A DNA stretch of 64,000 nucleotides. It comes from Symbiodinium sp. CCMP2592 (Eukaryota > Sar > Dinophyceae > Suessiales > Symbiodiniaceae). A model generated the notes under the pieces. That model worked only from the letters and a program-made list of their open reading frames with translations. It did not search any database and was not told where the DNA came from. The first letter of the stretch is position 1, and every line of letters starts with the position of its first letter. This document shows positions 1 through 64,000 of this stretch, in pieces. Made by a program: the position numbers and the translations under genes. The stretch spans positions 1 to 64,000 of the forward strand of contig CAJNDT010004913.1 in the NCBI GenBank assembly GCA_905221615.1, in the 5' to 3' direction.

Positions 1-3000
1 GCATCCATGTAAATGCAATATGTAATATTGAAGCTCTAAAGCCATAAGACAACTAAGCCTCGACCTTTGCCAACACAGCCTCGAAAATCAATTCGGGCAC
101 TCACTTTTTTGACCCCGCGTTGGGTACCTGTCCACGTGGGATTTAAAAGTCGTGTGAGACTCTGACAAGACTCAGCAGTGAGTTCAGGAAAAACACCCGG
201 AGGTGTTGAGGTGTGTGTGCTACATTCTGTTAACTCACAACGGACGTCGTGTCTTGGGCTCGCAAGCAGCAGCGGACTCGGACCGCCCTCAATTGAGGGC
301 GTGCCGTGCCCGAGCGGCCAGCAAGCGGCCACTCGAGCCGCTGCCCGCTCGCCATCTCCACACAGCCACCATTGCGAAATCCGAAGCCCTAAACCCTAGT
401 AGTAGTGGGTGATCCCGACCCCGTGTAAAGGCGGTCTAGGTGGAGATGGCTATGGCGGCCCGAAACCCTAAGCCTTGCACGCCCACAAACCCCTAGGAAT
501 CCTGAAAGGCTCCTGTCAAGAATTTTTGCTCGCACCTAAATTCTCAGGCACGGCTTGCCTGGGCAGACACTGGCATTGTTTTTGCAGCATCGCAGGTGGG
601 GTATTAGTATAGCTTTATGGCAGGTCCGGACTTGTTCAAGCCTATTAGAGAAAATTCTGGTGACTGGCTCTCCCTCCGGACGATTTCAAGAACGTGCTTA
701 AGGAACACAAACCCGAACACGGCACAAGCCTGCATCCGAAAATCACGTGCCCCGGGTCTGACGTCCAATCCTTCCCTTGTCGCGGGCCGCTAAAGACACG
801 AACCTACGGACCTACGGCACCACTTGCTTCCAGGAAACACTTACAAAGATTCACGCAGAGGTCGCAGAGCAGCCTCAGCCTGAGCCACTTCGGGGAGGAA
901 ACGCTTACGAGCCAGTGCCCGAATCCAAATGCGAGTCAAGCAGCCACGCGCGGCGTCTCCAGGTAACCTGATACAGGTATAGCTGACCGCCACACCCCTA
1001 CACGTACCCTACCTTCCAACTGAAAGCTGCGCTTTGTGGACAGCGACTTAGAATCCTGCTGCATGTCTTCCGTCTTCGTCCCCGTCAGACTCACCCACAT
1101 GGTCTGTGTCCTTGGCATAGTGGAATGTGTTCAACCGGGTTTCAGAGCAATGGGAAGCGACCTTGCGGGATCTGCAGCGATAGACTCTCGGCTTCACACG
1201 TAGATTATGATCTGCTCCACATTGGCAAGTCCTTCACAGCGATCGCCCAATTTCGTTGCCAAACTCGGTGGCTAGGAATATTACATCCCAGTCCCACGCG
1301 CCATAGCCGGCCTTGCTGGAAGGAGTTGACAATGTTGTAGTGATCCAACTGGGCGTGGCAAGGCGCAATCAAACATTGCACCCGTTCTGCAGTAGAGCTG
1401 CCCTGAAACGGACGAGCGCCATACAGGGGCATTCAATGGACGGATACACAATTTCCCGAATGTGTGGCGCTCCACTGAAAGCATAAACATACGGAAGCGT
1501 GGCCGTGCATGGACCGATGTTGATCAGCTGCATGAATCAAACTTAAACGCATCAAATCAAACAAAGAAATATAGATCATGAAAGACATCGGATTCCGTCC
1601 AAAATGCAACTCCGAGGCTGAGGAGGTGATCGCTTCAAACGCCGGAATGGATATGCAATACATACCTGCCTACCTACCTACCTGCCTACATACATGGCCG
1701 TTTGGAGAATATGACTTAACGCTGGTACATATCTCACCAAGTCTACGCGAGCACGCAGAGTGCACACATGCATGTAGCACACATAAATGTGAATGTATGT
1801 GTATGGCTGAAAGGATGCATGTAAGTGCGTACGGGTGTATGTACATTTGTATGTATGTATGTATGTATGTATGTATGTATGTATGCACGTCCATGCATGC
1901 ACATACGTGTATGATTATGTATGTATGTGACTGCATGTGTATACAGATTTATGCAAAGACATGTAGGACAATGTAGGACCACACAAGCACATGTGCTCCA
2001 TGTTTCTTCACCCGTGGTGTCCCAAGGCACAGGTGCAGTTTTTTTGGATTTCAGGCTGTGCGGCTCGAGGGCTTTGCTGCAGGCGGCTTTGTCCACAAAC
2101 CCTCGAACCCTGAAGCACTGATCCCTGCCTTCGAAGGCGTGGCCCGCTGGTCGGAGACAATGTCAGTCGCATTGGCCCTTCCGAAAAATCGCACGTCAAG
2201 GTTGCAGAGCTCGTCGGTTGCGTTAGCGCATGACAGCAAGGCGATGGGCTGCACTCCAACCGGTGGCTGCACGAGTCTGAAAACTGCATAAACCATGGTC
2301 CAAGTTCAAACACTTCTGCTGGCTTTGTTTGCCTCAAGAGCATGGGATTTAATTTGCATCCACAATCCACGAAGATTGTCAGCACCGGTCAGCAAATTCT
2401 ACAAGATCTATTGCCTGTACCCTCGCCCGCATGTCAGCTGTTCCTGGTATGCACCCGCATCGCGTATGCCCCAGCTTTGCGGTTGAGACATGAAGCCTTG
2501 TTCTTTATTATGGTTGCAGCCCGTAACTCGAAAATCGCCTTACGCTTCGCCCTTGCGCGCTCTTGTGCACACACTGCTTTAAAAGCATTCACACCGTGAA
2601 GCCCTGATGAACCATGTTACACTACTTTATCGCCCTTGCGCTCGCCCTTGCGCATGCGTGCGCTTTTGGAGCAAGTCCTGAACCTGAATCAAAGTATTCC
2701 AGCGCGGTGTTAGCCTACAGTCCGAGGCCGGAGCACAAGCAACACGACAACGGGCAAGACAGCAGTGCCAGGCCTGGATGTATCCTCCGGAGGCTCTGCC
2801 TGAGGTGATCCTGGCATGACCCTGTCTCAGGAAGGTCCTTGCATCTGCAACCTTCCGATTTGATCGTCCTGGGCTGGGAGTCCGTCGTGTTCCGCTCCGA
2901 GGCTGAGGAGGTGAGCCTGACGGTCTGAGAGTGTTAGAAGGACTCGGCCTTGGCTACCCAAACCGATTGGGGGGCTTTACAATGCGTCTCAGATGCCATC

Positions 3001-3899
3001 TGCTACCGGAGACGTCGGCGCAGAAGGCCTGCACCGTTGCGCTCACTTAAGTCACCCCGATTACTTGAGCTCTGCAGGCACCTCGGGTTCGAGAGATCCT
3101 GCCCAGTGCAAGAGGAATTATGCGAGGTATGTGCATCCTTGGAGATCTACGGGACAGGAGAACCCCCTGTGCTGCGCAGCACCGGGCCTTCCAGGAGAGC
3201 CGACGTTGGAATGCAAAGTCCTCGCCTTGGTCGTGGGCGTCTTTGGGCTCACTTCGCCTTCGTCCTCTCCCTCAGTCCAGCCGGGGCCTGAAGAGCGCTT
3301 TCGTAGGCCTTGCGTGCGCGATCCCTGCTCTCCGCCGCATTGTGCCCCGGTTGCTGAGATCGGAGCTCGGTCGCTTCACGACCTCCAGAGATCACAATTC
3401 TAGGCTTGCAATATCGCATGAGTCTCCTATGCAACGCTTATTTACAAAGGCTGCCTGTGATACCTGTTTTGCTTCTATGCAGCACATCCTGGAAGAGAAA
3501 CTCAATGGATTCTCTGCCGGTTTTCATCGTCTGGGCTCTCGCTCTTCGTTTCCACAAGTGCTTGGGTTAGATTTCCTGTGGGGGAAGACACCAATTCCTG
3601 TATGAAGCAGTGGCGAGTCAAGAAGCTGTGTACGAGGCATATGACGATGCCATAACCCTGAAACCGGCGGTGTCAACAACCAGCGCTTGAACCATCGCCC
3701 AAGCGAACTGCTCGTCGGCGCCTCATGTTTTCATAGGAAGAGCTACAGCATCACATGCCAGATGCTGCTCGTTCGATGACCGCATGAACAGTGGGTTGTT
3801 TTTATGGGTTTTATTCTCCCCCCCCCCCCCACAACTGCTAATCTCCCATATTGCAAAACTACCAGCGGAAACTGGTAGCACCACATTCAGCGGTACACA
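1..3899. other. Gene-poor left flank
   Basis: No convincing coding region is seen in this stretch. The open frames are short, overlap on both strands and show no recognisable motif. It holds a CTAC-type simple repeat at 1666-1695, a GTAT microsatellite at 1849-1885 within TG/AT-rich sequence (1680-1960), and a run of C at about 3819-3830 shortly before the direct repeat. Exons too short to recognise cannot be excluded. Confidence 0.6.
1849..1885. repeat. (GTAT)n microsatellite
   Basis: About nine uninterrupted GTAT units inside a longer tract rich in ATGTA and TACAT words. The repetitive peptides readable from either strand here come from the simple repeat and are not genes. Confidence 0.9.
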
Positions 3900-4228
3900 C
3901 ACACTTGACACATCGTGTCGCAGGTCTCAAATCACACTCTCAAAGTCAGAAGAGTCAGCTTCTTGATGCACCTTGAACCTTTGGCCTGAACTCGCACTCA
4001 GAATCGCACTCGGAATCACCAATGTACAGCGACGATGTCATTGCAGAACCATTGCACAGCTTGCACTATGGACGATGTCACAAATAATTAGCAGGTACAC
4101 AGTGGAGCGTCCTCCACTGCTTCACAGGCAACTGATGAGCGTCTTTGTTAGTGCCGGTCTCACCAGTGCCCCCGGCACCCCCTGCATTAGACACACTCGA
4201 CCCTTTGGAACAGGGATGGACACACACA
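3900..4228 (-). repeat. Direct terminal repeat, left copy (3' end in element sense)
   Basis: This copy matches 14571-14899 at 328 of 329 positions with no indel. It contains a perfect hairpin at 4100-4119 (8-bp stem, CGTC loop) and a second at 4151-4178 (7-bp arms GTGCCGG and CCGGCAC). Near identity of the copies suggests recent insertion or recombination, or concerted repair. Outside it lies CA-rich sequence. Confidence 0.95.
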
Positions 4229-4256
4229 AGCCCGAGTGGGCTCGTTGTAGAAGCAT

Positions 4257-4337
4257 TCACATCCCTTGCTCGTCACTTGCACATCCCTTGCACGTCCCTT
4301 GCACATCACTTGCACGTCCCTTGCACGTCCCTTGCTG
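4257..4337 (-). repeat. 11-nt motif array, spacer downstream of ORF I
   Basis: Seven head-to-tail copies of an 11-nt unit. In element sense (minus strand) the consensus is TGCAAGKGAYG. The array lies between the stop of ORF I and the left direct repeat. The same unit recurs in five other spacers of this element and not noticeably elsewhere in the window. Confidence 0.9.
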
Positions 4338-4381
4338 CTTTTTTCACTGAAATTCATGGAAGAGTCTTATGCTCAAGACAC

Positions 4382-4858
4382 CTAGGAGAGCGGGTTACGA
4401 AACCTCAGGAAGCGCAGTCTGTGCACTAAGTGCAATTCAACTTCTGCTTCTTCCGCATCGGCATCAAAGTACATGCAACATTGAGTTGCAGTTATGTACG
4501 CAACGCTGGCCAGTGACACGATACTCACTCGCAAACGCTCCTGTACTAGACCTACGACAGCTCTCATCCACCTTTTTGACGGGCTGCTCAACATGGTGCA
4601 TGCCACGACATTGATCTGTGCAAAACGGATGGTGGTATGCAGAGACTGAAAACCCATGGTCCACTTAGTCGAAGAGGACAGCCGGAACTCCTGTATCCCA
4701 CGTCGCAGAAACGTGTACGCCACCATGGTGTCAGTAATGGGTTGTGCCTCTTCAACGTCATCATCTGCATCGAGACGGGTAATGAATGTGATTCTGGTTC
4801 TGATCGGCAACACGTACATCAAGACGTTATCGAGCACATCGGAAGCAGTCCAATCCAT
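4382..4858 (-). CDS. ORF I, last accessory ORF of the 11-kb element
   Basis: This 158-residue protein is not recognised. It starts MDWTASDVLDNVLMYVLP and has alternating hydrophobic stretches suggesting beta structure. A short acidic segment follows (DADDDVEEAQ), with another acidic patch (DADAEEAEVE) near the carboxyl end. No signal peptide, clear membrane helix or catalytic motif is seen. It is flanked on both sides by 11-nt motif spacers (4257-4337 and 4919-5015), which mark it as one unit of the minus-strand gene set. Function unknown; a structural particle protein is possible but purely conjectural. Confidence 0.55.
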   Translation of the reverse strand: MDWTASDVLDNVLMYVLPIRTRITFITRLDADDDVEEAQPITDTMVAYTFLRRGIQEFRLSSSTKWTMGFQSLHTTIRFAQINVVACTMLSSPSKRWMRAVVGLVQERLRVSIVSLASVAYITATQCCMYFDADAEEAEVELHLVHRLRFLRFRNPLS

Positions 4859-4918
4859 GATGTTCAGGGTCTACACAATTTTCCGAGTGCTTGAAGCGAA
4901 ACTGCACACTCCTTACGT

Positions 4919-5015
4919 TGCACTTGCATAGACCTCGCACACCCTTGCATATCACTTGCAATTCACTTGCGCATCACTTGCATTCCGATTGCACATCCCT
5001 TGCACATCACTGCTC
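4919..5015 (-). repeat. 11-nt motif array, spacer between ORFs H and I
   Basis: A more degenerate array of the TGCAAGKGAYG unit (about eight recognisable copies, some with one-base changes or length slips). It fills most of the gap between the stop of ORF H and the start of ORF I. Confidence 0.85.
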
Positions 5016-5042
5016 TTGACTCGACAAAGAGGTGGGCTCTTT

Positions 5043-5351
5043 TTATACCGTAACGACGAAATCGATTGGTTCGAGGGTTTGAGCAGTCGTAACCGGTTCT
5101 GTAAATCGAAGGTGACGAAAGTTTTGTACAAGCTGGAAGGTGTGCAACCTAGGCCACCAGCCGAACTTCTCCCAAAGCTGCATCGCGACAAGGTATTTGG
5201 CACCGTTGATGGAATCGTTGATTGACAACTGGGTGTGGAGGATAATAGTCTCGTGTCCGGTTGCCCGACTGCATACACGAACCCACATCCGAAAATTGTA
5301 GTCGCGGCTGGTACTCCAAGGCAAATTGGCTTCGCTAGCCTTGCGCTTCAT
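5043..5351 (-). CDS. ORF H, small accessory ORF of the 11-kb element
   Basis: About 102 residues when started at MKRKASEANLPW; an in-frame ATG eight codons upstream (5373-5375) is the alternative. The amino end is basic (KRK). The remainder is rich in aromatic and beta-branched residues (MWVRVC, FGWWPRLHTF, PIDFVVTV). No known domain is recognised. A 38-nt motif shared with the leader of ORF B ends about 37 bases upstream of the chosen start (5388-5425), which favours the unit being transcribed or processed like ORF B. Confidence 0.5.
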   Translation of the reverse strand: MKRKASEANLPWSTSRDYNFRMWVRVCSRATGHETIILHTQLSINDSINGAKYLVAMQLWEKFGWWPRLHTFQLVQNFRHLRFTEPVTTAQTLEPIDFVVTV

Positions 5352-5415
5352 GATGGACAACCTACACGACTGCACTGGATGTCAAATGCTGCAACTCAAG
5401 ACGGCTCATGAAGAA

Positions 5416-5512
5416 ACCCTTGCACAGCCCTTGCACGTCACTTGCACGTCCCATGCAGAAACTCTTGCACATCCCTTGCACGTCACTTGCACGTCCCTTG
5501 CATATCCCTTGC
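5416..5512 (-). repeat. 11-nt motif array, spacer between ORFs G and H
   Basis: About eight copies of the TGCAAGKGAYG unit, partly organised as a longer duplication, between the stop of ORF G and the conserved 38-nt motif ahead of ORF H. Confidence 0.9.
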
Positions 5513-5547
5513 TGGCTCACGAACGCTTGTTTGCAACTGCTCTCGTT

Positions 5548-5937
5548 TCACTCTGAGACTTCAATTTCGTCAACTTCTTCTGCTGGAAGTGTTGGGGGCA
5601 ACTCTGTTGTTTCTTGATGTTGAAGAGAATTAACGCAATGAGTAGTCACAGCTTGAAGAGAATTCAAATCCGACAGCAAGTTCCCCACCACTTCGTTGGT
5701 CTTCTGAAGTGAATGAAACAGTTCTGTGGTGGCGGACATAACTTCCGCCACCTGAGCCTCAGTGTCCCTGATTTGTGTGGTGAGCACGTCGAGTTGAGCT
5801 TGTTGGATCTTCTGGACGGATAATGCTTCTTCACGAAAATGACGGAATTCACCTCTGATTGTGATCAGCTCCTGTTGTGTGTAGGAAATCCAGCGTTGAA
5901 GAGGTGCCAACGGATCGCACGCTGAGTTGCTCGACAT
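5548..5937 (-). CDS. ORF G, coiled-coil accessory protein
   Basis: About 129 residues starting MSSNSACDPLAPLQRWIS. The frame is open to 6000 and an earlier ATG exists, but the chosen start gives the better composition. The body (residues about 20-100) has heptad-like spacing of Leu, Ile and Val with Gln, Glu and Thr between (for example QQAQLDVLTTQIRDTEAQV), typical of a long coiled coil. The carboxyl end is acidic (EEVDEIEVSE). Coiled coils are common in Gag-like and structural proteins of retroelements, but no family is recognised. The gap to ORF F (5938-6105) lacks the 11-nt array. Confidence 0.6.
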   Translation of the reverse strand: MSSNSACDPLAPLQRWISYTQQELITIRGEFRHFREEALSVQKIQQAQLDVLTTQIRDTEAQVAEVMSATTELFHSLQKTNEVVGNLLSDLNSLQAVTTHCVNSLQHQETTELPPTLPAEEVDEIEVSE

Positions 5938-6105
5938 TAGCGCAATGGAACGAGACTTGAGCAGGGTGCTGCAACACTGTTCTGGTGTGTACCACAACAC
6001 GAGTAAACAAGTACTCTCAGCACTGGCGTCTACGGCACAGTTTTTCTCACTTCAGCACTCGCATGCGTTACAGATACAAGTGAAATCCTGTCACATCATT
6101 CATAC

Positions 6106-6752
6106 TCAGCTAAGATCAGAAGACTGACTGCGTCGCCGTCGGCGTGAAACACGTCTTCTGGTAGGCATAGGTTTGGATCTAATCGGAGTACCTGATGCGG
6201 CTGAAGATGTAGGTGCGGCTGACGACGAAGCAGCATTGGACACCAAAGGAGATTCAGACACACGATGCGCCAAGCTTGCAAGTGGCACTGGGGGTGGAAA
6301 GACAGGAGCACTGGCACTGGGCGGGGGGAAGAAGGGAGGGGGAAGAGGGGGAGGGAGGGGAGGAGGGGGAAGGGGGGAGGGCCAGGGGGAGGGAGGGAGG
6401 GAGGTGCAGAACTGGACGAAGGGTTGTCGCTGCCTGCACTCGGTGTACTCCTCGATATTGGCAGAGAGGATGGCGGTGCATAGGGGTGGGATCTGGACGA
6501 ACGTGATCCTGAAGCTCCGCTACTGCTAGGGCGTTCTTCACGTAGGTTTGCTCTATCCCTCTCATCCAAGCGACGCAACTCTTGCTGCAGCATTCTTTCT
6601 GTCCCGTCACGCACAAAAGCTGTCAACTGAAGTACGAGAGCTTGCCGAAGTTGTGGTCGTGATACAAAGTTGAGCAATCTCACACGCGCTGAATGGGTGA
6701 GCGCTCTCAGGAACTCATCAATGTTAGGATCCGAAGGTGGCACCGTCGGCAT
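6106..6752 (-). pseudogene. ORF F, Pro/Ser-rich basic protein with an apparent frameshift
   Basis: The frame starting at 6752 gives a helical amino half (residues 1-75, with RVRLLNF and QQELRRLDERDRANLREE), then Ser/Pro-rich sequence running into a polyproline tract. After the polypyrimidine run (about 6310-6400) that frame loses protein-like composition. A neighbouring frame takes over with an Ala/Ser-rich tail ending in an Arg-rich patch (TRRRVSRRRRRSQSS) and a stop at 6106. One indel in the homopolymeric region would explain this; it could be mutation, polymorphism or sequencing error. The basic tail suggests nucleic-acid binding. No known family. Confidence 0.5.
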
Positions 6753-6810
6753 GCTTGCTTACTCAGATAGTCTGGTTTCTTGGCCGAAAACACTGCGATA
6801 CACAGCACTA

Positions 6811-6902
6811 GCACTTGCTTGCACGTCACTTGCACGTCACTTGCACATCCCTTGCACGTCCCTCGCACATCACTCGCACGTCCCTTGCACATCCCTTGCT
6901 GC
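6811..6902 (-). repeat. 11-nt motif array, spacer between ORFs E and F
   Basis: Eight copies of the TGCAAGKGAYG unit, two of them with one base changed. It lies between the 27-codon frame at 6910-6990 and the start of ORF F. Confidence 0.9.
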
Positions 6903-6909
6903 TCACGTT

Positions 6910-6990
6910 TCACTCTGCTTGGACGAAGAACTCGTACTCCAGGACACGGGGGCACAACTCTTGCTCTGGTAGTTTTTCAGCAAGTGACAT
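6910..6990 (-). CDS. Possible 26-residue micro-ORF in the E/F spacer
   Basis: An ATG-to-TGA frame beginning MSLAEKLPEQELCPRVLEYE. It is too short to stand on its own, but it contains a 38-nt segment (6916-6953) that recurs at 10768-10805 with 36 of 38 matches. There the segment lies inside the GIY-YIG coding frame. The conservation may be at the nucleic-acid level, so coding is uncertain. Confidence 0.2.
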   Translation of the reverse strand: MSLAEKLPEQELCPRVLEYEFFVQAE

Positions 6991-7029
6991 GTAATCCTGT
7001 ACACTCCCGGTGACCAAATCAAAAAAGAA

Positions 7030-7440
7030 TCAAACGTTTCGGTTGGGACACTGTGCAGCGTACCAAAAATGGCAAGCACAGCGGAGGTTAGCTCTAATCA
7101 GCATTTTTGCACAAGCTTTCAACCGTGCTGCAGGATTTCGGTGAAACTGCATCGGATCGCCAAGCGTAATATCACTTGCTTCAGAAGGAACAGGTGAACG
7201 CTCACGTTTGTCCTTCTTAGACTTCATGGACTTCGGGGACTTGTTTGGTAACTGGTCCTTTTTCACCCTCTTTGATTTCTTGGACTTCTTGGTCTTCTTG
7301 CACTTGTTGGAGGACTTCTTAACCCAAGACGCCACCTCTGTGGGTGCCGAATCTTTGGGAGGATCGAAAGCCGAAGACCAGGAACTGGCATCATCAGGGA
7401 GATCGTCATATGGTACCCCATTGTCTTGACGGGAAGCCAT
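7030..7440 (-). CDS. ORF E, Lys/Ser-rich protein with a Cys-rich end
   Basis: About 136 residues if started at MASRQDNGVPYDDLPDD; the open frame continues upstream to 7566 with poorer composition. The amino part is acidic. Residues about 45-90 are a Lys/Ser tract (KKTKKSKKSKRVKK and similar), followed by a compact end RCACHFWYAAQCPNRN. The Cys/His spacing is reminiscent of a zinc knuckle but matches no standard CCHC pattern. A nucleocapsid-like, nucleic-acid-binding role is the simplest inference. It sits between ORF D and an 11-nt motif spacer. No family is recognised. Confidence 0.55.
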   Translation of the reverse strand: MASRQDNGVPYDDLPDDASSWSSAFDPPKDSAPTEVASWVKKSSNKCKKTKKSKKSKRVKKDQLPNKSPKSMKSKKDKRERSPVPSEASDITLGDPMQFHRNPAARLKACAKMLIRANLRCACHFWYAAQCPNRNV

Positions 7441-7568
7441 ATCGGTGTACCGAGAAAACAAGACGGAAACGGCTGGCGGCATCACATGAGTGAACAAGAA
7501 AGACTCCTTCGGCTTCCCGAGAGACAGAGAGAGAGAGGAGAGAGGAATGACAGAAAAGGCATACAACC

Positions 7569-7589
7569 GCGCGTAATGCTCCTACGCGC
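7569..7589 (-). other. Perfect hairpin in the D/E spacer
   Basis: Arms GCGCGTA and TACGCGC (7 bp) surround a 7-nt loop, about 130 bases upstream of the likely ORF E start. This spacer lacks the 11-nt array. In element sense the stem follows a run of A, so it does not look like an intrinsic terminator. Confidence 0.5.
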
Positions 7590-7728
7590 CATTTTTCAGT
7601 GCGCAAAGACGGTTCCACTTCTGCGGTGCAGGCGCTCTAATCCAGGAATGATGATTGTCCCAAAACTGTCAATTGGGAAAACGAATTAAGCAGACAAGTC
7701 GTCCGCTGTTCCAACATGATAAATGCTC

Positions 7729-7986
7729 TTACGGTGATGCATCTCGCTTGCGTTTTCGGGGTGACAAAGAATTAGTGCTCTCAGTAGGGAGGTTCAAGTC
7801 CACCGAAGAAGTCGTCTGAGAAGTTCGGTGCCACTGATTGTCAGCAGCCAGACGATCCGAAATCCAGCGAGAGGTGGCGGGAAACCAAGATTTCCACCAC
7901 GTTTCATTGCCATTGGGTCCTTGATTTTTCACCCAATAAAATCGCCACGAAACAGTCGGAGAACGCGATCGGGATCGATCCGACAT
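7729..7986 (-). CDS. ORF D, small Arg/Ser-rich protein
   Basis: 85 residues, starting MSDRSRSRSPTVSWRFYW. The SR repeats are followed by a Trp-rich middle (NETWWKSWFPATSRW) and a basic carboxyl end (SPRKRKRD). The RS-like start and basic tail suggest RNA or DNA binding. The conserved Trp residues suggest a small folded module, but no family is recognised. It is the first ORF after the reverse transcriptase, separated from it by the longest 11-nt motif spacer (8077-8268). Confidence 0.5.
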   Translation of the reverse strand: MSDRSRSRSPTVSWRFYWVKNQGPNGNETWWKSWFPATSRWISDRLAADNQWHRTSQTTSSVDLNLPTESTNSLSPRKRKRDASP

Positions 7987-8076
7987 GGCGTGTACCGCTG
8001 AAAGCCGAATGCTGGAACTGAGCGAGGCAATTAAAAGATCTTAAGCGGGCACATTGCATGCAAGACGCTGCCTCGA

Positions 8077-8268
8077 ATCACTTGCACTGCACTTGCACAA
8101 CCCTCGCATACCCTTGCATATCACTTGCAGTTCACTTGCACGTCACTTGCACAAAACTCGCATACCCTTGCATATCACTTGCAGCCCACTTGCACGTCAC
8201 TTGCGATCCTAACGAAGACAACGCTTGCACATCCCTTGCAATCCGCTAACATATCCCTTGCTCATCAC
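8077..8268 (-). repeat. 11-nt motif array, spacer between RT and ORF D
   Basis: The longest array of the TGCAAGKGAYG unit, degenerate and interrupted, with about fourteen recognisable copies and an internal duplication around 8101-8190. It separates the RT stop from ORF D. Confidence 0.85.
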
Positions 8269-8379
8269 TGTGATCTGACGCTTTCGGTTAACCCAATTGA
8301 ATCTAGGTGAGTACACACATATCAGCTTCGCTAACATTTGCAGGTCTGCTGTCGACTGTCAACTGATTGCAAACCGCTT

Positions 8380-9798
8380 TTATCGTTTCATCAAAGCTTC
8401 ACACAGGCGAAATGGGTATCCGAGGTTCGCCAACCATCGTACAAAGGTATGAACAGCGACTTCTGCTTGGCACGTTGGCCAGGTGTACTTACGGATAAGA
8501 GAGATTCTCGACTTCGCACCTGACACCAGCAATCGTTCGCTGCCTGCACTCATGGGATGTCGAACTTGCCAAAGGAACTTGGGCTGGATATAATAAATAG
8601 TTCGGTTTCGGACATCAATATCAAATCCCAAAAAGTGACCATCACCGACAGCTTCAAGAACAATCGGAGAGCCATAAAAAGTTTCTTGGCTGAAGACTTG
8701 AAAAGGCACTGTTTTGTGCACCTCGGTGGGTGCAATCACCAAACGATTGTCCACGTATCTTGCAAGGAACGTAGAAGGGAAGCTCGAGATCTGCGGAAAC
8801 ATTGCTGCCCAACCAAGCTCAGTCATCACCACTGGAAGGGAAGAGAGGACAGGGCTGATTTGGTTACCTATGGACGTACCATCAACTTGCTTCCATACTC
8901 GATTCAACGCCACAAACAAGCCACATTCGAAGCTGAGACGAACGATGGTAACCAAGTCGAATGGATCGATGGTCTTCCAATCGAAGTGTCGACGAATATT
9001 AGAAATCCTCCCATGAATTGAACGAAAGTGTTTGCTCTTCTCGTTGATGCACACTGACAATTTGACATCAGGGTGCCTTGCTGTGAACATGCGGACCAAC
9101 ATCTCCACTGCTTCCAGGATACGGCTTTGTGGCACGGAATTAAAGAACCCGACCAGATCGTCATTGAGTAGTTCAAGTTCAACTTCCAACGGACACTGTC
9201 TGAACACCTGGTGAATGTGATGCCAAATCTGTGGAACACTGCGTGACAAAGAACCAGGCCATACTGTGTTGACCATTTGGTCAATGCAAATCGCCGCTGC
9301 CCTAAGAATAGGGCCCAAGGCTGTGTTCTTGTAGCTGATGATGGTTCGTCCTGATTTGAAGGCCTTTTTGCGTTTGAGAAAAATCTGTCCGACAGGCAGA
9401 TTGGCATCCAACTTGAATCCCCAAGGGTACTTGCGAACCAGTGGTGACGGGACGTGCGCACAAAGAAAAAGCTTCGGGCTGAACACCTTGATATCTGACC
9501 ATACTCGATGGCAGGATTGGAAATAGAATCTGGGGCAAAAAACCATGAGATGAGTGGATTCGTGATCAGCAAGGTGAATCACCCAATCTGTACACACGAT
9601 GTCTTTGAGCTGCAACGCATGACACTCCTGGAATTTCGGGCATGAGCACATATGGCGAAGGTGAAGCTGCCACTCAGAATGAATGAACTGCAACCACATG
9701 GAAAGAGTATGCAAGGGAATAAAATGCGTCTTGCACCAACTCTTGTACGAAAAGGTCGCCTCCTTGATGTACTTGGCTTTGATGGGAAGACAAGGGAT
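8380..9798 (-). CDS. Penelope-type reverse transcriptase
   Basis: Open from just after a TAA at 9799-9801 down to 8380; the first ATG is at 9714. Residues below count from that Met. A Cys/His-rich segment (C23, C25, C31, C41) precedes the polymerase and may be a zinc-binding linker. RT motifs follow: a GRTIISYKN segment near 122-130, motif A as NDDLVGFFNSVP (184-195), the motif B region as GTSIGNQISPVLSS (279-292), motif C as ARYVDNRLV (318-326), then GDGHFLGFDID (357-367). The G-x-x-SP motif and RYVD context are typical of Penelope-like RTs. Motif C has Asn where the second catalytic Asp is expected. The frame is offset by one base from the nuclease frame upstream; whether by mutation or programmed shift is unknown. 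Confidence 0.8.
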   Translation of the reverse strand: MPCLPIKAKYIKEATFSYKSWCKTHFIPLHTLSMWLQFIHSEWQLHLRHMCSCPKFQECHALQLKDIVCTDWVIHLADHESTHLMVFCPRFYFQSCHRVWSDIKVFSPKLFLCAHVPSPLVRKYPWGFKLDANLPVGQIFLKRKKAFKSGRTIISYKNTALGPILRAAAICIDQMVNTVWPGSLSRSVPQIWHHIHQVFRQCPLEVELELLNDDLVGFFNSVPQSRILEAVEMLVRMFTARHPDVKLSVCINEKSKHFRSIHGRISNIRRHFDWKTIDPFDLVTIVRLSFECGLFVALNRVWKQVDGTSIGNQISPVLSSLPVVMTELGWAAMFPQISSFPSTFLARYVDNRLVIAPTEVHKTVPFQVFSQETFYGSPIVLEAVGDGHFLGFDIDVRNRTIYYIQPKFLWQVRHPMSAGSERLLVSGAKSRISLIRKYTWPTCQAEVAVHTFVRWLANLGYPFRLCEALMKR

Positions 9799-11096
9799 TT
9801 AGAATTGGCCTGAGCAAGTTCTCTAAGAACGGGTTGGCGAAATGACAACGTCTCAAGTCCAGTAGCCACATGTCCATCCACCAAGTCCACATTGGGGTGC
9901 TGCTGCTGGAATTGTTGGCATCTGCATGGAAGGTGATGAACTGGTGTATCAGCAAGCTGCTTCTCCCACTCAAAATGATTGTGAAGAATGGAGCCCAACG
10001 ATTGAGGAGCAGACTCTCTCGGCGTCTTAGAGGGGAGGTGAAACGGGATGCAAATGCCTTTGAACTGCTGGATGGTATGAGACAGAAAAGAAGAGACATG
10101 GGCAGCAAAAGTGGGGTGAGACAGAAATGGTAGAGTGACTGACTTGTTATGTCGGGGTACAGAGCAGTTACGAAACTTGAGCGCAGACTTGAGCAGCTGT
10201 ACCACTCTAGATCTGAAAGGCTGCTCCATGATCTTGGCCATGCGGAACATCGCGTACAACTCTAACGTCGAGACTTTGGCAGATCTGACAATTTTCGCAG
10301 CAGAGAAAGATGCCGAGGTCAACGATGCCAAATCATACAAGAGCGACCACGCTTGGCTTTTGTCCATCAAGCATCGAATCGGAGTACTTGTTGAAGCAGC
10401 ACGTCTTCGAACTTTGACCCAAAGTCTGGAAAACAATGAAACATTCTTGAGAGATGGACGTGGCCTGAGTCTCTTGAATCCCAATGCAGACTTAATGAAG
10501 AAACGGTCAATGAACGGTGAATTCAATCTGGGTTGCCACCGATCAATAAGAACATGCTCTTGCACCCACGCTTGTTTGTAGTCATCATGAACAGACAGAC
10601 AAAGCGTAGAAAAGTCGAAATACCTGCCCAGCGAAGCCCAAATACGAATGGCTGGTTCAACTTGAACATATTGCTCACGAAGAACTTGCTTGAGTTTGGA
10701 TTGCCGGTTGAATTCACGCTTGGAAATAGTAATTGAAGTACTTCCAACATACATCCATCTGTCTCTTTGCTTGAACGAAGAACGCGTACTCCAGGACACG
10801 GGGGCTTTCAAATAAACTGCACAAGGACTCTGGAACCGTGTGAACGTGTAATCAGACAGCGTGACTCCAGCTTTGCGCAATTTTTCAAGCAGCCGTTGTT
10901 CTGGCGAAGTACCCCTGGAGTAATGGAACAGTAGAATCAGATGACAAAAACCTTGCAACCAAATGGCCATCACTTTGTCCACATGCGGAATGAACTGAAG
11001 CACAAACGACATGAACTTGCCGACCTCTGTAATAAGAACATGTGCTGACCGAATCTCCTTTGCGGAGAGTTGATTGGAAGCAAGGCTGTGTGCAAT
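9579..11096 (-). CDS. GIY-YIG endonuclease frame (pol amino part, ORF C)
   Basis: Open from the codon after the ORF B stop (TGA 11097-11099) to 9579; first ATG at 11012. Counting from that Met, the nuclease motifs are AVY (65-67, the GIY position), YVG (88-90, the YIG position), Arg99/Arg103, Glu152 in QEHVLIDRW and Asn164 in PRLN. That set and order match the GIY-YIG fold used by Penelope-like elements to nick target DNA. About 300 residues of unrecognised linker follow. The real protein probably leaves this frame near 9794-9803, where the RT frame takes over; the last ~70 codons here look non-coding. A nuclease amino-terminal to RT is the permuted order. Confidence 0.75.
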   Translation of the reverse strand: MAHSLASNQLSAKEIRSAHVLITEVGKFMSFVLQFIPHVDKVMAIWLQGFCHLILLFHYSRGTSPEQRLLEKLRKAGVTLSDYTFTRFQSPCAVYLKAPVSWSTRSSFKQRDRWMYVGSTSITISKREFNRQSKLKQVLREQYVQVEPAIRIWASLGRYFDFSTLCLSVHDDYKQAWVQEHVLIDRWQPRLNSPFIDRFFIKSALGFKRLRPRPSLKNVSLFSRLWVKVRRRAASTSTPIRCLMDKSQAWSLLYDLASLTSASFSAAKIVRSAKVSTLELYAMFRMAKIMEQPFRSRVVQLLKSALKFRNCSVPRHNKSVTLPFLSHPTFAAHVSSFLSHTIQQFKGICIPFHLPSKTPRESAPQSLGSILHNHFEWEKQLADTPVHHLPCRCQQFQQQHPNVDLVDGHVATGLETLSFRQPVLRELAQANSKSLVFPSKPSTSRRRPFRTRVGARRILFPCILFPCGCSSFILSGSFTFAICAHARNSRSVMRCSSKTSCVQIG

Positions 11097-12263
11097 TCAG
11101 ACAACCTGAAAGGCTGCTGCTGCGATGCACGTAGAGAGACTCTTGATACCCATCCTAGATGCAAAAGTCGCCGAGATCCCGAATTTTACTGCAAGTTCTT
11201 GCAGTTTTGCTTTCTCCTTGCCTCCGTAGTTGATCTGCACAAGCTTGGAGACAGACGCAATGTGTTCTTGAAAATCGACAAAGCGCTTTCCTAGGGGTCG
11301 TTTGAAGCTCTGGATCCACTTGTCGACGTCCCCCTCTCCTGATCCCTTTAATCGGGCTTTGTGATCATTCAGGGCTTCTGCAGGAACACTGTCGATCTTA
11401 CGCTTGAGGTCACTCTCCCAAGTCTGCGGTGGTGTCACGGATTGTGGACACGGAGCACTAGATTGCGAGGCAACCGGGAGCTGTGTTTGCAAAGCGGGTT
11501 TCGTGGGGGTAACGGGAAGTCCTGCGGCTTGTAACTGTTCACGGCGGCGATTGAGCTCTTCCGTAACTTGAAGAAACTTCTGAGATTGATCGACGCCTGC
11601 AGACACCGGCATGTTGTCGAACATGAGCTGAACGATCTTGTCAACCATCGGCTGAAACAGAGCTGCACAATCCGTGTTCTTGTTGGGAATGATTGTAGAT
11701 GGATTAGCGGCCTGAAAGAGATGCGTAGCAACTGCGTCGATGTCAACTTTGCGATCTCGAAGGTTCTTCGTGACTTGCGACATGAACACTGCTTCGGCAA
11801 CCGTAGCAACTGGCACAACACTGAAAAACTTGCCATGACTCAATGCTCGAAGACGCCAATCTGAGACTCCATGAAACAGGAATTCCTGAACAGGAATGCT
11901 GAGTGGGTCTTTTCCTGCGATCCCTTTCTTCCGCGACCACGGGGTGGCTTCGATGGACTTACGAAAGGACAACCCATGAAGTACCGTTGAATCATAATGA
12001 TCACGATCTGACGCCCATCCATTCGGTAGTGCAGGAACAGGACCAGGACCTTGATGACATGGCATGGGAGTAGACGGCGAAGATGAAGGTGCCGAAGAAA
12101 GAGGAGGCGGTGGTAGTGGAGGTGGCTGACTAGCAGGTGCAGACTTGGAGAGGTTGGGATCAGTCCAACTTCCCGAGTTATACGGCTGATAGCGGTGCTG
12201 ACCCCACGATTGCTGGGACCTCCCGTACCCTGTGCTGTTGTCCCACTGCCCATTCCATGCCAT
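11097..12263 (-). CDS. ORF B, gag-position protein upstream of pol
   Basis: 388 residues. The amino end is Gly/Asn/Gln/Tyr-rich (MAWNGQWDNSTGYGRSQQSW), followed by a polyproline/Ser stretch (residues about 45-70). The middle, about 95-215, is largely helical. The end holds a helix-turn-helix-like segment (AKLQELAVKFGISATFASRM). It has no recognised domain. It sits where gag would be and shares the reading frame of the nuclease ORF, separated from it by one TGA. Residues on either side of that TGA read as continuous helical protein. A Gag-like RNA-binding role is inferred from position and composition only. A 38-nt motif in its leader is shared with ORF H. Confidence 0.6.
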   Translation of the reverse strand: MAWNGQWDNSTGYGRSQQSWGQHRYQPYNSGSWTDPNLSKSAPASQPPPLPPPPLSSAPSSSPSTPMPCHQGPGPVPALPNGWASDRDHYDSTVLHGLSFRKSIEATPWSRKKGIAGKDPLSIPVQEFLFHGVSDWRLRALSHGKFFSVVPVATVAEAVFMSQVTKNLRDRKVDIDAVATHLFQAANPSTIIPNKNTDCAALFQPMVDKIVQLMFDNMPVSAGVDQSQKFLQVTEELNRRREQLQAAGLPVTPTKPALQTQLPVASQSSAPCPQSVTPPQTWESDLKRKIDSVPAEALNDHKARLKGSGEGDVDKWIQSFKRPLGKRFVDFQEHIASVSKLVQINYGGKEKAKLQELAVKFGISATFASRMGIKSLSTCIAAAAFQVV

Positions 12264-12355
12264 GGTTTCAGATCTATCAACAAATCTGAATACGCGGAAT
12301 CACTAACGTCACTTCGAATCAAAAAGCTGCAACTCGAGACGGCTCATGAAGAAAC

Positions 12356-12486
12356 TCTTGCACATCCCTTGCACGTCACTTGCACTTCCGATGCATAAAC
12401 TCTTGCACATCCCTTGCACGTCACTTGCTCTTCTCACTTGCAGTACACTTGCACGTCCCTTGCAATACACTTGCACTACCCTTGCA
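12356..12486 (-). repeat. 11-nt motif array, spacer between ORFs A and B
   Basis: About ten copies of the TGCAAGKGAYG unit, with some length slips. In element sense it precedes the 38-nt motif at 12326-12363 and the ORF B start. Confidence 0.9.
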
Positions 12487-12569
12487 GATTTTCGTCACAT
12501 GTAAACGTGCACAGCAGGTGACAACGGAAGAGACTTGAAGGCGTGGCCGGTCAAAGCAGCATGTTGCAC

Positions 12570-14267
12570 TCAGACCCTCCAAAAAACAAGAAGCGCTTCC
12601 GGGATGAAACATGAAGAGCGAAAGACCCATCTGCCATCTTTGGCACGGGCAACATCACGAATGTAGCTGCAGGAATGGTCACCTTCGACCCCTCCCATGG
12701 GGATTCTTGAATGGGGAGGTGTGAGGGATCCTTGACGATTAAATGCATGTCCGAAAATGCACACCGGCCGCTCACTCAGAATGCCACCGTACTTGGCTGC
12801 TGCTTCTTGTGCTTGTTCTGCATCTGAAGTGTGAGCCCTAGCATAGAAGGAAATTGGTGGGGACCACTTGCTGTCACTAGCATCCCACCAAGAAGGTCGA
12901 ATCGCTCCCTCAAGAAGGATCGATGCAGCCGCTGCCACTATTGTGTTGTGTGCAACAGGAGAACGACGAATCCCTGCTGCAGAAGCATGCGACCTGATCA
13001 TGGTCCTCTCAAAGTGGGTGAAGTGGATGCTCAAGCACTTGCACGAACTCGACAAAGAACGAAGCTCCACAGAATGAATGTTTGCGGCTTGATCAGCTGC
13101 TGCAATTGCCTGAGAGACATACTTCAATGCTGTCGAATTGACAGCGTGGGGAGGAAGACCTAACAGGCTGATCAGATAGTCCGCCGTGTTTTGCATCAGA
13201 GAGCTGGGAACCTGCAACTCAAGATTGGCCGGAATCTTTGCCGAAATCTCACATGCCGATTTCATGCGGCCAGGGCTGGAACTGATCAAGTGACGTAGAG
13301 CAGTAAACATGGGGTATAATGCGGCCCAATTGAAGCTAGATGAATACACGCGTATCAGCTTCGCTTCTTCATCTCGCACTTCCAACCCACGAAGTTCAGG
13401 AATCACGAAGAAGTTTGAATCTTGCTCCCACTCAACTTCCACATGCCCTTTGAGAAGAGATCGATTCTCAAAATGCTCATACGAGTCTTGCAGCGGTCTA
13501 ACTCGAAAGACGTAAGTCTGGTCCGCACTGAGCTGCCACCCTACGCGATCTGCATGAGTACCCGGAATCTGATCACAAATTGCACGAAGTCGAATGCTGT
13601 TAGGATCTGCAACGAGAGAAACTTCATTTCCAGGAACTTGCCGAAGTCGCTTTGTTGGCTGGGCTGAATCATCCGTTTGATACGTGATGGCTGACTGCTG
13701 GCTCTGAACAGATGCTGTTGACTGATTCCGTTGAGAAACAACAGACTGCTGAATGTCAAGCAAATTGTTGAGGCCAGCATACACATCTCTGTGGCCTCGG
13801 ACATGTGTCAAGTTTGCTGCCATAATCGCTGAGTATTCAGCGAAATCAGCCACCGAACGAAACGACAACCGGAAACCTGTGCCATCTGCATGAAGAGTGA
13901 TTGCAGGGGAAGCCTCTTGCTGCGGAATCTGCCGATCATTTACAGGACGTGCAGCAATCAAAGTAGGAGTTACCTCTGTAGCTCTCGCTCCAACATCTGA
14001 TGCAGAAGGGACCGGCAAAGAAGAAGATGAGGCAGGCGCTGGACAAACTGCAAGAGTGGGGGGTGGCGGGGGGAAGGCGGGAGGGGGAAGGGGAGGGGGG
14101 GGTGGAATCCACTTCGCTGTGGTACCACGGGCGGGGGCAGGGGCGGAAGTGGGGGGGGGAGGCACAGGGAGATGGGGGAAGGGGGAGGAAGGAGGGGGAG
14201 GAGGAGGTGGGGGAGGAGGGGGAGGGGCTGATGTGCGGGTACTGCGTCTCTTTCCTGAAGAATCCAT
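12570..14267 (-). CDS. ORF A, large Pro-rich first ORF of the 11-kb element
   Basis: 565 residues. Residues 1-85 are dominated by polyproline with Ser and Ala after a short basic start (MDSSGKRRSTRTS). The rest reads as folded protein: a segment around 130-165 (GFRLSFRSVADFAEYSAIM), a mixed alpha/beta region to about 330, and an Ala-rich helical carboxyl half. No catalytic motif or known family is seen. As the first ORF after the leader it may be a structural or nucleic-acid-binding protein. The polyproline tract is coded by a long C/T-rich sense strand (G/A-rich on the plus strand). Its intact length argues that the element is fairly young. Confidence 0.6.
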   Translation of the reverse strand: MDSSGKRRSTRTSAPPPPPPPPPPPPSSPFPHLPVPPPPTSAPAPARGTTAKWIPPPPPLPPPAFPPPPPTLAVCPAPASSSSLPVPSASDVGARATEVTPTLIAARPVNDRQIPQQEASPAITLHADGTGFRLSFRSVADFAEYSAIMAANLTHVRGHRDVYAGLNNLLDIQQSVVSQRNQSTASVQSQQSAITYQTDDSAQPTKRLRQVPGNEVSLVADPNSIRLRAICDQIPGTHADRVGWQLSADQTYVFRVRPLQDSYEHFENRSLLKGHVEVEWEQDSNFFVIPELRGLEVRDEEAKLIRVYSSSFNWAALYPMFTALRHLISSSPGRMKSACEISAKIPANLELQVPSSLMQNTADYLISLLGLPPHAVNSTALKYVSQAIAAADQAANIHSVELRSLSSSCKCLSIHFTHFERTMIRSHASAAGIRRSPVAHNTIVAAAASILLEGAIRPSWWDASDSKWSPPISFYARAHTSDAEQAQEAAAKYGGILSERPVCIFGHAFNRQGSLTPPHSRIPMGGVEGDHSCSYIRDVARAKDGRWVFRSSCFIPEALLVFWRV

Positions 14268-14279
14268 GGCAAACTGATC

Positions 14280-14570
14280 AGCAATTACTCAGAAGTACAG
14301 CTCGGAAACTCGATTTGTAGCCAAAGACCTGCGACAAGTCAGCGAACAAGTCAGAATCGGGAAAGTCGATTTGATCATAGACAGTCAATGAGAAAGTCAG
14401 CATTCAGGTTTCGGTAGAAGCATTCGGTGAAGACTCATTGGGAAAGTCAGCTTGCAAGCACGGATATAGAATCAGGGAAAGTCATCCAATGCTTATACAG
14501 TCAATCGGGAAAGTCAACGCCAGAGCTACCTCTGGGAGACACGGCGCCCATAGGGAATGCCGTTGTGAAG
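14280..14570 (-). promoter_or_regulatory. Element leader with repeated TGACTTTCCC boxes
   Basis: Between the right direct repeat and ORF A. Five copies of a box reading GGGAAAGTCA on the plus strand (one base variable) lie at 14359, 14391, 14440, 14475 and 14507, unevenly spaced by 31-49 bases. Related AAGTCAG words are also nearby and in the direct repeat. Position suggests promoter, packaging or processing sites; nothing in the sequence decides which. Confidence 0.45.
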
Positions 14571-14899
14571 CACACTTGACACATCGTGTCGCAGGTCTCA
14601 AATCACACTCTCAAAGTCAGAAGAGTCAGCTTCTTGATGCACCTTGAACCTTTGGCCTGAACTCGCACTCAGAATCGCACTCGGAATCACCAATGTACAG
14701 CGACGATGTCATTGCAGAACCATTGCACAGCTTGCACTATGGACGATGTCACAAATAATTAGCAGGTACACAGTGGAGCGTCCTCCACTGCTTCACAGGC
14801 AACTGACGAGCGTCTTTGTTAGTGCCGGTCTCACCAGTGCCCCCGGCACCCCCTGCATTAGACACACTCGACCCTTTGGAACAGGGATGGACACACACA
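14571..14899 (-). repeat. Direct terminal repeat, right copy (5' end in element sense)
   Basis: Second copy of the 329-bp repeat, differing from 3900-4228 only at 14807 (C instead of T). It carries the same hairpins, at 14771-14790 and 14822-14849. It runs directly into a CA microsatellite at its outer edge. Confidence 0.95.
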
Positions 14900-16940
14900 C
14901 ACACACACACAGAGAAACTCTCTTCTTTGACTCCTATGCTTCTCTGAGCATGCTGACTCATGGCGAAATGCAGAGTTTCCCACCTCGCCTCTGAGACCAT
15001 CTGGTTACATGATGCCGTGTCCGCTGGCTCAAAGGACCTGGCTGCAGAACTCTGACCACACCTCACCCCACCCTGACGTGCCATATGGTCGAGTCATACA
15101 TCCCTCGGAGCAGCACATTGTCATAGCCTCCGGCCGGCCTGGAAATTCGATTGCACAGCTATGGGACAAAGCCTGCGATCTCAGCCCGCCTCCCTGGCAT
15201 GAAAATCGGAGAGGTGTGGCAGGTTGTAACGGTACGACAGATCTTGTGTGCTGCTCTCAACCTTTTTGCTGCGACGCATAATAAACTCATCATGAGGCCA
15301 GCCATTCCTCTCGGGCACAAATGTGCACTCATTGAGACGATGGTGTGCAGCTTGATTCCAACCAAGTTAAACGGCTTGAGCCGTGCGACGTCCAGGCGGC
15401 CGTGAAGCACAAGGGTCTGTCGGCAGTCAAAGCACCGCCGCATCGCACTGAGAAGCTGAAGTTGTGGCTGGTTTGCTATGAATCCTGCATTGCGTTAATC
15501 GTTAACGAAAGGATGAGCAGTGGCCTGGGCGAACACAGCTGCATCTTTGCTGACGAGTTTAGGCCATTGCTCATCCACCAGAGACTGCTTTGCAGATCGC
15601 TGCAGAGACACGATGGTCAGGATGTGGCTGCTAGACAGCCTCCCGAATTTTTCAATGGCATCCCTAAAAGGCCCAATTGGGTGCGACCTGGGACTGTGGG
15701 GTGGGCCCACTGGGGCCCTTCCCGCGCGATGCTCCTAACGGAGGCCCTGGACCACGTGGTGGCCTGCCCAAGGGCGGGCCGGGCCCCAAGGCTGGGCCCG
15801 GGCCGCCCGGGAAGCCGGCGGGAGCCGCCGCAGGCGCCGCCGCAGCTTGTGGACTCGACCCTTCCGTTCCGGAACTCCTCACACCAAGCACACCATGAAA
15901 AGCACTGACGCCACAATCGAACTCGTGCTGCACGCCATGGCCTTGGCGACATGGCCGGAGACTGCGATGAACGCGAAGGTGCCTGACCTCGCGGATGAGT
16001 TTCTCACGTGTCAAACGGGAACTCACCTGAATGTCGCCAAGTGGCTGCCCATCTGGCTGCCAGCAGCGCTTGCAGAAGCGGAGGCTGCCCCCCGTAAGGA
16101 GGCACCTACCCTGCGTGACCTCAAGCAATTGGAAGACTCTAGCAGCTCGGGGTAATTGGTCGAACTGGCCAACTTCCCAACCCGATGGACACTAGACTCC
16201 GGCAACCCTCTGAGCAAAGCCAATAGACTGGCCCCTGAGAAGAGAAGCTGCTGATTTTCAGACAGGCTGCCCTGACGCAGCTCCCCTCAGGGAAGCCTCC
16301 CAACACTGCTTGCACAACAGATTGCTTTGCAACGAAGGCATTCGCTGTGGGCGCCGGCCTTCCCGCGCCGGCCGGGCTTTTCGTTGTCATCCACGCCCGC
16401 AGCCAATTTTGAGTACCACTCCTGTCAGGTCTTTGAGTAGAGAGGAAAACCTGTGTAAGACACGTGAATGCCATGGCACAGTGAGGCTGTATGCTCGTCG
16501 CGCAAAACAGCATCTGCAGTTGCAACAGGACAGGTCTTACGACACATGCACTGTGTTCAAGATTCACAGCCGTCCCATGGGGTTTCTTGGTATGCACCAG
16601 CGCGCAGTCGTAAAGGCAGCGCAGTGCGGCAATAAACCACCGCATGGCATGAACGTGCAAAGGCAACTTGAGGGAAGCCGACCCGTTTCTTAGCTTTGTC
16701 GGACTGCGTTCAACTTCAGCCATCGGCAGCAATTGTATGTACAGCTCCGAGGGTTTTGCTTCATTTTCATGCATTTCCCCATGCACCAACTCGGAAAGGC
16801 ACCTGTTGGAGCTTGTCCTGGGTGTCCTGCCAGCTTCCTGTTGGAAGATTTCGCGCGTGCCTTAGGCAGGGGGGGGCAGCACGGGCAAGATTCAGGCTGC
16901 ACGTTCTTACCTCTAGAGCTGTGCCTAGTTCTCCGCCAGC
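14900..16940. other. Unassigned stretch between the 11-kb element and the decayed LINE
   Basis: Contains CA-rich sequence at its left edge and a GC-rich block (15690-15860) whose Gly/Pro-rich readings on both strands are compositional. Apart from one possible small exon (15895-16155) I see no recognisable gene, RNA or repeat. Confidence 0.5.
15895..16155 (+). CDS. Possible small hypothetical gene or exon
   Basis: An 86-residue frame from MKSTDATIELVLHAMALAT to a stop at 16153-16155, with composition closer to real protein than the opposing frames. It has helical Ala/Leu/Glu-rich segments and an acidic Ser-rich end (LEDSSSSG). No known family, signal or motif is seen. It may be a single exon. 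Weak call. Confidence 0.25.
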   Translation: MKSTDATIELVLHAMALATWPETAMNAKVPDLADEFLTCQTGTHLNVAKWLPIWLPAALAEAEAAPRKEAPTLRDLKQLEDSSSSG

Positions 16941-16949
16941 TCCTTCCAT

Positions 16950-19480
16950 TAGTGAGGATCTTTCTGGCTTAGTTCGGCAGTTCTGTGCTGAGAGAGCTGC
17001 ACCGGGTCTTTGCAGTGGTTGTCTTTTCGGCACATGGGATCTGAATCGGTTCGTACACAGTCACAACACTTCGCATGTGCATGTGAAGCTGCAGCGTGGT
17101 GGTCTCCGACAGAGCGAACCCTGAGGCCACTTTGCAGGCATCACAGCGTGTTGCCGGCATCGTTTGATCCGGTGGAAGGACGTCCCGCGGCGCTGAGCCG
17201 TTACTACTCGACGTGGATTCAGACCTTACAATCCTCTGGTCCTCATCACCTGGTAGCTGGGTTAAGTTTCGACCTGTCAAGGTCAAAGGCTTTTGATCGA
17301 GTGCCTCGTGAGCTACTTGGTGATATTTTGCGAAAAATGAAGATGCCAGGTTGTGTTCTTCGCCCGTGCCTTCATATGCTACGTCATGCGACTCGGCGGT
17401 ACAGACTGGGAGTATGCTTTGACCGAGCCCAACGCCTGCATGGTGGCATCCTACAAAGTTGTCCATTGAGTATGCTGAGTGTGAACTGTATCTGTATCGT
17501 GAATATTTGGCTTCGCATGCTACATGCGCGAATTCCTCCTTGTCGTCCCGGTTCGTATGTTGACGATGTTAGCACCTCGGTGATCCGGCCAAACAAGCAT
17601 GCTCTCATTCTGGATGGGCAATCTGTGGAGTGCAAGTCTTCCAAGTCCGTCGTGTCCTTTGGCAGCAGAATGAATACGTACAACTGCTTTCACCTATGAC
17701 CACCATTGGCCACCATGCTGTAAGTGGTCTGTTTAACGCTGCTATTGCACATCTGGATGAGTTTCGGAAGCTTGGCCTACAGACCCACCGAACACGGTTC
17801 GCCCACCGAGCTGGAGGTTAGCGACTGCAAAAATGGATGCATGTGGTTGTGCATGCTCGCCACTTATCTGTACCCTTTCATGATAGGTGCGGGTGTCTTT
17901 TTTACGCACCCGCTCTCAGTTTACTTGGGGCACGGGCACGCATCAGCTGGCCACCAACAAGAAACAAGAGGGTGTTCTCAACAAACTTGGTTCTGCGATC
18001 CTTCGGTGTCTTCTTCGGCGTGATCACTATCAGGTTTGCCCTGGCTTGTACCTTTCGCTTTTGGTTTCGCCTTCGTTCAACCCGCATTTTTGCAGGGTGG
18101 TCGACGGTCTCTTCTTGGTGTGGGGTGTGGGTTACCTTCACGGTCCGATGTCTTTCGTGTGCCTTTCCACTCGCCGAAAGTCACGGCCACAGATGGCCCC
18201 ATTGCGATGCTACGCCAGGTTGACTCTATGCCTGAGTTTCGCGGTGTTGTTACAGATATGACCTTGGTTTGCGGTTTCATCATGTGCGCGAGGTTTGGAG
18301 ACAAGCGCAATGGACCCGCGTTTCTCGAGATCGTCCTGCTGTCCAGGGGATTCAGCAAGGTATGCTTCGTGATCAGACTTTGGCCTATCTCCGTCGGCTT
18401 GATCATTATTCGATCGATTTCTTATCCTGGTGAAACTGTCAGGGTTGGGCACGAGGACGCTCGTACAGTATGCGGGCTGCCGTTCTTCGTTTGCCTTTGT
18501 CAGGTGGGCTGGTGACCCAGGATGTTGTATGCGGACATCATTACAAAACCAAGCAGAACTCTGACTGCAGCATGTTTTGCGGCAGCCGATCGTCCATCTG
18601 TTGGCTCGCATTCGTCGTGCTCAACCCCGTTTTAAGTACGCGACAGTCCTGACGGGGGCTGACTCTGGTCTTCTGCCTGATTTTGAAGCTGTTCAGCGGA
18701 TTTGTCTGATATCTGCGATCTCACATTCGTCAGCATCTCACCGGTGATTTCTCGCGTCCTGACGATGGGGCTCCTCCCGCAGATCCCGCTTCGCGAGACT
18801 CTGGCCAATGCACGATCGCGGATGGCATTCATGAAAACGTTCACTTTATCATGGGTGCTCCCAATGGTGGAATCTTTTGCGTGTAACCCACCCCAGACTC
18901 AAGGTTTCACATACTAAGTGCAAGCAGACCAATTTACCTCAGCGGCAGTGGCTTGCAGATCCAAATAATGATTCGAATCCGCACAGATTGCTTGTACTCT
19001 TTCCGAACACGGGTCCACATGCTGGGCAACAACGGCTCGCGTGGGACGGGTCTGCTTCCAGATCAGCACATCAGGTATTGTGAAGTGTCTGCAGTGTGAC
19101 AAGCAATGGCCTTGGAACAACACGAAGCATACTCCTCAGAACGAAAGCGACGTCGTGTCTGCACTATTCCGCACTCCTCCTCGCGGGACTCTTCGTGCAG
19201 TGGACAAGGATCACGATATGTACCGCAGCTGATGTTTTACGGAGGGTGACTGCAAGTCAGGCGGTTGTAGCTGATGTGCATGATGATCCTGTTTCCGCAC
19301 AGAGCACAGCGCCTGACCGTCTCAACACTAGCATTGTTCAGAATAAGGAGACGTAATAGACGCATACGTGGCAAGACTTCTTTTGCGCGAGATGGTTCTC
19401 GTCAAGCGAATGCTGTCTCGAATGAGGTGAATGCTTCTTCTACCTTGTCGTCTGCATGCAGATGATTTTGCCTTCCATGA
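16950..19480 (+). mobile_element. Decayed LINE (non-LTR retrotransposon) remnant
   Basis: A plus-strand RT core (17010-17699) is followed by shifting open fragments. One near 19041-19140 carries a CLQCDKQW segment with a following His, like the Cys/His-rich knuckle at the end of many LINE ORFs. Reading frame changes repeatedly and stops are frequent, so this is a relic. The 5' limit and any endonuclease domain were not located. Confidence 0.5.
17010..17699 (+). pseudogene. LINE-type reverse transcriptase fragment
   Basis: A 229-codon open piece with RT motifs: FDLSRSKAFDRVPRELL (residues 87-103, motif A region), GGILQSCPLSMLSVN (145-159, motif B region) and PGSYVDDVSTS (180-190, motif C with both Asp). 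The order and spacing fit a non-LTR RT. Two extra residues interrupt the usual DLSKAFD run. The frame ends soon after motif C, well short of the thumb and connection regions. Non-functional by appearance. Confidence 0.65.
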
Positions 19481-19574
19481 GCTGTCAGCGTTCCAGTTTG
19501 ATGACACGGGCTCATCTTTATCCCTTTCTTAAGGCGATTTGGCACCGGCTAAGACAAACTCCCCGCTTGCAAGG

Positions 19575-19623
19575 GCTCAGAAGAGTCCAAGGCAGACTCT
19601 TCTGAGCATCTGAAGAGTCTGCC
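19575..19623. other. Two overlapping, mutually exclusive perfect hairpins
   Basis: Stem 1 pairs 19575-19587 with 19595-19607 (13 bp, 7-nt loop). Stem 2 pairs 19591-19602 with 19612-19623 (12 bp, 9-nt loop). Both use the central arm containing GACTCTTC, so only one can form at a time. It lies just after the LINE remnant. Confidence 0.85.
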
Positions 19624-20227
19624 CCTTGCGTTTCAATACACAAGGACCTCGCTTCACTAAAACCCGGGCCCGGGCATTGCGGAGCTCTTTGGAGACGCCG
19701 CGACGCGGCCTTCGACCTGCGCCACTTTTCGCGGACGATCGCGGAGGAGGGGCGGAGGGGGACAAGGGGGACGGGTTGTTGACTCCTGGACTCCTGACAC
19801 TGCTACCTTTTGGTCTTGCGACCTCGGGAAGTCGTGCGCGTTACAGTAATCGTGGCACTTGGGGTGCAAGCTCCATCCAGCCCTGCTATGCTATGTATCG
19901 CAACAAACCCACCACTGACTCTGACTGGTCGAGATGATCGATACCCAACTCAGTCTCCTGTTAACCCTGATTCCTGTTCAGAGCACAGGCATGATGGCGT
20001 TGGGAAAGTGTCCCTGCAAAAAAGTTGTTGGAACATGGCGGGATGAAGCTGCCTAGAAGCGGCAGCAGACTGCAAACTACGGGTCTAAACCATCTCTTGC
20101 AACCGGGAACCTCCAACTGGTTGGCAGAAGTGCTTGGAGCAACCTGACAGGGACAACATTTTCCGACGGAGTGCCACTCCACTACTACACTTCACTGTAC
20201 CTGAATTTGTTGCATGTTAATTGTTTA
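19624..20227. other. No recognisable feature
   Basis: Mixed GC-rich sequence with only short open frames on both strands. I see no gene, RNA or repeat here. Confidence 0.5.
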
Positions 20228-23200
20228 TCATCTGCGTCGCTCAGAGTCTCTGCATATTGCTTGCATACCTGCCTCTGGCACCGCCTCTGATTCCTCTTGC
20301 GCCTCTGCAGGCTCCTTCGAAGGAGCTGCAAGCTGACCTGACAGAGGTCCATGAAAACCACTCCGATGCCGGGATGCCCAATTTGTTCCCTTTCCCTTTG
20401 ACACGAGCAGGATGCAGATGCACATTTTCTCGGCTGCTGCTTTCCCGTTCCCCCCCCCCCTTATTATTAAACCGAGCAGGGGGGCAGCGACGAATCTTTA
20501 CAGGCCACGCCGCCACGCCTGGCGGGTTGCACGGCGCCACGCTTGGGCGAACCCGCTCCAGGCGCTTCACGGAAGCCTGCACCGAGCAGGACATCGCAGG
20601 ACTGGGCGTGAAGTGAAGCTCGCTAATTACCCAGGCATGGCCATCCCACTGGCGACATGCGGCACAACCTCCACATCATTTCAGGCCAGTATGTCCAAGC
20701 TTCCCTTGCATCTTCCGAGGCACTCTCCCGTAGAATGGGGGCACTCCAACAAATTCAATAAATGGACGCGCACGTTTATCCCGAAGTGGGGCAGACGACT
20801 TGGTGAAAGATCTGGAGCATTCGGCAAGAATCAGTGTTGTGTAGACGAAACGAGAAACTGTTGCTGGTGTTCTTAGCCTCGAAATGGGAATGCTCCGAGA
20901 AATTACGAGAGACTGAAATCTTGGTTGCGGGTGCGTCTTAGTCGCTGTGCCAAGCCGAGCCAAGAAGCGTGTGTCCAGGCGAGGTTTGATTCAAGACTGG
21001 CAAACAAACCAAGAGCTGCAACATTCAGTAAGCCTTGCAAGATTTGCAAATTAATGAAAAGCAGCTCCTCTGCTCCTCTCCACTTTTGGAGGTTTTTCGT
21101 CGTCATCATCCTCAGCAGCATCATCATCGTCATCATCAACAGCATCATCATCATCACAATATATCTGCAAGCATCATCACATCGTCATCGCCATTCGAAT
21201 CTCATGTCCGGACGTCGTCATCACCACCACCACTCCACCCCCACCCACCCCTCCCCCGAGATCCACAGAAGAATCCTGGGCAAAGGTGCTTGACGCACCC
21301 CTTATTCAAGCGTCAAGAGTGTTTAGAGAAGACCAGCCAAGAAACGCTAAACCGCAAGAAGCTCGGAAGGTCACGGCCTCCGTCTCCTTCGGCTTCGCCT
21401 CCTCCACGGTGGACGGCTCTGGCATCCTGCACCGACAGAGACGGTTGGGGCGCGTGCAAAGTCGTCATGCCAACGTTCGAAGCGAAGGCCTTCTTTGCTG
21501 CAGCCGTCGCACATTGACACAAAAGCCGGTGAGTCTTGCTTGGCAAAGCAGCCAACAGTATCATTCTCACGCCTCTCACCCCCTGAACTTCTGGGCGTTC
21601 ACCAATTGCCTGCCTCTGCCTTGAAGGAGCACTCGGAGGAGAGGTCTCCTGCACATCGGAGGTGATACCCATGGACCGTTCCACTGGTCCGGCATGCAGC
21701 AAGAAAGCAGGCACAGGTTTTCATGCAAAACCCTTGCTTGCCGCATTTGAGCAGTCCTCCACTGCATCTGGCGTCTTCGCTCCTCAAGCCGAACTTCGAC
21801 CCCCACCCCCGGCTTTCCCAGCATGGTTCTGCTTGTCTCCGCAGCGTCAAGCACGCAGTCCCCACAGGATCTTCAAGCAAATCTTCACTGATGTGTTCGT
21901 GAGAGGATGCTGCTCATGGATCGCGGATTCAGTCGAAAATTCTGACGCCAAGCAACGCATGCCTACAGCATCTGCAAGCCTCATCTGCAAGCCTATCTGC
22001 AAGCCTATCTGCAACAAGCTGGGTCTTTGGAAAGCTGTATGGGAACACATTGACATGGCGCCGGACCAGATGGGCTGCGAGGACGCAGAGGGAGACGTGG
22101 GACCTGACACGACATCTGCTTGGAGGAGGTGCGTGGCATCTCGTGTTCCACATCGACTAGACCTGGCACTGTTAAGGTGACCTTGTCCCCAGCAAAGCCA
22201 TCAAGTCTCCGAGGAAAGTCCCTACCCCAGGGAGAGAAAGACACCTGACCGATATGCCGAAACCCTTACGGTTGCTCCCGATACGTGCCCTGCCTGCTTC
22301 ACGGCCGTCGGGCCTAGCTTCGGTTCTACAGCCAACAGCTTGCAACTGCCGCTGGTCTGGGCGATTGGCTTGGAGCACTTGGCGGCGTCTGAATCTTCGG
22401 TGCCTTGAATGATGCGAAACCCGAAATCGCTCCATGGTGAGAGATGTAATGTGATGCAATGCTGTGCGCCTCCGGGACCGCCGGCTCCTCCTGAGGCTCC
22501 GCGACAGATTGGAGCTGGCCTTCCGGTTGGACACACAGTGCTAATGTCTGCAACCATATGCCAGCTGCCAGCCTGGTGGGCTGCACGGCACCTTGCTTGG
22601 TGGAGTGGGAGCCGGAGCCTTTGCGGAAGCCTCCATGCACTGCCATCGGATCCGGGTGTGGCTCGTGAAGTTCAGGGAATCTCCGAAAAGATGAACCTTC
22701 GAAAGATACCTGCCACTTCAGTCCGTTACATGGAGTCGCGAATGTCTGCGGCGTCTTGTCCTTCATTCAATCCTGTTTGAGCTCGCCGCAGCGCAGGTGA
22801 AACTTGTACGCTTCAGCTCTTTACAGCGTGCTGGGTCTGGGCTGTCCCTGGTGCTCACCAAGGTACAGTACCTCTCTGCTTTGCGGATTTGGGCCTTCAT
22901 CCTGTGATTCCCCTGCCACGAAGCAACAAATCACGAGTACCCCTGCACGGTGCTCGCTTCTTCAGGCGCCCTCGTGGGGGCTTTGCCCGCTTATGAGGTA
23001 AGGTGGATGCGACCTTACACACATAGTCATCATCTTTTAACTTCGTGGCGGCGTGAAGAGTTGCAAAGGTGTGTGTGTGTGCGCGCGTGCTGTGCGTGCA
23101 TGCGTGCGCACACGCACCCCTGGTCGGGAGCCTCCAATTGTGGCAAGAAATCCAGGAGCACGTGCGATGGGACCTGCTGAGTCCCCCACTGGCTGACATG

Positions 23201-26200
23201 TGCTACCCTTTTGCAAGCACGCATTGCTGCGAGCCGTAGGGACTGGATGAGGGTTCAAGTTTGAGTGGTCCACAGAGCAAGCAGGCATACTCTCCCCAAA
23301 AAATCGACTCAACAGAGAGGTGTAGCGACCTCAAGGCCTATAAGGCCGCCAGAGAAGTCCCGCTGTCAGTGTGTCAGTGAGACGCTGCCGCACTCGCCAC
23401 ATCTTCGGCGCTTGCAAAAGTGGGTGCAAGGACTGAGTGTTGGCTTGCTCTTTTGCTTCAATACTGGGCTATGTGCGCCACAACTAGGCTCCAAGTGGTG
23501 AACCGGCTTAAGTGGACAGATCCAACAAACGTCCACAGTTTGAGGTTGTCTCACTAGCATCATTGACAGGTAACGTCCCTGTCTCGTGTGGTCCGAAGCC
23601 TTCAGGCTCACCGCATGCCGTGCGAGGCGGTTCAACGAAGAGGGAAAGGCTCGACGGAGAGGTGCCCAGGTGGCAAGGGTGACAAGGTAAGAAGAGAAAG
23701 GAATTCGCTCTGCCTATGCCGATGCCCTATGCGTTTTACCCGAGTCCGGGGCCGGCCTTGGGCGGCTTCGGCTCCTTGGGCTTCGGCTTGAGCAGGAAGG
23801 AGGGTCTCCAGAACGGGGCCTCGGCCTCTGTGACAGAGGTGGTGATTCAAAGAAGCACACGGACATTTCGCTCACATTCACGCTCCATGGCTCGCCTCTG
23901 CAGGGCCGGCATCCGCAGGCGAGGTTTCCTCAGCTGTGCCACTCAGCCCTGCAGCAAGATGCCCTAAGCAGACCTCACTACAGTGTCCTAAAGCTGAAGC
24001 TCCGAGTCCACTTATCGTTTCCTTCTCTGGGAACCCAGAGCTGGGAGCTACAGAACTTACAGCCTGACAGCGAAAGCACAGAGCCGGGCCTCTGTGTCTT
24101 TCTGCTTCGCCTCTTCCGAGATGGGTGTCACCTCCGGCGTCCTGCGCTGACGACAGTTGCAAAGCTTCCGTCCAGCCGGGGCGTGTGAGAAGGGGGAAAC
24201 GCCACGATCTGCTCCATTGTTGTGTCTGAGACTCCCCGCTCATGGCAGGGCCGGAGGGTCTGTATTCAACCTTCTCACAAGACGCATCCTGGTTTATGGC
24301 TTACCCGGCTTACCCATGTCCCCAGAGTCCTGTGCGCTTTCTTGCTGGGTGCGGTCACCAATATCATTCTCACGCTGTTTCCCTTCTCAACACACTGTCT
24401 GCCTCTGCCTCGGAGGGGCAGAAGGAGGGACGGTTTCCTGCGCATCTGAGTGTGCTTGATGCCAGACTCCGCAGGCTCGGCTTTGCAAAGTCTGGCACAG
24501 AAAAGCGAAGGAACGCCCCCCGCCCAATACCACACTCACCACACTTGCAGCTCTCCTCCACTGCATCTGGTGTCTTCTCTCCTCAAGAACCCGAGGAGAC
24601 ATGTCGACGGAAACCCGAAATGCCCAGAAGCAAGCATGTCAACAGCCAGTGACACCAAACTCCACGCCAATCCTAGCCTGCTTTTTCGCATTTTTTCGCG
24701 ACTTACTCAAGCAGTCTCGACACGATCTTTCAAACGAGTTAACCCAGGTTCATGTGTAGACAATCGCATCAGCAAATCCAATGCCAAGCAACGCATGCCT
24801 ACAGCATCTGCAAGCCTCATCTGCAAGCCTATCTGCAAGCCTATCTGCAACAAGCTGGGTCTTTGGAAAGCTGTGTGGGAACACATTGACATGGCGCCGG
24901 ACCAGATGGGCTGCGAGGACGCAGAGGGAGACGTGGGACCTGACACGACATCTGCTTGGAGGAGGTGCGTGGCATCTCGTGTTCCACATCGACTAGACCT
25001 GGCACTGTTAAGGTGACCTTGTCCCCAGCAAAGCCATCAAGTCTCCGAGGAAAGTCCCTACCCCAGGGAGAGAAAGACACCTGACCGATATGCCGAAACC
25101 CTTACGGTTGCTCCCGATACGTGCCCTGCCTGCTTCACGGCCGTCGGGCCTAGCTTCGGTTCTACAGCCAACAGCTTGCAACTGCCGCTGGTCTGGGCGA
25201 TTGGCTTGGAGCACTTGGCGGCGTCTGAATCTTCGGTGCCTTGAATGATGCGAAACCCGAAATCGCTCCATGGTGAGAGATGTAATGTGATGCAATGCTG
25301 TGCGCCTCCGGGACCGCCGGCTCCTCCTGAGGCTCCGCGACAGATTGGAGCTGGCCTTCCGGGTGTCCAAGCGCACAGTGCTAATGTCTGCAACCATATG
25401 CCAGCTGCCAGCCTGGTGGGCTGCACGGCACCTTGCTTGGTGGAGTGGGAGCCGGAGCCTTTGCGGAAGCCTCCATGCACTGCCATCGGATCCGGGTGTG
25501 GCTCGTGAAGTTCAGGGAATCTCCGAAAAGATGAACCTTCGAAAGATACCTGCCACTTCAGTCCGTTACATGGAGTCGCGAATGTCTGCGGCGTCTTGTC
25601 CTTCATTCAATCCTGTTTGAGCTCGCCGCAGCGCAGGTGAAACTTGTACGCTTCAGCTCTTTACAGCGTGCGCCAAGGTACAGTACCTCCCTTGCAGATT
25701 TGGGCTTTCCTCCTGTGATTCCCCTGCAACGAAACGGTGGGAGTTGTTGGAGCTTTTGCATTTGCAATGTGGATGTTTAGGTGTTTTTGTGCGTTGAGTG
25801 TTCTTGTGAAAAATCTGATCTTCCCTGGGTTTTCGTCCTTCAATGGCATTCCACTGTTGCACTGTTGCTGTTTGTTGTCATTGTGTCTCTAACCACTACA
25901 ATTGATGCATTCGCGCCTTTTTGGAAAGATGTTCACTTTTCGGATGCTTCCTTTCTTATTGCTTCCTGAACTGTTGGAGTGGCGCCTGTTGCTTTCGCTT
26001 TGGGATATGTCTTTCTTACTTCCTATGAAGTGAACATGCTTGGGCTGCCTGCTCCCCAGTTCCTTCCTGCGGGAAGTCTGCCGCCTGCGAGACCAAATTC
26101 CTGGCTTGCTCCCTTCCACAGAATCGTGCTCCGTTCGTTTCGCTCCTCAGACTCTGCGGATAATTGGAGTGGAAAAAACCCTCAAGACTGCTTTGAACTT

Positions 26201-28050
26201 GAGCCCTAACTAAACAAGAACCCTGCGACCACTACGACACTTCAGGCCGACAGCACCACCCTCGCTTGCTATTCTCGGCGCCCTCAGATTGAAGCTTCAG
26301 CCGTTATCCTGGCAACGGCCTGGGAAAACTCCCTTACATAACAGACACCTGCGACGACGACGCGCAGCTTGCCTCGTACGCAGGGCTGACATCCGCTGCA
26401 GGTGAGCTTTCCTCACATTGTGGATTCTTAGTCTGCATGAAAGCGAGGGGGCAGAGTGCATCAGGGCTCTTCCGCGTCCCCCGTCCAAACCTTCCACACT
26501 CCAACCCTCCCGAAAGGGGCAGATTCAGAGTCTTTGTTCATTCATAGCTGTCTGGTGCCCCAGAAAACGGCGCCCCCAAAGAATCTACGCCCCAAAGAGG
26601 CATCGGGTCGGTTGGTCAAGACTGGTCGAGAACGGCCCTTTCGCAGGAAAGTCGACCCTGTATCAACCAGAAGCCGAAGATAGTCAAGCACGCAAGCATT
26701 GAAGCAACTCGCAAGAAAACCTTGTAATCACCCTGTTGAAGTCGGAAAGCAAACCCAGACATGCGGAAAACTGGAGCCTGCAACTTTTTTGTTGACTTCA
26801 GAGGCGGTGGAGGGGGAAGCTGCTTCAGCATCGACAACCTTGGCTGTGAATGCTCTCCTTGGACTGGCTCCACTGCACCACTCAGACTCTCGTATGAGCG
26901 GAGGACGACGGAACTTGTTTCACTGGGGCCGCGGGGACCTGCACAAGCGTAGGTGAACGTGCCCGGAGACCATCCAACACTCCGACAAAGGTTGCCGCCT
27001 CCGATGGTCTGGGAGATTCGCTCGGAGCCGCCTGACAAGAATCGTCCGAGTCCGTCATGAACGGCCCCTTCTGATGGGAGCATCACTTGAATCATCCAAA
27101 GCAGACGTCGGGAGTGCCTCTGGCACAGCCGCTGGTTCCTCTGCAGGCTGCGGAGCAGATGCAAGCTGGCCTGGCAAGCGCGACCGCTAGGTCCGCTAGG
27201 TGCGTTCTACAAGACATGCTGATGTATTTGAGCTACATCCACCTCGCGCTCCTCCCAACATCTTTTGGGTTTGCAGGGTGACAGGTCTGTGGGATGCACG
27301 GGACACCGGACAAGGAACTCCAAGTGCTGTAGATAGTAGTGAAACCGTGCGTAAGCGTTCGTTGACAACAGATCGCATACATGATCCGAAACCAAGCTAC
27401 GAAGCTCGAACCTGGCAGTGTAGGTGGTGCCATGCTGGGCGGAACCGGGACCAGTCCCTTTGGAGCCTGCACACCGGAGCAGTAAGCTGCTTTCCATGAT
27501 CCCTGTTGGATGACCCTGTGTGAACAGCGCTGTCACTACATTCACGGCAGGGGCAGCCTACCATGGTGACGACCACAACGACGATGGCCGCAGCGAAACA
27601 TGTACGAAGCTGGAAGTTCTGATGATGTAGCTGGTCTACCGGAGAAAGTCAAGCAATCCCGTCCAAGGAATGGGGAGAGGCCTCGCGGACAGGGCTGGCA
27701 TCTGAAGAAGATGAGCTTTCCGAATACTCCTTGCAATCTGGTGGGTTGCACTGCTGCCTTTCTGGACCGCATGAGCTGGCGACTCGTAGCATGAGCAGTG
27801 CCCGGGTCCTCCTTGAGGCGCTTCAGCTTCGCCAGTTTCTTCTCCAATCCCGGCAACTGCAGCTCCAGGGTCCTTCAAAGCGGAGGGGCGGAGCGATTTG
27901 GGGGCTTTACGGCCCTCTTCAATGATGATCATGGGAAGCAACATGTGAACCAAAGGCAACAAGGATTAGAGTGTTCATAGCCATCGTTCCACACTTGCCT
28001 GCCTTGAAGGGGCACTCGGAGGGGAGGTCTCCTGCACATCTGAGATTCTG
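20228..28050 (-). CDS. Probable multi-exon gene with repeated exon modules (exons not fully resolved)
   Basis: Two peptide modules recur in readable minus-strand frames. Module 1 (GQL...EEPA.VPEA) is at about 20268-20342, 22466-22530, 25306-25366 and 27117-27176; the 22.5- and 25.3-kb copies read GQLQSVAEPQEEPAVPEA. Module 2 (SDVQETSPPSAPSRQ and variants) is at about 21613-21660, 24400-24450 and 28000-28045, with looser versions near 23890-23950, 26360-26400 and 27670-27710. Conservation of peptides at irregular 2-3 kb intervals, with diverged sequence between, suggests a low-complexity Pro/Glu/Ser-rich protein assembled from duplicated exons. Splice sites, start and end were not determined. 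A cluster of related pseudogenes is an alternative. Confidence 0.35.
21098..21158. repeat. CAT/CAG-type trinucleotide repeat
   Basis: Interrupted ATC/CAT triplets with CAG units. The poly-His and poly-Met peptides readable here are products of the repeat. Confidence 0.8.
21947..22927. repeat. Segmental duplication, copy 1
   Basis: Nearly identical to 24783-25736. The first 885 bases match almost throughout, with a small replaced patch near 22527-22541 that accounts for a 4-base length difference. After that, copy 1 has about 27 extra bases (22832-22858) before similarity resumes. It contains one instance of each duplicated exon-like module. Confidence 0.9.
23070..23116. repeat. GT/GC dinucleotide-rich tract
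   Basis: A GT run passing into alternating GC and GTGC words; alternating purine-pyrimidine throughout. No gene. Confidence 0.7.
24783..25736. repeat. Segmental duplication, copy 2
   Basis: Partner of 21947-22927, separated by about 1.9 kb, same orientation. The differences are few, so the event looks recent compared with the other repeated modules in this region. Confidence 0.9.
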
Positions 28051-30409
28051 GCTGAAAGTTCGGAGATTCCGGGTAGAGGATCCCGCAAGCAAGAGAAAGC
28101 ATGTTATTTCCAAGGAACAAACCGTCTTGCGGAGGAACATCATGAAGGTTCCGCAAGGGGCGTGGCTGGGTCGAAATCCCAGGTTGGCACAAACCCTAGC
28201 GGTCCTCAGCATCCGGGGGCGTCCTCTCTCCTCCGTGCAAGTTGCGATCCGAGCGCTTCTACCCCCCAGTGTGGCCCTTTACGATCTCCGCAGCAATCCC
28301 ATCGGCAAAACTGGGAGAGAGCTCTCTCTCAAGCTCTCTCCGGTGCGTCGAACTGCAATCCTCCTTCTACTCCGACATCGAGCCGACCCGAAGGGCTGCG
28401 AGGCGACGCCTGCGGGGTGCAGGCGCGCTCATGTCCAACAAGCAGAAGTGTTCGCCCTGCCTGCTCCACCGCTGTGGGGCCGGGGCCTGGACCAAACGCT
28501 TCAAGGACCCCATCAATGAACCAGCACGCCCCAAACTCCGAGTCTGCAGCCCTCTGCTACACGCTGAGCACCATTTGGGCCATGACTGGTCGACTCTTCA
28601 ACAACTCGAAGCGTCGTAGCGCCAGAGTTTGGACGGGTCGGACTGGTGCCGGGTCGGCTGCCTGGCCGATGCCAGGATGTGCCAGGGCAGCCCAAGGACG
28701 AGCTTGATGAAACCCACCCCGTCAGGTCACCCTGCCGAGTCCTCGTCCTGCGAGAGGAAGATCCAAGAAGGAGCCACCTGCCTGTGGCGTTCAGGCGGCA
28801 CGGCGGCTGGACATGTGCTCCGCAACACAAGCTGCCTGCTTCGGTGAGAATGGGCAGCCCGGATCCTGGCACGCACTGGATGCACGACACTCCGACTCCG
28901 TTTCTGTTCGCGATGACGACAATCTGTGTGAGACAGATGTCTTGGTCACAACGAGCAGGGCGGTCCCTGTTCAGCGACACCTCGGCATGCGTGAGGCACA
29001 TATGCACGCTGCCAGGGCCTTCACTGGCCGCTCCGAGAGGACGGCCTTGAGCAACGAGGGGTGATTTCCTGACCATGTCCAATGCTCCAGGTCTCAAGCT
29101 GGGACAGGCATTTCCAGCACCTGGTGTGGTGGAGCGTGTGCTGCTGGTGGAGCCGCTGTAAATCGAGGATGCACTCTTCAATGAGTAGCCCGTTCCCGGC
29201 GGCGTCAGCGTGCCCTCACGAAGGTTGCAATTCAAACAAGTCTAAGCATGTGGTGCATACAACTTCTGCCTTCGTCTGCATTCACCACGTGTCATGTTTC
29301 AGGCTGTCTTGGACGTGCATACATTGCTACATGACCCGAATCGCAGCCCCTTTCAGGGTGGCAGCCCCCTCGTTCCCGACGAAGCCTGTGGGCTTCTCGC
29401 TTCATGTTGCCGGGCCGCAAGGTGCTGTGATGTTGCCCGTGCAGCTGCGTGGCAAACTGCATGAACCAGGCAACTGGCTCGAAACATACCGGTGCACTCA
29501 TGCGAATATGCCCCAAAGAGTCCCCGGAGCGTAGTGACGTGACATATCGTTGCGGTTTGCGTCTGTTCGCCATCGACACGAACGCAAGTTACAACGGATC
29601 TTCACACGCCTCCTGACATTTCCCAACCCACGTTTCTGCACTCCGACAGAACTGGGACTGATAGCAGAAAATAGAAACATGCCTTCGGCTCTAACAACCC
29701 AGCTCCTGCATGACATCATCGATCTGGCGAGGGGTGGTCCCCAGTCCCTGGCCATCTTTCTGGTCGGGTTCTTCCTCCAAGCCCGACCTGATCTTTAGCT
29801 TCATGGAAGCTTCTCTTTCGACTCGACTGGTGCAGCTGCGTCACGAAATTTGAGCCTGTTCCGTGATAGTTCGTGTGTAGGCCTCGTCAACGAGGCGCCT
29901 ACACCGAAACTCTTGCAGCCCAATCGCTGGAGGGGTGGCCTCCCATGCTGCTCTGGTCGCTTTGGCCACCTCGGCCAGGATTGCAAATTTTCAGGATGTC
30001 GAATAGCCCAGAACAGGAAGACACATTGGCGCTAAGGGGCCAATGAGTTGGCGAAGAGATTTGGAGCGAGCCTGAAGCCCACTGCGAGCACACTTGACAT
30101 CAGCCCGCCCATCCCACCGATCCTTCTCCATGCAGCTCGCTTGCGCCACCTGGGCACGGAGTAACACGCCAAGTCTCTGCATGCAGGCAAGAGATCCAAC
30201 CTGTAGCGCCAGAACCAGCAGGCGCAGAAGATCGCGAGACAGTACCTCAGCCATTCCAATAGGTAAGTGACGGACCATGGTACACCGTCCCGGGTTCACT
30301 TCATGTCCCGGCAGGTCGAGAGAGGCCCCGACAGAATAGATGCGGCAATAAGACCCAAGATGAAGACCAGGTCAGCCCTGCAAGGGCGACAGGACAGCCA
30401 AAAAAACGT

Positions 30410-30700
30410 TCATTGCTTGTTGAAGGCTGAAAACGCAAACAAGCTGCCTGCCACTCCTGTGATCATCCATAAGATCTGCCAACGCGGCATCCAGGCCACT
30501 TTTCGGCTCCTCGGGTCACCAGGCCCGGCTGCCCCCCGCTTCTCAGTTTCGCGCTTCACGCTCTCCTCTGCCACCGACTGGGACTCGGTGATCTCCAGCA
30601 GGGAGCCGTTGCCTCCACGCTTTGGGGCCACGGAAGAGATGTATTTGAAGAATCCCCGCCGCGGGCCCCGCCTGGGGTGAGCCAGAAGTCCTCCAGCTGG
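30410..30700 (-). CDS. Possible terminal exon with a hydrophobic segment
   Basis: A frame ending in RWQILWMITGVAGSLFAF and a stop just before 30410. The hydrophobic run could be a carboxyl-terminal membrane helix preceded by a basic patch. Upstream residues (RRGFFKYISSVAPKRGG, ESQSVAEESVKRETEKR) have plausible protein composition. No family is recognised. A single frame without confirmed splice sites. Confidence 0.3.
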   Translation of the reverse strand, partial: PAGGLLAHPRRGPRRGFFKYISSVAPKRGGNGSLLEITESQSVAEESVKRETEKRGAAGPGDPRSRKVAWMPRWQILWMITGVAGSLFAFSAFNKQ

Positions 30701-30799
30701 CTGCAGCGCTCCCGGGTTGCGACCAGCGAACCTGCACCGGACATAAATTCCCATCACAACCTTCGTAAACCTGCACAGGATGTGCAATGAAGTGACGTG

Positions 30800-33700
30800 A
30801 TGACTGCCGTGTCCCTGGCACCTGAGACATTGCTGAAGCCGGGATCCACTTCGGACGCATCGCAGATGCAGATGCCTCGGTGGGAAGGCAACTCGTTAAG
30901 AAAGATCAAGAGATGAATGTGGATTCGGTGGGTTCCAATGCCAGGATGCGGTAGGTGCCAGCTATCGGAATCGTCAGGCTGGCGAGGCCGTCGCCACATC
31001 TTGGACAGCAGTCGAAACCACCCAGCACTGCCAAACACTCTGCAATACCAACTTGAGCTGGGGTGCTCTAAGTGAGTGCTGTTGCTGCTCGGCTGCCTGC
31101 ACGATGCACCTTTCCAGGCTCATGAAAAGTAGCAGATGTGGCTGTGAGCTGCACGGCATCAGGACGCCGTGCACAGACATGAAGGACCTCCACCACGCAA
31201 CACTCGAATCTGCTCCATCGCCACTGTATCAGCGGTGCCATTCCTCGGACAGATCGAGCCACTTCAAAGCTGCACGGAGCAAGTGCACACACGGGCAATC
31301 GATGAATCGCAGCAGTTTCTTTCTGAAGCTTTTCAGCTTCCGGCTCGGAGGCATTTGCCGCACCTTTCAAGCTTCCAGTGATCCAGTCGTCTGCTCATAA
31401 GGGATCTGCAGAGCCAACCTCCATCTGCGGGGCCCTCGTTGGAGTGGACCTGAAGAAGTCTCAAAGCTCCCCAATGTCTTTGGCTCTTCGAAGCATCCAG
31501 TGGTTCAGGCCTGGCCACACTCGGCATCTTCCCCTCCAGTGAGCAGGACCACCCTGTCCTGCAGAGAAGCGGTCAAGAGAGCTGAACCTCAGAGGTCTTT
31601 ACATCCCTACGGTCGCTCCTACCACGCTACCATGAAGAACTACAGGCAATGCGGAGTGTCTGTGGACGTACCGAGGCATGGAGTCGGTTCTGAGGCCCAG
31701 AAGACTATAGCATGAATAGAGCTTGAAAGCATGACTTGCTTCATGCACCTCCAGTGGGTCGAGGTAAGCCCCCTCCACGAGGATCTGCCAAAAGCAAGCG
31801 ACAGCGACAGGAGACCATGGAAACATGTTCACGACATGCATGGGCCATAGGGGCCACTGCAACACAAGAGGCCTGGAACACATCACCGGGTTTCACCCAC
31901 TCGGGGTGGGTACGTGCGCTGAAGACTTCGCCCTGAAAGCTCGCTGTGGGATTCGAGGTATGCTTTCGGGCTTTGTGGGCTGTCGAGCATCTGAGCTTTT
32001 AGGTCCACACGGTGGGGCAGGGCTCCTCGTTGCACGATGCGAGGCGGCTGCGAAGCGGGCTGTCAGACCTCTCGTAGCAGTCGTCGTAGTAGCATCTGAT
32101 GATAGACACGTCCAACAGTCCAACACCTTCCATCCCTGAGCCGTCCGAGCTCCCAGCGGTGGACACTCGGAACCACCACCGATAGCCTGCCGGAGCTTGG
32201 ATTTTTGGATATTTCCTATACTCTCGGAGGCAGGTCCGACGTCTAAATTATGTGGTTCCTCTGCTCGACTGGAATGACCAAAGTCGGCAGATTGTCCCTT
32301 GGTTTGGGGAGCGTTTATCCGCCGCATACGGCCTAGCGGTGGCAAACCTCTGTCTGAGAGTGTCAGGATGAAGGGACAACCACGACTCGGACACAATCTG
32401 CAACAGTCTCAAAAGCTCGGAGCAGCAAAGCCGTCTGTTTTTCGGCCATTGCGAAGAAGAGTCGAACGGCTCAGTTTGCACACTTCCGGCAAGAAAAGCG
32501 GCACACAGCTCAGGTCTCATGTGAGCCAAAGAATCACAGCTCGTGTGTTCTGCATTCCTCCGGCCTCCGCCAGGATGCGACGGCGAAGCTCGAAGAGGCC
32601 GCCACCACAGGCCCGACTGCATGCGAACTGCCCGAAGTCGCCTCCAAAGGGCAATTCGTCGCATGATCTTCTGACTTCTCTCAGTCTCTCACTCCCCCCC
32701 GGAATCCTTCCCGTAGCTTCTCGCGGGCCATCGACTTCGGAAACTGCACCACAAACGCTTGTTTCGTGCCTGTTGGGAATCGGAAGAGCTCGTCAGCAGG
32801 CGCGGGCTCCCAACCTACAACTCCGTTTGCAAATTGTCGAACGTGAAAAGAAGCATATGATCCATTCCTGCCTCCAAGCAAGCAGTCCCTCGACCTTTGT
32901 GCTCTGCAGTCTACACTTCCAGCAGAACTGTAAAGGCTTGGACTCTCCGAGCTTCGTGCTCTCTAGCGAAGCCGTTGGCTAGCTTCATCGACGCAGTGGA
33001 GATGTTGCCTGGTGGTCGTGATAGGAACCCTCTTCAACTGTGTAGGCGGTGGCACGACCAAGAGGCCACCTTGTGTCCAGCATATGGAGAATGGCCCCGG
33101 GTATCGAGGCGCTTGTACTTCAAAGTCTGCCTTGGAGGTGTTTGCATAGACCTGAGCTCCAAAGCTGATAGTCCACTTGCCTCGCTTTGCCTCTCAACCT
33201 TCGATGAGCGGGGAAGCCGCCCTTTCCGGGCTGAAGAGCTCTACGTCCTCGCTGCAGCTCTGGCCCGGCTGCACTGAGAGCCTCTCCTGCCGACAGCAGC
33301 GGCTGGAGAGCCATGGGCATATGGGCCATGTGCCATGCAGTGCGCAGTGCCTGGTCGGAAAGGTTCACCCCGGAGAGAGTGACGTTGAAGGCCTGGCTCC
33401 GTCCAACCAAGTCTTTTACCACGGTTGCAATGAGGCAGGAAACCTCCAGCAGCTCCACGAATTCTGGAACCCTCGTCACCTGGGCTCTGCAGTGCGATTT
33501 AGGTGGCAGGGGCTGCATTCTGCCGAGGTCATGACGTTTGTCGGGCCGGCAACGACCAACTCACCGACGTGCTGCCAGAGGGCACAGTCAGCTCCGTACG
33601 AGCGGTCGCACCTGCAAGGCGTTCAGCTTCAGCTTCTCGGGCATTGCCGTAAGATCCCTCTCAAGCATGCAGCGCTCACCAGCAAAGCCAGAACCTCAGC

Positions 33701-35280
33701 TGAAGTTGCACAGGGCAGCATGCTTCCGGGCACACCGTTTTTGCTAAGCCTCTTTGACCAGAAAATAACAGAAAGATTGCTGCCGTCGAGGAACCCATGC
33801 GCCACGACCACGCATGAGTTCAAAACGTGAGGCACGCACCGCACTACATGGGAACACCAAACCCACCCCAACTTAGGCGCGGCAGGAGTGGAGGCGGAAG
33901 GGCACGGCGCTGCTGGAAAGCCAGGCGAAATTTGAATCCCACAACGTGTAAGGCACTGCGGCGGGAGCACGACTGCGAGCTTTGCTACGAGACCACACCC
34001 ACTGAACGAGGCCTCAGGAGCCGAGTAGCTTTGGCAACTTTTGAGCGAGTTGACGGCTAGAATTAGCACGGGATATAACGGCGAACACTAGACTAGAGAC
34101 CGATTCAACAAAGTCGGAAAATGCGTGCCGCGCCATCAAGAACCGCACAGTGTTACAACACTACTTGGGAGCAGAAGGTCCAGGCGGTTCTGCAAAATGT
34201 GCTGAGGTTCGGGCGTCCCTGCAAACGGAAGTGATTCACGTCTCCACTGCACATACCTTCCCACCGCCGCAATGACCGGGCGCCTGCTAAATGCTGCAAG
34301 GAGCTTTAATTATCTGACCGGTAAGGACACTTCCGTGGCTCCGGCCCCATGTCGAACGGAGAGACGATGGGATCCGCCCAAGGCTGGCCAACCTGGCTTT
34401 GAATCATTTTGCGATCAACGCCGCCCCCATTGGCCGGCGGACCTCCGGACATCCATCCTGTGGCCACACGATCTTCAGGTAGCCACCCTGAGGACCCACG
34501 CAGAGGCCATTTCGCGGGCATCCGGTATCCCATCCGAGATGGCTGCATTGGCATTGAGCGGATTTCCATGAACCTCACGAAGGCGCTCGCATGCGCTCAA
34601 AAGCGGCCCTAAGACCTAGGACTTGCTGGCGCCTTCAGGTCCAAAGGCTCGTAGATTGTGGCAGGCACACTGGTCCAGCGATCGGGACCAGGATCCAACG
34701 GAATCAAGCGCCTGTGCCATGAAACATCAACGGAAACGCAAAAAATGGCAAGATGCATAACAATCCTGTTGCAACTCACCAGATTCCTGACAGAAGAAAC
34801 GTGACGCTTGACGACATCGAACGACGGGCCAACCCAGGCTTGCTCATTCTCCCTTCTGCTTTCTGACCATTCAACAACATGCCCGATTTCACCTAGCGGA
34901 GAAAACATGAAGGGACAACGCAACAAGTGGCAAGCTGAAGTTGCTCGCAGTCTTGACGAAGTGGACCGGAAAAAATCTTTCGGGCACTGCACTTGCAAAA
35001 TCCCAGGGAAGGTTGAACGTCCGGAAGCTGGGATTACAGATGCATGTGGCTTCTAACTGGCTGCACGCGGTGTTGCATCTTCAGGAAACCCCGTTGGATT
35101 CAAAAGCGCCCAGGACAAGGAAAATACTGAGGACGGGAAACTTCATTAGGCCTTAGGCCAGCAAGCGATTTTGCGGAATACTGAGCCCTAACACAGCAAC
35201 GAGTTCCCGGCCCTTGGGGTGTAGGTGGAAGCACGCAGCGACCGGTTGGGCAGAGCGCAATGTCCTTCATGCGATTCTCA
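30800..35280. other. Unassigned GC-rich stretch
   Basis: Several frames of 100-220 codons lie on both strands and contradict one another. A minus-strand piece near 33120-33518 (FVELLEVSCLIATVVKDLVG) and a plus-strand piece covering the same bases are about equally plausible. No motif, RNA gene or mobile element could be identified. Confidence 0.4.
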
Positions 35281-35359
35281 GCTACACACCCTGCCTGTCA
35301 CGCTGCAGTCGCTGTCTGAGAGGGCAGCCCCGGTGCACCAGACATGAGCAGTTCGTGCG

Positions 35360-35560
35360 GCTACACCTTGGAGCCGACGCCGACAGCAATAAGCGGTCTG
35401 CCTTCTGGGAATCCGCAGCCTGGCTCCAAGAGGGCGTTTTCGGCGAAGGGCAGGTGGAGCACGTTGAAGCCCTGCTCAAGCCGCACATCTTCCAAACAAA
35501 CTCCCACATAGGAGGACAAACCCACCCACGTCCGTCCACCGGAAAGATGGGGGACAAAAA
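35360..35560 (-). CDS. Possible exon of a minus-strand gene
   Basis: Frame reading SSYVGVCLEDVRLEQGFN, then HLPFAENALLEPGCGFPEGR, with protein-like composition. It may belong to the same family of extracellular-type proteins as the Cys-Trp-Cys gene at 38.7-40.3 kb, but it lacks the diagnostic motif. Boundaries are not defined. Confidence 0.25.
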
Positions 35561-38040
35561 AAATCCGTGGGGCGGGGGAAGACCCGCCTCGTCTGCCTGC
35601 CAGGGAAGAATTGCGAGGCCCAGGCAGCCCGGTATGCTGTTCTTGCAATTCAGAATCGCGAAGCTCGATGGAGCCTGCGGACGAAGCTACTAAGCAAAAG
35701 TCTTGAAAGGAGGAGCGAGGAGAGAGTACAAGACCTGGTCGAGCGTCTGGTTTGAAGCTGCGCACGCCACCTGATGCTGAAGCCCTGAACATGATGCGTG
35801 TCCGGACTTCTTGGCTTTCATGTCGGCAGCTGGCAGCTGGGAGAATGGCACTCTGAGGACCACCCGGCTCGATGACCTCAACCTACGAGACTTCTGTCTC
35901 CGCTGTGCTCCGACCCGGACCCTCAGTTTTGGAGCCCCGCCAGTATTGACGCGATTGCCACCGTCGCAGGCTGCGACGACCTGAGCTCTGCGAAGGCTTT
36001 GAGACTGCCCTGATTCGACCAGTTTGCACATACCCAAAAGACATTCGCGATAGACTGCTTTGGGCTCGGAAAACAACTGTGTCTTTGCGAAGAAAAGACT
36101 GCTTCGCTGCCTCAGGGAATCCCAAACTCACTCGGCACCTGTCACCACGCTGCTTAATGCCTGCATCGACCTCCCGGATTCTCTGGGAAAAGACTTTGTC
36201 TCGTGTTTGGGGTTTATTTATTTGTTTGGTGCTCGGTGTTGGTGTTGGCGAGTCTGCGAACTCTGCGCCTAAGTAAATGCTCCTGTGGTAGAGGTGTGGA
36301 CGGGGTGTGTACTCAGAACCCTAAGATTTCAGAAGTCAAACTCTCAGCAGGCAGCTTGCGACACGTGTCTCACAATCAAGATACCCAACTTACTGACTTC
36401 TTGCAGCCCAGCTGCGCTGCAGAAACTGATCGCAGAAGGCCTTCAATAATCAGCTCTCCGACCTGCAGGCGGCAAGCAATGCATGGCTGTGAACTGCCAT
36501 GCCGCAAATCAGCCCTCGTTCAGCTCTGGGAATGCCGCCGGTTGGGCATAGTCGCCTGCATAGGTGCACCCAGATCCGCTCTTCGCCACGGCTGCCACAC
36601 CTTGCACAGGTCAGCCGGAGGCAGCAGGGCTTTTAACTTTTCTGAGGCTCTGGCAGAGACACACTCTCCACGTTCCGGAGCCCCGTGCTTTGCCGAGATC
36701 GAAGTGGAGGAGTACCTGCGGCTTCGGCCCGTGACATGTGATGTGGGAGGCAACTGCAACTCCCTACTGCATGCCGGAGGTGAAAAGGGGGGAGCGCACC
36801 CCCCTGGTGAGGTTGTCCGTCCGATTCGCAACCGCTGGATTGTAATCAAAGCCTCCAAACATGACTGTCCCCGGCGCGAGGAGTGCTGGAAAAGGCTTTC
36901 GGAAACTCCTCGCCTGCTCCCAGATATGCATCAAACGGATCCGGATCTCCGCAGGAGAAGGAAAGCGGTACCAGCCGAATCGCATCGCCCCTGGCGACCC
37001 GCCAGCCATGGACCTCCAACGTCGCAGGATCGCCGGCAGCAGAAAAAGGAGAGACTCTGGACTCCCGCCAAGATCCCACAGTCTGCGCCCTGTCGACACG
37101 ACCATTCCATGGTTGACCTCGGCCACTCGACACCTCGACCTCACTTCCTGAGAGAAGAAGCCACCAGGTGAGCAGCAGTGCCCCAACCATGTACAGACTG
37201 CCGATCTCGTGAGTGTGCTCCACCTGACTGAACAGCTCCCCGCAGAGGACACGAGAGAAACAAGGAACAGAACTTGAGCCAAGATTCGGAAGCATCACAC
37301 CTTCCGTCACTCGTCATGGAAGCCTGGCCTCAATTCTGCCAGTCGCAAGTGTCCCCTTTCACAGATTCCCTCCGTCTGGCGAGTAGCAATAGCAAAGTCG
37401 ATAATCACCGGCACCAAAGAGCGTCTCTGCACCAGCCTGGGGAAAGCCATGACTTCTTAACATACAATGCTTGGTGTGCAGAATGCTTCGGCACAGCCTT
37501 GCAGACGTCGGCAGCAATTCACACCGAAGACCCGACAAGGACTTTGCTTCTCTAAGGCGCTAGCCCTATGTGCAAACTCGCTGGCCCACGAGTCAAGAAG
37601 CTCCATCCTTCCCCACGCGACACTGGGTTGAAGACGGCTGCCGCGCTGAAATCGTTTAATGCCCCGCCCCTATGTCCCTGCCGTCTGTATGCTGATCTGT
37701 CCTGCGCAGCAAGCTGAACTCTGGGTGACTGGAGGAATCCACCACCTCCGTCACTGCATTTCCCGGGCCGAAAAAAGCCGGATGGTGCTTGCAGTTGGGC
37801 GGCCTCCCCGCATTCTCTATCGAGAGGTACGGCTTTGAAAGAGTCGTAGAAGCTAAGCTGCATAGCCCAGACCTTCGTTCGAAGTGGCAACGGAGCATGA
37901 CTGTCACTCCAGTTTCACCTAGTGCACTAAGCTGTTGTCGAGAGGCTCCCGTCACATTGAATTTGCAAGGGCTGTTGGACAAACAGCGTTGATGCAACTG
38001 CGTGGAGTCATCGCGGCGGATCTCCCCGGTAATGTTCCTT
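35561..38040. other. Unassigned stretch left of the microsatellite
   Basis: Conflicting open frames on both strands. A minus-strand segment near 36870-37010 (ARGDAIRLVPLSFSCGD) recalls units of the Cys-Trp-Cys protein downstream, but splice signals were not resolved. No RNA gene or transposon is recognised. Confidence 0.35.
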
Positions 38041-38045
38041 GCAAG

Positions 38046-38080
38046 GAGAGAGGGAGAGAGACAGAGAGAGAGAGAGAGAC

Positions 38081-38143
<63 letters not shown>

Positions 38144-38478
38144 GAGACAGACAGAGAGACAGACAGAGAGACAGACAGAGAGACAGACAGAGAGACAGAC
38201 CGAGAGACAGACAGAGAGACAGACAGAGAGACAGACAGAGAGACAGACAGAGAGACAGACAGAGAGACAGACAGAGAGACAGACAGAGAGACAGACAGAG
38301 AGAGAGACAGAGACAGAGACAGAGACAGAGACAGAGACAGAGACAGAGACAGAGGCAGAGGCAGAGACAGAGACAGAGACAGAGACAGAGACAGAGACAG
38401 AGACAGAGACAGAGACAGAGACAGAGACAGAGACAGCCAGCCAGGCAGGCAGGCAGACAGACAGAGAGACAGAGAGAG
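38046..38478. repeat. Compound AGAC/AGAG microsatellite, about 430 bp
   Basis: Begins with AG-rich sequence, passes into pure ACAG units, then a regular 12-base GACAGACAGAGA-type array, then a 6-base GACAGA array. All frames on both strands stay open through it because the units lack stops, which creates several artificial 'proteins' of Asp/Arg/Gln or Ser/Val/Leu/Cys. Confidence 0.95.
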
Positions 38479-38701
38479 ATGCGGGTGGCACCTCATTGGA
38501 AGAGGACTACACTGGCACCTCTTTGCACTGTGCTCTTCCCTAATTGCTCCGAAGTTCAGGGTGCCGGCATACTGCGCAAAGGCAACGGCATCATCGCAGG
38601 GGCCCATCTCCGAGTGCTTGCCTGTGCGGGTCTCTGTCTCTGGCGAGAGAACGGAGTCATGAATTGGCTCTCCAAGCTTCGCGTCCTCATGTTCAAAGCC
38701 T

Positions 38702-38870
38702 AGCTACAATAGCAGACCCTGTAGAGGCCAGCTTGCCCGGCAGAGTCGAGCTGAAAGTTGCCAACATAGTACATCGGTTGGAGAGGTGCCGGCGTGGTCG
38801 TGTTCTCCTCGTCGTCGCTGAGCACGGTCGTGGTGCTGGGATACACCGCAAAGGAACCCGTGATGCGAAC
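38702..38870 (-). CDS. Exon with a Cys-Tyr-Cys unit, next exon of the CWC-repeat gene
   Basis: The minus-strand frame VRITGSFAVYPSTTT continues to GQAGLYRVCYC, the same pattern (G-x-Y-x-x-C-x-C) as the units in the exon at 39124-40306. A CAG lies immediately before GTTCGC and could be the acceptor. A frame mismatch with one possible upstream donor means the exact junction is not settled. The frame stops just after the motif, so a donor probably lies within the last codons. Confidence 0.45.
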
Positions 38871-39123
38871 CTGACAGGCAAGAATTTTGACAAACTCGGT
38901 CTCAAAGCAAGAGCCGAAGCGGCCACTCCTGCAGCCCTGATGTCCCACGGCCGCAGATTGTCGCCAGTGAATTGGTCGCAGTGGGAGGTGGAGCGACGAT
39001 CCTGGGCGCATCCACCATCAAACGCGGATGCATCTTCTTCAAGTTTAGTTTCTCGGCTCTTTGTCATGGTTACAGCAACGGTAGCCACCCTCATAGTGAC
39101 CAGAACTGACTTATGTGGCAAGC

Positions 39124-40306
39124 CTCAGAATCTGGTCTTCAGCGTCAAATGGCAGCTCAGAGTGCACCTCGAACTGGCAGGGCTGGAAGGCGCTGCACGG
39201 GAAGTCCTGATCTCCCACAGCTCCTTGGACAATGACCAAACCAGCTTCGACCCCATACTGGAAGCCCGAGCCGCAGTAGCCATGGCTCTCGAGCTTTACC
39301 GGGTCCCAGGTGTCGTCTACGCACCAGCAGATGCGGTAGGTGCCAGGGCTGTCGATCTGCACCGGTTCCCAGCCCCCGCGCTGGAAGCTAAGCCCCGCTT
39401 CCCCTACCATGTCTGCCATGTCCTCGAAGGACGTGGGAGGTCCGTTCGCAGGTGTTGCAATGCAGGAGCTCTGGCCGCGCCCGCAAATGTAGGAGCGGAA
39501 TGCCAGGGCGTGTCCCGTATCGGGATCGCCACACAAGGTGCTGCTTTCAGGAACAAGAACCCGGTCCTTCACAGACAAACGATCGCCCTGCACATACAAT
39601 GCAAATGACACCCCAGCCACTGCATACTGCGGAGCCATATTCTCCGTGTCGGGGCCTCTTGGATAAAACAAGCCTACCTCGGCCCCAAAGGCCTCTTCAT
39701 TGATGCTGCCATCTTCGTGCTTGAAACAATACTGGGCACACCAGCATACGGTGTAAGTCAAATGCCTGTACAGGTATGCAACGTATCGGTCCGAGAAGTC
39801 TCCTGTGAAGTTGAGGCTGGCAGCCTGATCTGCAGGAGTTGCGAGTGGGAGCTCTTCATCTTCCACGTTCCCGTCGCCACGCAGAAGCGAGGCTCGCTCT
39901 TCTGCGGCGTTTCGCGGCAGACCACAGGGTCCCTCTTGTCTGAGCCGAAGCAGCACCTGGGAACCGGGCAAAGCTTCGGGATACACGAGCTCGAAGCGGA
40001 ATCCCTGGCCCAGGACAGGCGAGACCAGTATCCAGCCGGGACCGACCACTTCCACCTCCCCGGCTGCCTCACCAAAGTCGGCATCTTCCCGGCAGCACGT
40101 GTTCAGCTGCTGACAGCTTAGGCTGGGTCTGCACCAGCACAGCTGGTAGACCCCGACTCTCACAACGCGGACATCCTCCCAAACAGCCAGATCCCCAACC
40201 CGACTGGCAGGACCATTGCAGATGTTGCCCACGCAGGGGGGCTGAACCGCCGCGTCCATGACGCTAGACCCGGGCTCGCCACAGGTTGAACTAAGGGGTC
40301 GGAAGC
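39124..40306 (-). CDS. Large exon of an extracellular-type protein with repeated Cys-Trp-Cys units
   Basis: Encodes about 390 residues after a convincing acceptor (a pyrimidine-rich TTCTGTCTTTGCAG ending at 40307). Three units carry GVYQLCWC, LTYTVCWC and GTYRICWC, about 131 and 139 residues apart. Each is preceded by a CG...C segment and followed by further Cys and a V-x-GP/GA strand. I know such Cys-rich repeat proteins from dinoflagellate gene sets as large secreted or surface proteins, but no function is assigned. The exon end is placed at a possible GC donor (39122-39123); non-canonical GC and GA donors are known in dinoflagellates. More exons are expected on both sides. Confidence 0.6.
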
Positions 40307-40399
40307 CTGCAAAGACAGAACACTGCTCATGTGCGATCATGTGAGGGCATGCAATGCCATGTGCAGCTTCGGCCAGCATGGGACACACCAGGTGACACA

Positions 40400-41893
40400 G
40401 CTAGCTTGGCCAGGCAGCGCAAGCGTCCAGATCGATAAATGGCATTGTCCAGCCCCGCGAGAGTTGGGGCTCCCAAATGGTGAAACCTCAGCTGGCCAGA
40501 CCACCCGCAGATCCCCCTGCCATCTCCAGCCAAGTCGCTGTCCCGCCAGGAACTTCTGCCGCTGGAGAAGGCCCCGGCCCGAGCCCACAGAGTTGCTCTC
40601 AGAGCGCACTGTACCTGCCAGACCGAACGCATTACGTGCACATCGCATGCCCTGTGCTCAATATCACACTTCGACTGGAAAAGTGACGAGGCACAACACA
40701 GGCAGAGCCATAGGAAGCAGCGGAGCGCCCAACTAGAAAACGGAGTGCATGACAAACTCCTGTGCTCAGCGAGTGACAACTGAAGCATGCTTACCTCTTT
40801 AGCCACGATTACTCCAACTGGGCTCCTTGAGGAGATCGTCAAAGGGCTCGCATCGTGGCTCGGCCATGTGCGAGCCCTCGAAGCATTAACCATTCAAAAG
40901 GCTTGCGCCTGCAGTGAAAGACAGGTGACAGCAAAACAGGAAGCTTACCAGCACAAGCACCGCGCCTCTCCGCCTGTCACCGTCATCCCCTCTGGCACAG
41001 CACCGGCGGGAGGTAGCCCAGAGAGCAGGGTGATCGGAAATGCGAGAAGGACCCCTCTCCTGTGCAAAATGTGTGATGAGCCCATGCTCAGTGATGCATG
41101 GTTCGTGAAATTCATGGAGTCAGTTTGCCATGCTGTGTGCGCTAGGCACTGGAGCACAAGGAGGCCTCCTTCGGAGAGTACATGGTTGCTTGCTTGCTTG
41201 CTTGATGACAACTTCCAGCTTTTCCGAGCCAATTTCCGGCGTGACAAAAACAGGAATCAGCACATCGTCGTACACAAACCTTGCTAGCCAGTCTCTTGCA
41301 ACCCTTTTGCAAGCACCGCTGTACTCGAGGTGGCATCTTGCACTTCTTACTAGTGTCGTGTGTTTTTCTCGGGTTCGGCAAGCGAAAAGGTGCGAGCTCT
41401 TGTCTTCAAGCTGCACCGCTACTACGCACTTCAACAGGCACGTTCCACCAGACCCTCCGTGTCTCTCCGTCCCTCCCGCATCGCAAAGTCTTGACGGGTG
41501 GATCGACCTGAAGACATTATCTCGGCGCACTGCCATCAACGAGCTCACAAATTCTGAGCTCATTTTTAAATCTGGAGAATGCGGCCTCACATTGCAGCCA
41601 ACCTGGCGCCATTGTGAGACAGGTTATGCTGGAAGCCAACGAGCGACCCAGCTTCTGGAAAATGCAAGTAGATGCTACCAATATAAGGACGTTGCCCCAC
41701 GCATGTCAACATCAACCGGACAACTCTTCATCAATGGCCCCGCCCACAGCCCGCAGTGCAATGAGTGCCAGACTCCAGATCGAGATCGACGTCCTCTCGA
41801 AAGCGTCACTCCCATACTGATCCAAAGTACCGACAGATTTGTTCAAACGTCGTATGCATTGGACACATGACTTTGGCAGGGCTACAGTGCTGC

Positions 41894-41928
<35 letters not shown>

Positions 41929-44900
41929 CCTGTGGGTGCGAACACCAGTTTACTTGACAGCGCAGCAAATCTTAGGGTGTGCCTCCATTAACAGCATCTC
42001 ATCCTCCACGGCAAAGCCTGCAACGGCGCGAGACTTGAGAAAAGGAAATTCGCTGGGATCTATCTGCTCCCCTTCGCAGAGAAGCCATGATTCTGTGCCC
42101 TAACCTCGACAAGCCGGAGCTGTCGCATGCAGCCCCCTGAGCCCTCTGCCGGTGCCCGCTCGGCCGCTTGGCGGTCGTGTGGCGATGCTGGTGGGGCTGT
42201 CCGAGCCTTCAGGCCACTCCCCACAGATTCAACTTGACAAAGCGAAACGAAATTTTAGACGAGACCACGGCCAAGAGCTGGGTTCTTGCATGGAAAAGCC
42301 AGCATCTGCCGGTCTGCTTCTTCTAAAAGCCACTGAAGCAGGTCCTGCAGCAGAGACGATGACCACAAGGTCATCCTTACCGTCCGCTTCCGCACTCCTC
42401 GAGGCCCCTGTAGCTGGCCAGGAGACCGTGGCCTCGAGAGCAGCGCGGCTCACAGCTTTCGCAGTGGCTGGGAGGCGCCCCGGGGCGCTCCTAAGCTCTC
42501 CCCCGGGCTCCGACCCAACTGCCCGGCTCGGTCGAGCTGCGCCTCGCCTGACGCGGGGGAGAAGGGCGCTTTCACGCCCGGCCGCTCGGCCCACGGAGGC
42601 TTCGGCTTTTGAATTTTGGCTTTTGGCCCCTGGCTGGCAGCGCTCACCACGAGCTGGAGCAGATCCTTGACCTTCTGCTTCGAAATCTCCCGGTGTCGAG
42701 TCGACTCGATGAGCCCTCTCTGCCTGCGTCTGTGACTCCACCAGCCAGGCCACGGCCGTTCGATACCTTTCACAAGCGCAGGGCGCTGCATGCGGGCTCA
42801 TGGGCAGCCAGCTGCAGCCTCTGCAGGGTGTCCCGCAAGATCTCCAGGGCTAGGTCAGGGCTCATTGTGCGGACCCTAAGGATGTTGGCGACGATGCAAT
42901 CGCATACAAACAATCAGATTGGGCCTTCCCAGTTTCAGCTGAGGTGACAGCAAGGATGATAGGGTCACCAGCAGCACTTCGCGCTGGCTCGCATCAATCT
43001 CCTCGCCTCTTGGGCAAGAGTCCTCGACGCACACCCAACACATTAAAAGGCTAGTAACTAGCGCATCATGGGTTTCCGTCGCCTGCCAGAGCGCATACAC
43101 CTGGGAGAAAGAAACAAGAGAAGAGCCTTGATGACGAGAATCTGGGTCAAGCAATTTCAACTTGCCAATTAGCTTCTTCTGTCTCCAGGATGATTTGACG
43201 GGCCTGCCTTGTCACTGTGCTGCTCCCTTGCACACGCCTAGCACAGCCACAACGAAGCTCCCTGGCGACCCAACTGGGCAGCCGCAGTGGCCTCGATCAG
43301 AACGATCAGCAGTCGTGACGAGACGCGCTGCCCAGAGCCTCTGATGCAAAGCCGAATGGTGGAAGGGGTCCATGCTGCGTCGGCGTGGAAACTGACAAGG
43401 GCCGCACTTTTAAGCGTCTCGTAGAACCTGTGAGGCCGGTGTCCGGCAGAGCTAGCCACTAGCCGGACCCACGTGCGCGCATGTGCGCGAAGTCATCAGC
43501 TTCTGAGAGCCGGGCTGGATGCCATGGCCGAGCTGGTGAGTGCGGGTGCAGCACCTTGGCACCCAGAGCGGAAGACCATGTCACTTGCCCCGAAGACTCT
43601 GCCGAGGCCAAGGCTCGATGATAAGCTTGTATACCTTAGAATAGTCCCAGAATCCGAAAAGCTGTGCCTTTAGTAGCATCTTAAGGGCTTGTGGGCCTCC
43701 CCTTGTCTCAACTCTTGAACCCTTCCAGGTCCCGCGGCCCCCTCGTAGAGCGGGACTTCCATTCTCCGCAGCCTTCCGAGGAGCTTCGATTTAATCTCAT
43801 TTGGCCAGCAAACACACAAACCCCGAAATGCTGCCGAAACACCGTTCGTAGATGCCAAAGGCTCGACGAACGTCGTCCATCTGACAGGCCTCGGCAGCTC
43901 AGAAGCTGAGGCCGAGAACTCTCGCGAAGAGTGGCCCGAGGCCGAGAACCTCGATCAGCCTGTTGATCAGGCCGTCGGAATGGTCCCCTGCCGTATTGCG
44001 AATGCTCACTTCGCAGCGCCATGGCAGAGCCCATGCCGATGCGGGTGACCCTTCCTCGTCCGAAAGGATCGTCTTCGTCGCTGGCTGGCGAGCCGTACCT
44101 GTGCAGCGTCGTCTTGGGGCCTGTGGCCCTCTGCTTGCTCGATGCAGTGCTTCACGACATCGCAAGCAGTGCTTCCAGTCTGCTACCTTTCTTTTGTACC
44201 CGGCGCACAGCGGCCGCGAGGAGGGTCCTCCACTTGGGGTACTGTCCTGGCCATGACACATGAACTCGGGCCGTGTCGTCAAGCCACACACAAGGAGTGC
44301 CTGCTCCTCACCCCAAGCCAACATTTTCGTTGGAGTTGGGCTTCTGGGACGCCTGAGCACTGAACACGCGTGGACAAGACTTGATTCCAAGCTGGCATGG
44401 AACTTGTGCTGTTGGGCGCTCTGCGAACTGAGCAAGGAACATGCACTGAGCTGAGCCATCCTCGTCAGAACCACGAGCTGGAGAGACGACGCGGTACTGG
44501 CAGGAAAACGCTGGGACCGCTCAGATGCGAGAACGTACCGAGAATGCAGGAGCCTGCGTAGACGCGCTTGGCTGCTCCATGCTCGCTTCTGGCTCGGCAC
44601 TGCACTCCATACCCTGAGCGCTGCGGGGCAAGGGACGAGCACGGGAGCAGTCCATGGGACAGAACACCGGCGAATCACTGATTGGGAAATGCCAAGCACG
44701 CCGCCTGCAACCAATGATTCGTTTGCTCAGGCGTTGGGGCTTGTGGCCTGGTCGGTAAGTCGGCCACACTGAAACGCTGAAGAAGCATGGAAAAGCTCAG
44801 AAGCTCCGCCTTTCGAGCCGCTCTGGAGGTGGCGACAATGCCGGCGATGCCGGGAGCTCCCCGGTCTGGGTGCGCCAGAAAAGGCAGCCGTGCGAAGTGT

Positions 44901-45040
44901 GAAGACCCGCTCGTTCCCTCGCTGCCTCCGTGCCATCTGCTGTGCTGCACACGGTGGCCTTGCTTCTTGCAAGCACAAATGCATCTCCGGAGCAAACAGC
45001 AAGGCTATGCCGGCTATGCTGCTCGTCTCTGCTCGTCCTC
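40400..45040. other. Unassigned stretch with one microsatellite
   Basis: Conflicting frames on both strands. A hydrophobic minus-strand run near 40690-40760 (ALRCFLWLCLCCASS) could be a signal peptide of the Cys-Trp-Cys gene, but no linking exon was found. An ATTG microsatellite lies at 41895-41928. No other gene, RNA or element is recognised. Confidence 0.4.
41895..41928. repeat. (ATTG)n microsatellite
   Basis: About eight perfect tetranucleotide units. Confidence 0.9.
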
Positions 45041-45042
45041 AG

Positions 45043-46407
45043 TCAGCTTTGGTCTCTCGTGTTGTCCAAGAGGCGGCGCTGTTGCTCCCGGCAGCCTTTG
45101 ATTGTCGACACATCTCCATCGCCTGACCGGAGGACCGTCCAAGACGGGCATGGATTGGCTTCGATTGTCGGTCCGGCCTCTTGCACCAGCTTTTGAGACA
45201 CTCGTGCTGCCTGAAGTCGCAAGGAGATTGTCGAGAGACAGTTGCTGAGATGCTCTGAGGGCCGATCTCCCTGGGGCTGGCAGCGACCCCCAGAAGAGGC
45301 GGGCCTAGGCTGAGTGCTGAGTGGCACCAAGACTCGCAAGGCTTTGCAGGAGGCTTCAAGGGCCGGACCGAACTTGGCGAGGTGCCTCCTGAGCCTGGAG
45401 AACGACACATGGCCCACCGAGGCATCGACATGACGAAAATTGGGGGAGCTCAGCTTCTGGCGGGTGCCTCTGAACCGGATTGCTGGTGCGCATTCAACAG
45501 TCGACCTGTATACCAACTTCAAACCCACGGATGCGACTTCCACTGCCCACAATCCCAGTGCGTTCGAGGAACTTTCCAGCTGGTGCATGCGAGAACCCAC
45601 CTTCAGGGTGAAAGCAAGAGGCCAGCTGACCAACCTTTTTGCAGTGAACGAGACTGAAGAAGCCAAGCCACTGATCCAGATGCGGGGCGGACACCTCTTC
45701 CAGGCCTGCAGGAAACTTGCAGCAAAGTTGCTGTGAGCAAGGATGCCGACCCTCCTGCCGAGCCTTCCGGCAGAACTTGTCCGCTTGCGCCGCATCTGTC
45801 GGGGAACTTTGAATTTCCTAGCCTGAGAGGACTGGGACGTTCCGGAGTCTAGGCCCGAAGCTCCGTCACCACCCCGGTTCATACAAGGCCTCGATTTCCG
45901 AAAGATGCCATGAAATGCGATATGTTGAAGGCTGGGTGCAGGGGCGTCGTGGGCCGCGGTGGAAGCTCGGATTGAGCGTCGGAAGGCGAGCTGCCGGTAG
46001 GCCTGAGAGGGGCAGAAGTGCACGCAAGCCCCCAAACACACACTGATCGATGAAGGCAGGCTTTGAGCACCGGTCACTCTCACCTCTGGTGGCTCCTCGG
46101 TGTGAACGAGGCCTCTGTTCATGCAGGGCCTCAGCAGTGCGCACGCTATGCATGCTTGACCTGCGACCTGCATGCAGTGCTTCTGGTGTACTTTGCCAAG
46201 AGACTTGATTTGTTGTAAGGACATGCTCGCTTCCATGGCGCTGGACAAACGACAGGTCAACATGCACACACAAATACACTTGCACACTTGGATCCACAAA
46301 GCGACAAGCGACACATCGAAGAATTGACGCCAACTCTCGTTGGCTAGAAGCTGAGCTTCGAAACGTCGAAGGACGTGGTGGCGGTTCGGGCCGATCGTCT
46401 GAAGCAC
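45043..46407 (-). other. Long open frame of uncertain meaning
   Basis: 454 codons without a stop on the minus strand, Ser/Arg/Cys-rich and without a recognisable motif. The plus strand holds an overlapping shorter frame (45440-45736) with better composition (TVDLYTNFKPTDATST, AVNETEEAKPLIQMRGG), so the long minus frame may be a shadow of plus-strand exons. Strand assignment is open. Confidence 0.2.
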
Positions 46408-46439
46408 AGTTACCCGAAGACCTTGTTGCGGTCACAAGC

Positions 46440-49239
46440 TCAGCACTGACATTTCGTCCGGCCTAAGACCGGCTCTGATTCTGGCCTGCAAGCCTGCCAC
46501 ACTGTGGACCCTGCGTTCTTGGGCGAACCCGTTCCGGACGATCCTCCCAGGTCTGCGCCGGCTGTGCCTGCAATGGAGGTGACCCTGCCCCGGACCTCAG
46601 AGCAGGGAGGTCTCAAGACCCGCGAACACCCTTCGTCTACACCACGGCGCCCCCACACGGGTAGTAATTGGTGCTCATCGAAGCCTGAAAAGTTGGACCA
46701 CTGTTCTTGCAGCACTATCAGCAAGCGTTGTTCTGAAAATAGCTTGCCGCGGCTTGCCTTCTTGGAGCGGCTCCTCAGAGTGCTTGAACCTTGGCCCATG
46801 ACATGTTTAACACTGCGGGTTCTCACCCTCGTGTGCTCCTCAGCTTCTTGCACCTGGACTGCTTGCTCCTCTTGTCGCCTGGAATGCACGAAAGACATGG
46901 TCCCCCTGGACCATTTAGGATCAAGGCTTGTGAATGACCACACCACCCACGACTTCAACACTTCATCCGCAAATGTAGGAAAACACATGTGGTTGAGGGT
47001 GTGGGTGTCGTTCGAAAGGGCGGCTACGGAACCAGCACAGTCCGGAGAGATCGTCGCTGCCTTGGCTTGGCTGCCCGCTCCAGGTGTCTGCGCTCTAGGG
47101 CCTGGGCTGCCCGAACCGGCTTGGACAGACGTAATTCGCACGTTACTTGTGCTGGGGATCACGACAGCATGGATCCGGCTCAGTGGAACCGGGACCGGCT
47201 GCGAGGCGTCAGCGTGGCGGGCCTGCGAGGAATTTCTCAGACCCAGCTCCCACCAAAGACATTTGGAAGCTCTTTAGCCCGGAGTCCTCGTGGACAGTCC
47301 GCGAGCCTGACGGTCTTCCCGGCGTGAGGGCAGCTTCAGCAAATCTGTTGCAACCCCCTGCCTGGACGGACAACTCCGCCAGAAGCAGAAACTCCTGGCC
47401 GAGCACAGTTGAAGTCGTAACTAACCGACCTTTCGAGCTCGCACCTCGTCTGATCTCATAAGCTTAGCACTCCAAACGTTCCTGGCCGATCACCGCCTGG
47501 CTTTTCCGCACGACGCTCCTCTGCAGGCCGCCTGCCGATACGTGACCGTCGTGTTGGATACACCACATGATCCAAAAGTTCCAAATAAATGTAAGACGAC
47601 GAAGCCGCCTCTGCAATGCAATTGGCTACTGTAACATCCGGAAGCCTGCAGATCACTCCCTTCAAAGTATCATGAACAACGGGCGCCTCCCTGCAGGTCC
47701 GGAACTGCCACGCTTGCGGTGAACCTTTTCGCTCATAATTGAGCACGCAGCTAACTGCGCGACCTCACCCATTACGCACCTACGACATAACTGACCGAGC
47801 TTGTCAAGACACATCCTGCTGGAATTTCCGCGGGGCTCCGCTGCCTGATTTTCAAAGACGCAAAGAAACAACTGATTGAATCGCAAAAAGGCGTTCCAGT
47901 GACGACGTCGCCAAGGCCAATACTCGCAGATCCGTACACGACTCGTGCCGAATATGCAGCCATGGATGGAAGACTTCGGAGTTGCGCATGTCAAGGGCCA
48001 CGTAGGACCCGAAAGACATATTCTAACCGGCCCGTAGTCAAGTTTTGAAGCATGGCTCAAACAACGGAAACAACTGGATTGTGAACTTGCTGTGCTGCTC
48101 GAAGCTTAATTTTTTGCATGTGTGCCGGGCATTGCCAACATGCTCTTCCACGATTTCTCGGTTTTACGTTGTCATCAATCCTTCTTGATGTTGAAAGATG
48201 CACCTCAAGGGAAACAGGACATGCTTCCTGCGGTTCCACTCAGCTTTTTGATCCGCCGAACAATCAAACCTGATTTTCCCGACATGACACATAGAACGCA
48301 ATGAAACAACCCCTCCGAACACTGGAACTGTGCAAGATGAAATTCAGATGCATCCAGAGTTTAGTCGCGATTTGTTGTTCTGCATCGAAGGGGTAGATGC
48401 TTGTCTGAATCATTTCCCTGTTCGTTTGCAAGCAAGCCCGTGGCATTTCGTGAAATCACAACTTGGTGGGAAAACCTTCGAAAGGGCTTAATTTCAAAAC
48501 TTGAAACCTTACGCCCGAAACCTTCATTCAAACTCAGACCTTGCACCCAAAACTTCAACCCAAAACCCCAAACCTTTACTTCCTGCAGCCAAACACTGAT
48601 AGACAACCAGCCAACAAATGTCTCACAAATCGGTACGTCCTCAATTTCTGGCAGATCGGTTTCTCAAACCAGGTGCAAATGCTTTCAAACCGCGCTTCAT
48701 GACCACGATAGTTTTGGCACCAGCCCATGGTGTTTTAAGAAATGTTGCTAAACGCGTGGTTTTGTGCTGTAAACTAACCGCCTTTCCAAGTCGTCTCCCT
48801 CCGAGCTTTCGCGGCGTGGAACCATTTCTCATGGCGCGAAAAAATGCGGTCTTTCTGTGTTGCCAACAACCACACAGATTGAGCACACCTCAGCAGTGGA
48901 GAGGTTAAACCTCTGCAGTGAAAGATGCGGCACGATGTGCCGATATTAAGCTCCAGCTGCGACAGACCACCAAAAAATCAAGCAAGACTCAAGAGAAAAG
49001 TCTTGATAGAGACAGAACTTCTTGAACGAAGGTGGAGTTGCATCTCTGACATCTTTACTACACCACTCATACCAGATCACATGGCGAAAAAACACTTAAT
49101 GATGCCACCACCACTTCTGCAGTCGCTGTGCCTCTCAGACGTGTCCACCCACTCGAGCTCCTATTGCAATTGTCATGGACTTTGGGACTGCATCCGGCGC
49201 CTTCAGTAAACGCCTGGAGGCTGGTCCACTTCCCTTCCC
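46440..49239. other. Unassigned stretch, less GC-rich to the right
   Basis: Opposing frames of 240-257 codons at 46440-47277 cannot be told apart. From about 47860 the sequence becomes visibly more AT-rich, with no frame over about 120 codons. A run of AAACC/AACCC-like words near 48490-48580 may be a decayed relative of the repeats that follow. No RNA gene recognised. Confidence 0.4.
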
Positions 49240-49671
49240 GGGGTTAAACCCAGGTTTGAACCTGGGTTTGAGATTCCGGGGGGGGAAACAACAACAACAA
49301 CCCAGAGAACCCAGGTTTGAAACCTGGGTTAAACCTGGGTTTGAACCAGGGTTTGAACCTGCGTTAAACCTGGGTTTGAACCTGGGTTCAACCGAGTTAA
49401 ACCCAGGTTTGAACCCAGGTTCAAACCCAGATTTGGAACCCGGGTTTAAAAACCAGGTTTAAACCCCGATTATAACCCAGGTTCTAAAACCCAACCCAGG
49501 TTTGAAACCCAGGTTCTAACCCAGGTTTGGAACCCGGGTTTAAAAACCAGGTTTAAACCAAGGTTAAAACCCAGGTTTGAAACCCAGTTCTACAACTTAA
49601 CCCAGGTTTGAAACCCAGTTCTAACTCAGAATTGGAACCCAGGTTTAAAAACCCAGGTTTAAACTAAGGTT
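49240..49671. repeat. Array of palindromic AACCCAGGTT / AACCTGGGTT units
   Basis: Short units AACCCAGGTTTGAA and their inverse alternate with A/T spacers. The left third is mostly in one orientation, the right two thirds in the other, so long fold-back structures are possible. It ends in a T run. Peptides readable here (LNPGLNPG and similar) are repeat products. Confidence 0.9.
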
Positions 49672-49689
49672 TTTTTTTGGCTTGACTGG

Positions 49690-50345
49690 GCCTCGTCGAC
49701 TACGGCTGTAGCACTCGGTCCTACAAACAAGCAAAGCAACAAACTAACAAAACTACAACAAAGCGGTGAAACAGATACAAATGGGCTGCGGCGCACAGGC
49801 TTTACTGTGTTGGCCGTTCAGCGCAAACTACGGAGCCTCAGCAACCGGTCCGGAGCAATAAAGAGCCGTCGCTCTGAGCTGCCCAAAACAACAGGTGGAG
49901 CCAAAACCAGGCTCCGGCAGCCGTTCTAGTCTCGCCAGACAACGGACAGCCCCTGTGTTTTGTTCCGTCGCGATTGTGCACACCAAAATCCAACAGCTGG
50001 CGACTCTTCACACATCCAAGGACAGAACCAAACGTTCCTCGGCGTGTAAAGAAGCGCAAGGGCGTCGCGGACGCCGGCGTCCAGCGACAACAAGTCGCGT
50101 GATGCAGACCGTGGGGGCAAAATGCGTCGAACCCAGAGCAGTGCAAGCGAAGGCTCCGCCATGCACACCGGAGCTGGAGAGACTCAAGTGACGCCGCAGT
50201 TGTTGCCATTTTTTGCCTCCGTTTCACCTTGTTTTGTTTGATCGAGTTTGCTCTGTTAGGTTTTAGGGACTGAGCGCTGCTCCCGCAGTCAACGAAGCCC
50301 GCTGAAGCCAAAAAATGCCGCCGCTGACTCCGTCGCTCGAGCATA
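49690..50345. other. Non-repetitive island between two repeat arrays
   Basis: A minus-strand frame of 192 codons covers much of it, but it begins inside the flanking repeat and has no recognisable motif. No gene is called. Confidence 0.4.
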
Positions 50346-50357
50346 AGTTTTTGGAGT

Positions 50358-50880
50358 GTTCCGGAACCCAGGGTTCGAACTCCCGGGGGGCCCGGGGGGG
50401 GGGGGGGGGAGAACATATAACTCCGGAACTCAGGGTTGAACCCTGGGTTCGAACTTCTCGAACCCAGGTTGAACCTGGAGTTTGAACTCTATGTTCAAAC
50501 CCTGGGTTCGGGAACTCTATGTTCGAACCCGGGGTTCGGGAACTCTATGTTCGAACCCTGGGTTCGGGAACTCTATGTTCGAACCCGGGGTTTGGAGAAC
50601 TCCACGTTCGAACCCCGGGTTCGAGAATTCCTCCTCCTTTCCCAGAGAGTCCGAACCCTGGGTTCGGAACTCTATGTTCGAACCTGGGGTTTGGGGAACT
50701 CTATACCGGAACCCCGGGTTCCCGGAACCCCATCCCCGTCCCCCAGGGAGATCGAACCCTGGGTTCGGGAACTCTATGTTGGAACCTGGGGTTTGGGGAA
50801 CTCTATGTTGGAACCTCGGGTTCTGGAATTCGTGGCCCCCGGGGCGTTCGAACACTGGGTTCGGGAACTCCACGTTTGGG
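50358..50880. repeat. 28-bp tandem repeat with a GAACCC-GGGTTC palindrome
   Basis: At least ten units with a period of 28 in the best part (50505-50625). Each has the palindromic core GAACCCNGGGTTC and a GGAACTCTATGTTC half. Because 28 is not a multiple of 3, the repeat reads through three frames in turn and gives the spurious Gly/Asn/Pro/Phe-rich ORFs seen here. More degenerate relatives continue at 51140-51725. Confidence 0.9.
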
Positions 50881-50955
50881 GGGGGCTGCGCCTCCAACCC
50901 CCCGCTGTTTTTAGAAGCTTGCCGAAAACAAAGAAAAAGACCACAATGACCAGTT

Positions 50956-51405
50956 TCTGCCACAAAAGAAGAAGAAGCCACACGAACCGCTTTATGGGGT
51001 TTTGCGAAGAAATCAAAGAAAGACAAAACAAAGAAAAAGATTGTCAATGACGAAGAGTCTTTCTTCTCAAAGGGGCTTCAGAAGGACATGAAGTCTCCTA
51101 CAAGAATGCTAAAAGGCGCGAACAAATGAACCGCCCAACCCCGGGTTCTAGAGTTCGAACGCGGTTCGAACTCCCTGGGTTCTAGACTTCCCTCCAGAGT
51201 TCGAACGGGGTTCGAACAGAACACCATCAATCACCAAACAAAAGGAGAAGAAGCCATACAGAATCGCTTTGTGGGGAGTTTTGCGAATAAAATTACTGAG
51301 AGCACACTAATGACAGAAACCACAAACTCAACCGCAAGCACAAGCAACAAAGAAGAAGACACACGAAAAATCGCTAATGGTGTTTTTTCGAATAAAGTAA
51401 AATGA
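50956..51405. repeat. Short interspersed repeat (about 55 bp), three copies
   Basis: Copies near 50966-51010, 51247-51295 and 51351-51400 share a pattern of AGAAGAAG, a CACACGAA-like block, a CGCTTTATGGGG-like block and TTTTGCGAA. They are the reverse complement of the copies at 53228-53513, placing both orientations within 3 kb. Confidence 0.75.
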
Positions 51406-51841
51406 GAGAACAAGAAGCAAGACAAGAGTCTCTGGTTCGGAAACTCCATGTTCGAACTCTGGGTTCGGGAAACTCAATGTTCGAAACCTCGGCCTCAACA
51501 AAACCGCCAGTGTTCGAACTCTGGGTTCGGAAACTCTATGTTCAAACCTTGGGTTCAGAACTCCAGGTTCAACTCCAGTTCAAGAAGTTCGGAGTTCAAC
51601 TTGGAGTTCAACTCAAAGTTCGAACCCAGGGTTCGGAGGAACTTCAATGTTCGAACCCTGGGTTCGAGGCTCGAACTCTAGTTCGGAGTTGCAGAAACTG
51701 GGTTCGAAACTCTAAGTTCCTTGTTTCGAACCCAAAAAACCTGTTTTGCCCAGCCCGGCAACGGTCCTGCAGGTTGAAAGTGCCAGCTGTGCTGCGCAGT
51801 CTCACAGGCGGCTCCTAAATGCAGGCAGAACACATCGCCCA

Positions 51842-52110
51842 CTAGCACTGGCGGCCTTCCGCACGAAGTTGAACTAACGCACACCAGAAGCTCCACACGG
51901 TTTTTGCCTTTGGCAGAATTGATCGCTGGCAGCCAATCCACTGAGGATTGCACACATCGTGATCGTCTGTGTCGATTCCGGCAAATTGGACTTCTGGATT
52001 CTCACAAAAGCATCTGACCACCGAGTCTTTTTCCACTGATTCGTTGCACAAGAGGAGTTCCAAAAACACATTGCCGTGGACTTCCGGTGCATCTCCTGTC
52101 AGAGCAAAGC
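51842..52110 (-). CDS. Possible exon, unknown protein
   Basis: Minus-strand frame through GNVFLELLLCNESVEKDS and then VVRCFCENPEVQFAGIDTDD, with good protein composition and several Cys. A pyrimidine-rich CTTTGCTCTGACAG lies just upstream and could be a 3' splice site. No family is recognised. Probably the same gene as the next entry. Confidence 0.35.
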
Positions 52111-52221
52111 GCTGCCCACCTCAATCGCCTGTCGCCAGACTTCGGCCAATTCTACTTTGCAGGCAGAAGGGCTCGAGTCCATACTGGCGCATGCTGGAAT
52201 CTCGTCTTGGTCGCCTCTACG

Positions 52222-52640
52222 TCTGCTTGCGGAAACTTATAACTGCCCCGCATTCCAATTTTCCTGCTGCCAGTAACTGCTTTCTCACCATGTCCAGTCC
52301 GTTGGAGAGTCGGCGGCCGACACGCTGCGCGGCAGCAAGATCCATGCAACAATTGCAAGTCTCAACTGCCCTGGACAGCAAGAGTTTGCAAGACGCAGAA
52401 GTGGCACGCTCTTGCACCACCAAACCAGCCGCCAACTTCCGAACTGTCTGAGCGGGTTGCCGACATGCAGCTCCAGCTGGACGTGGGCACATGATTGTCG
52501 CGTCAAGGGCAAGCTCGGAACCATGCTTGGCTTTGGGCCACCATTCAAGAGATCGCTCATTCGCGGGTCCGCCACAACTACATCCAAACTCATGTCTGCA
52601 AGCCGGACGTGGCGGACGACTCGACGCCTGCGTTGCGAAA
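52222..52640 (-). CDS. Possible exon, helical Cys-containing protein
   Basis: Minus-strand frame with a helical stretch around QTVRKLAAGLVVQERATS, then AVETCNCCMDLAAAQRVG and DMVRKQLLAAGKLECGAV. Composition is clearly protein-like and better than the opposing plus-strand frame. No domain recognised; splice sites not resolved. Confidence 0.35.
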
Positions 52641-52887
52641 GCGTAGCGCGCGTTGCGAGGTAGCGCAGGCCGAGCGGTCGCCAAGCTAGTCGAGCTCCAG
52701 GGCACAGTGCGATCGAAAGTTATTTGCACTTGTTATCGGTTTTTCTTTGCGCACGTGTCCTCCGTCCGCCGAAAATGTCCAAACTGCAGCGATGAACGTT
52801 ATTTGCAGAAGGCGGCGGATTGCAGTACGGTGCATGTATTGGAGTGTGTATTGGTATTTTTTCTCTATGGGCCCCTCTCTCTTTGAC

Positions 52888-53190
52888 AAAGGGAAAGCTT
52901 AGGGGGGGCTTTAAGGGAGGCTTTAAAGGGGCTTTAAGGGGGTGAGCAAAGGGGGGCTTTGACAAAGGGGCTTTGAAGGGGGGCTTAAGGGGGCTTCAAG
53001 GGGGGCTTTGAAGGGGGGCTTTAAGGGGCTTTGAAGGGGCTTCGAAGGGGGGCTTTAAGGGACTTGAAGGGGCTTTGAAGGGGGGCTTTAAGGGGCTTTG
53101 AAGGGGGCTTTAAAGGGGGGCTTTAAAAGGGGCTTAAGGGGGGGCTTGAAGGGGGCTTGAAGGGGGCTTGAAGGGGGGGGATGAAGAAGG
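52888..53190. repeat. Degenerate GGGGCTTTAAAG array, left part
   Basis: Tandem units of about 11-15 bases built on the palindromic CTTTAAAG core flanked by G runs. Length varies from unit to unit. No coding sense. Confidence 0.9.
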
Positions 53191-53227
53191 GGTTTCGAAG
53201 CCTTCAAAGTCTGGGTGCTACATTGTA

Positions 53228-53513
53228 TTTTTCTTCGCAAAACGCCCAAAAAGCGATTTCGTGAAGTTTGCTTTTCTCATTTTATTTTCTTCGCAAAAAA
53301 CCCCTCATAAAACGATTTCGTGTGGCTTCTTCTTCTTCTTGTTTTGTGTGTGTGTGTGTGTGTGATTGCGTGGGGGCTTGTAATTGTGTTTTGTTTCATT
53401 AAGTTTGCTTTTCTCATTTTATTTTCTTCGCAAAAACCCCTCATAAAACGATTTCGTGTGGCTTCTTCTTCTTCTTGTTTTGTGTGTGTGTGTGTGTGAT
53501 TGCGTGGGGGGCT
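53228..53513. repeat. Tandem copies of a TTTTCTTCGCAAAA...CGATTTCGTG repeat
   Basis: A partial copy (53228-53263) precedes two nearly identical copies of about 113 bp (from 53264 and from 53401) that end in a GT run and a G run. They lie between two blocks of the GGGGCTTAAA array. Inverted relatives lie at 50.9-51.4 kb. Confidence 0.9.
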
Positions 53514-53790
53514 TAAAGGGGAGCTTAAAGGGGGCTTCCGGGAGGCTTAAAGGGGGGCTTAAAGCGGGGCTTAAGGGGGGGGGCTTAAAGGGGGGCTTAA
53601 AGGGGGGCTTAAGGGGGGCTTAAAGGGGGGCTTAAAGGGGGGCTTAAAGGGGGGCTTAAGGGGGGCTTAAAGGGGGGCTTAAAGGGGGGCTTGAAGGGGG
53701 CTTAAGGGGGGGCTTAAAGGGGGGCTTAAAGGGGGGCTTTAAAGGGGGGCTTTAAAGGGGCTTTAAGGGGGGCTTAAAGGCTTCGACCCT
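53506..53790. repeat. GGGGGGCTTAAA array, right part
   Basis: About twenty units of 12-13 bases with core GGGGGGCTTAAA, more regular than the left block. It ends immediately before the putative LTR of the copia element. Confidence 0.9.
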
Positions 53791-53800
53791 TTGCCCCCCC

Positions 53801-54050
53801 TGTTTGCGTAAACCTCTAAAGGGGTAGCTCTAACAGGTACCTACAGCAATGGCTGCATGCTCATACATATACATTCCGCTGCCCATTGGCTCACAGTGGT
53901 TTTACCATATTGAGACAAGACAAGCTCTCCTTGCGTAGCAAGACAAAACAACTACTGTCCGTGTGCAGGGCGCTGCCCTTTGATCCTTAGGGAATAAACT
54001 GGTCATACACCTCCTAACAAGGAGCATTTCCTTGTGGGTGTATCGGCTCA
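53801..54050 (+). repeat. Putative 5' LTR
   Basis: Begins TGTTTGCG and ends in CA six bases before the primer-binding site. It contains a TATA-like CATATACATT near 53869 and AATAAA at 53993-53998. The right edge is supported by the primer-binding site. The left edge is a guess, since the partner LTR is not in the window. Confidence 0.45.
54005..54043 (+). other. Long hairpin just upstream of the primer-binding site
   Basis: Two perfect 7-bp stems nest: 54005-54011 with 54037-54043, and 54017-54023 with 54029-54035 (5-nt loop). They are separated by a 5-base bulge on one side and 1 base on the other. It may act in LTR RNA packaging, dimerisation or priming; function unproven. Confidence 0.8.
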
Positions 54051-54056
54051 GTTTTC

Positions 54057-54072
54057 TGGTAGCGGAGCCCGG
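54057..54072 (+). other. Primer-binding site for an initiator-Met-type tRNA
   Basis: Reads TGGTAGCGGAGCCCGG. The first bases complement the CCA end plus acceptor stem expected of a eukaryotic initiator Met tRNA (plant and animal elements use TGGTATCAGAGC or TGGTAGCAGAGG). The fit here implies a tRNA 3' end of CUCCGCUACCA. Confidence 0.7.
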
Positions 54073-54152
54073 AAAGGGCCGCCCGCCTCCCAAAGTCCGC
54101 TACAGCGGTCGGCCTCGCCGAACGCTTAACCAAGCGGATAAGAGGCAGCACA

Positions 54153-57100
54153 ATGTCGAGCTCGCATAGCGAAGCCGACGACAGTTCCCAATCCTCCGGG
54201 GGATATGAGAACGAAGAGACCTCCCAAGGTCCAGCCACTTATGTCGCACAGTCATATGCAACATCTGACCGCATGCTTGCATCATTAGGCATAACGCCCA
54301 AGATCGCGCCTGCCTATGATGGCACCACCTCGTGGTTTGAGTATGAACAGTTGATTGACGACTGGTGCGACATAACAACGCTGGATGACACCAAAAGAGG
54401 TCCGTCTCTCAAGACGAGGCTCTCCGGATTGGCCGCAGTACAAAAGGAATCACTGAACCGAGAAAGGCTTGCAGCCCCAGATGGAGTAGATTACTTCAAG
54501 AAGAAGATGCGTCCATTTTTCGTGAAAGGAGAACAGTACGTTTTCCTGTGGCGTTTCCTCGGCCTATTCAAGGCATGGAAGGGCAACCAAGACTTTGTGA
54601 CTTGGATTGCCAAGTTTGAGATCGTGCTACAGCGCGTGAAAAACTCATGGATGGATCTCTTACCAGAGATAGCTCTGGAGGATGCCCATCCAGATTTCAT
54701 GCAAGCTGTGCAGGCAGACCAAACCTTCTTGCGCATGCAGGATGCAGCCGAGAGAGACACATATGCCGCACGCTATTTCGAAACATGGAACAAGGAACGC
54801 CTTGACAATCATCGAAGAGCGTTTCCTCTGAACGATAATCTCCTAGCTCTCCTCTTCCTAGTGCAGTCCGACCTAAATGAGATGCAACGTGAGAGGTTGG
54901 TAACAGCATTGACCAACCAAGGTCACCGAATTGAGACCTACACGTACCCTGTGGTACGGCAGACCATGTTCGATCAGTTCTCAACGACCAGAACTGGTCT
55001 GCAGGATCCCAACATTCGGCACTCTTCTCACAAGAAGGACCGCCATGGAAGGAGAGACCAACGCCGCAAACGCGGAGGTCGAAACTTCCTCATCCTCGAT
55101 CAGGGTGAATACGATGGAGTCGATGGATTCTGGCTCCAAGACGAAGACACCCTTGAGGAAGGCTTTCTTGCCGCCGAGGATGAAGAAGCTGTCTTCTGGA
55201 CAGTTGATGACCATGAGGCCTTCGTTGCAAGGAGATTCAAAAAGGGAAGAAGACCAAGAATGCGTCCCGGATCACCGGGAAGAGCAAAGGGTGGCAAGCG
55301 AAAAGGACGTGGCCGTTTTAGGTCATACCGCGGAAAAGGGAGAGCCAACCAGGCAGAACATGATCCAACTGATTCCAGCTATTTCGGTAAAGGTAAAGGA
55401 AAGGAAAAAGGAAAAGGTGGAAAAGGCAAAGGAAAAGGAAAGGACAAAGGAGATAAAGGAAGCTCCTTCAAAGGCGCAAAGGCAAAAGGCAAAGGTAAGG
55501 ATACAGCTAAGTCTGCCTCCTTACAAGGAGACCAAACTGGATCTCCACAGGCCTATGAGAGTTCCACCGCACCGAGCTGGGATTCATGGTATGAGGACAG
55601 TTATTATACTGACTCCAGTTGGAATTATGCCGCTTATGACGATCAAACGTCTTATACATACTATGCATCACAAGCCTCACGAAGAAAAACACGGAGAAAG
55701 AAGAGAAGAAATCAAGCAGGATCATCAGGTAGAGGCACAGATCCGAGCGCGCACCAAGAACCCGTGTTCAACTCATCAGTGAGTTACGTGCCCCAGGTCT
55801 TTGAACCATCCGAGGGGCAAGGTGTTGAAACTGCAACAGCGGTGTTTCCGTTGCAGCACACCGTCCTATCTGCTCTCACAGAGCGGATCAATCTTGATAA
55901 GAACCCTACCTTTGTCATACTTGACTCAGGTTGTACTAGGGCTATGGGTTCCCGCTATGCGGTGAACAGGCTTATCAAGGCCGTGAAGCAACGTGCCCCA
56001 GGCATGATTGATTTCACTTTCTCACCTTCGAACACGAAGTTCTCTTTCGCAGATAGTGAAACAGCTCTTATCAAGGAGCGTGTAACTCTATGGTTCAACA
56101 CAACTCCAAGAAGAGATACAACCATCGAGGTTCTGGATCAGGGGAGAGTTCCCATTTTGTTCTCCATCGAACAGATGAGGAATCTAAGAATGACCCTCGA
56201 GTGTAGTCCCACAGCTGACCTAGCAACGTGTGAAGCTTTCGGTTTGTACAAAACCCCCCTTCCGATTAGTACCAATAACCATTTGGTATTGGACCTTCTA
56301 GGCTTCACTTCCACCAGGAAGTATCTCCCTAAGTCAGGTACGTCGTTCAGTGCGACGGAGACTGCTCTAGGAGCTAAGAAGCCAAAGGAAGAAAGAAGAT
56401 CTTATACTAAGATCCCGGAAGGTCGCTGTCCAGCCTGCGCAGGACAGAAAAAGCCTCATACGTTCCTCAAAGGTTGCGACAAAGCACCTGAAGGAGCAGC
56501 TGATCCACCACCGAAGGGCATTCCAGGTAAGAAGAAGCCTCTTCCATCTGATCCGGCAGAATCATCTGCCAAGAAACCTGATCCACCAGAACCATCTGGT
56601 GATGCTCCTGAGCCTTCCGAACCATCGGAACCATCATCAGGCTCTAGAGACAAACCTGCAGAATCATCTGCACCGCACGAACCTCCAGAAGAAGAAAGAC
56701 TTGAGGTTCCACCTGCGAAGACAAAGACTCCAAAGGGTCTTAAAAACCTTCTGAAGAAAACCCGCAAATATGCGGTCAAACCTCCTGTTGAGGAGAAGTC
56801 TATGGTCCCAGGAGCTGATGACGGGACGGAGGTAAGACCACTTGAGTCAAGAGAATACCCGGCTCCTGGTACAGACTCACCTACAGGTGAAGAGATTGTC
56901 GCAGAACCATCGCCATCTCTTCCCATTGCTCTTCGCAGGATTCATGAGAAGCTTAAGGACCCTGTAGAACTCTATAAGCTTCACCTTAAGCACCGTCATA
57001 TGAGTACGGATCAGTTCAAGCGACGCACGAAAGCCTTACAGATCCCAAAGGAGATATATGAGCTATATGACCAACTGGTCAAAAAGTGTTCAGCCTGTCA

Positions 57101-60100
57101 GGAACACGTGAGAGCTCCTTCAAGAGCGAAGATTTCCGGTTTAAGATCAGAGACTTTCGGTGATCTCACCTTCGTAGATCACGGTGAGCTTCCAATTCCC
57201 GGCAAGAATAGTCGCTTAATATTTCTTATTCTCTATGACGGAGCAACAAACCTGTTGACTTCCGAAGTAGTCCAGGATAAAGAAGAGCATACTACAATGT
57301 CGATTATGAATGACTACTTTGAGAAATTTCAGATCAACCCAAAGGTTGTAGTTGGAGATCAAGCATTCATGACTCCAAAAATGGAGGCTTATTACAATCG
57401 GCAGAATATCAAGCCTGTAGCAACAGGACCTGGAACACCATGGCCCAACAGGGCCGAAGCTGCTGTAAGATTGCTGAAGCATCAGATTAAGATCATACTT
57501 CAGATCCTGAAGGATGGTGACCCGCAGTATAACGGAATCACCATGAAGTATGGCAACCTCGTTCGACAAGCATGTTTGGCAAGAAACTCTTCGATTACCT
57601 ATGGAGGAGTTACTCCTTTAGAAATGGCCTTTGGTAGGCGTCCTCGAGATGTTATAACACCAGAGAACGCTGATCCCAATCAGTTGACAGGTAATCCAAC
57701 TGATACGGAAGTCACTGCGAGAGCCATTAAGGAGCTTGCCAACAGGGCTTACCAAGAGGCACGCCAATCTGATGATCTGCGCAGAGATCTTGCGGCCAGA
57801 CTGTCAATGACCGAAGGACCTTTCTCTTTGGGAGATAAGGTTTTCTACTGGTCAGAGGATAAGTCTAAGATTGGATCAACTGGGTCCAAACATGGATCTT
57901 GGCTAAAAGGAAAGGTGATCTCCGAACTCGGAGGATCCATGGTAGGTGTGGATCTTGGAACACGCATCGTCCGCGTTAATATCTCAAAACTGAGGAAAAA
58001 TTATGACATAACATCTGATGTGGAGATTCCTCTCGCGCCTGATGAGGAAACTCTGACGTCAGAAGGTTCTGACCACGCAAGTTGCATGGTCACCTTTGAT
58101 GCTTCCCTGCAGTCGACAGACCTAACGGTTCCGCATCAAGAGTGTCACTGGCAGGTCACCAGCACTGGGAAGATTGACTTCCTAGAACTCTACGGTGGAT
58201 CTCCCCGTATGAGTCACAAGGCTGCCCTGTCAGGTCTGCGAGTAGGTCAGCCAGTCGACTTGCGTAGTGGTCTAGATCTTGAGCAACCGCAAGGTCGCTC
58301 CAATCTTCTTAGGATCATCAAGGAACAAGAACCTACTATTATTGTTATGTCACCCGATCACTCTCAGTGGTCTAGCTGGTACTCACAGTGGAAGAAAGGC
58401 TCTGCCAAGAGACTTTCTGTTTTAAAATTCTGTGAATCGGTCGCAGACCACCAAATGAAGCTCGGACGTTACTTTGTTCTTGAGAACCCATACTACAGCA
58501 GGCTCTGGTCTTCACCAGAAGCAAAACGCCTGTTTTCCAACCGCAAGATCAGCTATGAGGTCTGTAACCTACAAGCCTATGGCATGAAAGATCCAAAAGG
58601 ATACTATGAATCGAAATCCTCGATTTTCATGCACAACCTGCCACCGCAGGTTCTAACTCCTCTCCAGAGGCATTCTGCCAAAACGAAATCTCCAACATCT
58701 CCACCAGGAGACGAAAAGGGTATTCAAGGCTACGGTCTTAAAACGAAACTCGCACAAGTGTATCCTTATGAATTCTGTGAGACCTTTGCCTCGTGTTTGG
58801 CAAGATTCCTGAAGAGAGATACATATGCATCTCATCTTTCTTTAGTCACAGACATACTAGGATACTCTGGAGATGAATGCCTCCAGGGACTTTCGGAACT
58901 TCTTGACCAAGAGTATTCACTTTTGACAGCAAATCCTCTCAAGGATTCCAAACTCCTGCAAGATCCGAAAATCAGATCACTTGTTGCTAGAGTAAATTCC
59001 TTATCGAGTAAAACTGAATTACCATTGCATCATTCCAAACCATCACCGTCCCTTGATGCCTTGGTGTCAGACATTACTCGCCTTAGATCAAGACTCTTAC
59101 CAGGGTCTGGTTTCGAACAGTGTACTCTATACAGAGGTACATTTGGAACAGTCAAAGCACTCACCAGTGTAACTGATGGCGTTCTTGTCTTCTGGAACAA
59201 GAAGAAGCCCAATTCGACTATGACGTGTTGCTTGCCGCACCAGGTTTCCTGGAATAAAGTACACCCATCAACCTTCTCGGGGGTGCTCTTCCAGATGACA
59301 GGCGGCAAGACTTCACCGTCCGTGCGAACACCGCCGGATGTTATCATGTCGGACGAAGAGGTTTCGCCGTCAGACCCGTCAGAACCCATGAGCACTAATC
59401 GCTCACGGATCACATCTGACGATGTCTCTATGCCGGAACCAGATCAGCCGATGCCTCCCGGCACGCCGCCGTCGCGTCCTCCTCCTCCCATACCTCCACC
59501 GCGACTACCGGCCGTTTCCTCCGATGAGCCCGTGGCTCCTGCTCGGGCTAAGCCTCGCGTGCATCCGCCTCCTCGCGTTCCGTCTCCTCGGCGTCTGGGG
59601 GGTGATGTGTCGCCAAGGTCTTCATCGGAAAGGAAAGTTTCGCCGCACAAACAGAAATCACCTTCACAGGTGCCGACACCAAAACCTAAACCGAAGGCAC
59701 ATCCACAGGGACCCATTCTTCCGTTACAACAAGATGAAGAAGATTCTGAAGAAGAACTGGTCCCGGACGACCCCGGACAACCGTCCGCTCCTCCTCACAC
59801 CTCTGGTTCACCAGAACCGGAGAGCGATGCCGAGTCAGAAGACACAAGGTATTACTCTGATGAGGAAGGTGACCTGGTCGTAGATGAGAAGGACTGGATC
59901 CTTCTCACAGAAGAACAGAAACTGTGCAGTAACACAGGTTCTTTCTCCATGCCTCGGTACATGCATGGCGGACCCGTAGACATCAGAGAGGTAACATCAA
60001 GAGTGAGGTCAGACCGAACACGGTATAAACCCACCAAAAGGTTCCGATCTGACATCCGTGAAGAGTATGATCTTCTCACGGAAGAGGACAAGGCCTTATC

Positions 60101-62039
60101 CCTAAGTTCCCCCAGGAACTCAGCAAATCTGACCCAGAAGGCACAACGGAAGGAGGCAACCGCCAAGGAAAAGCGTGAGATGAAGAAACAGTTTGATGAA
60201 GCGAAAGCAGCAGAATATCAGAGCTGGCTAGACAATGATGTCTTTGAGCTCGTCGATACACGGAAACTCGGAAACATCCGAAATTATGTCACTGGTCGAT
60301 GGGTCCTGACTCTAAAAAGAGATAAGGACGGAAACTTCCTTAAGTGCAAGGCCCGATGGGTCCTAAGAGGTTTCCAGGATCGACAAAAGGACATACAGCA
60401 AACTGATAGTCCTGCTGCGAGTCGCCCAGGTTTCCGCTTAGCGATTCAACTAGCAGCTAACAAGCTGTGGAATCTGACACACATCGACCTAAAGACTGCT
60501 TTTCTGCAGGGTGAAGCCTATGATGAGTCGAGAGACATAATCTGTCAGATTCCTCCTGAAGCAGGTTATCCTCCCTACATTGCAGCGAGGATGAAGAAAC
60601 CCGCTTATGGACTTAACGATGCACCTCGAAGATGGTGGAACATCGTTGATAAGGCACTCCTGTCTTACGGCCTGGTGCCAACCCGTGCGGATCGCTGTAC
60701 ATATGTTCTGTATGGTAAGAAGTCTGCAACAGCAGATGCTGAGCTCAAGAAGTCTCAGCCAAAGACCATGGAATCAGCGATTGACTATCTCCTAGATCCC
60801 ATAGCAGGCAACAATGCCAAGGGTAGACAGGTACATGGAGTAGTCTGTTTACATGTAGATGACCTGTGCATGGCCGGTGATGACACCTTTCGTAAGGCCG
60901 TGATTGAATCGATCAAAAAGGAGTTTGCAGTCGGTTCTGAAGACACGAACGATATTATGTTTGTAGGACAGAGATTAGTCTGGAAGGATGCTACAGCATC
61001 GGTACCAGCACATATCTCAGTAAATCAGAACCTAGCTGTTGAAGCTCTAGAGGAAATTGTTTTTGATAAGAAGCTCAACAATGAGCAACAATGCACACCA
61101 CAGCAGCACACTGCTTACAGAAGTGTTTTAGGACAGATCAACTGGCTACAAAGCCGGACTCAAGCTCACATCTGTTATCGCTTCAGTCGGTGTGCGAGTA
61201 AGGCTGCCAAGCCTACTATCGGTGATATTCGAGAATTGAACAAGCTTGTTAGGATTTTGAAGTCTACTGAAGTAGAACTGCGTTTTTGGCCGCTGAAAGG
61301 AAATCTCAGAATCCTCGGTTACCCTGATGCTTCCTACAGGAACAATGATGACAAATCATCTCAGAGAGCACATGTTATTTTCCTTGCTGAAGATCGAAAT
61401 CCAAAGCTAAAGGGAATGAAACAATCAGCAGCAGCTGCTTCTTCCAAGAAGAACGATTTCTCTGAATCCTCTATTAAGGAAACATCCTCGAGAGGTAGCC
61501 TGGTGGATTATGAGTCTCACAAGATTACGACAACCACAATGTCCACAACAGTGGCAGAGCTTAACGCACTGATGCGTTGCTTTGGTACTTGCCTGTTCCT
61601 CAAGGGACTTTGGGCAGATCTCTCATCAGAGACCGTACCCATACATATCAGAACAGATGCGAACAATCTTGTGACAACAGCAGGCACGACACACCTTCCA
61701 GAGCAGAAGGAAACTCACCACCTCATTCAGATGCTTCGTAAGGAATCCAACTCTGGATCTTTAGATGACCTAGCTCATGTAAGCTCGAAGTACTGCCTAG
61801 CTGATGCATTAACAAAGCACTCGGCGCAACCTGATGAGCTTATCAAGGCTCTGGAAACAGGGAATTTACCAGAAACAGACATTCATCCACCCTTCCGTGA
61901 ACTTCTTCAACATAAAGCTTTCACTGTTCGGTGGATCATAGACAATCTCAAGAATGCCGCCACAGCGGTAGCCTTCCTTGGAATTGATATCTCAACAGAG
62001 ATTTACCGATTATTTTACTGCCAAGGAATATGGTGGTAG
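54153..62039 (+). CDS. Ty1/copia Gag-Pol polyprotein, 2,628 residues
   Basis: One uninterrupted frame. Gag-like residues 1-400 are followed by a Lys/Gly-rich basic tract (about 405-455). The protease has its catalytic Asp in LDSG (D591). A CX2CX6HX5C knuckle lies at C759-C775, then a Pro/Ser/Glu linker. Integrase shows a HHCC finger (H944/H947, C979, C982) and catalytic D1009, D1069 and E1102 in TPWPNRAEAAVR. A methyltransferase-like block (about 1335-1520) and a Pro-rich linker (about 1750-1880) precede the RT, which has KARWVLRGFQD, HIDLKTAFLQGE, KPAYGLNDAPRRWW and HVDD (2234-2237). RNase H follows with D2392, E2469 and D2502, then ADALTKH. Usual copia proteins are about 1,300-1,500 residues; the extra length is in linkers and the inserted block. 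Confidence 0.95.
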   Translation: MSSSHSEADDSSQSSGGYENEETSQGPATYVAQSYATSDRMLASLGITPKIAPAYDGTTSWFEYEQLIDDWCDITTLDDTKRGPSLKTRLSGLAAVQKESLNRERLAAPDGVDYFKKKMRPFFVKGEQYVFLWRFLGLFKAWKGNQDFVTWIAKFEIVLQRVKNSWMDLLPEIALEDAHPDFMQAVQADQTFLRMQDAAERDTYAARYFETWNKERLDNHRRAFPLNDNLLALLFLVQSDLNEMQRERLVTALTNQGHRIETYTYPVVRQTMFDQFSTTRTGLQDPNIRHSSHKKDRHGRRDQRRKRGGRNFLILDQGEYDGVDGFWLQDEDTLEEGFLAAEDEEAVFWTVDDHEAFVARRFKKGRRPRMRPGSPGRAKGGKRKGRGRFRSYRGKGRANQAEHDPTDSSYFGKGKGKEKGKGGKGKGKGKDKGDKGSSFKGAKAKGKGKDTAKSASLQGDQTGSPQAYESSTAPSWDSWYEDSYYTDSSWNYAAYDDQTSYTYYASQASRRKTRRKKRRNQAGSSGRGTDPSAHQEPVFNSSVSYVPQVFEPSEGQGVETATAVFPLQHTVLSALTERINLDKNPTFVILDSGCTRAMGSRYAVNRLIKAVKQRAPGMIDFTFSPSNTKFSFADSETALIKERVTLWFNTTPRRDTTIEVLDQGRVPILFSIEQMRNLRMTLECSPTADLATCEAFGLYKTPLPISTNNHLVLDLLGFTSTRKYLPKSGTSFSATETALGAKKPKEERRSYTKIPEGRCPACAGQKKPHTFLKGCDKAPEGAADPPPKGIPGKKKPLPSDPAESSAKKPDPPEPSGDAPEPSEPSEPSSGSRDKPAESSAPHEPPEEERLEVPPAKTKTPKGLKNLLKKTRKYAVKPPVEEKSMVPGADDGTEVRPLESREYPAPGTDSPTGEEIVAEPSPSLPIALRRIHEKLKDPVELYKLHLKHRHMSTDQFKRRTKALQIPKEIYELYDQLVKKCSACQEHVRAPSRAKISGLRSETFGDLTFVDHGELPIPGKNSRLIFLILYDGATNLLTSEVVQDKEEHTTMSIMNDYFEKFQINPKVVVGDQAFMTPKMEAYYNRQNIKPVATGPGTPWPNRAEAAVRLLKHQIKIILQILKDGDPQYNGITMKYGNLVRQACLARNSSITYGGVTPLEMAFGRRPRDVITPENADPNQLTGNPTDTEVTARAIKELANRAYQEARQSDDLRRDLAARLSMTEGPFSLGDKVFYWSEDKSKIGSTGSKHGSWLKGKVISELGGSMVGVDLGTRIVRVNISKLRKNYDITSDVEIPLAPDEETLTSEGSDHASCMVTFDASLQSTDLTVPHQECHWQVTSTGKIDFLELYGGSPRMSHKAALSGLRVGQPVDLRSGLDLEQPQGRSNLLRIIKEQEPTIIVMSPDHSQWSSWYSQWKKGSAKRLSVLKFCESVADHQMKLGRYFVLENPYYSRLWSSPEAKRLFSNRKISYEVCNLQAYGMKDPKGYYESKSSIFMHNLPPQVLTPLQRHSAKTKSPTSPPGDEKGIQGYGLKTKLAQVYPYEFCETFASCLARFLKRDTYASHLSLVTDILGYSGDECLQGLSELLDQEYSLLTANPLKDSKLLQDPKIRSLVARVNSLSSKTELPLHHSKPSPSLDALVSDITRLRSRLLPGSGFEQCTLYRGTFGTVKALTSVTDGVLVFWNKKKPNSTMTCCLPHQVSWNKVHPSTFSGVLFQMTGGKTSPSVRTPPDVIMSDEEVSPSDPSEPMSTNRSRITSDDVSMPEPDQPMPPGTPPSRPPPPIPPPRLPAVSSDEPVAPARAKPRVHPPPRVPSPRRLGGDVSPRSSSERKVSPHKQKSPSQVPTPKPKPKAHPQGPILPLQQDEEDSEEELVPDDPGQPSAPPHTSGSPEPESDAESEDTRYYSDEEGDLVVDEKDWILLTEEQKLCSNTGSFSMPRYMHGGPVDIREVTSRVRSDRTRYKPTKRFRSDIREEYDLLTEEDKALSLSSPRNSANLTQKAQRKEATAKEKREMKKQFDEAKAAEYQSWLDNDVFELVDTRKLGNIRNYVTGRWVLTLKRDKDGNFLKCKARWVLRGFQDRQKDIQQTDSPAASRPGFRLAIQLAANKLWNLTHIDLKTAFLQGEAYDESRDIICQIPPEAGYPPYIAARMKKPAYGLNDAPRRWWNIVDKALLSYGLVPTRADRCTYVLYGKKSATADAELKKSQPKTMESAIDYLLDPIAGNNAKGRQVHGVVCLHVDDLCMAGDDTFRKAVIESIKKEFAVGSEDTNDIMFVGQRLVWKDATASVPAHISVNQNLAVEALEEIVFDKKLNNEQQCTPQQHTAYRSVLGQINWLQSRTQAHICYRFSRCASKAAKPTIGDIRELNKLVRILKSTEVELRFWPLKGNLRILGYPDASYRNNDDKSSQRAHVIFLAEDRNPKLKGMKQSAAAASSKKNDFSESSIKETSSRGSLVDYESHKITTTTMSTTVAELNALMRCFGTCLFLKGLWADLSSETVPIHIRTDANNLVTTAGTTHLPEQKETHHLIQMLRKESNSGSLDDLAHVSSKYCLADALTKHSAQPDELIKALETGNLPETDIHPPFRELLQHKAFTVRWIIDNLKNAATAVAFLGIDISTEIYRLFYCQGIWW

Positions 62040-62053
62040 TCTCGTTTGCTGGT

Positions 62054-62101
62054 AGCACAACCATGTGCTGGATTTTCTATTTAGACTGTTTTCCGTCTAA
62101 A
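62054..62101 (+). other. Tandem hairpins directly after the pol stop
   Basis: Hairpin 1 is 62054-62069 (AGCACA/TGTGCT, 6 bp, 4-nt loop). Hairpin 2 is 62080-62101 (TTTAGAC/GTCTAAA, 7 bp, 8-nt loop). They begin 15 bases after the TAG. The run TTTTCTATTTAG (62073-62084) inside could also serve as a splice acceptor. Confidence 0.7.
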
Positions 62102-62263
62102 AGAAAATTTGTGTCTGCGAGCTGCGTTTTCATTAAGATCGGACATGTTCATGAGAATTATATGTTCTGTATCATCCGCAGCCGCTTTCAGCCTCGAGCC
62201 TCACAGCAATCAGCCTTTCGGGCTAACCAAGCGTTCCTGATCCTGTTTGGTCATTGTGCCGTA

Positions 62264-64000
62264 ATGAGCACACGATCAAACTTCCGTAGCCGTGATGGAC
62301 ACGCCCTACCCAGGGCAGTGCAGGCGTACCATGAGCGACATCCACACATGGATAGCTCGTACCCCGAGTCTCGTCGGGAAGCATCACGTCGAAACACCGA
62401 ACACGGTGGACACCGAATTCACAAACGTGAGAAAAATCACGAGCCTCAATTCATCATCATGGGTCACCAACAGGTGTTCAATCCGCATCCAAGAGATCTT
62501 GCTCAATTGATCTCACGATATGGCCATGCGAGTGGAGCAAGGCTCACTCTAAACTCCAGACATGGAGTCAGGCTCTACGAAGGAGTCCTTCAAGGACCAT
62601 GGGACAACAGTCCCCTTGTATACTGGGATAACAACGTCGGTAATCACGCTCGTGATCCACGCCAGTTCTGTACGATGCTTGCACATCACCTTCAGACAGG
62701 CCTCCCACCGGAGGTAGAACAATGTGTGAGCCTTGATGGATCCGGAGAATATGACTATTCCTCCTCAGTGCCAAAACTGGCAGATGTAACAGGTCTCTCA
62801 CCAGAGATGTGCTTCCACATTCTTTCCAAGACCAACAGAGTCGGAAGGTGGTTGGCACACTCAACAAGACACCTTCAGAACCAGCGCCCAGATCTCTTTG
62901 CTGGCCAACACAATTATCTTCTGGACATGTTCAAGTTGGCCGATGCAGAGCTCGCACAGTATACACCACAAGAGATCGCGCTTGGTGTCCTCCTCAACAC
63001 TAAGTCTAGGTTTGTGGTCACCATGGTTTATAACAAAGATGGCAAGGCCGAAACCACAGATGCCGCCGTTAACATCCCACCGGATGCAAATGTGTTGACC
63101 ATGAGCAAAATTTTCCTTTCGGCAGTGGGAGGACACGGTTCACGACGAACTCTACCAAGAGCTGAAGAACCAGATCCTGAAGAAGAGAGACCAAGGTCAC
63201 ACATGACCATCTCAGACTTCATGGCAACGGGGAGCAATCCAGTGCAGTCCCGTGCACAGCGTCTCTCCACTAACGCGCCGAGGCCCGTCGGCATGGAGGA
63301 TTTTGTTCGACAGAACAACCCTTGTTACATCATGCATGCCACGGACCTACAGGCATTATCCTCAATCCTGAGGCACGGTCTGGTACCATCAAACCTCCTA
63401 GCGCAGGTGGTTACAGCACCAGATTTCCAAGCTCTTGTGAATGAAAACAGTCGTTCCAACAGGGACACTGTTCAGTTCTCAACGCTAAACCTGGCGAATC
63501 CCAATCCGACCATGTTGCGTGCCAACAAGGCACTGCTTCTGGTATTCGATGCAAATAACGTAGTGAACGAAGTCACAAACCTGTGGCAGTCGCAAGTAGG
63601 GATGTTTGCTACACCAGATGTAGTGCATGCCCGTACTCTTAGCGCCGTATTCGCACCCTCTGAAACACTCTGGGTATCATCGCAATACGATGAGCTCAAG
63701 AGCATCGGACCATGGTGGGCAGACCATTGCTCCGAACAGATGCCGTCAGCGACTTACGAGTCGAAGAAATGGTGCGCAAATTACGGCCGAGAAATCGAAT
63801 CGGCACTTCGAAAAGTGGCAAGGCGAAATCTGCCACCAGAGCCTCCCAAGGCTAGATCTTCTCACAAGAAGTCTTTTTCTCTGCCAAAGACAGAGGCTGA
63901 CACAGCTCCAAACCTGGAGCAAACCGCTTCTGCAGGTGAGGTACCTCCGAAAACGGAGACTACTGCAAAGGAGATCCATCCGAGATCCAAGCTCGCCCGG
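62264..64000 (+). CDS. Second ORF of the copia element, Tpt1/KptA-like, partial at the window edge
   Basis: The frame is -1 relative to pol, open from 61988 to the last base with no stop. ATGs occur at 62264, 62348 and 62459; 62264 is chosen for composition (579 residues visible). The carboxyl half reads like the Tpt1/KptA RNA 2'-phosphotransferase core, an ADP-ribosyltransferase fold using NAD. It has CYIMHAT (354-360, the YHGT position), SILRHGLVP (367-375, the SI-x-x-GL-x-P position), NRDTVQFS (399-406, the R-x-HVHF position), ALLLVFDA (423-430) and SQVGMFATPDVV (443-454, the S-x-NGV-x-LT position). NTKSRF (245-250) resembles the ndKqRF motif. Several catalytic-type residues are replaced, so activity is doubtful. 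Residues 500-579 are basic and Pro-rich. A diverged structural homologue is the main alternative. Confidence 0.55.
   Translation, partial: MSTRSNFRSRDGHALPRAVQAYHERHPHMDSSYPESRREASRRNTEHGGHRIHKREKNHEPQFIIMGHQQVFNPHPRDLAQLISRYGHASGARLTLNSRHGVRLYEGVLQGPWDNSPLVYWDNNVGNHARDPRQFCTMLAHHLQTGLPPEVEQCVSLDGSGEYDYSSSVPKLADVTGLSPEMCFHILSKTNRVGRWLAHSTRHLQNQRPDLFAGQHNYLLDMFKLADAELAQYTPQEIALGVLLNTKSRFVVTMVYNKDGKAETTDAAVNIPPDANVLTMSKIFLSAVGGHGSRRTLPRAEEPDPEEERPRSHMTISDFMATGSNPVQSRAQRLSTNAPRPVGMEDFVRQNNPCYIMHATDLQALSSILRHGLVPSNLLAQVVTAPDFQALVNENSRSNRDTVQFSTLNLANPNPTMLRANKALLLVFDANNVVNEVTNLWQSQVGMFATPDVVHARTLSAVFAPSETLWVSSQYDELKSIGPWWADHCSEQMPSATYESKKWCANYGREIESALRKVARRNLPPEPPKARSSHKKSFSLPKTEADTAPNLEQTASAGEVPPKTETTAKEIHPRSKLAR

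Follow-up and report, generated by a model that had tools for sequence, protein, structure and literature searches.

Among retroelements, the class nearest to telomerase is that of the Penelope-like elements (PLEs), which most descriptions portray as small; their terminal direct repeats (pLTRs) frequently, though not universally, contain a hammerhead ribozyme. Naiad and Chlamys elements reportedly measure a few kb and have one main ORF, and are said to be marked by a GIY-YIG-like domain located N-terminal to the reverse transcriptase (RT) within that single ORF. In canonical Penelope/Poseidon elements, the endonuclease (EN) is C-terminal and there is a single ORF, with two where the EN is lacking (PMC11167929, PMC3846280), the size is 4-6 kb (PMC6431247), and the target of the PAc and Penelope EN is AT-rich (PMC11167929, PMC3846280). 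Rotifer terminons are described as EN-deficient, yet able to carry stand-alone GIY-YIG-like ENs, and the Athena-type terminons of bdelloids are attached at telomeric repeats and possess a 3' hammerhead ribozyme; on this account, the premise of an earlier sequence-only reading of the locus described here, namely that rotifer terminons lack GIY-YIG, needs correcting (PMC6431247).

The locus lies in a window of 64,000 nt, i.e., the whole stretch of DNA analysed, from the dinoflagellate Symbiodinium sp. CCMP2592. On the minus strand of this window, two 329-bp direct repeats, the 5' one at 14571..14899 and the 3' one at 3900..4228, bound an element of ~11 kb. Repeat comparison (E=2e-168) found a single mismatch between them (4136 T / 14807 C), just as the sequence-only reading had claimed, and these repeats are not due to chance, since both recur in eight more window-type copies (C2624, C3358, C3657, C2, C942 first unit, C979 first unit, C5196, and C4701); C35 and C147 have them too, with starts that vary. 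We consider it likely that the locus is an autonomous, recently active, giant PLE, because of its fixed ends, near-identical repeats, mostly (TG)n setting, telomerase-like EN-RT, conserved ORFs, tandem copies, and subfamily-specific modules; we read it as a giant, modular variant of a known PLE kind. The sequence-only interpretation is supported in part, namely in its single large retroelement that combines a Penelope-type RT with a GIY-YIG-like domain and additional, conserved genes.

The fixed ends of the element are found mostly within (TG)n tracts. In the window, the 5' flank is such a tract in element orientation (14900..14910, minus strand; CA on the plus strand), and the 3' flank is a short remnant of one (3895..3899, minus strand). 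Counts of (TG)n junctions exclude two C942 junctions that abut another LTR, as well as the divergent copies, where the number of TG in the 26-nt 3' flank is 2 for C35, 5 for C641, and 12 for C3571; C4866, which is uncounted, lacks the exact end motif. The (TG)n setting is a microsatellite, in which target-site duplications are unreadable. When the ends of ten copies were sampled, both full LTRs were seen in only two, C5196 and C4701, those of C35 and C147 were added by a further scan, and C2535 gave none; in the remaining copies, LTRs may have escaped the windows that were guessed or the exact motifs that were used.

The EN-RT gene is split in the window copy by a break of the frame near 9.78 kb, with a first part encoding the GIY-YIG-like domain and a linker (9579..11012, minus strand) and a second part encoding the telomerase-like RT with its RYVDN motif (8380..9798, minus strand). 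The sequence-only reading was right to see same-strand ORFs with a GIY-YIG-like domain and a Penelope-type RT, but its separate 'GIY-YIG ORF' and 'RT ORF' are one gene, which has a single frame in other copies and relatives. The two parts share one frame in nine of the ten window-type copies, the frame of C3358 starting late, and seven of the ten encode 885 aa from the ATG. In the window copy, the RT match covers 1332 bases vs 1356 in the next-best copies, a shortage of 24 bp. Programmed frameshifting at the break was considered and dropped, as most copies read in one frame.

The domain ahead of the RT is, by its motif order, a putative GIY-YIG-like endonuclease, such an order being typical of this family. 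Sixteen columns are invariant in 7/7 sequences, including YxGST, R, E, EH, and N, with the first Y present in 6/7; a Pfam search of this part gave no match, and a PDB profile search returned only a weak match to UvrC (E about 0.9). The position of the EN-like domain, N-terminal to the RT, depends on this motif-based assignment. Before the RT, C394 and C396 form a C-x-C motif that is invariant in 16 relatives and that may be equivalent to the Naiad/Chlamys motif. The 16 best Foldseek matches of the RT model are all telomerase, as expected for a PLE, whose RT is telomerase-related. The RT tree comprises 39 rows (window and relatives), and no RT relatives were detected in prokaryote genome contigs.

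LTRs that are homogenised within a copy while LTR types diverge strongly are also what strand transfer would give, so that true LTR-type replication, with strand transfers between LTRs, could be combined here with a telomerase-like RT in what would formally be a hybrid class. This is unlikely: Pfam gave nothing convincing for the ten ORFs, and so neither integrase nor protease nor gag, the RT is nearest to telomerase and not of the retroviral type, and tandem units and a GIY-YIG-like domain are in keeping with a PLE.

The remaining ORFs of the PLE that we favour are also on the minus strand. A leader with five GACTTTC motifs (14361..14515; motif starts at 14515, 14483, 14448, 14398, and 14367) lies upstream of ORF A (12570..14267; 565 aa; pN/pS 0.22), which has a proline-rich N-terminus and a conserved C-terminal part. 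ORF B (11097..12263; 388 aa; pN/pS 0.16), whose relatives are linked to RT elsewhere, precedes the EN-RT gene. Downstream of the latter come ORF E (7729..7986; 85 aa; pN/pS 0.20) and ORF F (7030..7566; 178 aa; pN/pS 0.46), lysine-rich and with a possible start ATG at 7440, two ORFs that form a module without match in four divergent copies. These are followed by ORF G (6096..6752; 218 aa in the window copy, where the frame is broken in a proline-rich tract; dN/dS of the N-terminal part 0.17-0.28), ORF H (5548..5937; about 129 aa; coiled-coil-like; dN/dS 0.13-0.15), ORF I (5043..5351; 102 aa; pN/pS 0.10), replaced in its slot by ORF K in the divergent copies, and ORF J (4382..4858; 158 aa; dN/dS 0.18-0.20). 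Synonymous change exceeds nonsynonymous change in the nine ORFs and, by this measure, the extra ORFs are conserved and under purifying selection.

The modules are set apart by arrays of 11-bp repeats, all on the minus strand: in the A/B gap (12357..12486), where the unit is like GTGCAAGGGAT, and in the RT/E (8081..8205), F/G (6818..6899), H/I (5417..5512), I/J (4923..5011), and J/3' LTR (4258..4335) gaps. Homology to the divergent copies restarts about 20 bp past the F/G array; in the four divergent copies, arrays were found at two gaps only, and none ahead of the 3' LTR.

Several small conserved proteins without library match and with low dN/dS, together with the proline-rich and coiled-coil parts, would suit an endogenous virus-like agent, that is, a PLE in which some of A, B, G, H, and J had been acquired as particle-forming genes. 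We consider this unlikely. The accessory ORFs showed no convincing match in Pfam, those of ORF H being coiled-coil-like and below cut-off, nor did I and J among PDB sequences; the structure model of ORF A is uninformative (pLDDT 30), and no RT relatives were found in the viral contig collection. An ADP-ribosyltransferase-like domain in ORF A, an idea that came from reading the letters, was abandoned as nothing was found in its support.

The element is a large, recent family in its own 1.1-Gb genome, with at least 95 RT copies scored. Among the 95 listed, 66 have one open RT frame of at least 900 codons and 29 a shorter one. The copies that were read were chosen non-randomly: eight loci among the top RT matches (ten copies), ten more for their ends, and four lower-identity, divergent copies for their 3' half. 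This search for other copies with the same ends and ORF order was successful, the order A, B, EN-RT, E, F, G, H, I, J being complete in 9/10 further window-type copies. Direct terminal pLTRs and tandem copies, both expected of PLEs, were found, as were adjacent copies. Some copies depart from the pattern: C5382 is without J and has a split EN-RT, B is in two frames in C4926, and in C3358 about 300 bp are missing from the interior and G is short. In addition, F is matched in part only in the C942 copies, the match to A begins at residue 37 or 86 in C3358, C3657, and the second C979 unit, and no RT was scored at the expected place for 13 of 77 A matches. The G frame of C3571 and C4866 has just 118-120 codons.

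The pLTRs of PLEs can have host DNA enclosed between them (PMC3846280), and modules E-F and I/K vary by subfamily; a small B + EN-RT Penelope element might thus have had unrelated host genes or transposons caught by chance between two repeat copies. Such a juxtaposition is very improbable, given that the same nine ORFs, under purifying selection, recur elsewhere in nine of the ten window-type copies, and that independent copies agree in ORF order and differ in their outer flanks. Copies with B-C-RT alone between the repeats were not seen among the window, the ten window-type copies, and the four divergent ones, read for their 3' half. That a PLE-holding locus was amplified by the host, as a segment or a satellite, instead of having transposed, an idea to which the tandem copies might point, is barely credible in view of the sharp, recurring ends and differing outer flanks seen on many contigs.

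How does this giant PLE compare with described ones? If the motif-based assignment is right, it resembles Naiad/Chlamys elements in that a single ORF encodes an EN-like domain followed by the RT, and is set apart from them by its length of about 11 kb, about nine ORFs, and 11-bp arrays. With canonical Penelope/Poseidon elements, it shares a telomerase-like RT, direct pLTRs, tandem or partial tandem copies, and a putative GIY-YIG domain; in contrast, its EN-like part is N-terminal and its ORF number, size, and mostly (TG)n ends differ. The bdelloid Athena-type terminons are likewise PLEs of giant size that have additional ORFs, occur in tandem, and possess a telomerase-related RT (PMC6431247). 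However, they are described as EN-deficient, whereas the element has a putative EN-like domain (assigned by motif order) and the RT in one ORF. Neither telomeric-repeat attachment nor a 3' hammerhead was found: the setting is mostly (TG)n, an Rfam scan of the window element (E<=10) contained no hammerhead ribozyme, and a scan for the core motif, which a diverged motif could escape, had no match inside any LTR. As ends and target differ, the 'counterpart of terminons' put forward in the sequence-only reading is acceptable as an analogy only.

About nine genes against the usual one or two, the TG-repeat setting, and whole-cassette differences between relatives show that PLEs can reach a complexity above that of their usual description, and suggest that PLEs other than the EN-deficient telomeric terminons of rotifers can also gain genes and exchange cassettes. 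A large, recent multi-gene family in which most EN-RT frames are open, with a marked preference for (TG)n and end sequences that could pair with the target, also constitutes a natural test system for telomerase-like priming.

In a possible cycle, the 5' pLTR would drive a full-length RNA, and the 11-bp arrays between modules A, B/EN-RT, E/F, G/H, I, and J might, as a guess, split it into mRNAs or start module expression. The GIY-YIG-like domain would nick a (TG)n-(CA)n tract on its CA strand, and the exposed CACA end would pair with UGUG at the RNA 3' end, thereby priming reverse transcription in a manner comparable to telomerase and its template. Next, the end of the cDNA that is a copy of the 5' TGTGTG would anneal to the opposite side of the tract, followed by second-strand synthesis. 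The arrays could also provide repeated homology for module exchange via template switching or recombination. A bolder proposal, which we deem unlikely, is that of a new superfamily combining a telomerase-type EN-RT with six exchangeable cassettes with 11-bp arrays and proteins for RNA packaging or trafficking, heading to a virus-like replicon and inserting into TG microsatellites by telomerase-like template pairing. Within one copy, the two terminal repeats nearly always match, while repeat middles differ strongly between subfamilies; each cycle therefore seems to remake both repeats from a single template, the simplest source of which would be donor RNA from a tandem or circular unit. The second C979 unit, whose LTRs are of two types, runs counter to strict regeneration from one template.

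The element at 3900-14899, on the minus strand of the window, is read here as a real, large, recently active and modular Penelope-like element. As claimed in the sequence-only reading, it is bounded by 329-bp direct repeats (pLTRs, at 3900-4228 and 14571-14899) that differ at a single base, and its ORFs all lie on the same strand, the minus strand of the window. From right to left in the window, the order is 5' pLTR, leader, A, B, EN-RT (a GIY-YIG-like domain and a telomerase-like RT), E, F, G, H, I, J and 3' pLTR. Pfam gave no convincing match for the ten ORFs of this copy. A 44-bp stretch of the GIY-YIG-like coding region (10762-10805) recurs, at 91%, in the F-G spacer (6910-6953). No such element appeared in titles or abstract openings of the Penelope/PLE literature on dinoflagellates, Symbiodinium, Naiad/Chlamys, Chlamydomonas and microsatellites, or of that on dinoflagellate retrotransposons and protist multi-ORF PLEs, coverage in both cases leaving aside most subscription papers; the main texts of PMC11453091 and PMC12014239 contain no occurrence of Penelope.

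The window is the beginning of its contig. An RT search of the 1.098-Gb host genome gave 997 candidates, of which 95 were scored, so that the family numbers at least 95 copies, the window copy included (identity 91-100%); by our own count, the stop-to-stop RT frame reaches at least 900 codons in 66 of these 95. ORF A was scored in at least 77 copies (82-100%), and for 64 of the 77 a same-strand scored RT copy follows 2.8-3.2 kb downstream. Reading whole copies covered ten more of the window type, at eight loci; those with both LTRs found are 10.7-11.1 kb long. The ORF order, which the sequence-only reading had proposed to seek in other copies, recurs: A, B, EN-RT, E, F, G, H, I and J were matched in order in nine of the ten, some with broken or shortened frames, and the tenth, C5382, is without J. 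GIY-YIG and RT had also been taken as separate ORFs; the EN-like part and the RT share a single open frame in nine of the ten other copies, with a late start in C3358. Relatives of other origin, P0034 and P0051 among them, show this single frame too, and the window copy is therefore a damaged one. Tandem units occur in C942, with two adjacent LTRs head to tail, and C979, where the middle LTR is common to two units and the array terminates in a different LTR type.

The extra genes of the element are true genes. When two sets of copies were compared (5 versus 5, fewer for some ORFs), pN/pS, uncorrected and averaged over non-independent pairs, fell within 0.10-0.28 for A, B, EN-RT, E, G, I and J; F gave 0.46 and H 0.55. 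In comparisons with divergent copies, at dS of 0.37-0.58, H has a dN/dS of 0.13-0.15 and J one of 0.18-0.20, and the N-terminal part of G lies at 0.17-0.28.

The 3' halves of four divergent, lower-identity copies (C35, C641, C3571 and C4866) were examined for their content. All four keep G, H and J, the G frame being short in two, and none has a match to E or F there; slot I is occupied by a different ORF, K, of 189 codons, without significant match to the window ORFs. Where E-F is missing, homology restarts some 20 bp past the F-G array (element position 8102). This array is one of six, built of 11-bp units, in the A-B, RT-E, F-G, H-I, I-J and J-LTR gaps of the window element; TRF found none in the B-RT, E-F and G-H gaps, nor the unit elsewhere within the window. 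All six are present in eight of the ten further window-type copies; the other two, C4926 and C5382, lack the 3' end and have the first five. Arrays in the divergent copies are restricted to H-K and K-J, with none ahead of the 3' LTR. Were the window-type unit tandem or circular, one array would stand ahead of each module. The arrays may act as expression or exchange signals.

Window-type LTRs start with TGTGTGTGTCCATCCCTGTTC and end with GACACGATGTGTCAAGTGTG; the start is TGTGTGTCCAACTCTGTTTCC in all four divergent copies and TGTGTGTCCAACCCTGTTTCG in C71 and C147. Exact-motif LTRs measure 270, 277, 321, 345, 356 or 448 bp. The two LTRs of one copy differ by 0-5 bases, without indel, in nine copies, and different LTR types by 21-62 bases plus 50-192 unaligned; the exception to matched pairs is the second C979 unit, which has two LTR types. 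Among copies (L009-L048) whose interiors share about 94-99% identity with the window element, the LTR middle is highly divergent, as though it had been swapped or were evolving very fast.

Insertions lie mostly in TG-rich surroundings. At least six TG units beyond the LTR's own were present at ten of ten outer 5' junctions, and at least five TG per 26 nt at 12 of 13 outer 3' junctions, versus 3% of random window 26-mers. Among the three divergent 3' flanks counted, C641 and C3571 reach five TG and C35 has two. In C3358 the final nine bases of the element end are duplicated ahead of the TG tract, which might reflect slippage in priming.

Outside the window family, the longest contig is 29218 bp for both A and B relatives, and 9423 bp for both B and RT relatives; these identical sizes suggest that the same contigs carry A with B and B with RT relatives. 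In the EukProt protein P0076, a gene model and thus of a kind that can be wrongly fused, a B-like N-terminus (E=1e-9) is joined to an RT stretch with 80% identity to P0009 over 165 residues, and P0098 is a distant relative of B (26%). B therefore seems to travel with this RT clade outside the window's family as well.

Elsewhere in the window, a 2628-aa ORF on the plus strand (54153-62039) looks by eye like a candidate copia-type polyprotein. The sole tRNA prediction (Ile, 49418-49506) falls within the dense minisatellites of 49307-53780 and is probably false. Also outside the element, a direct repeat of about 1 kb (21947-22922 and 24783-25733) is 95.6% identical.
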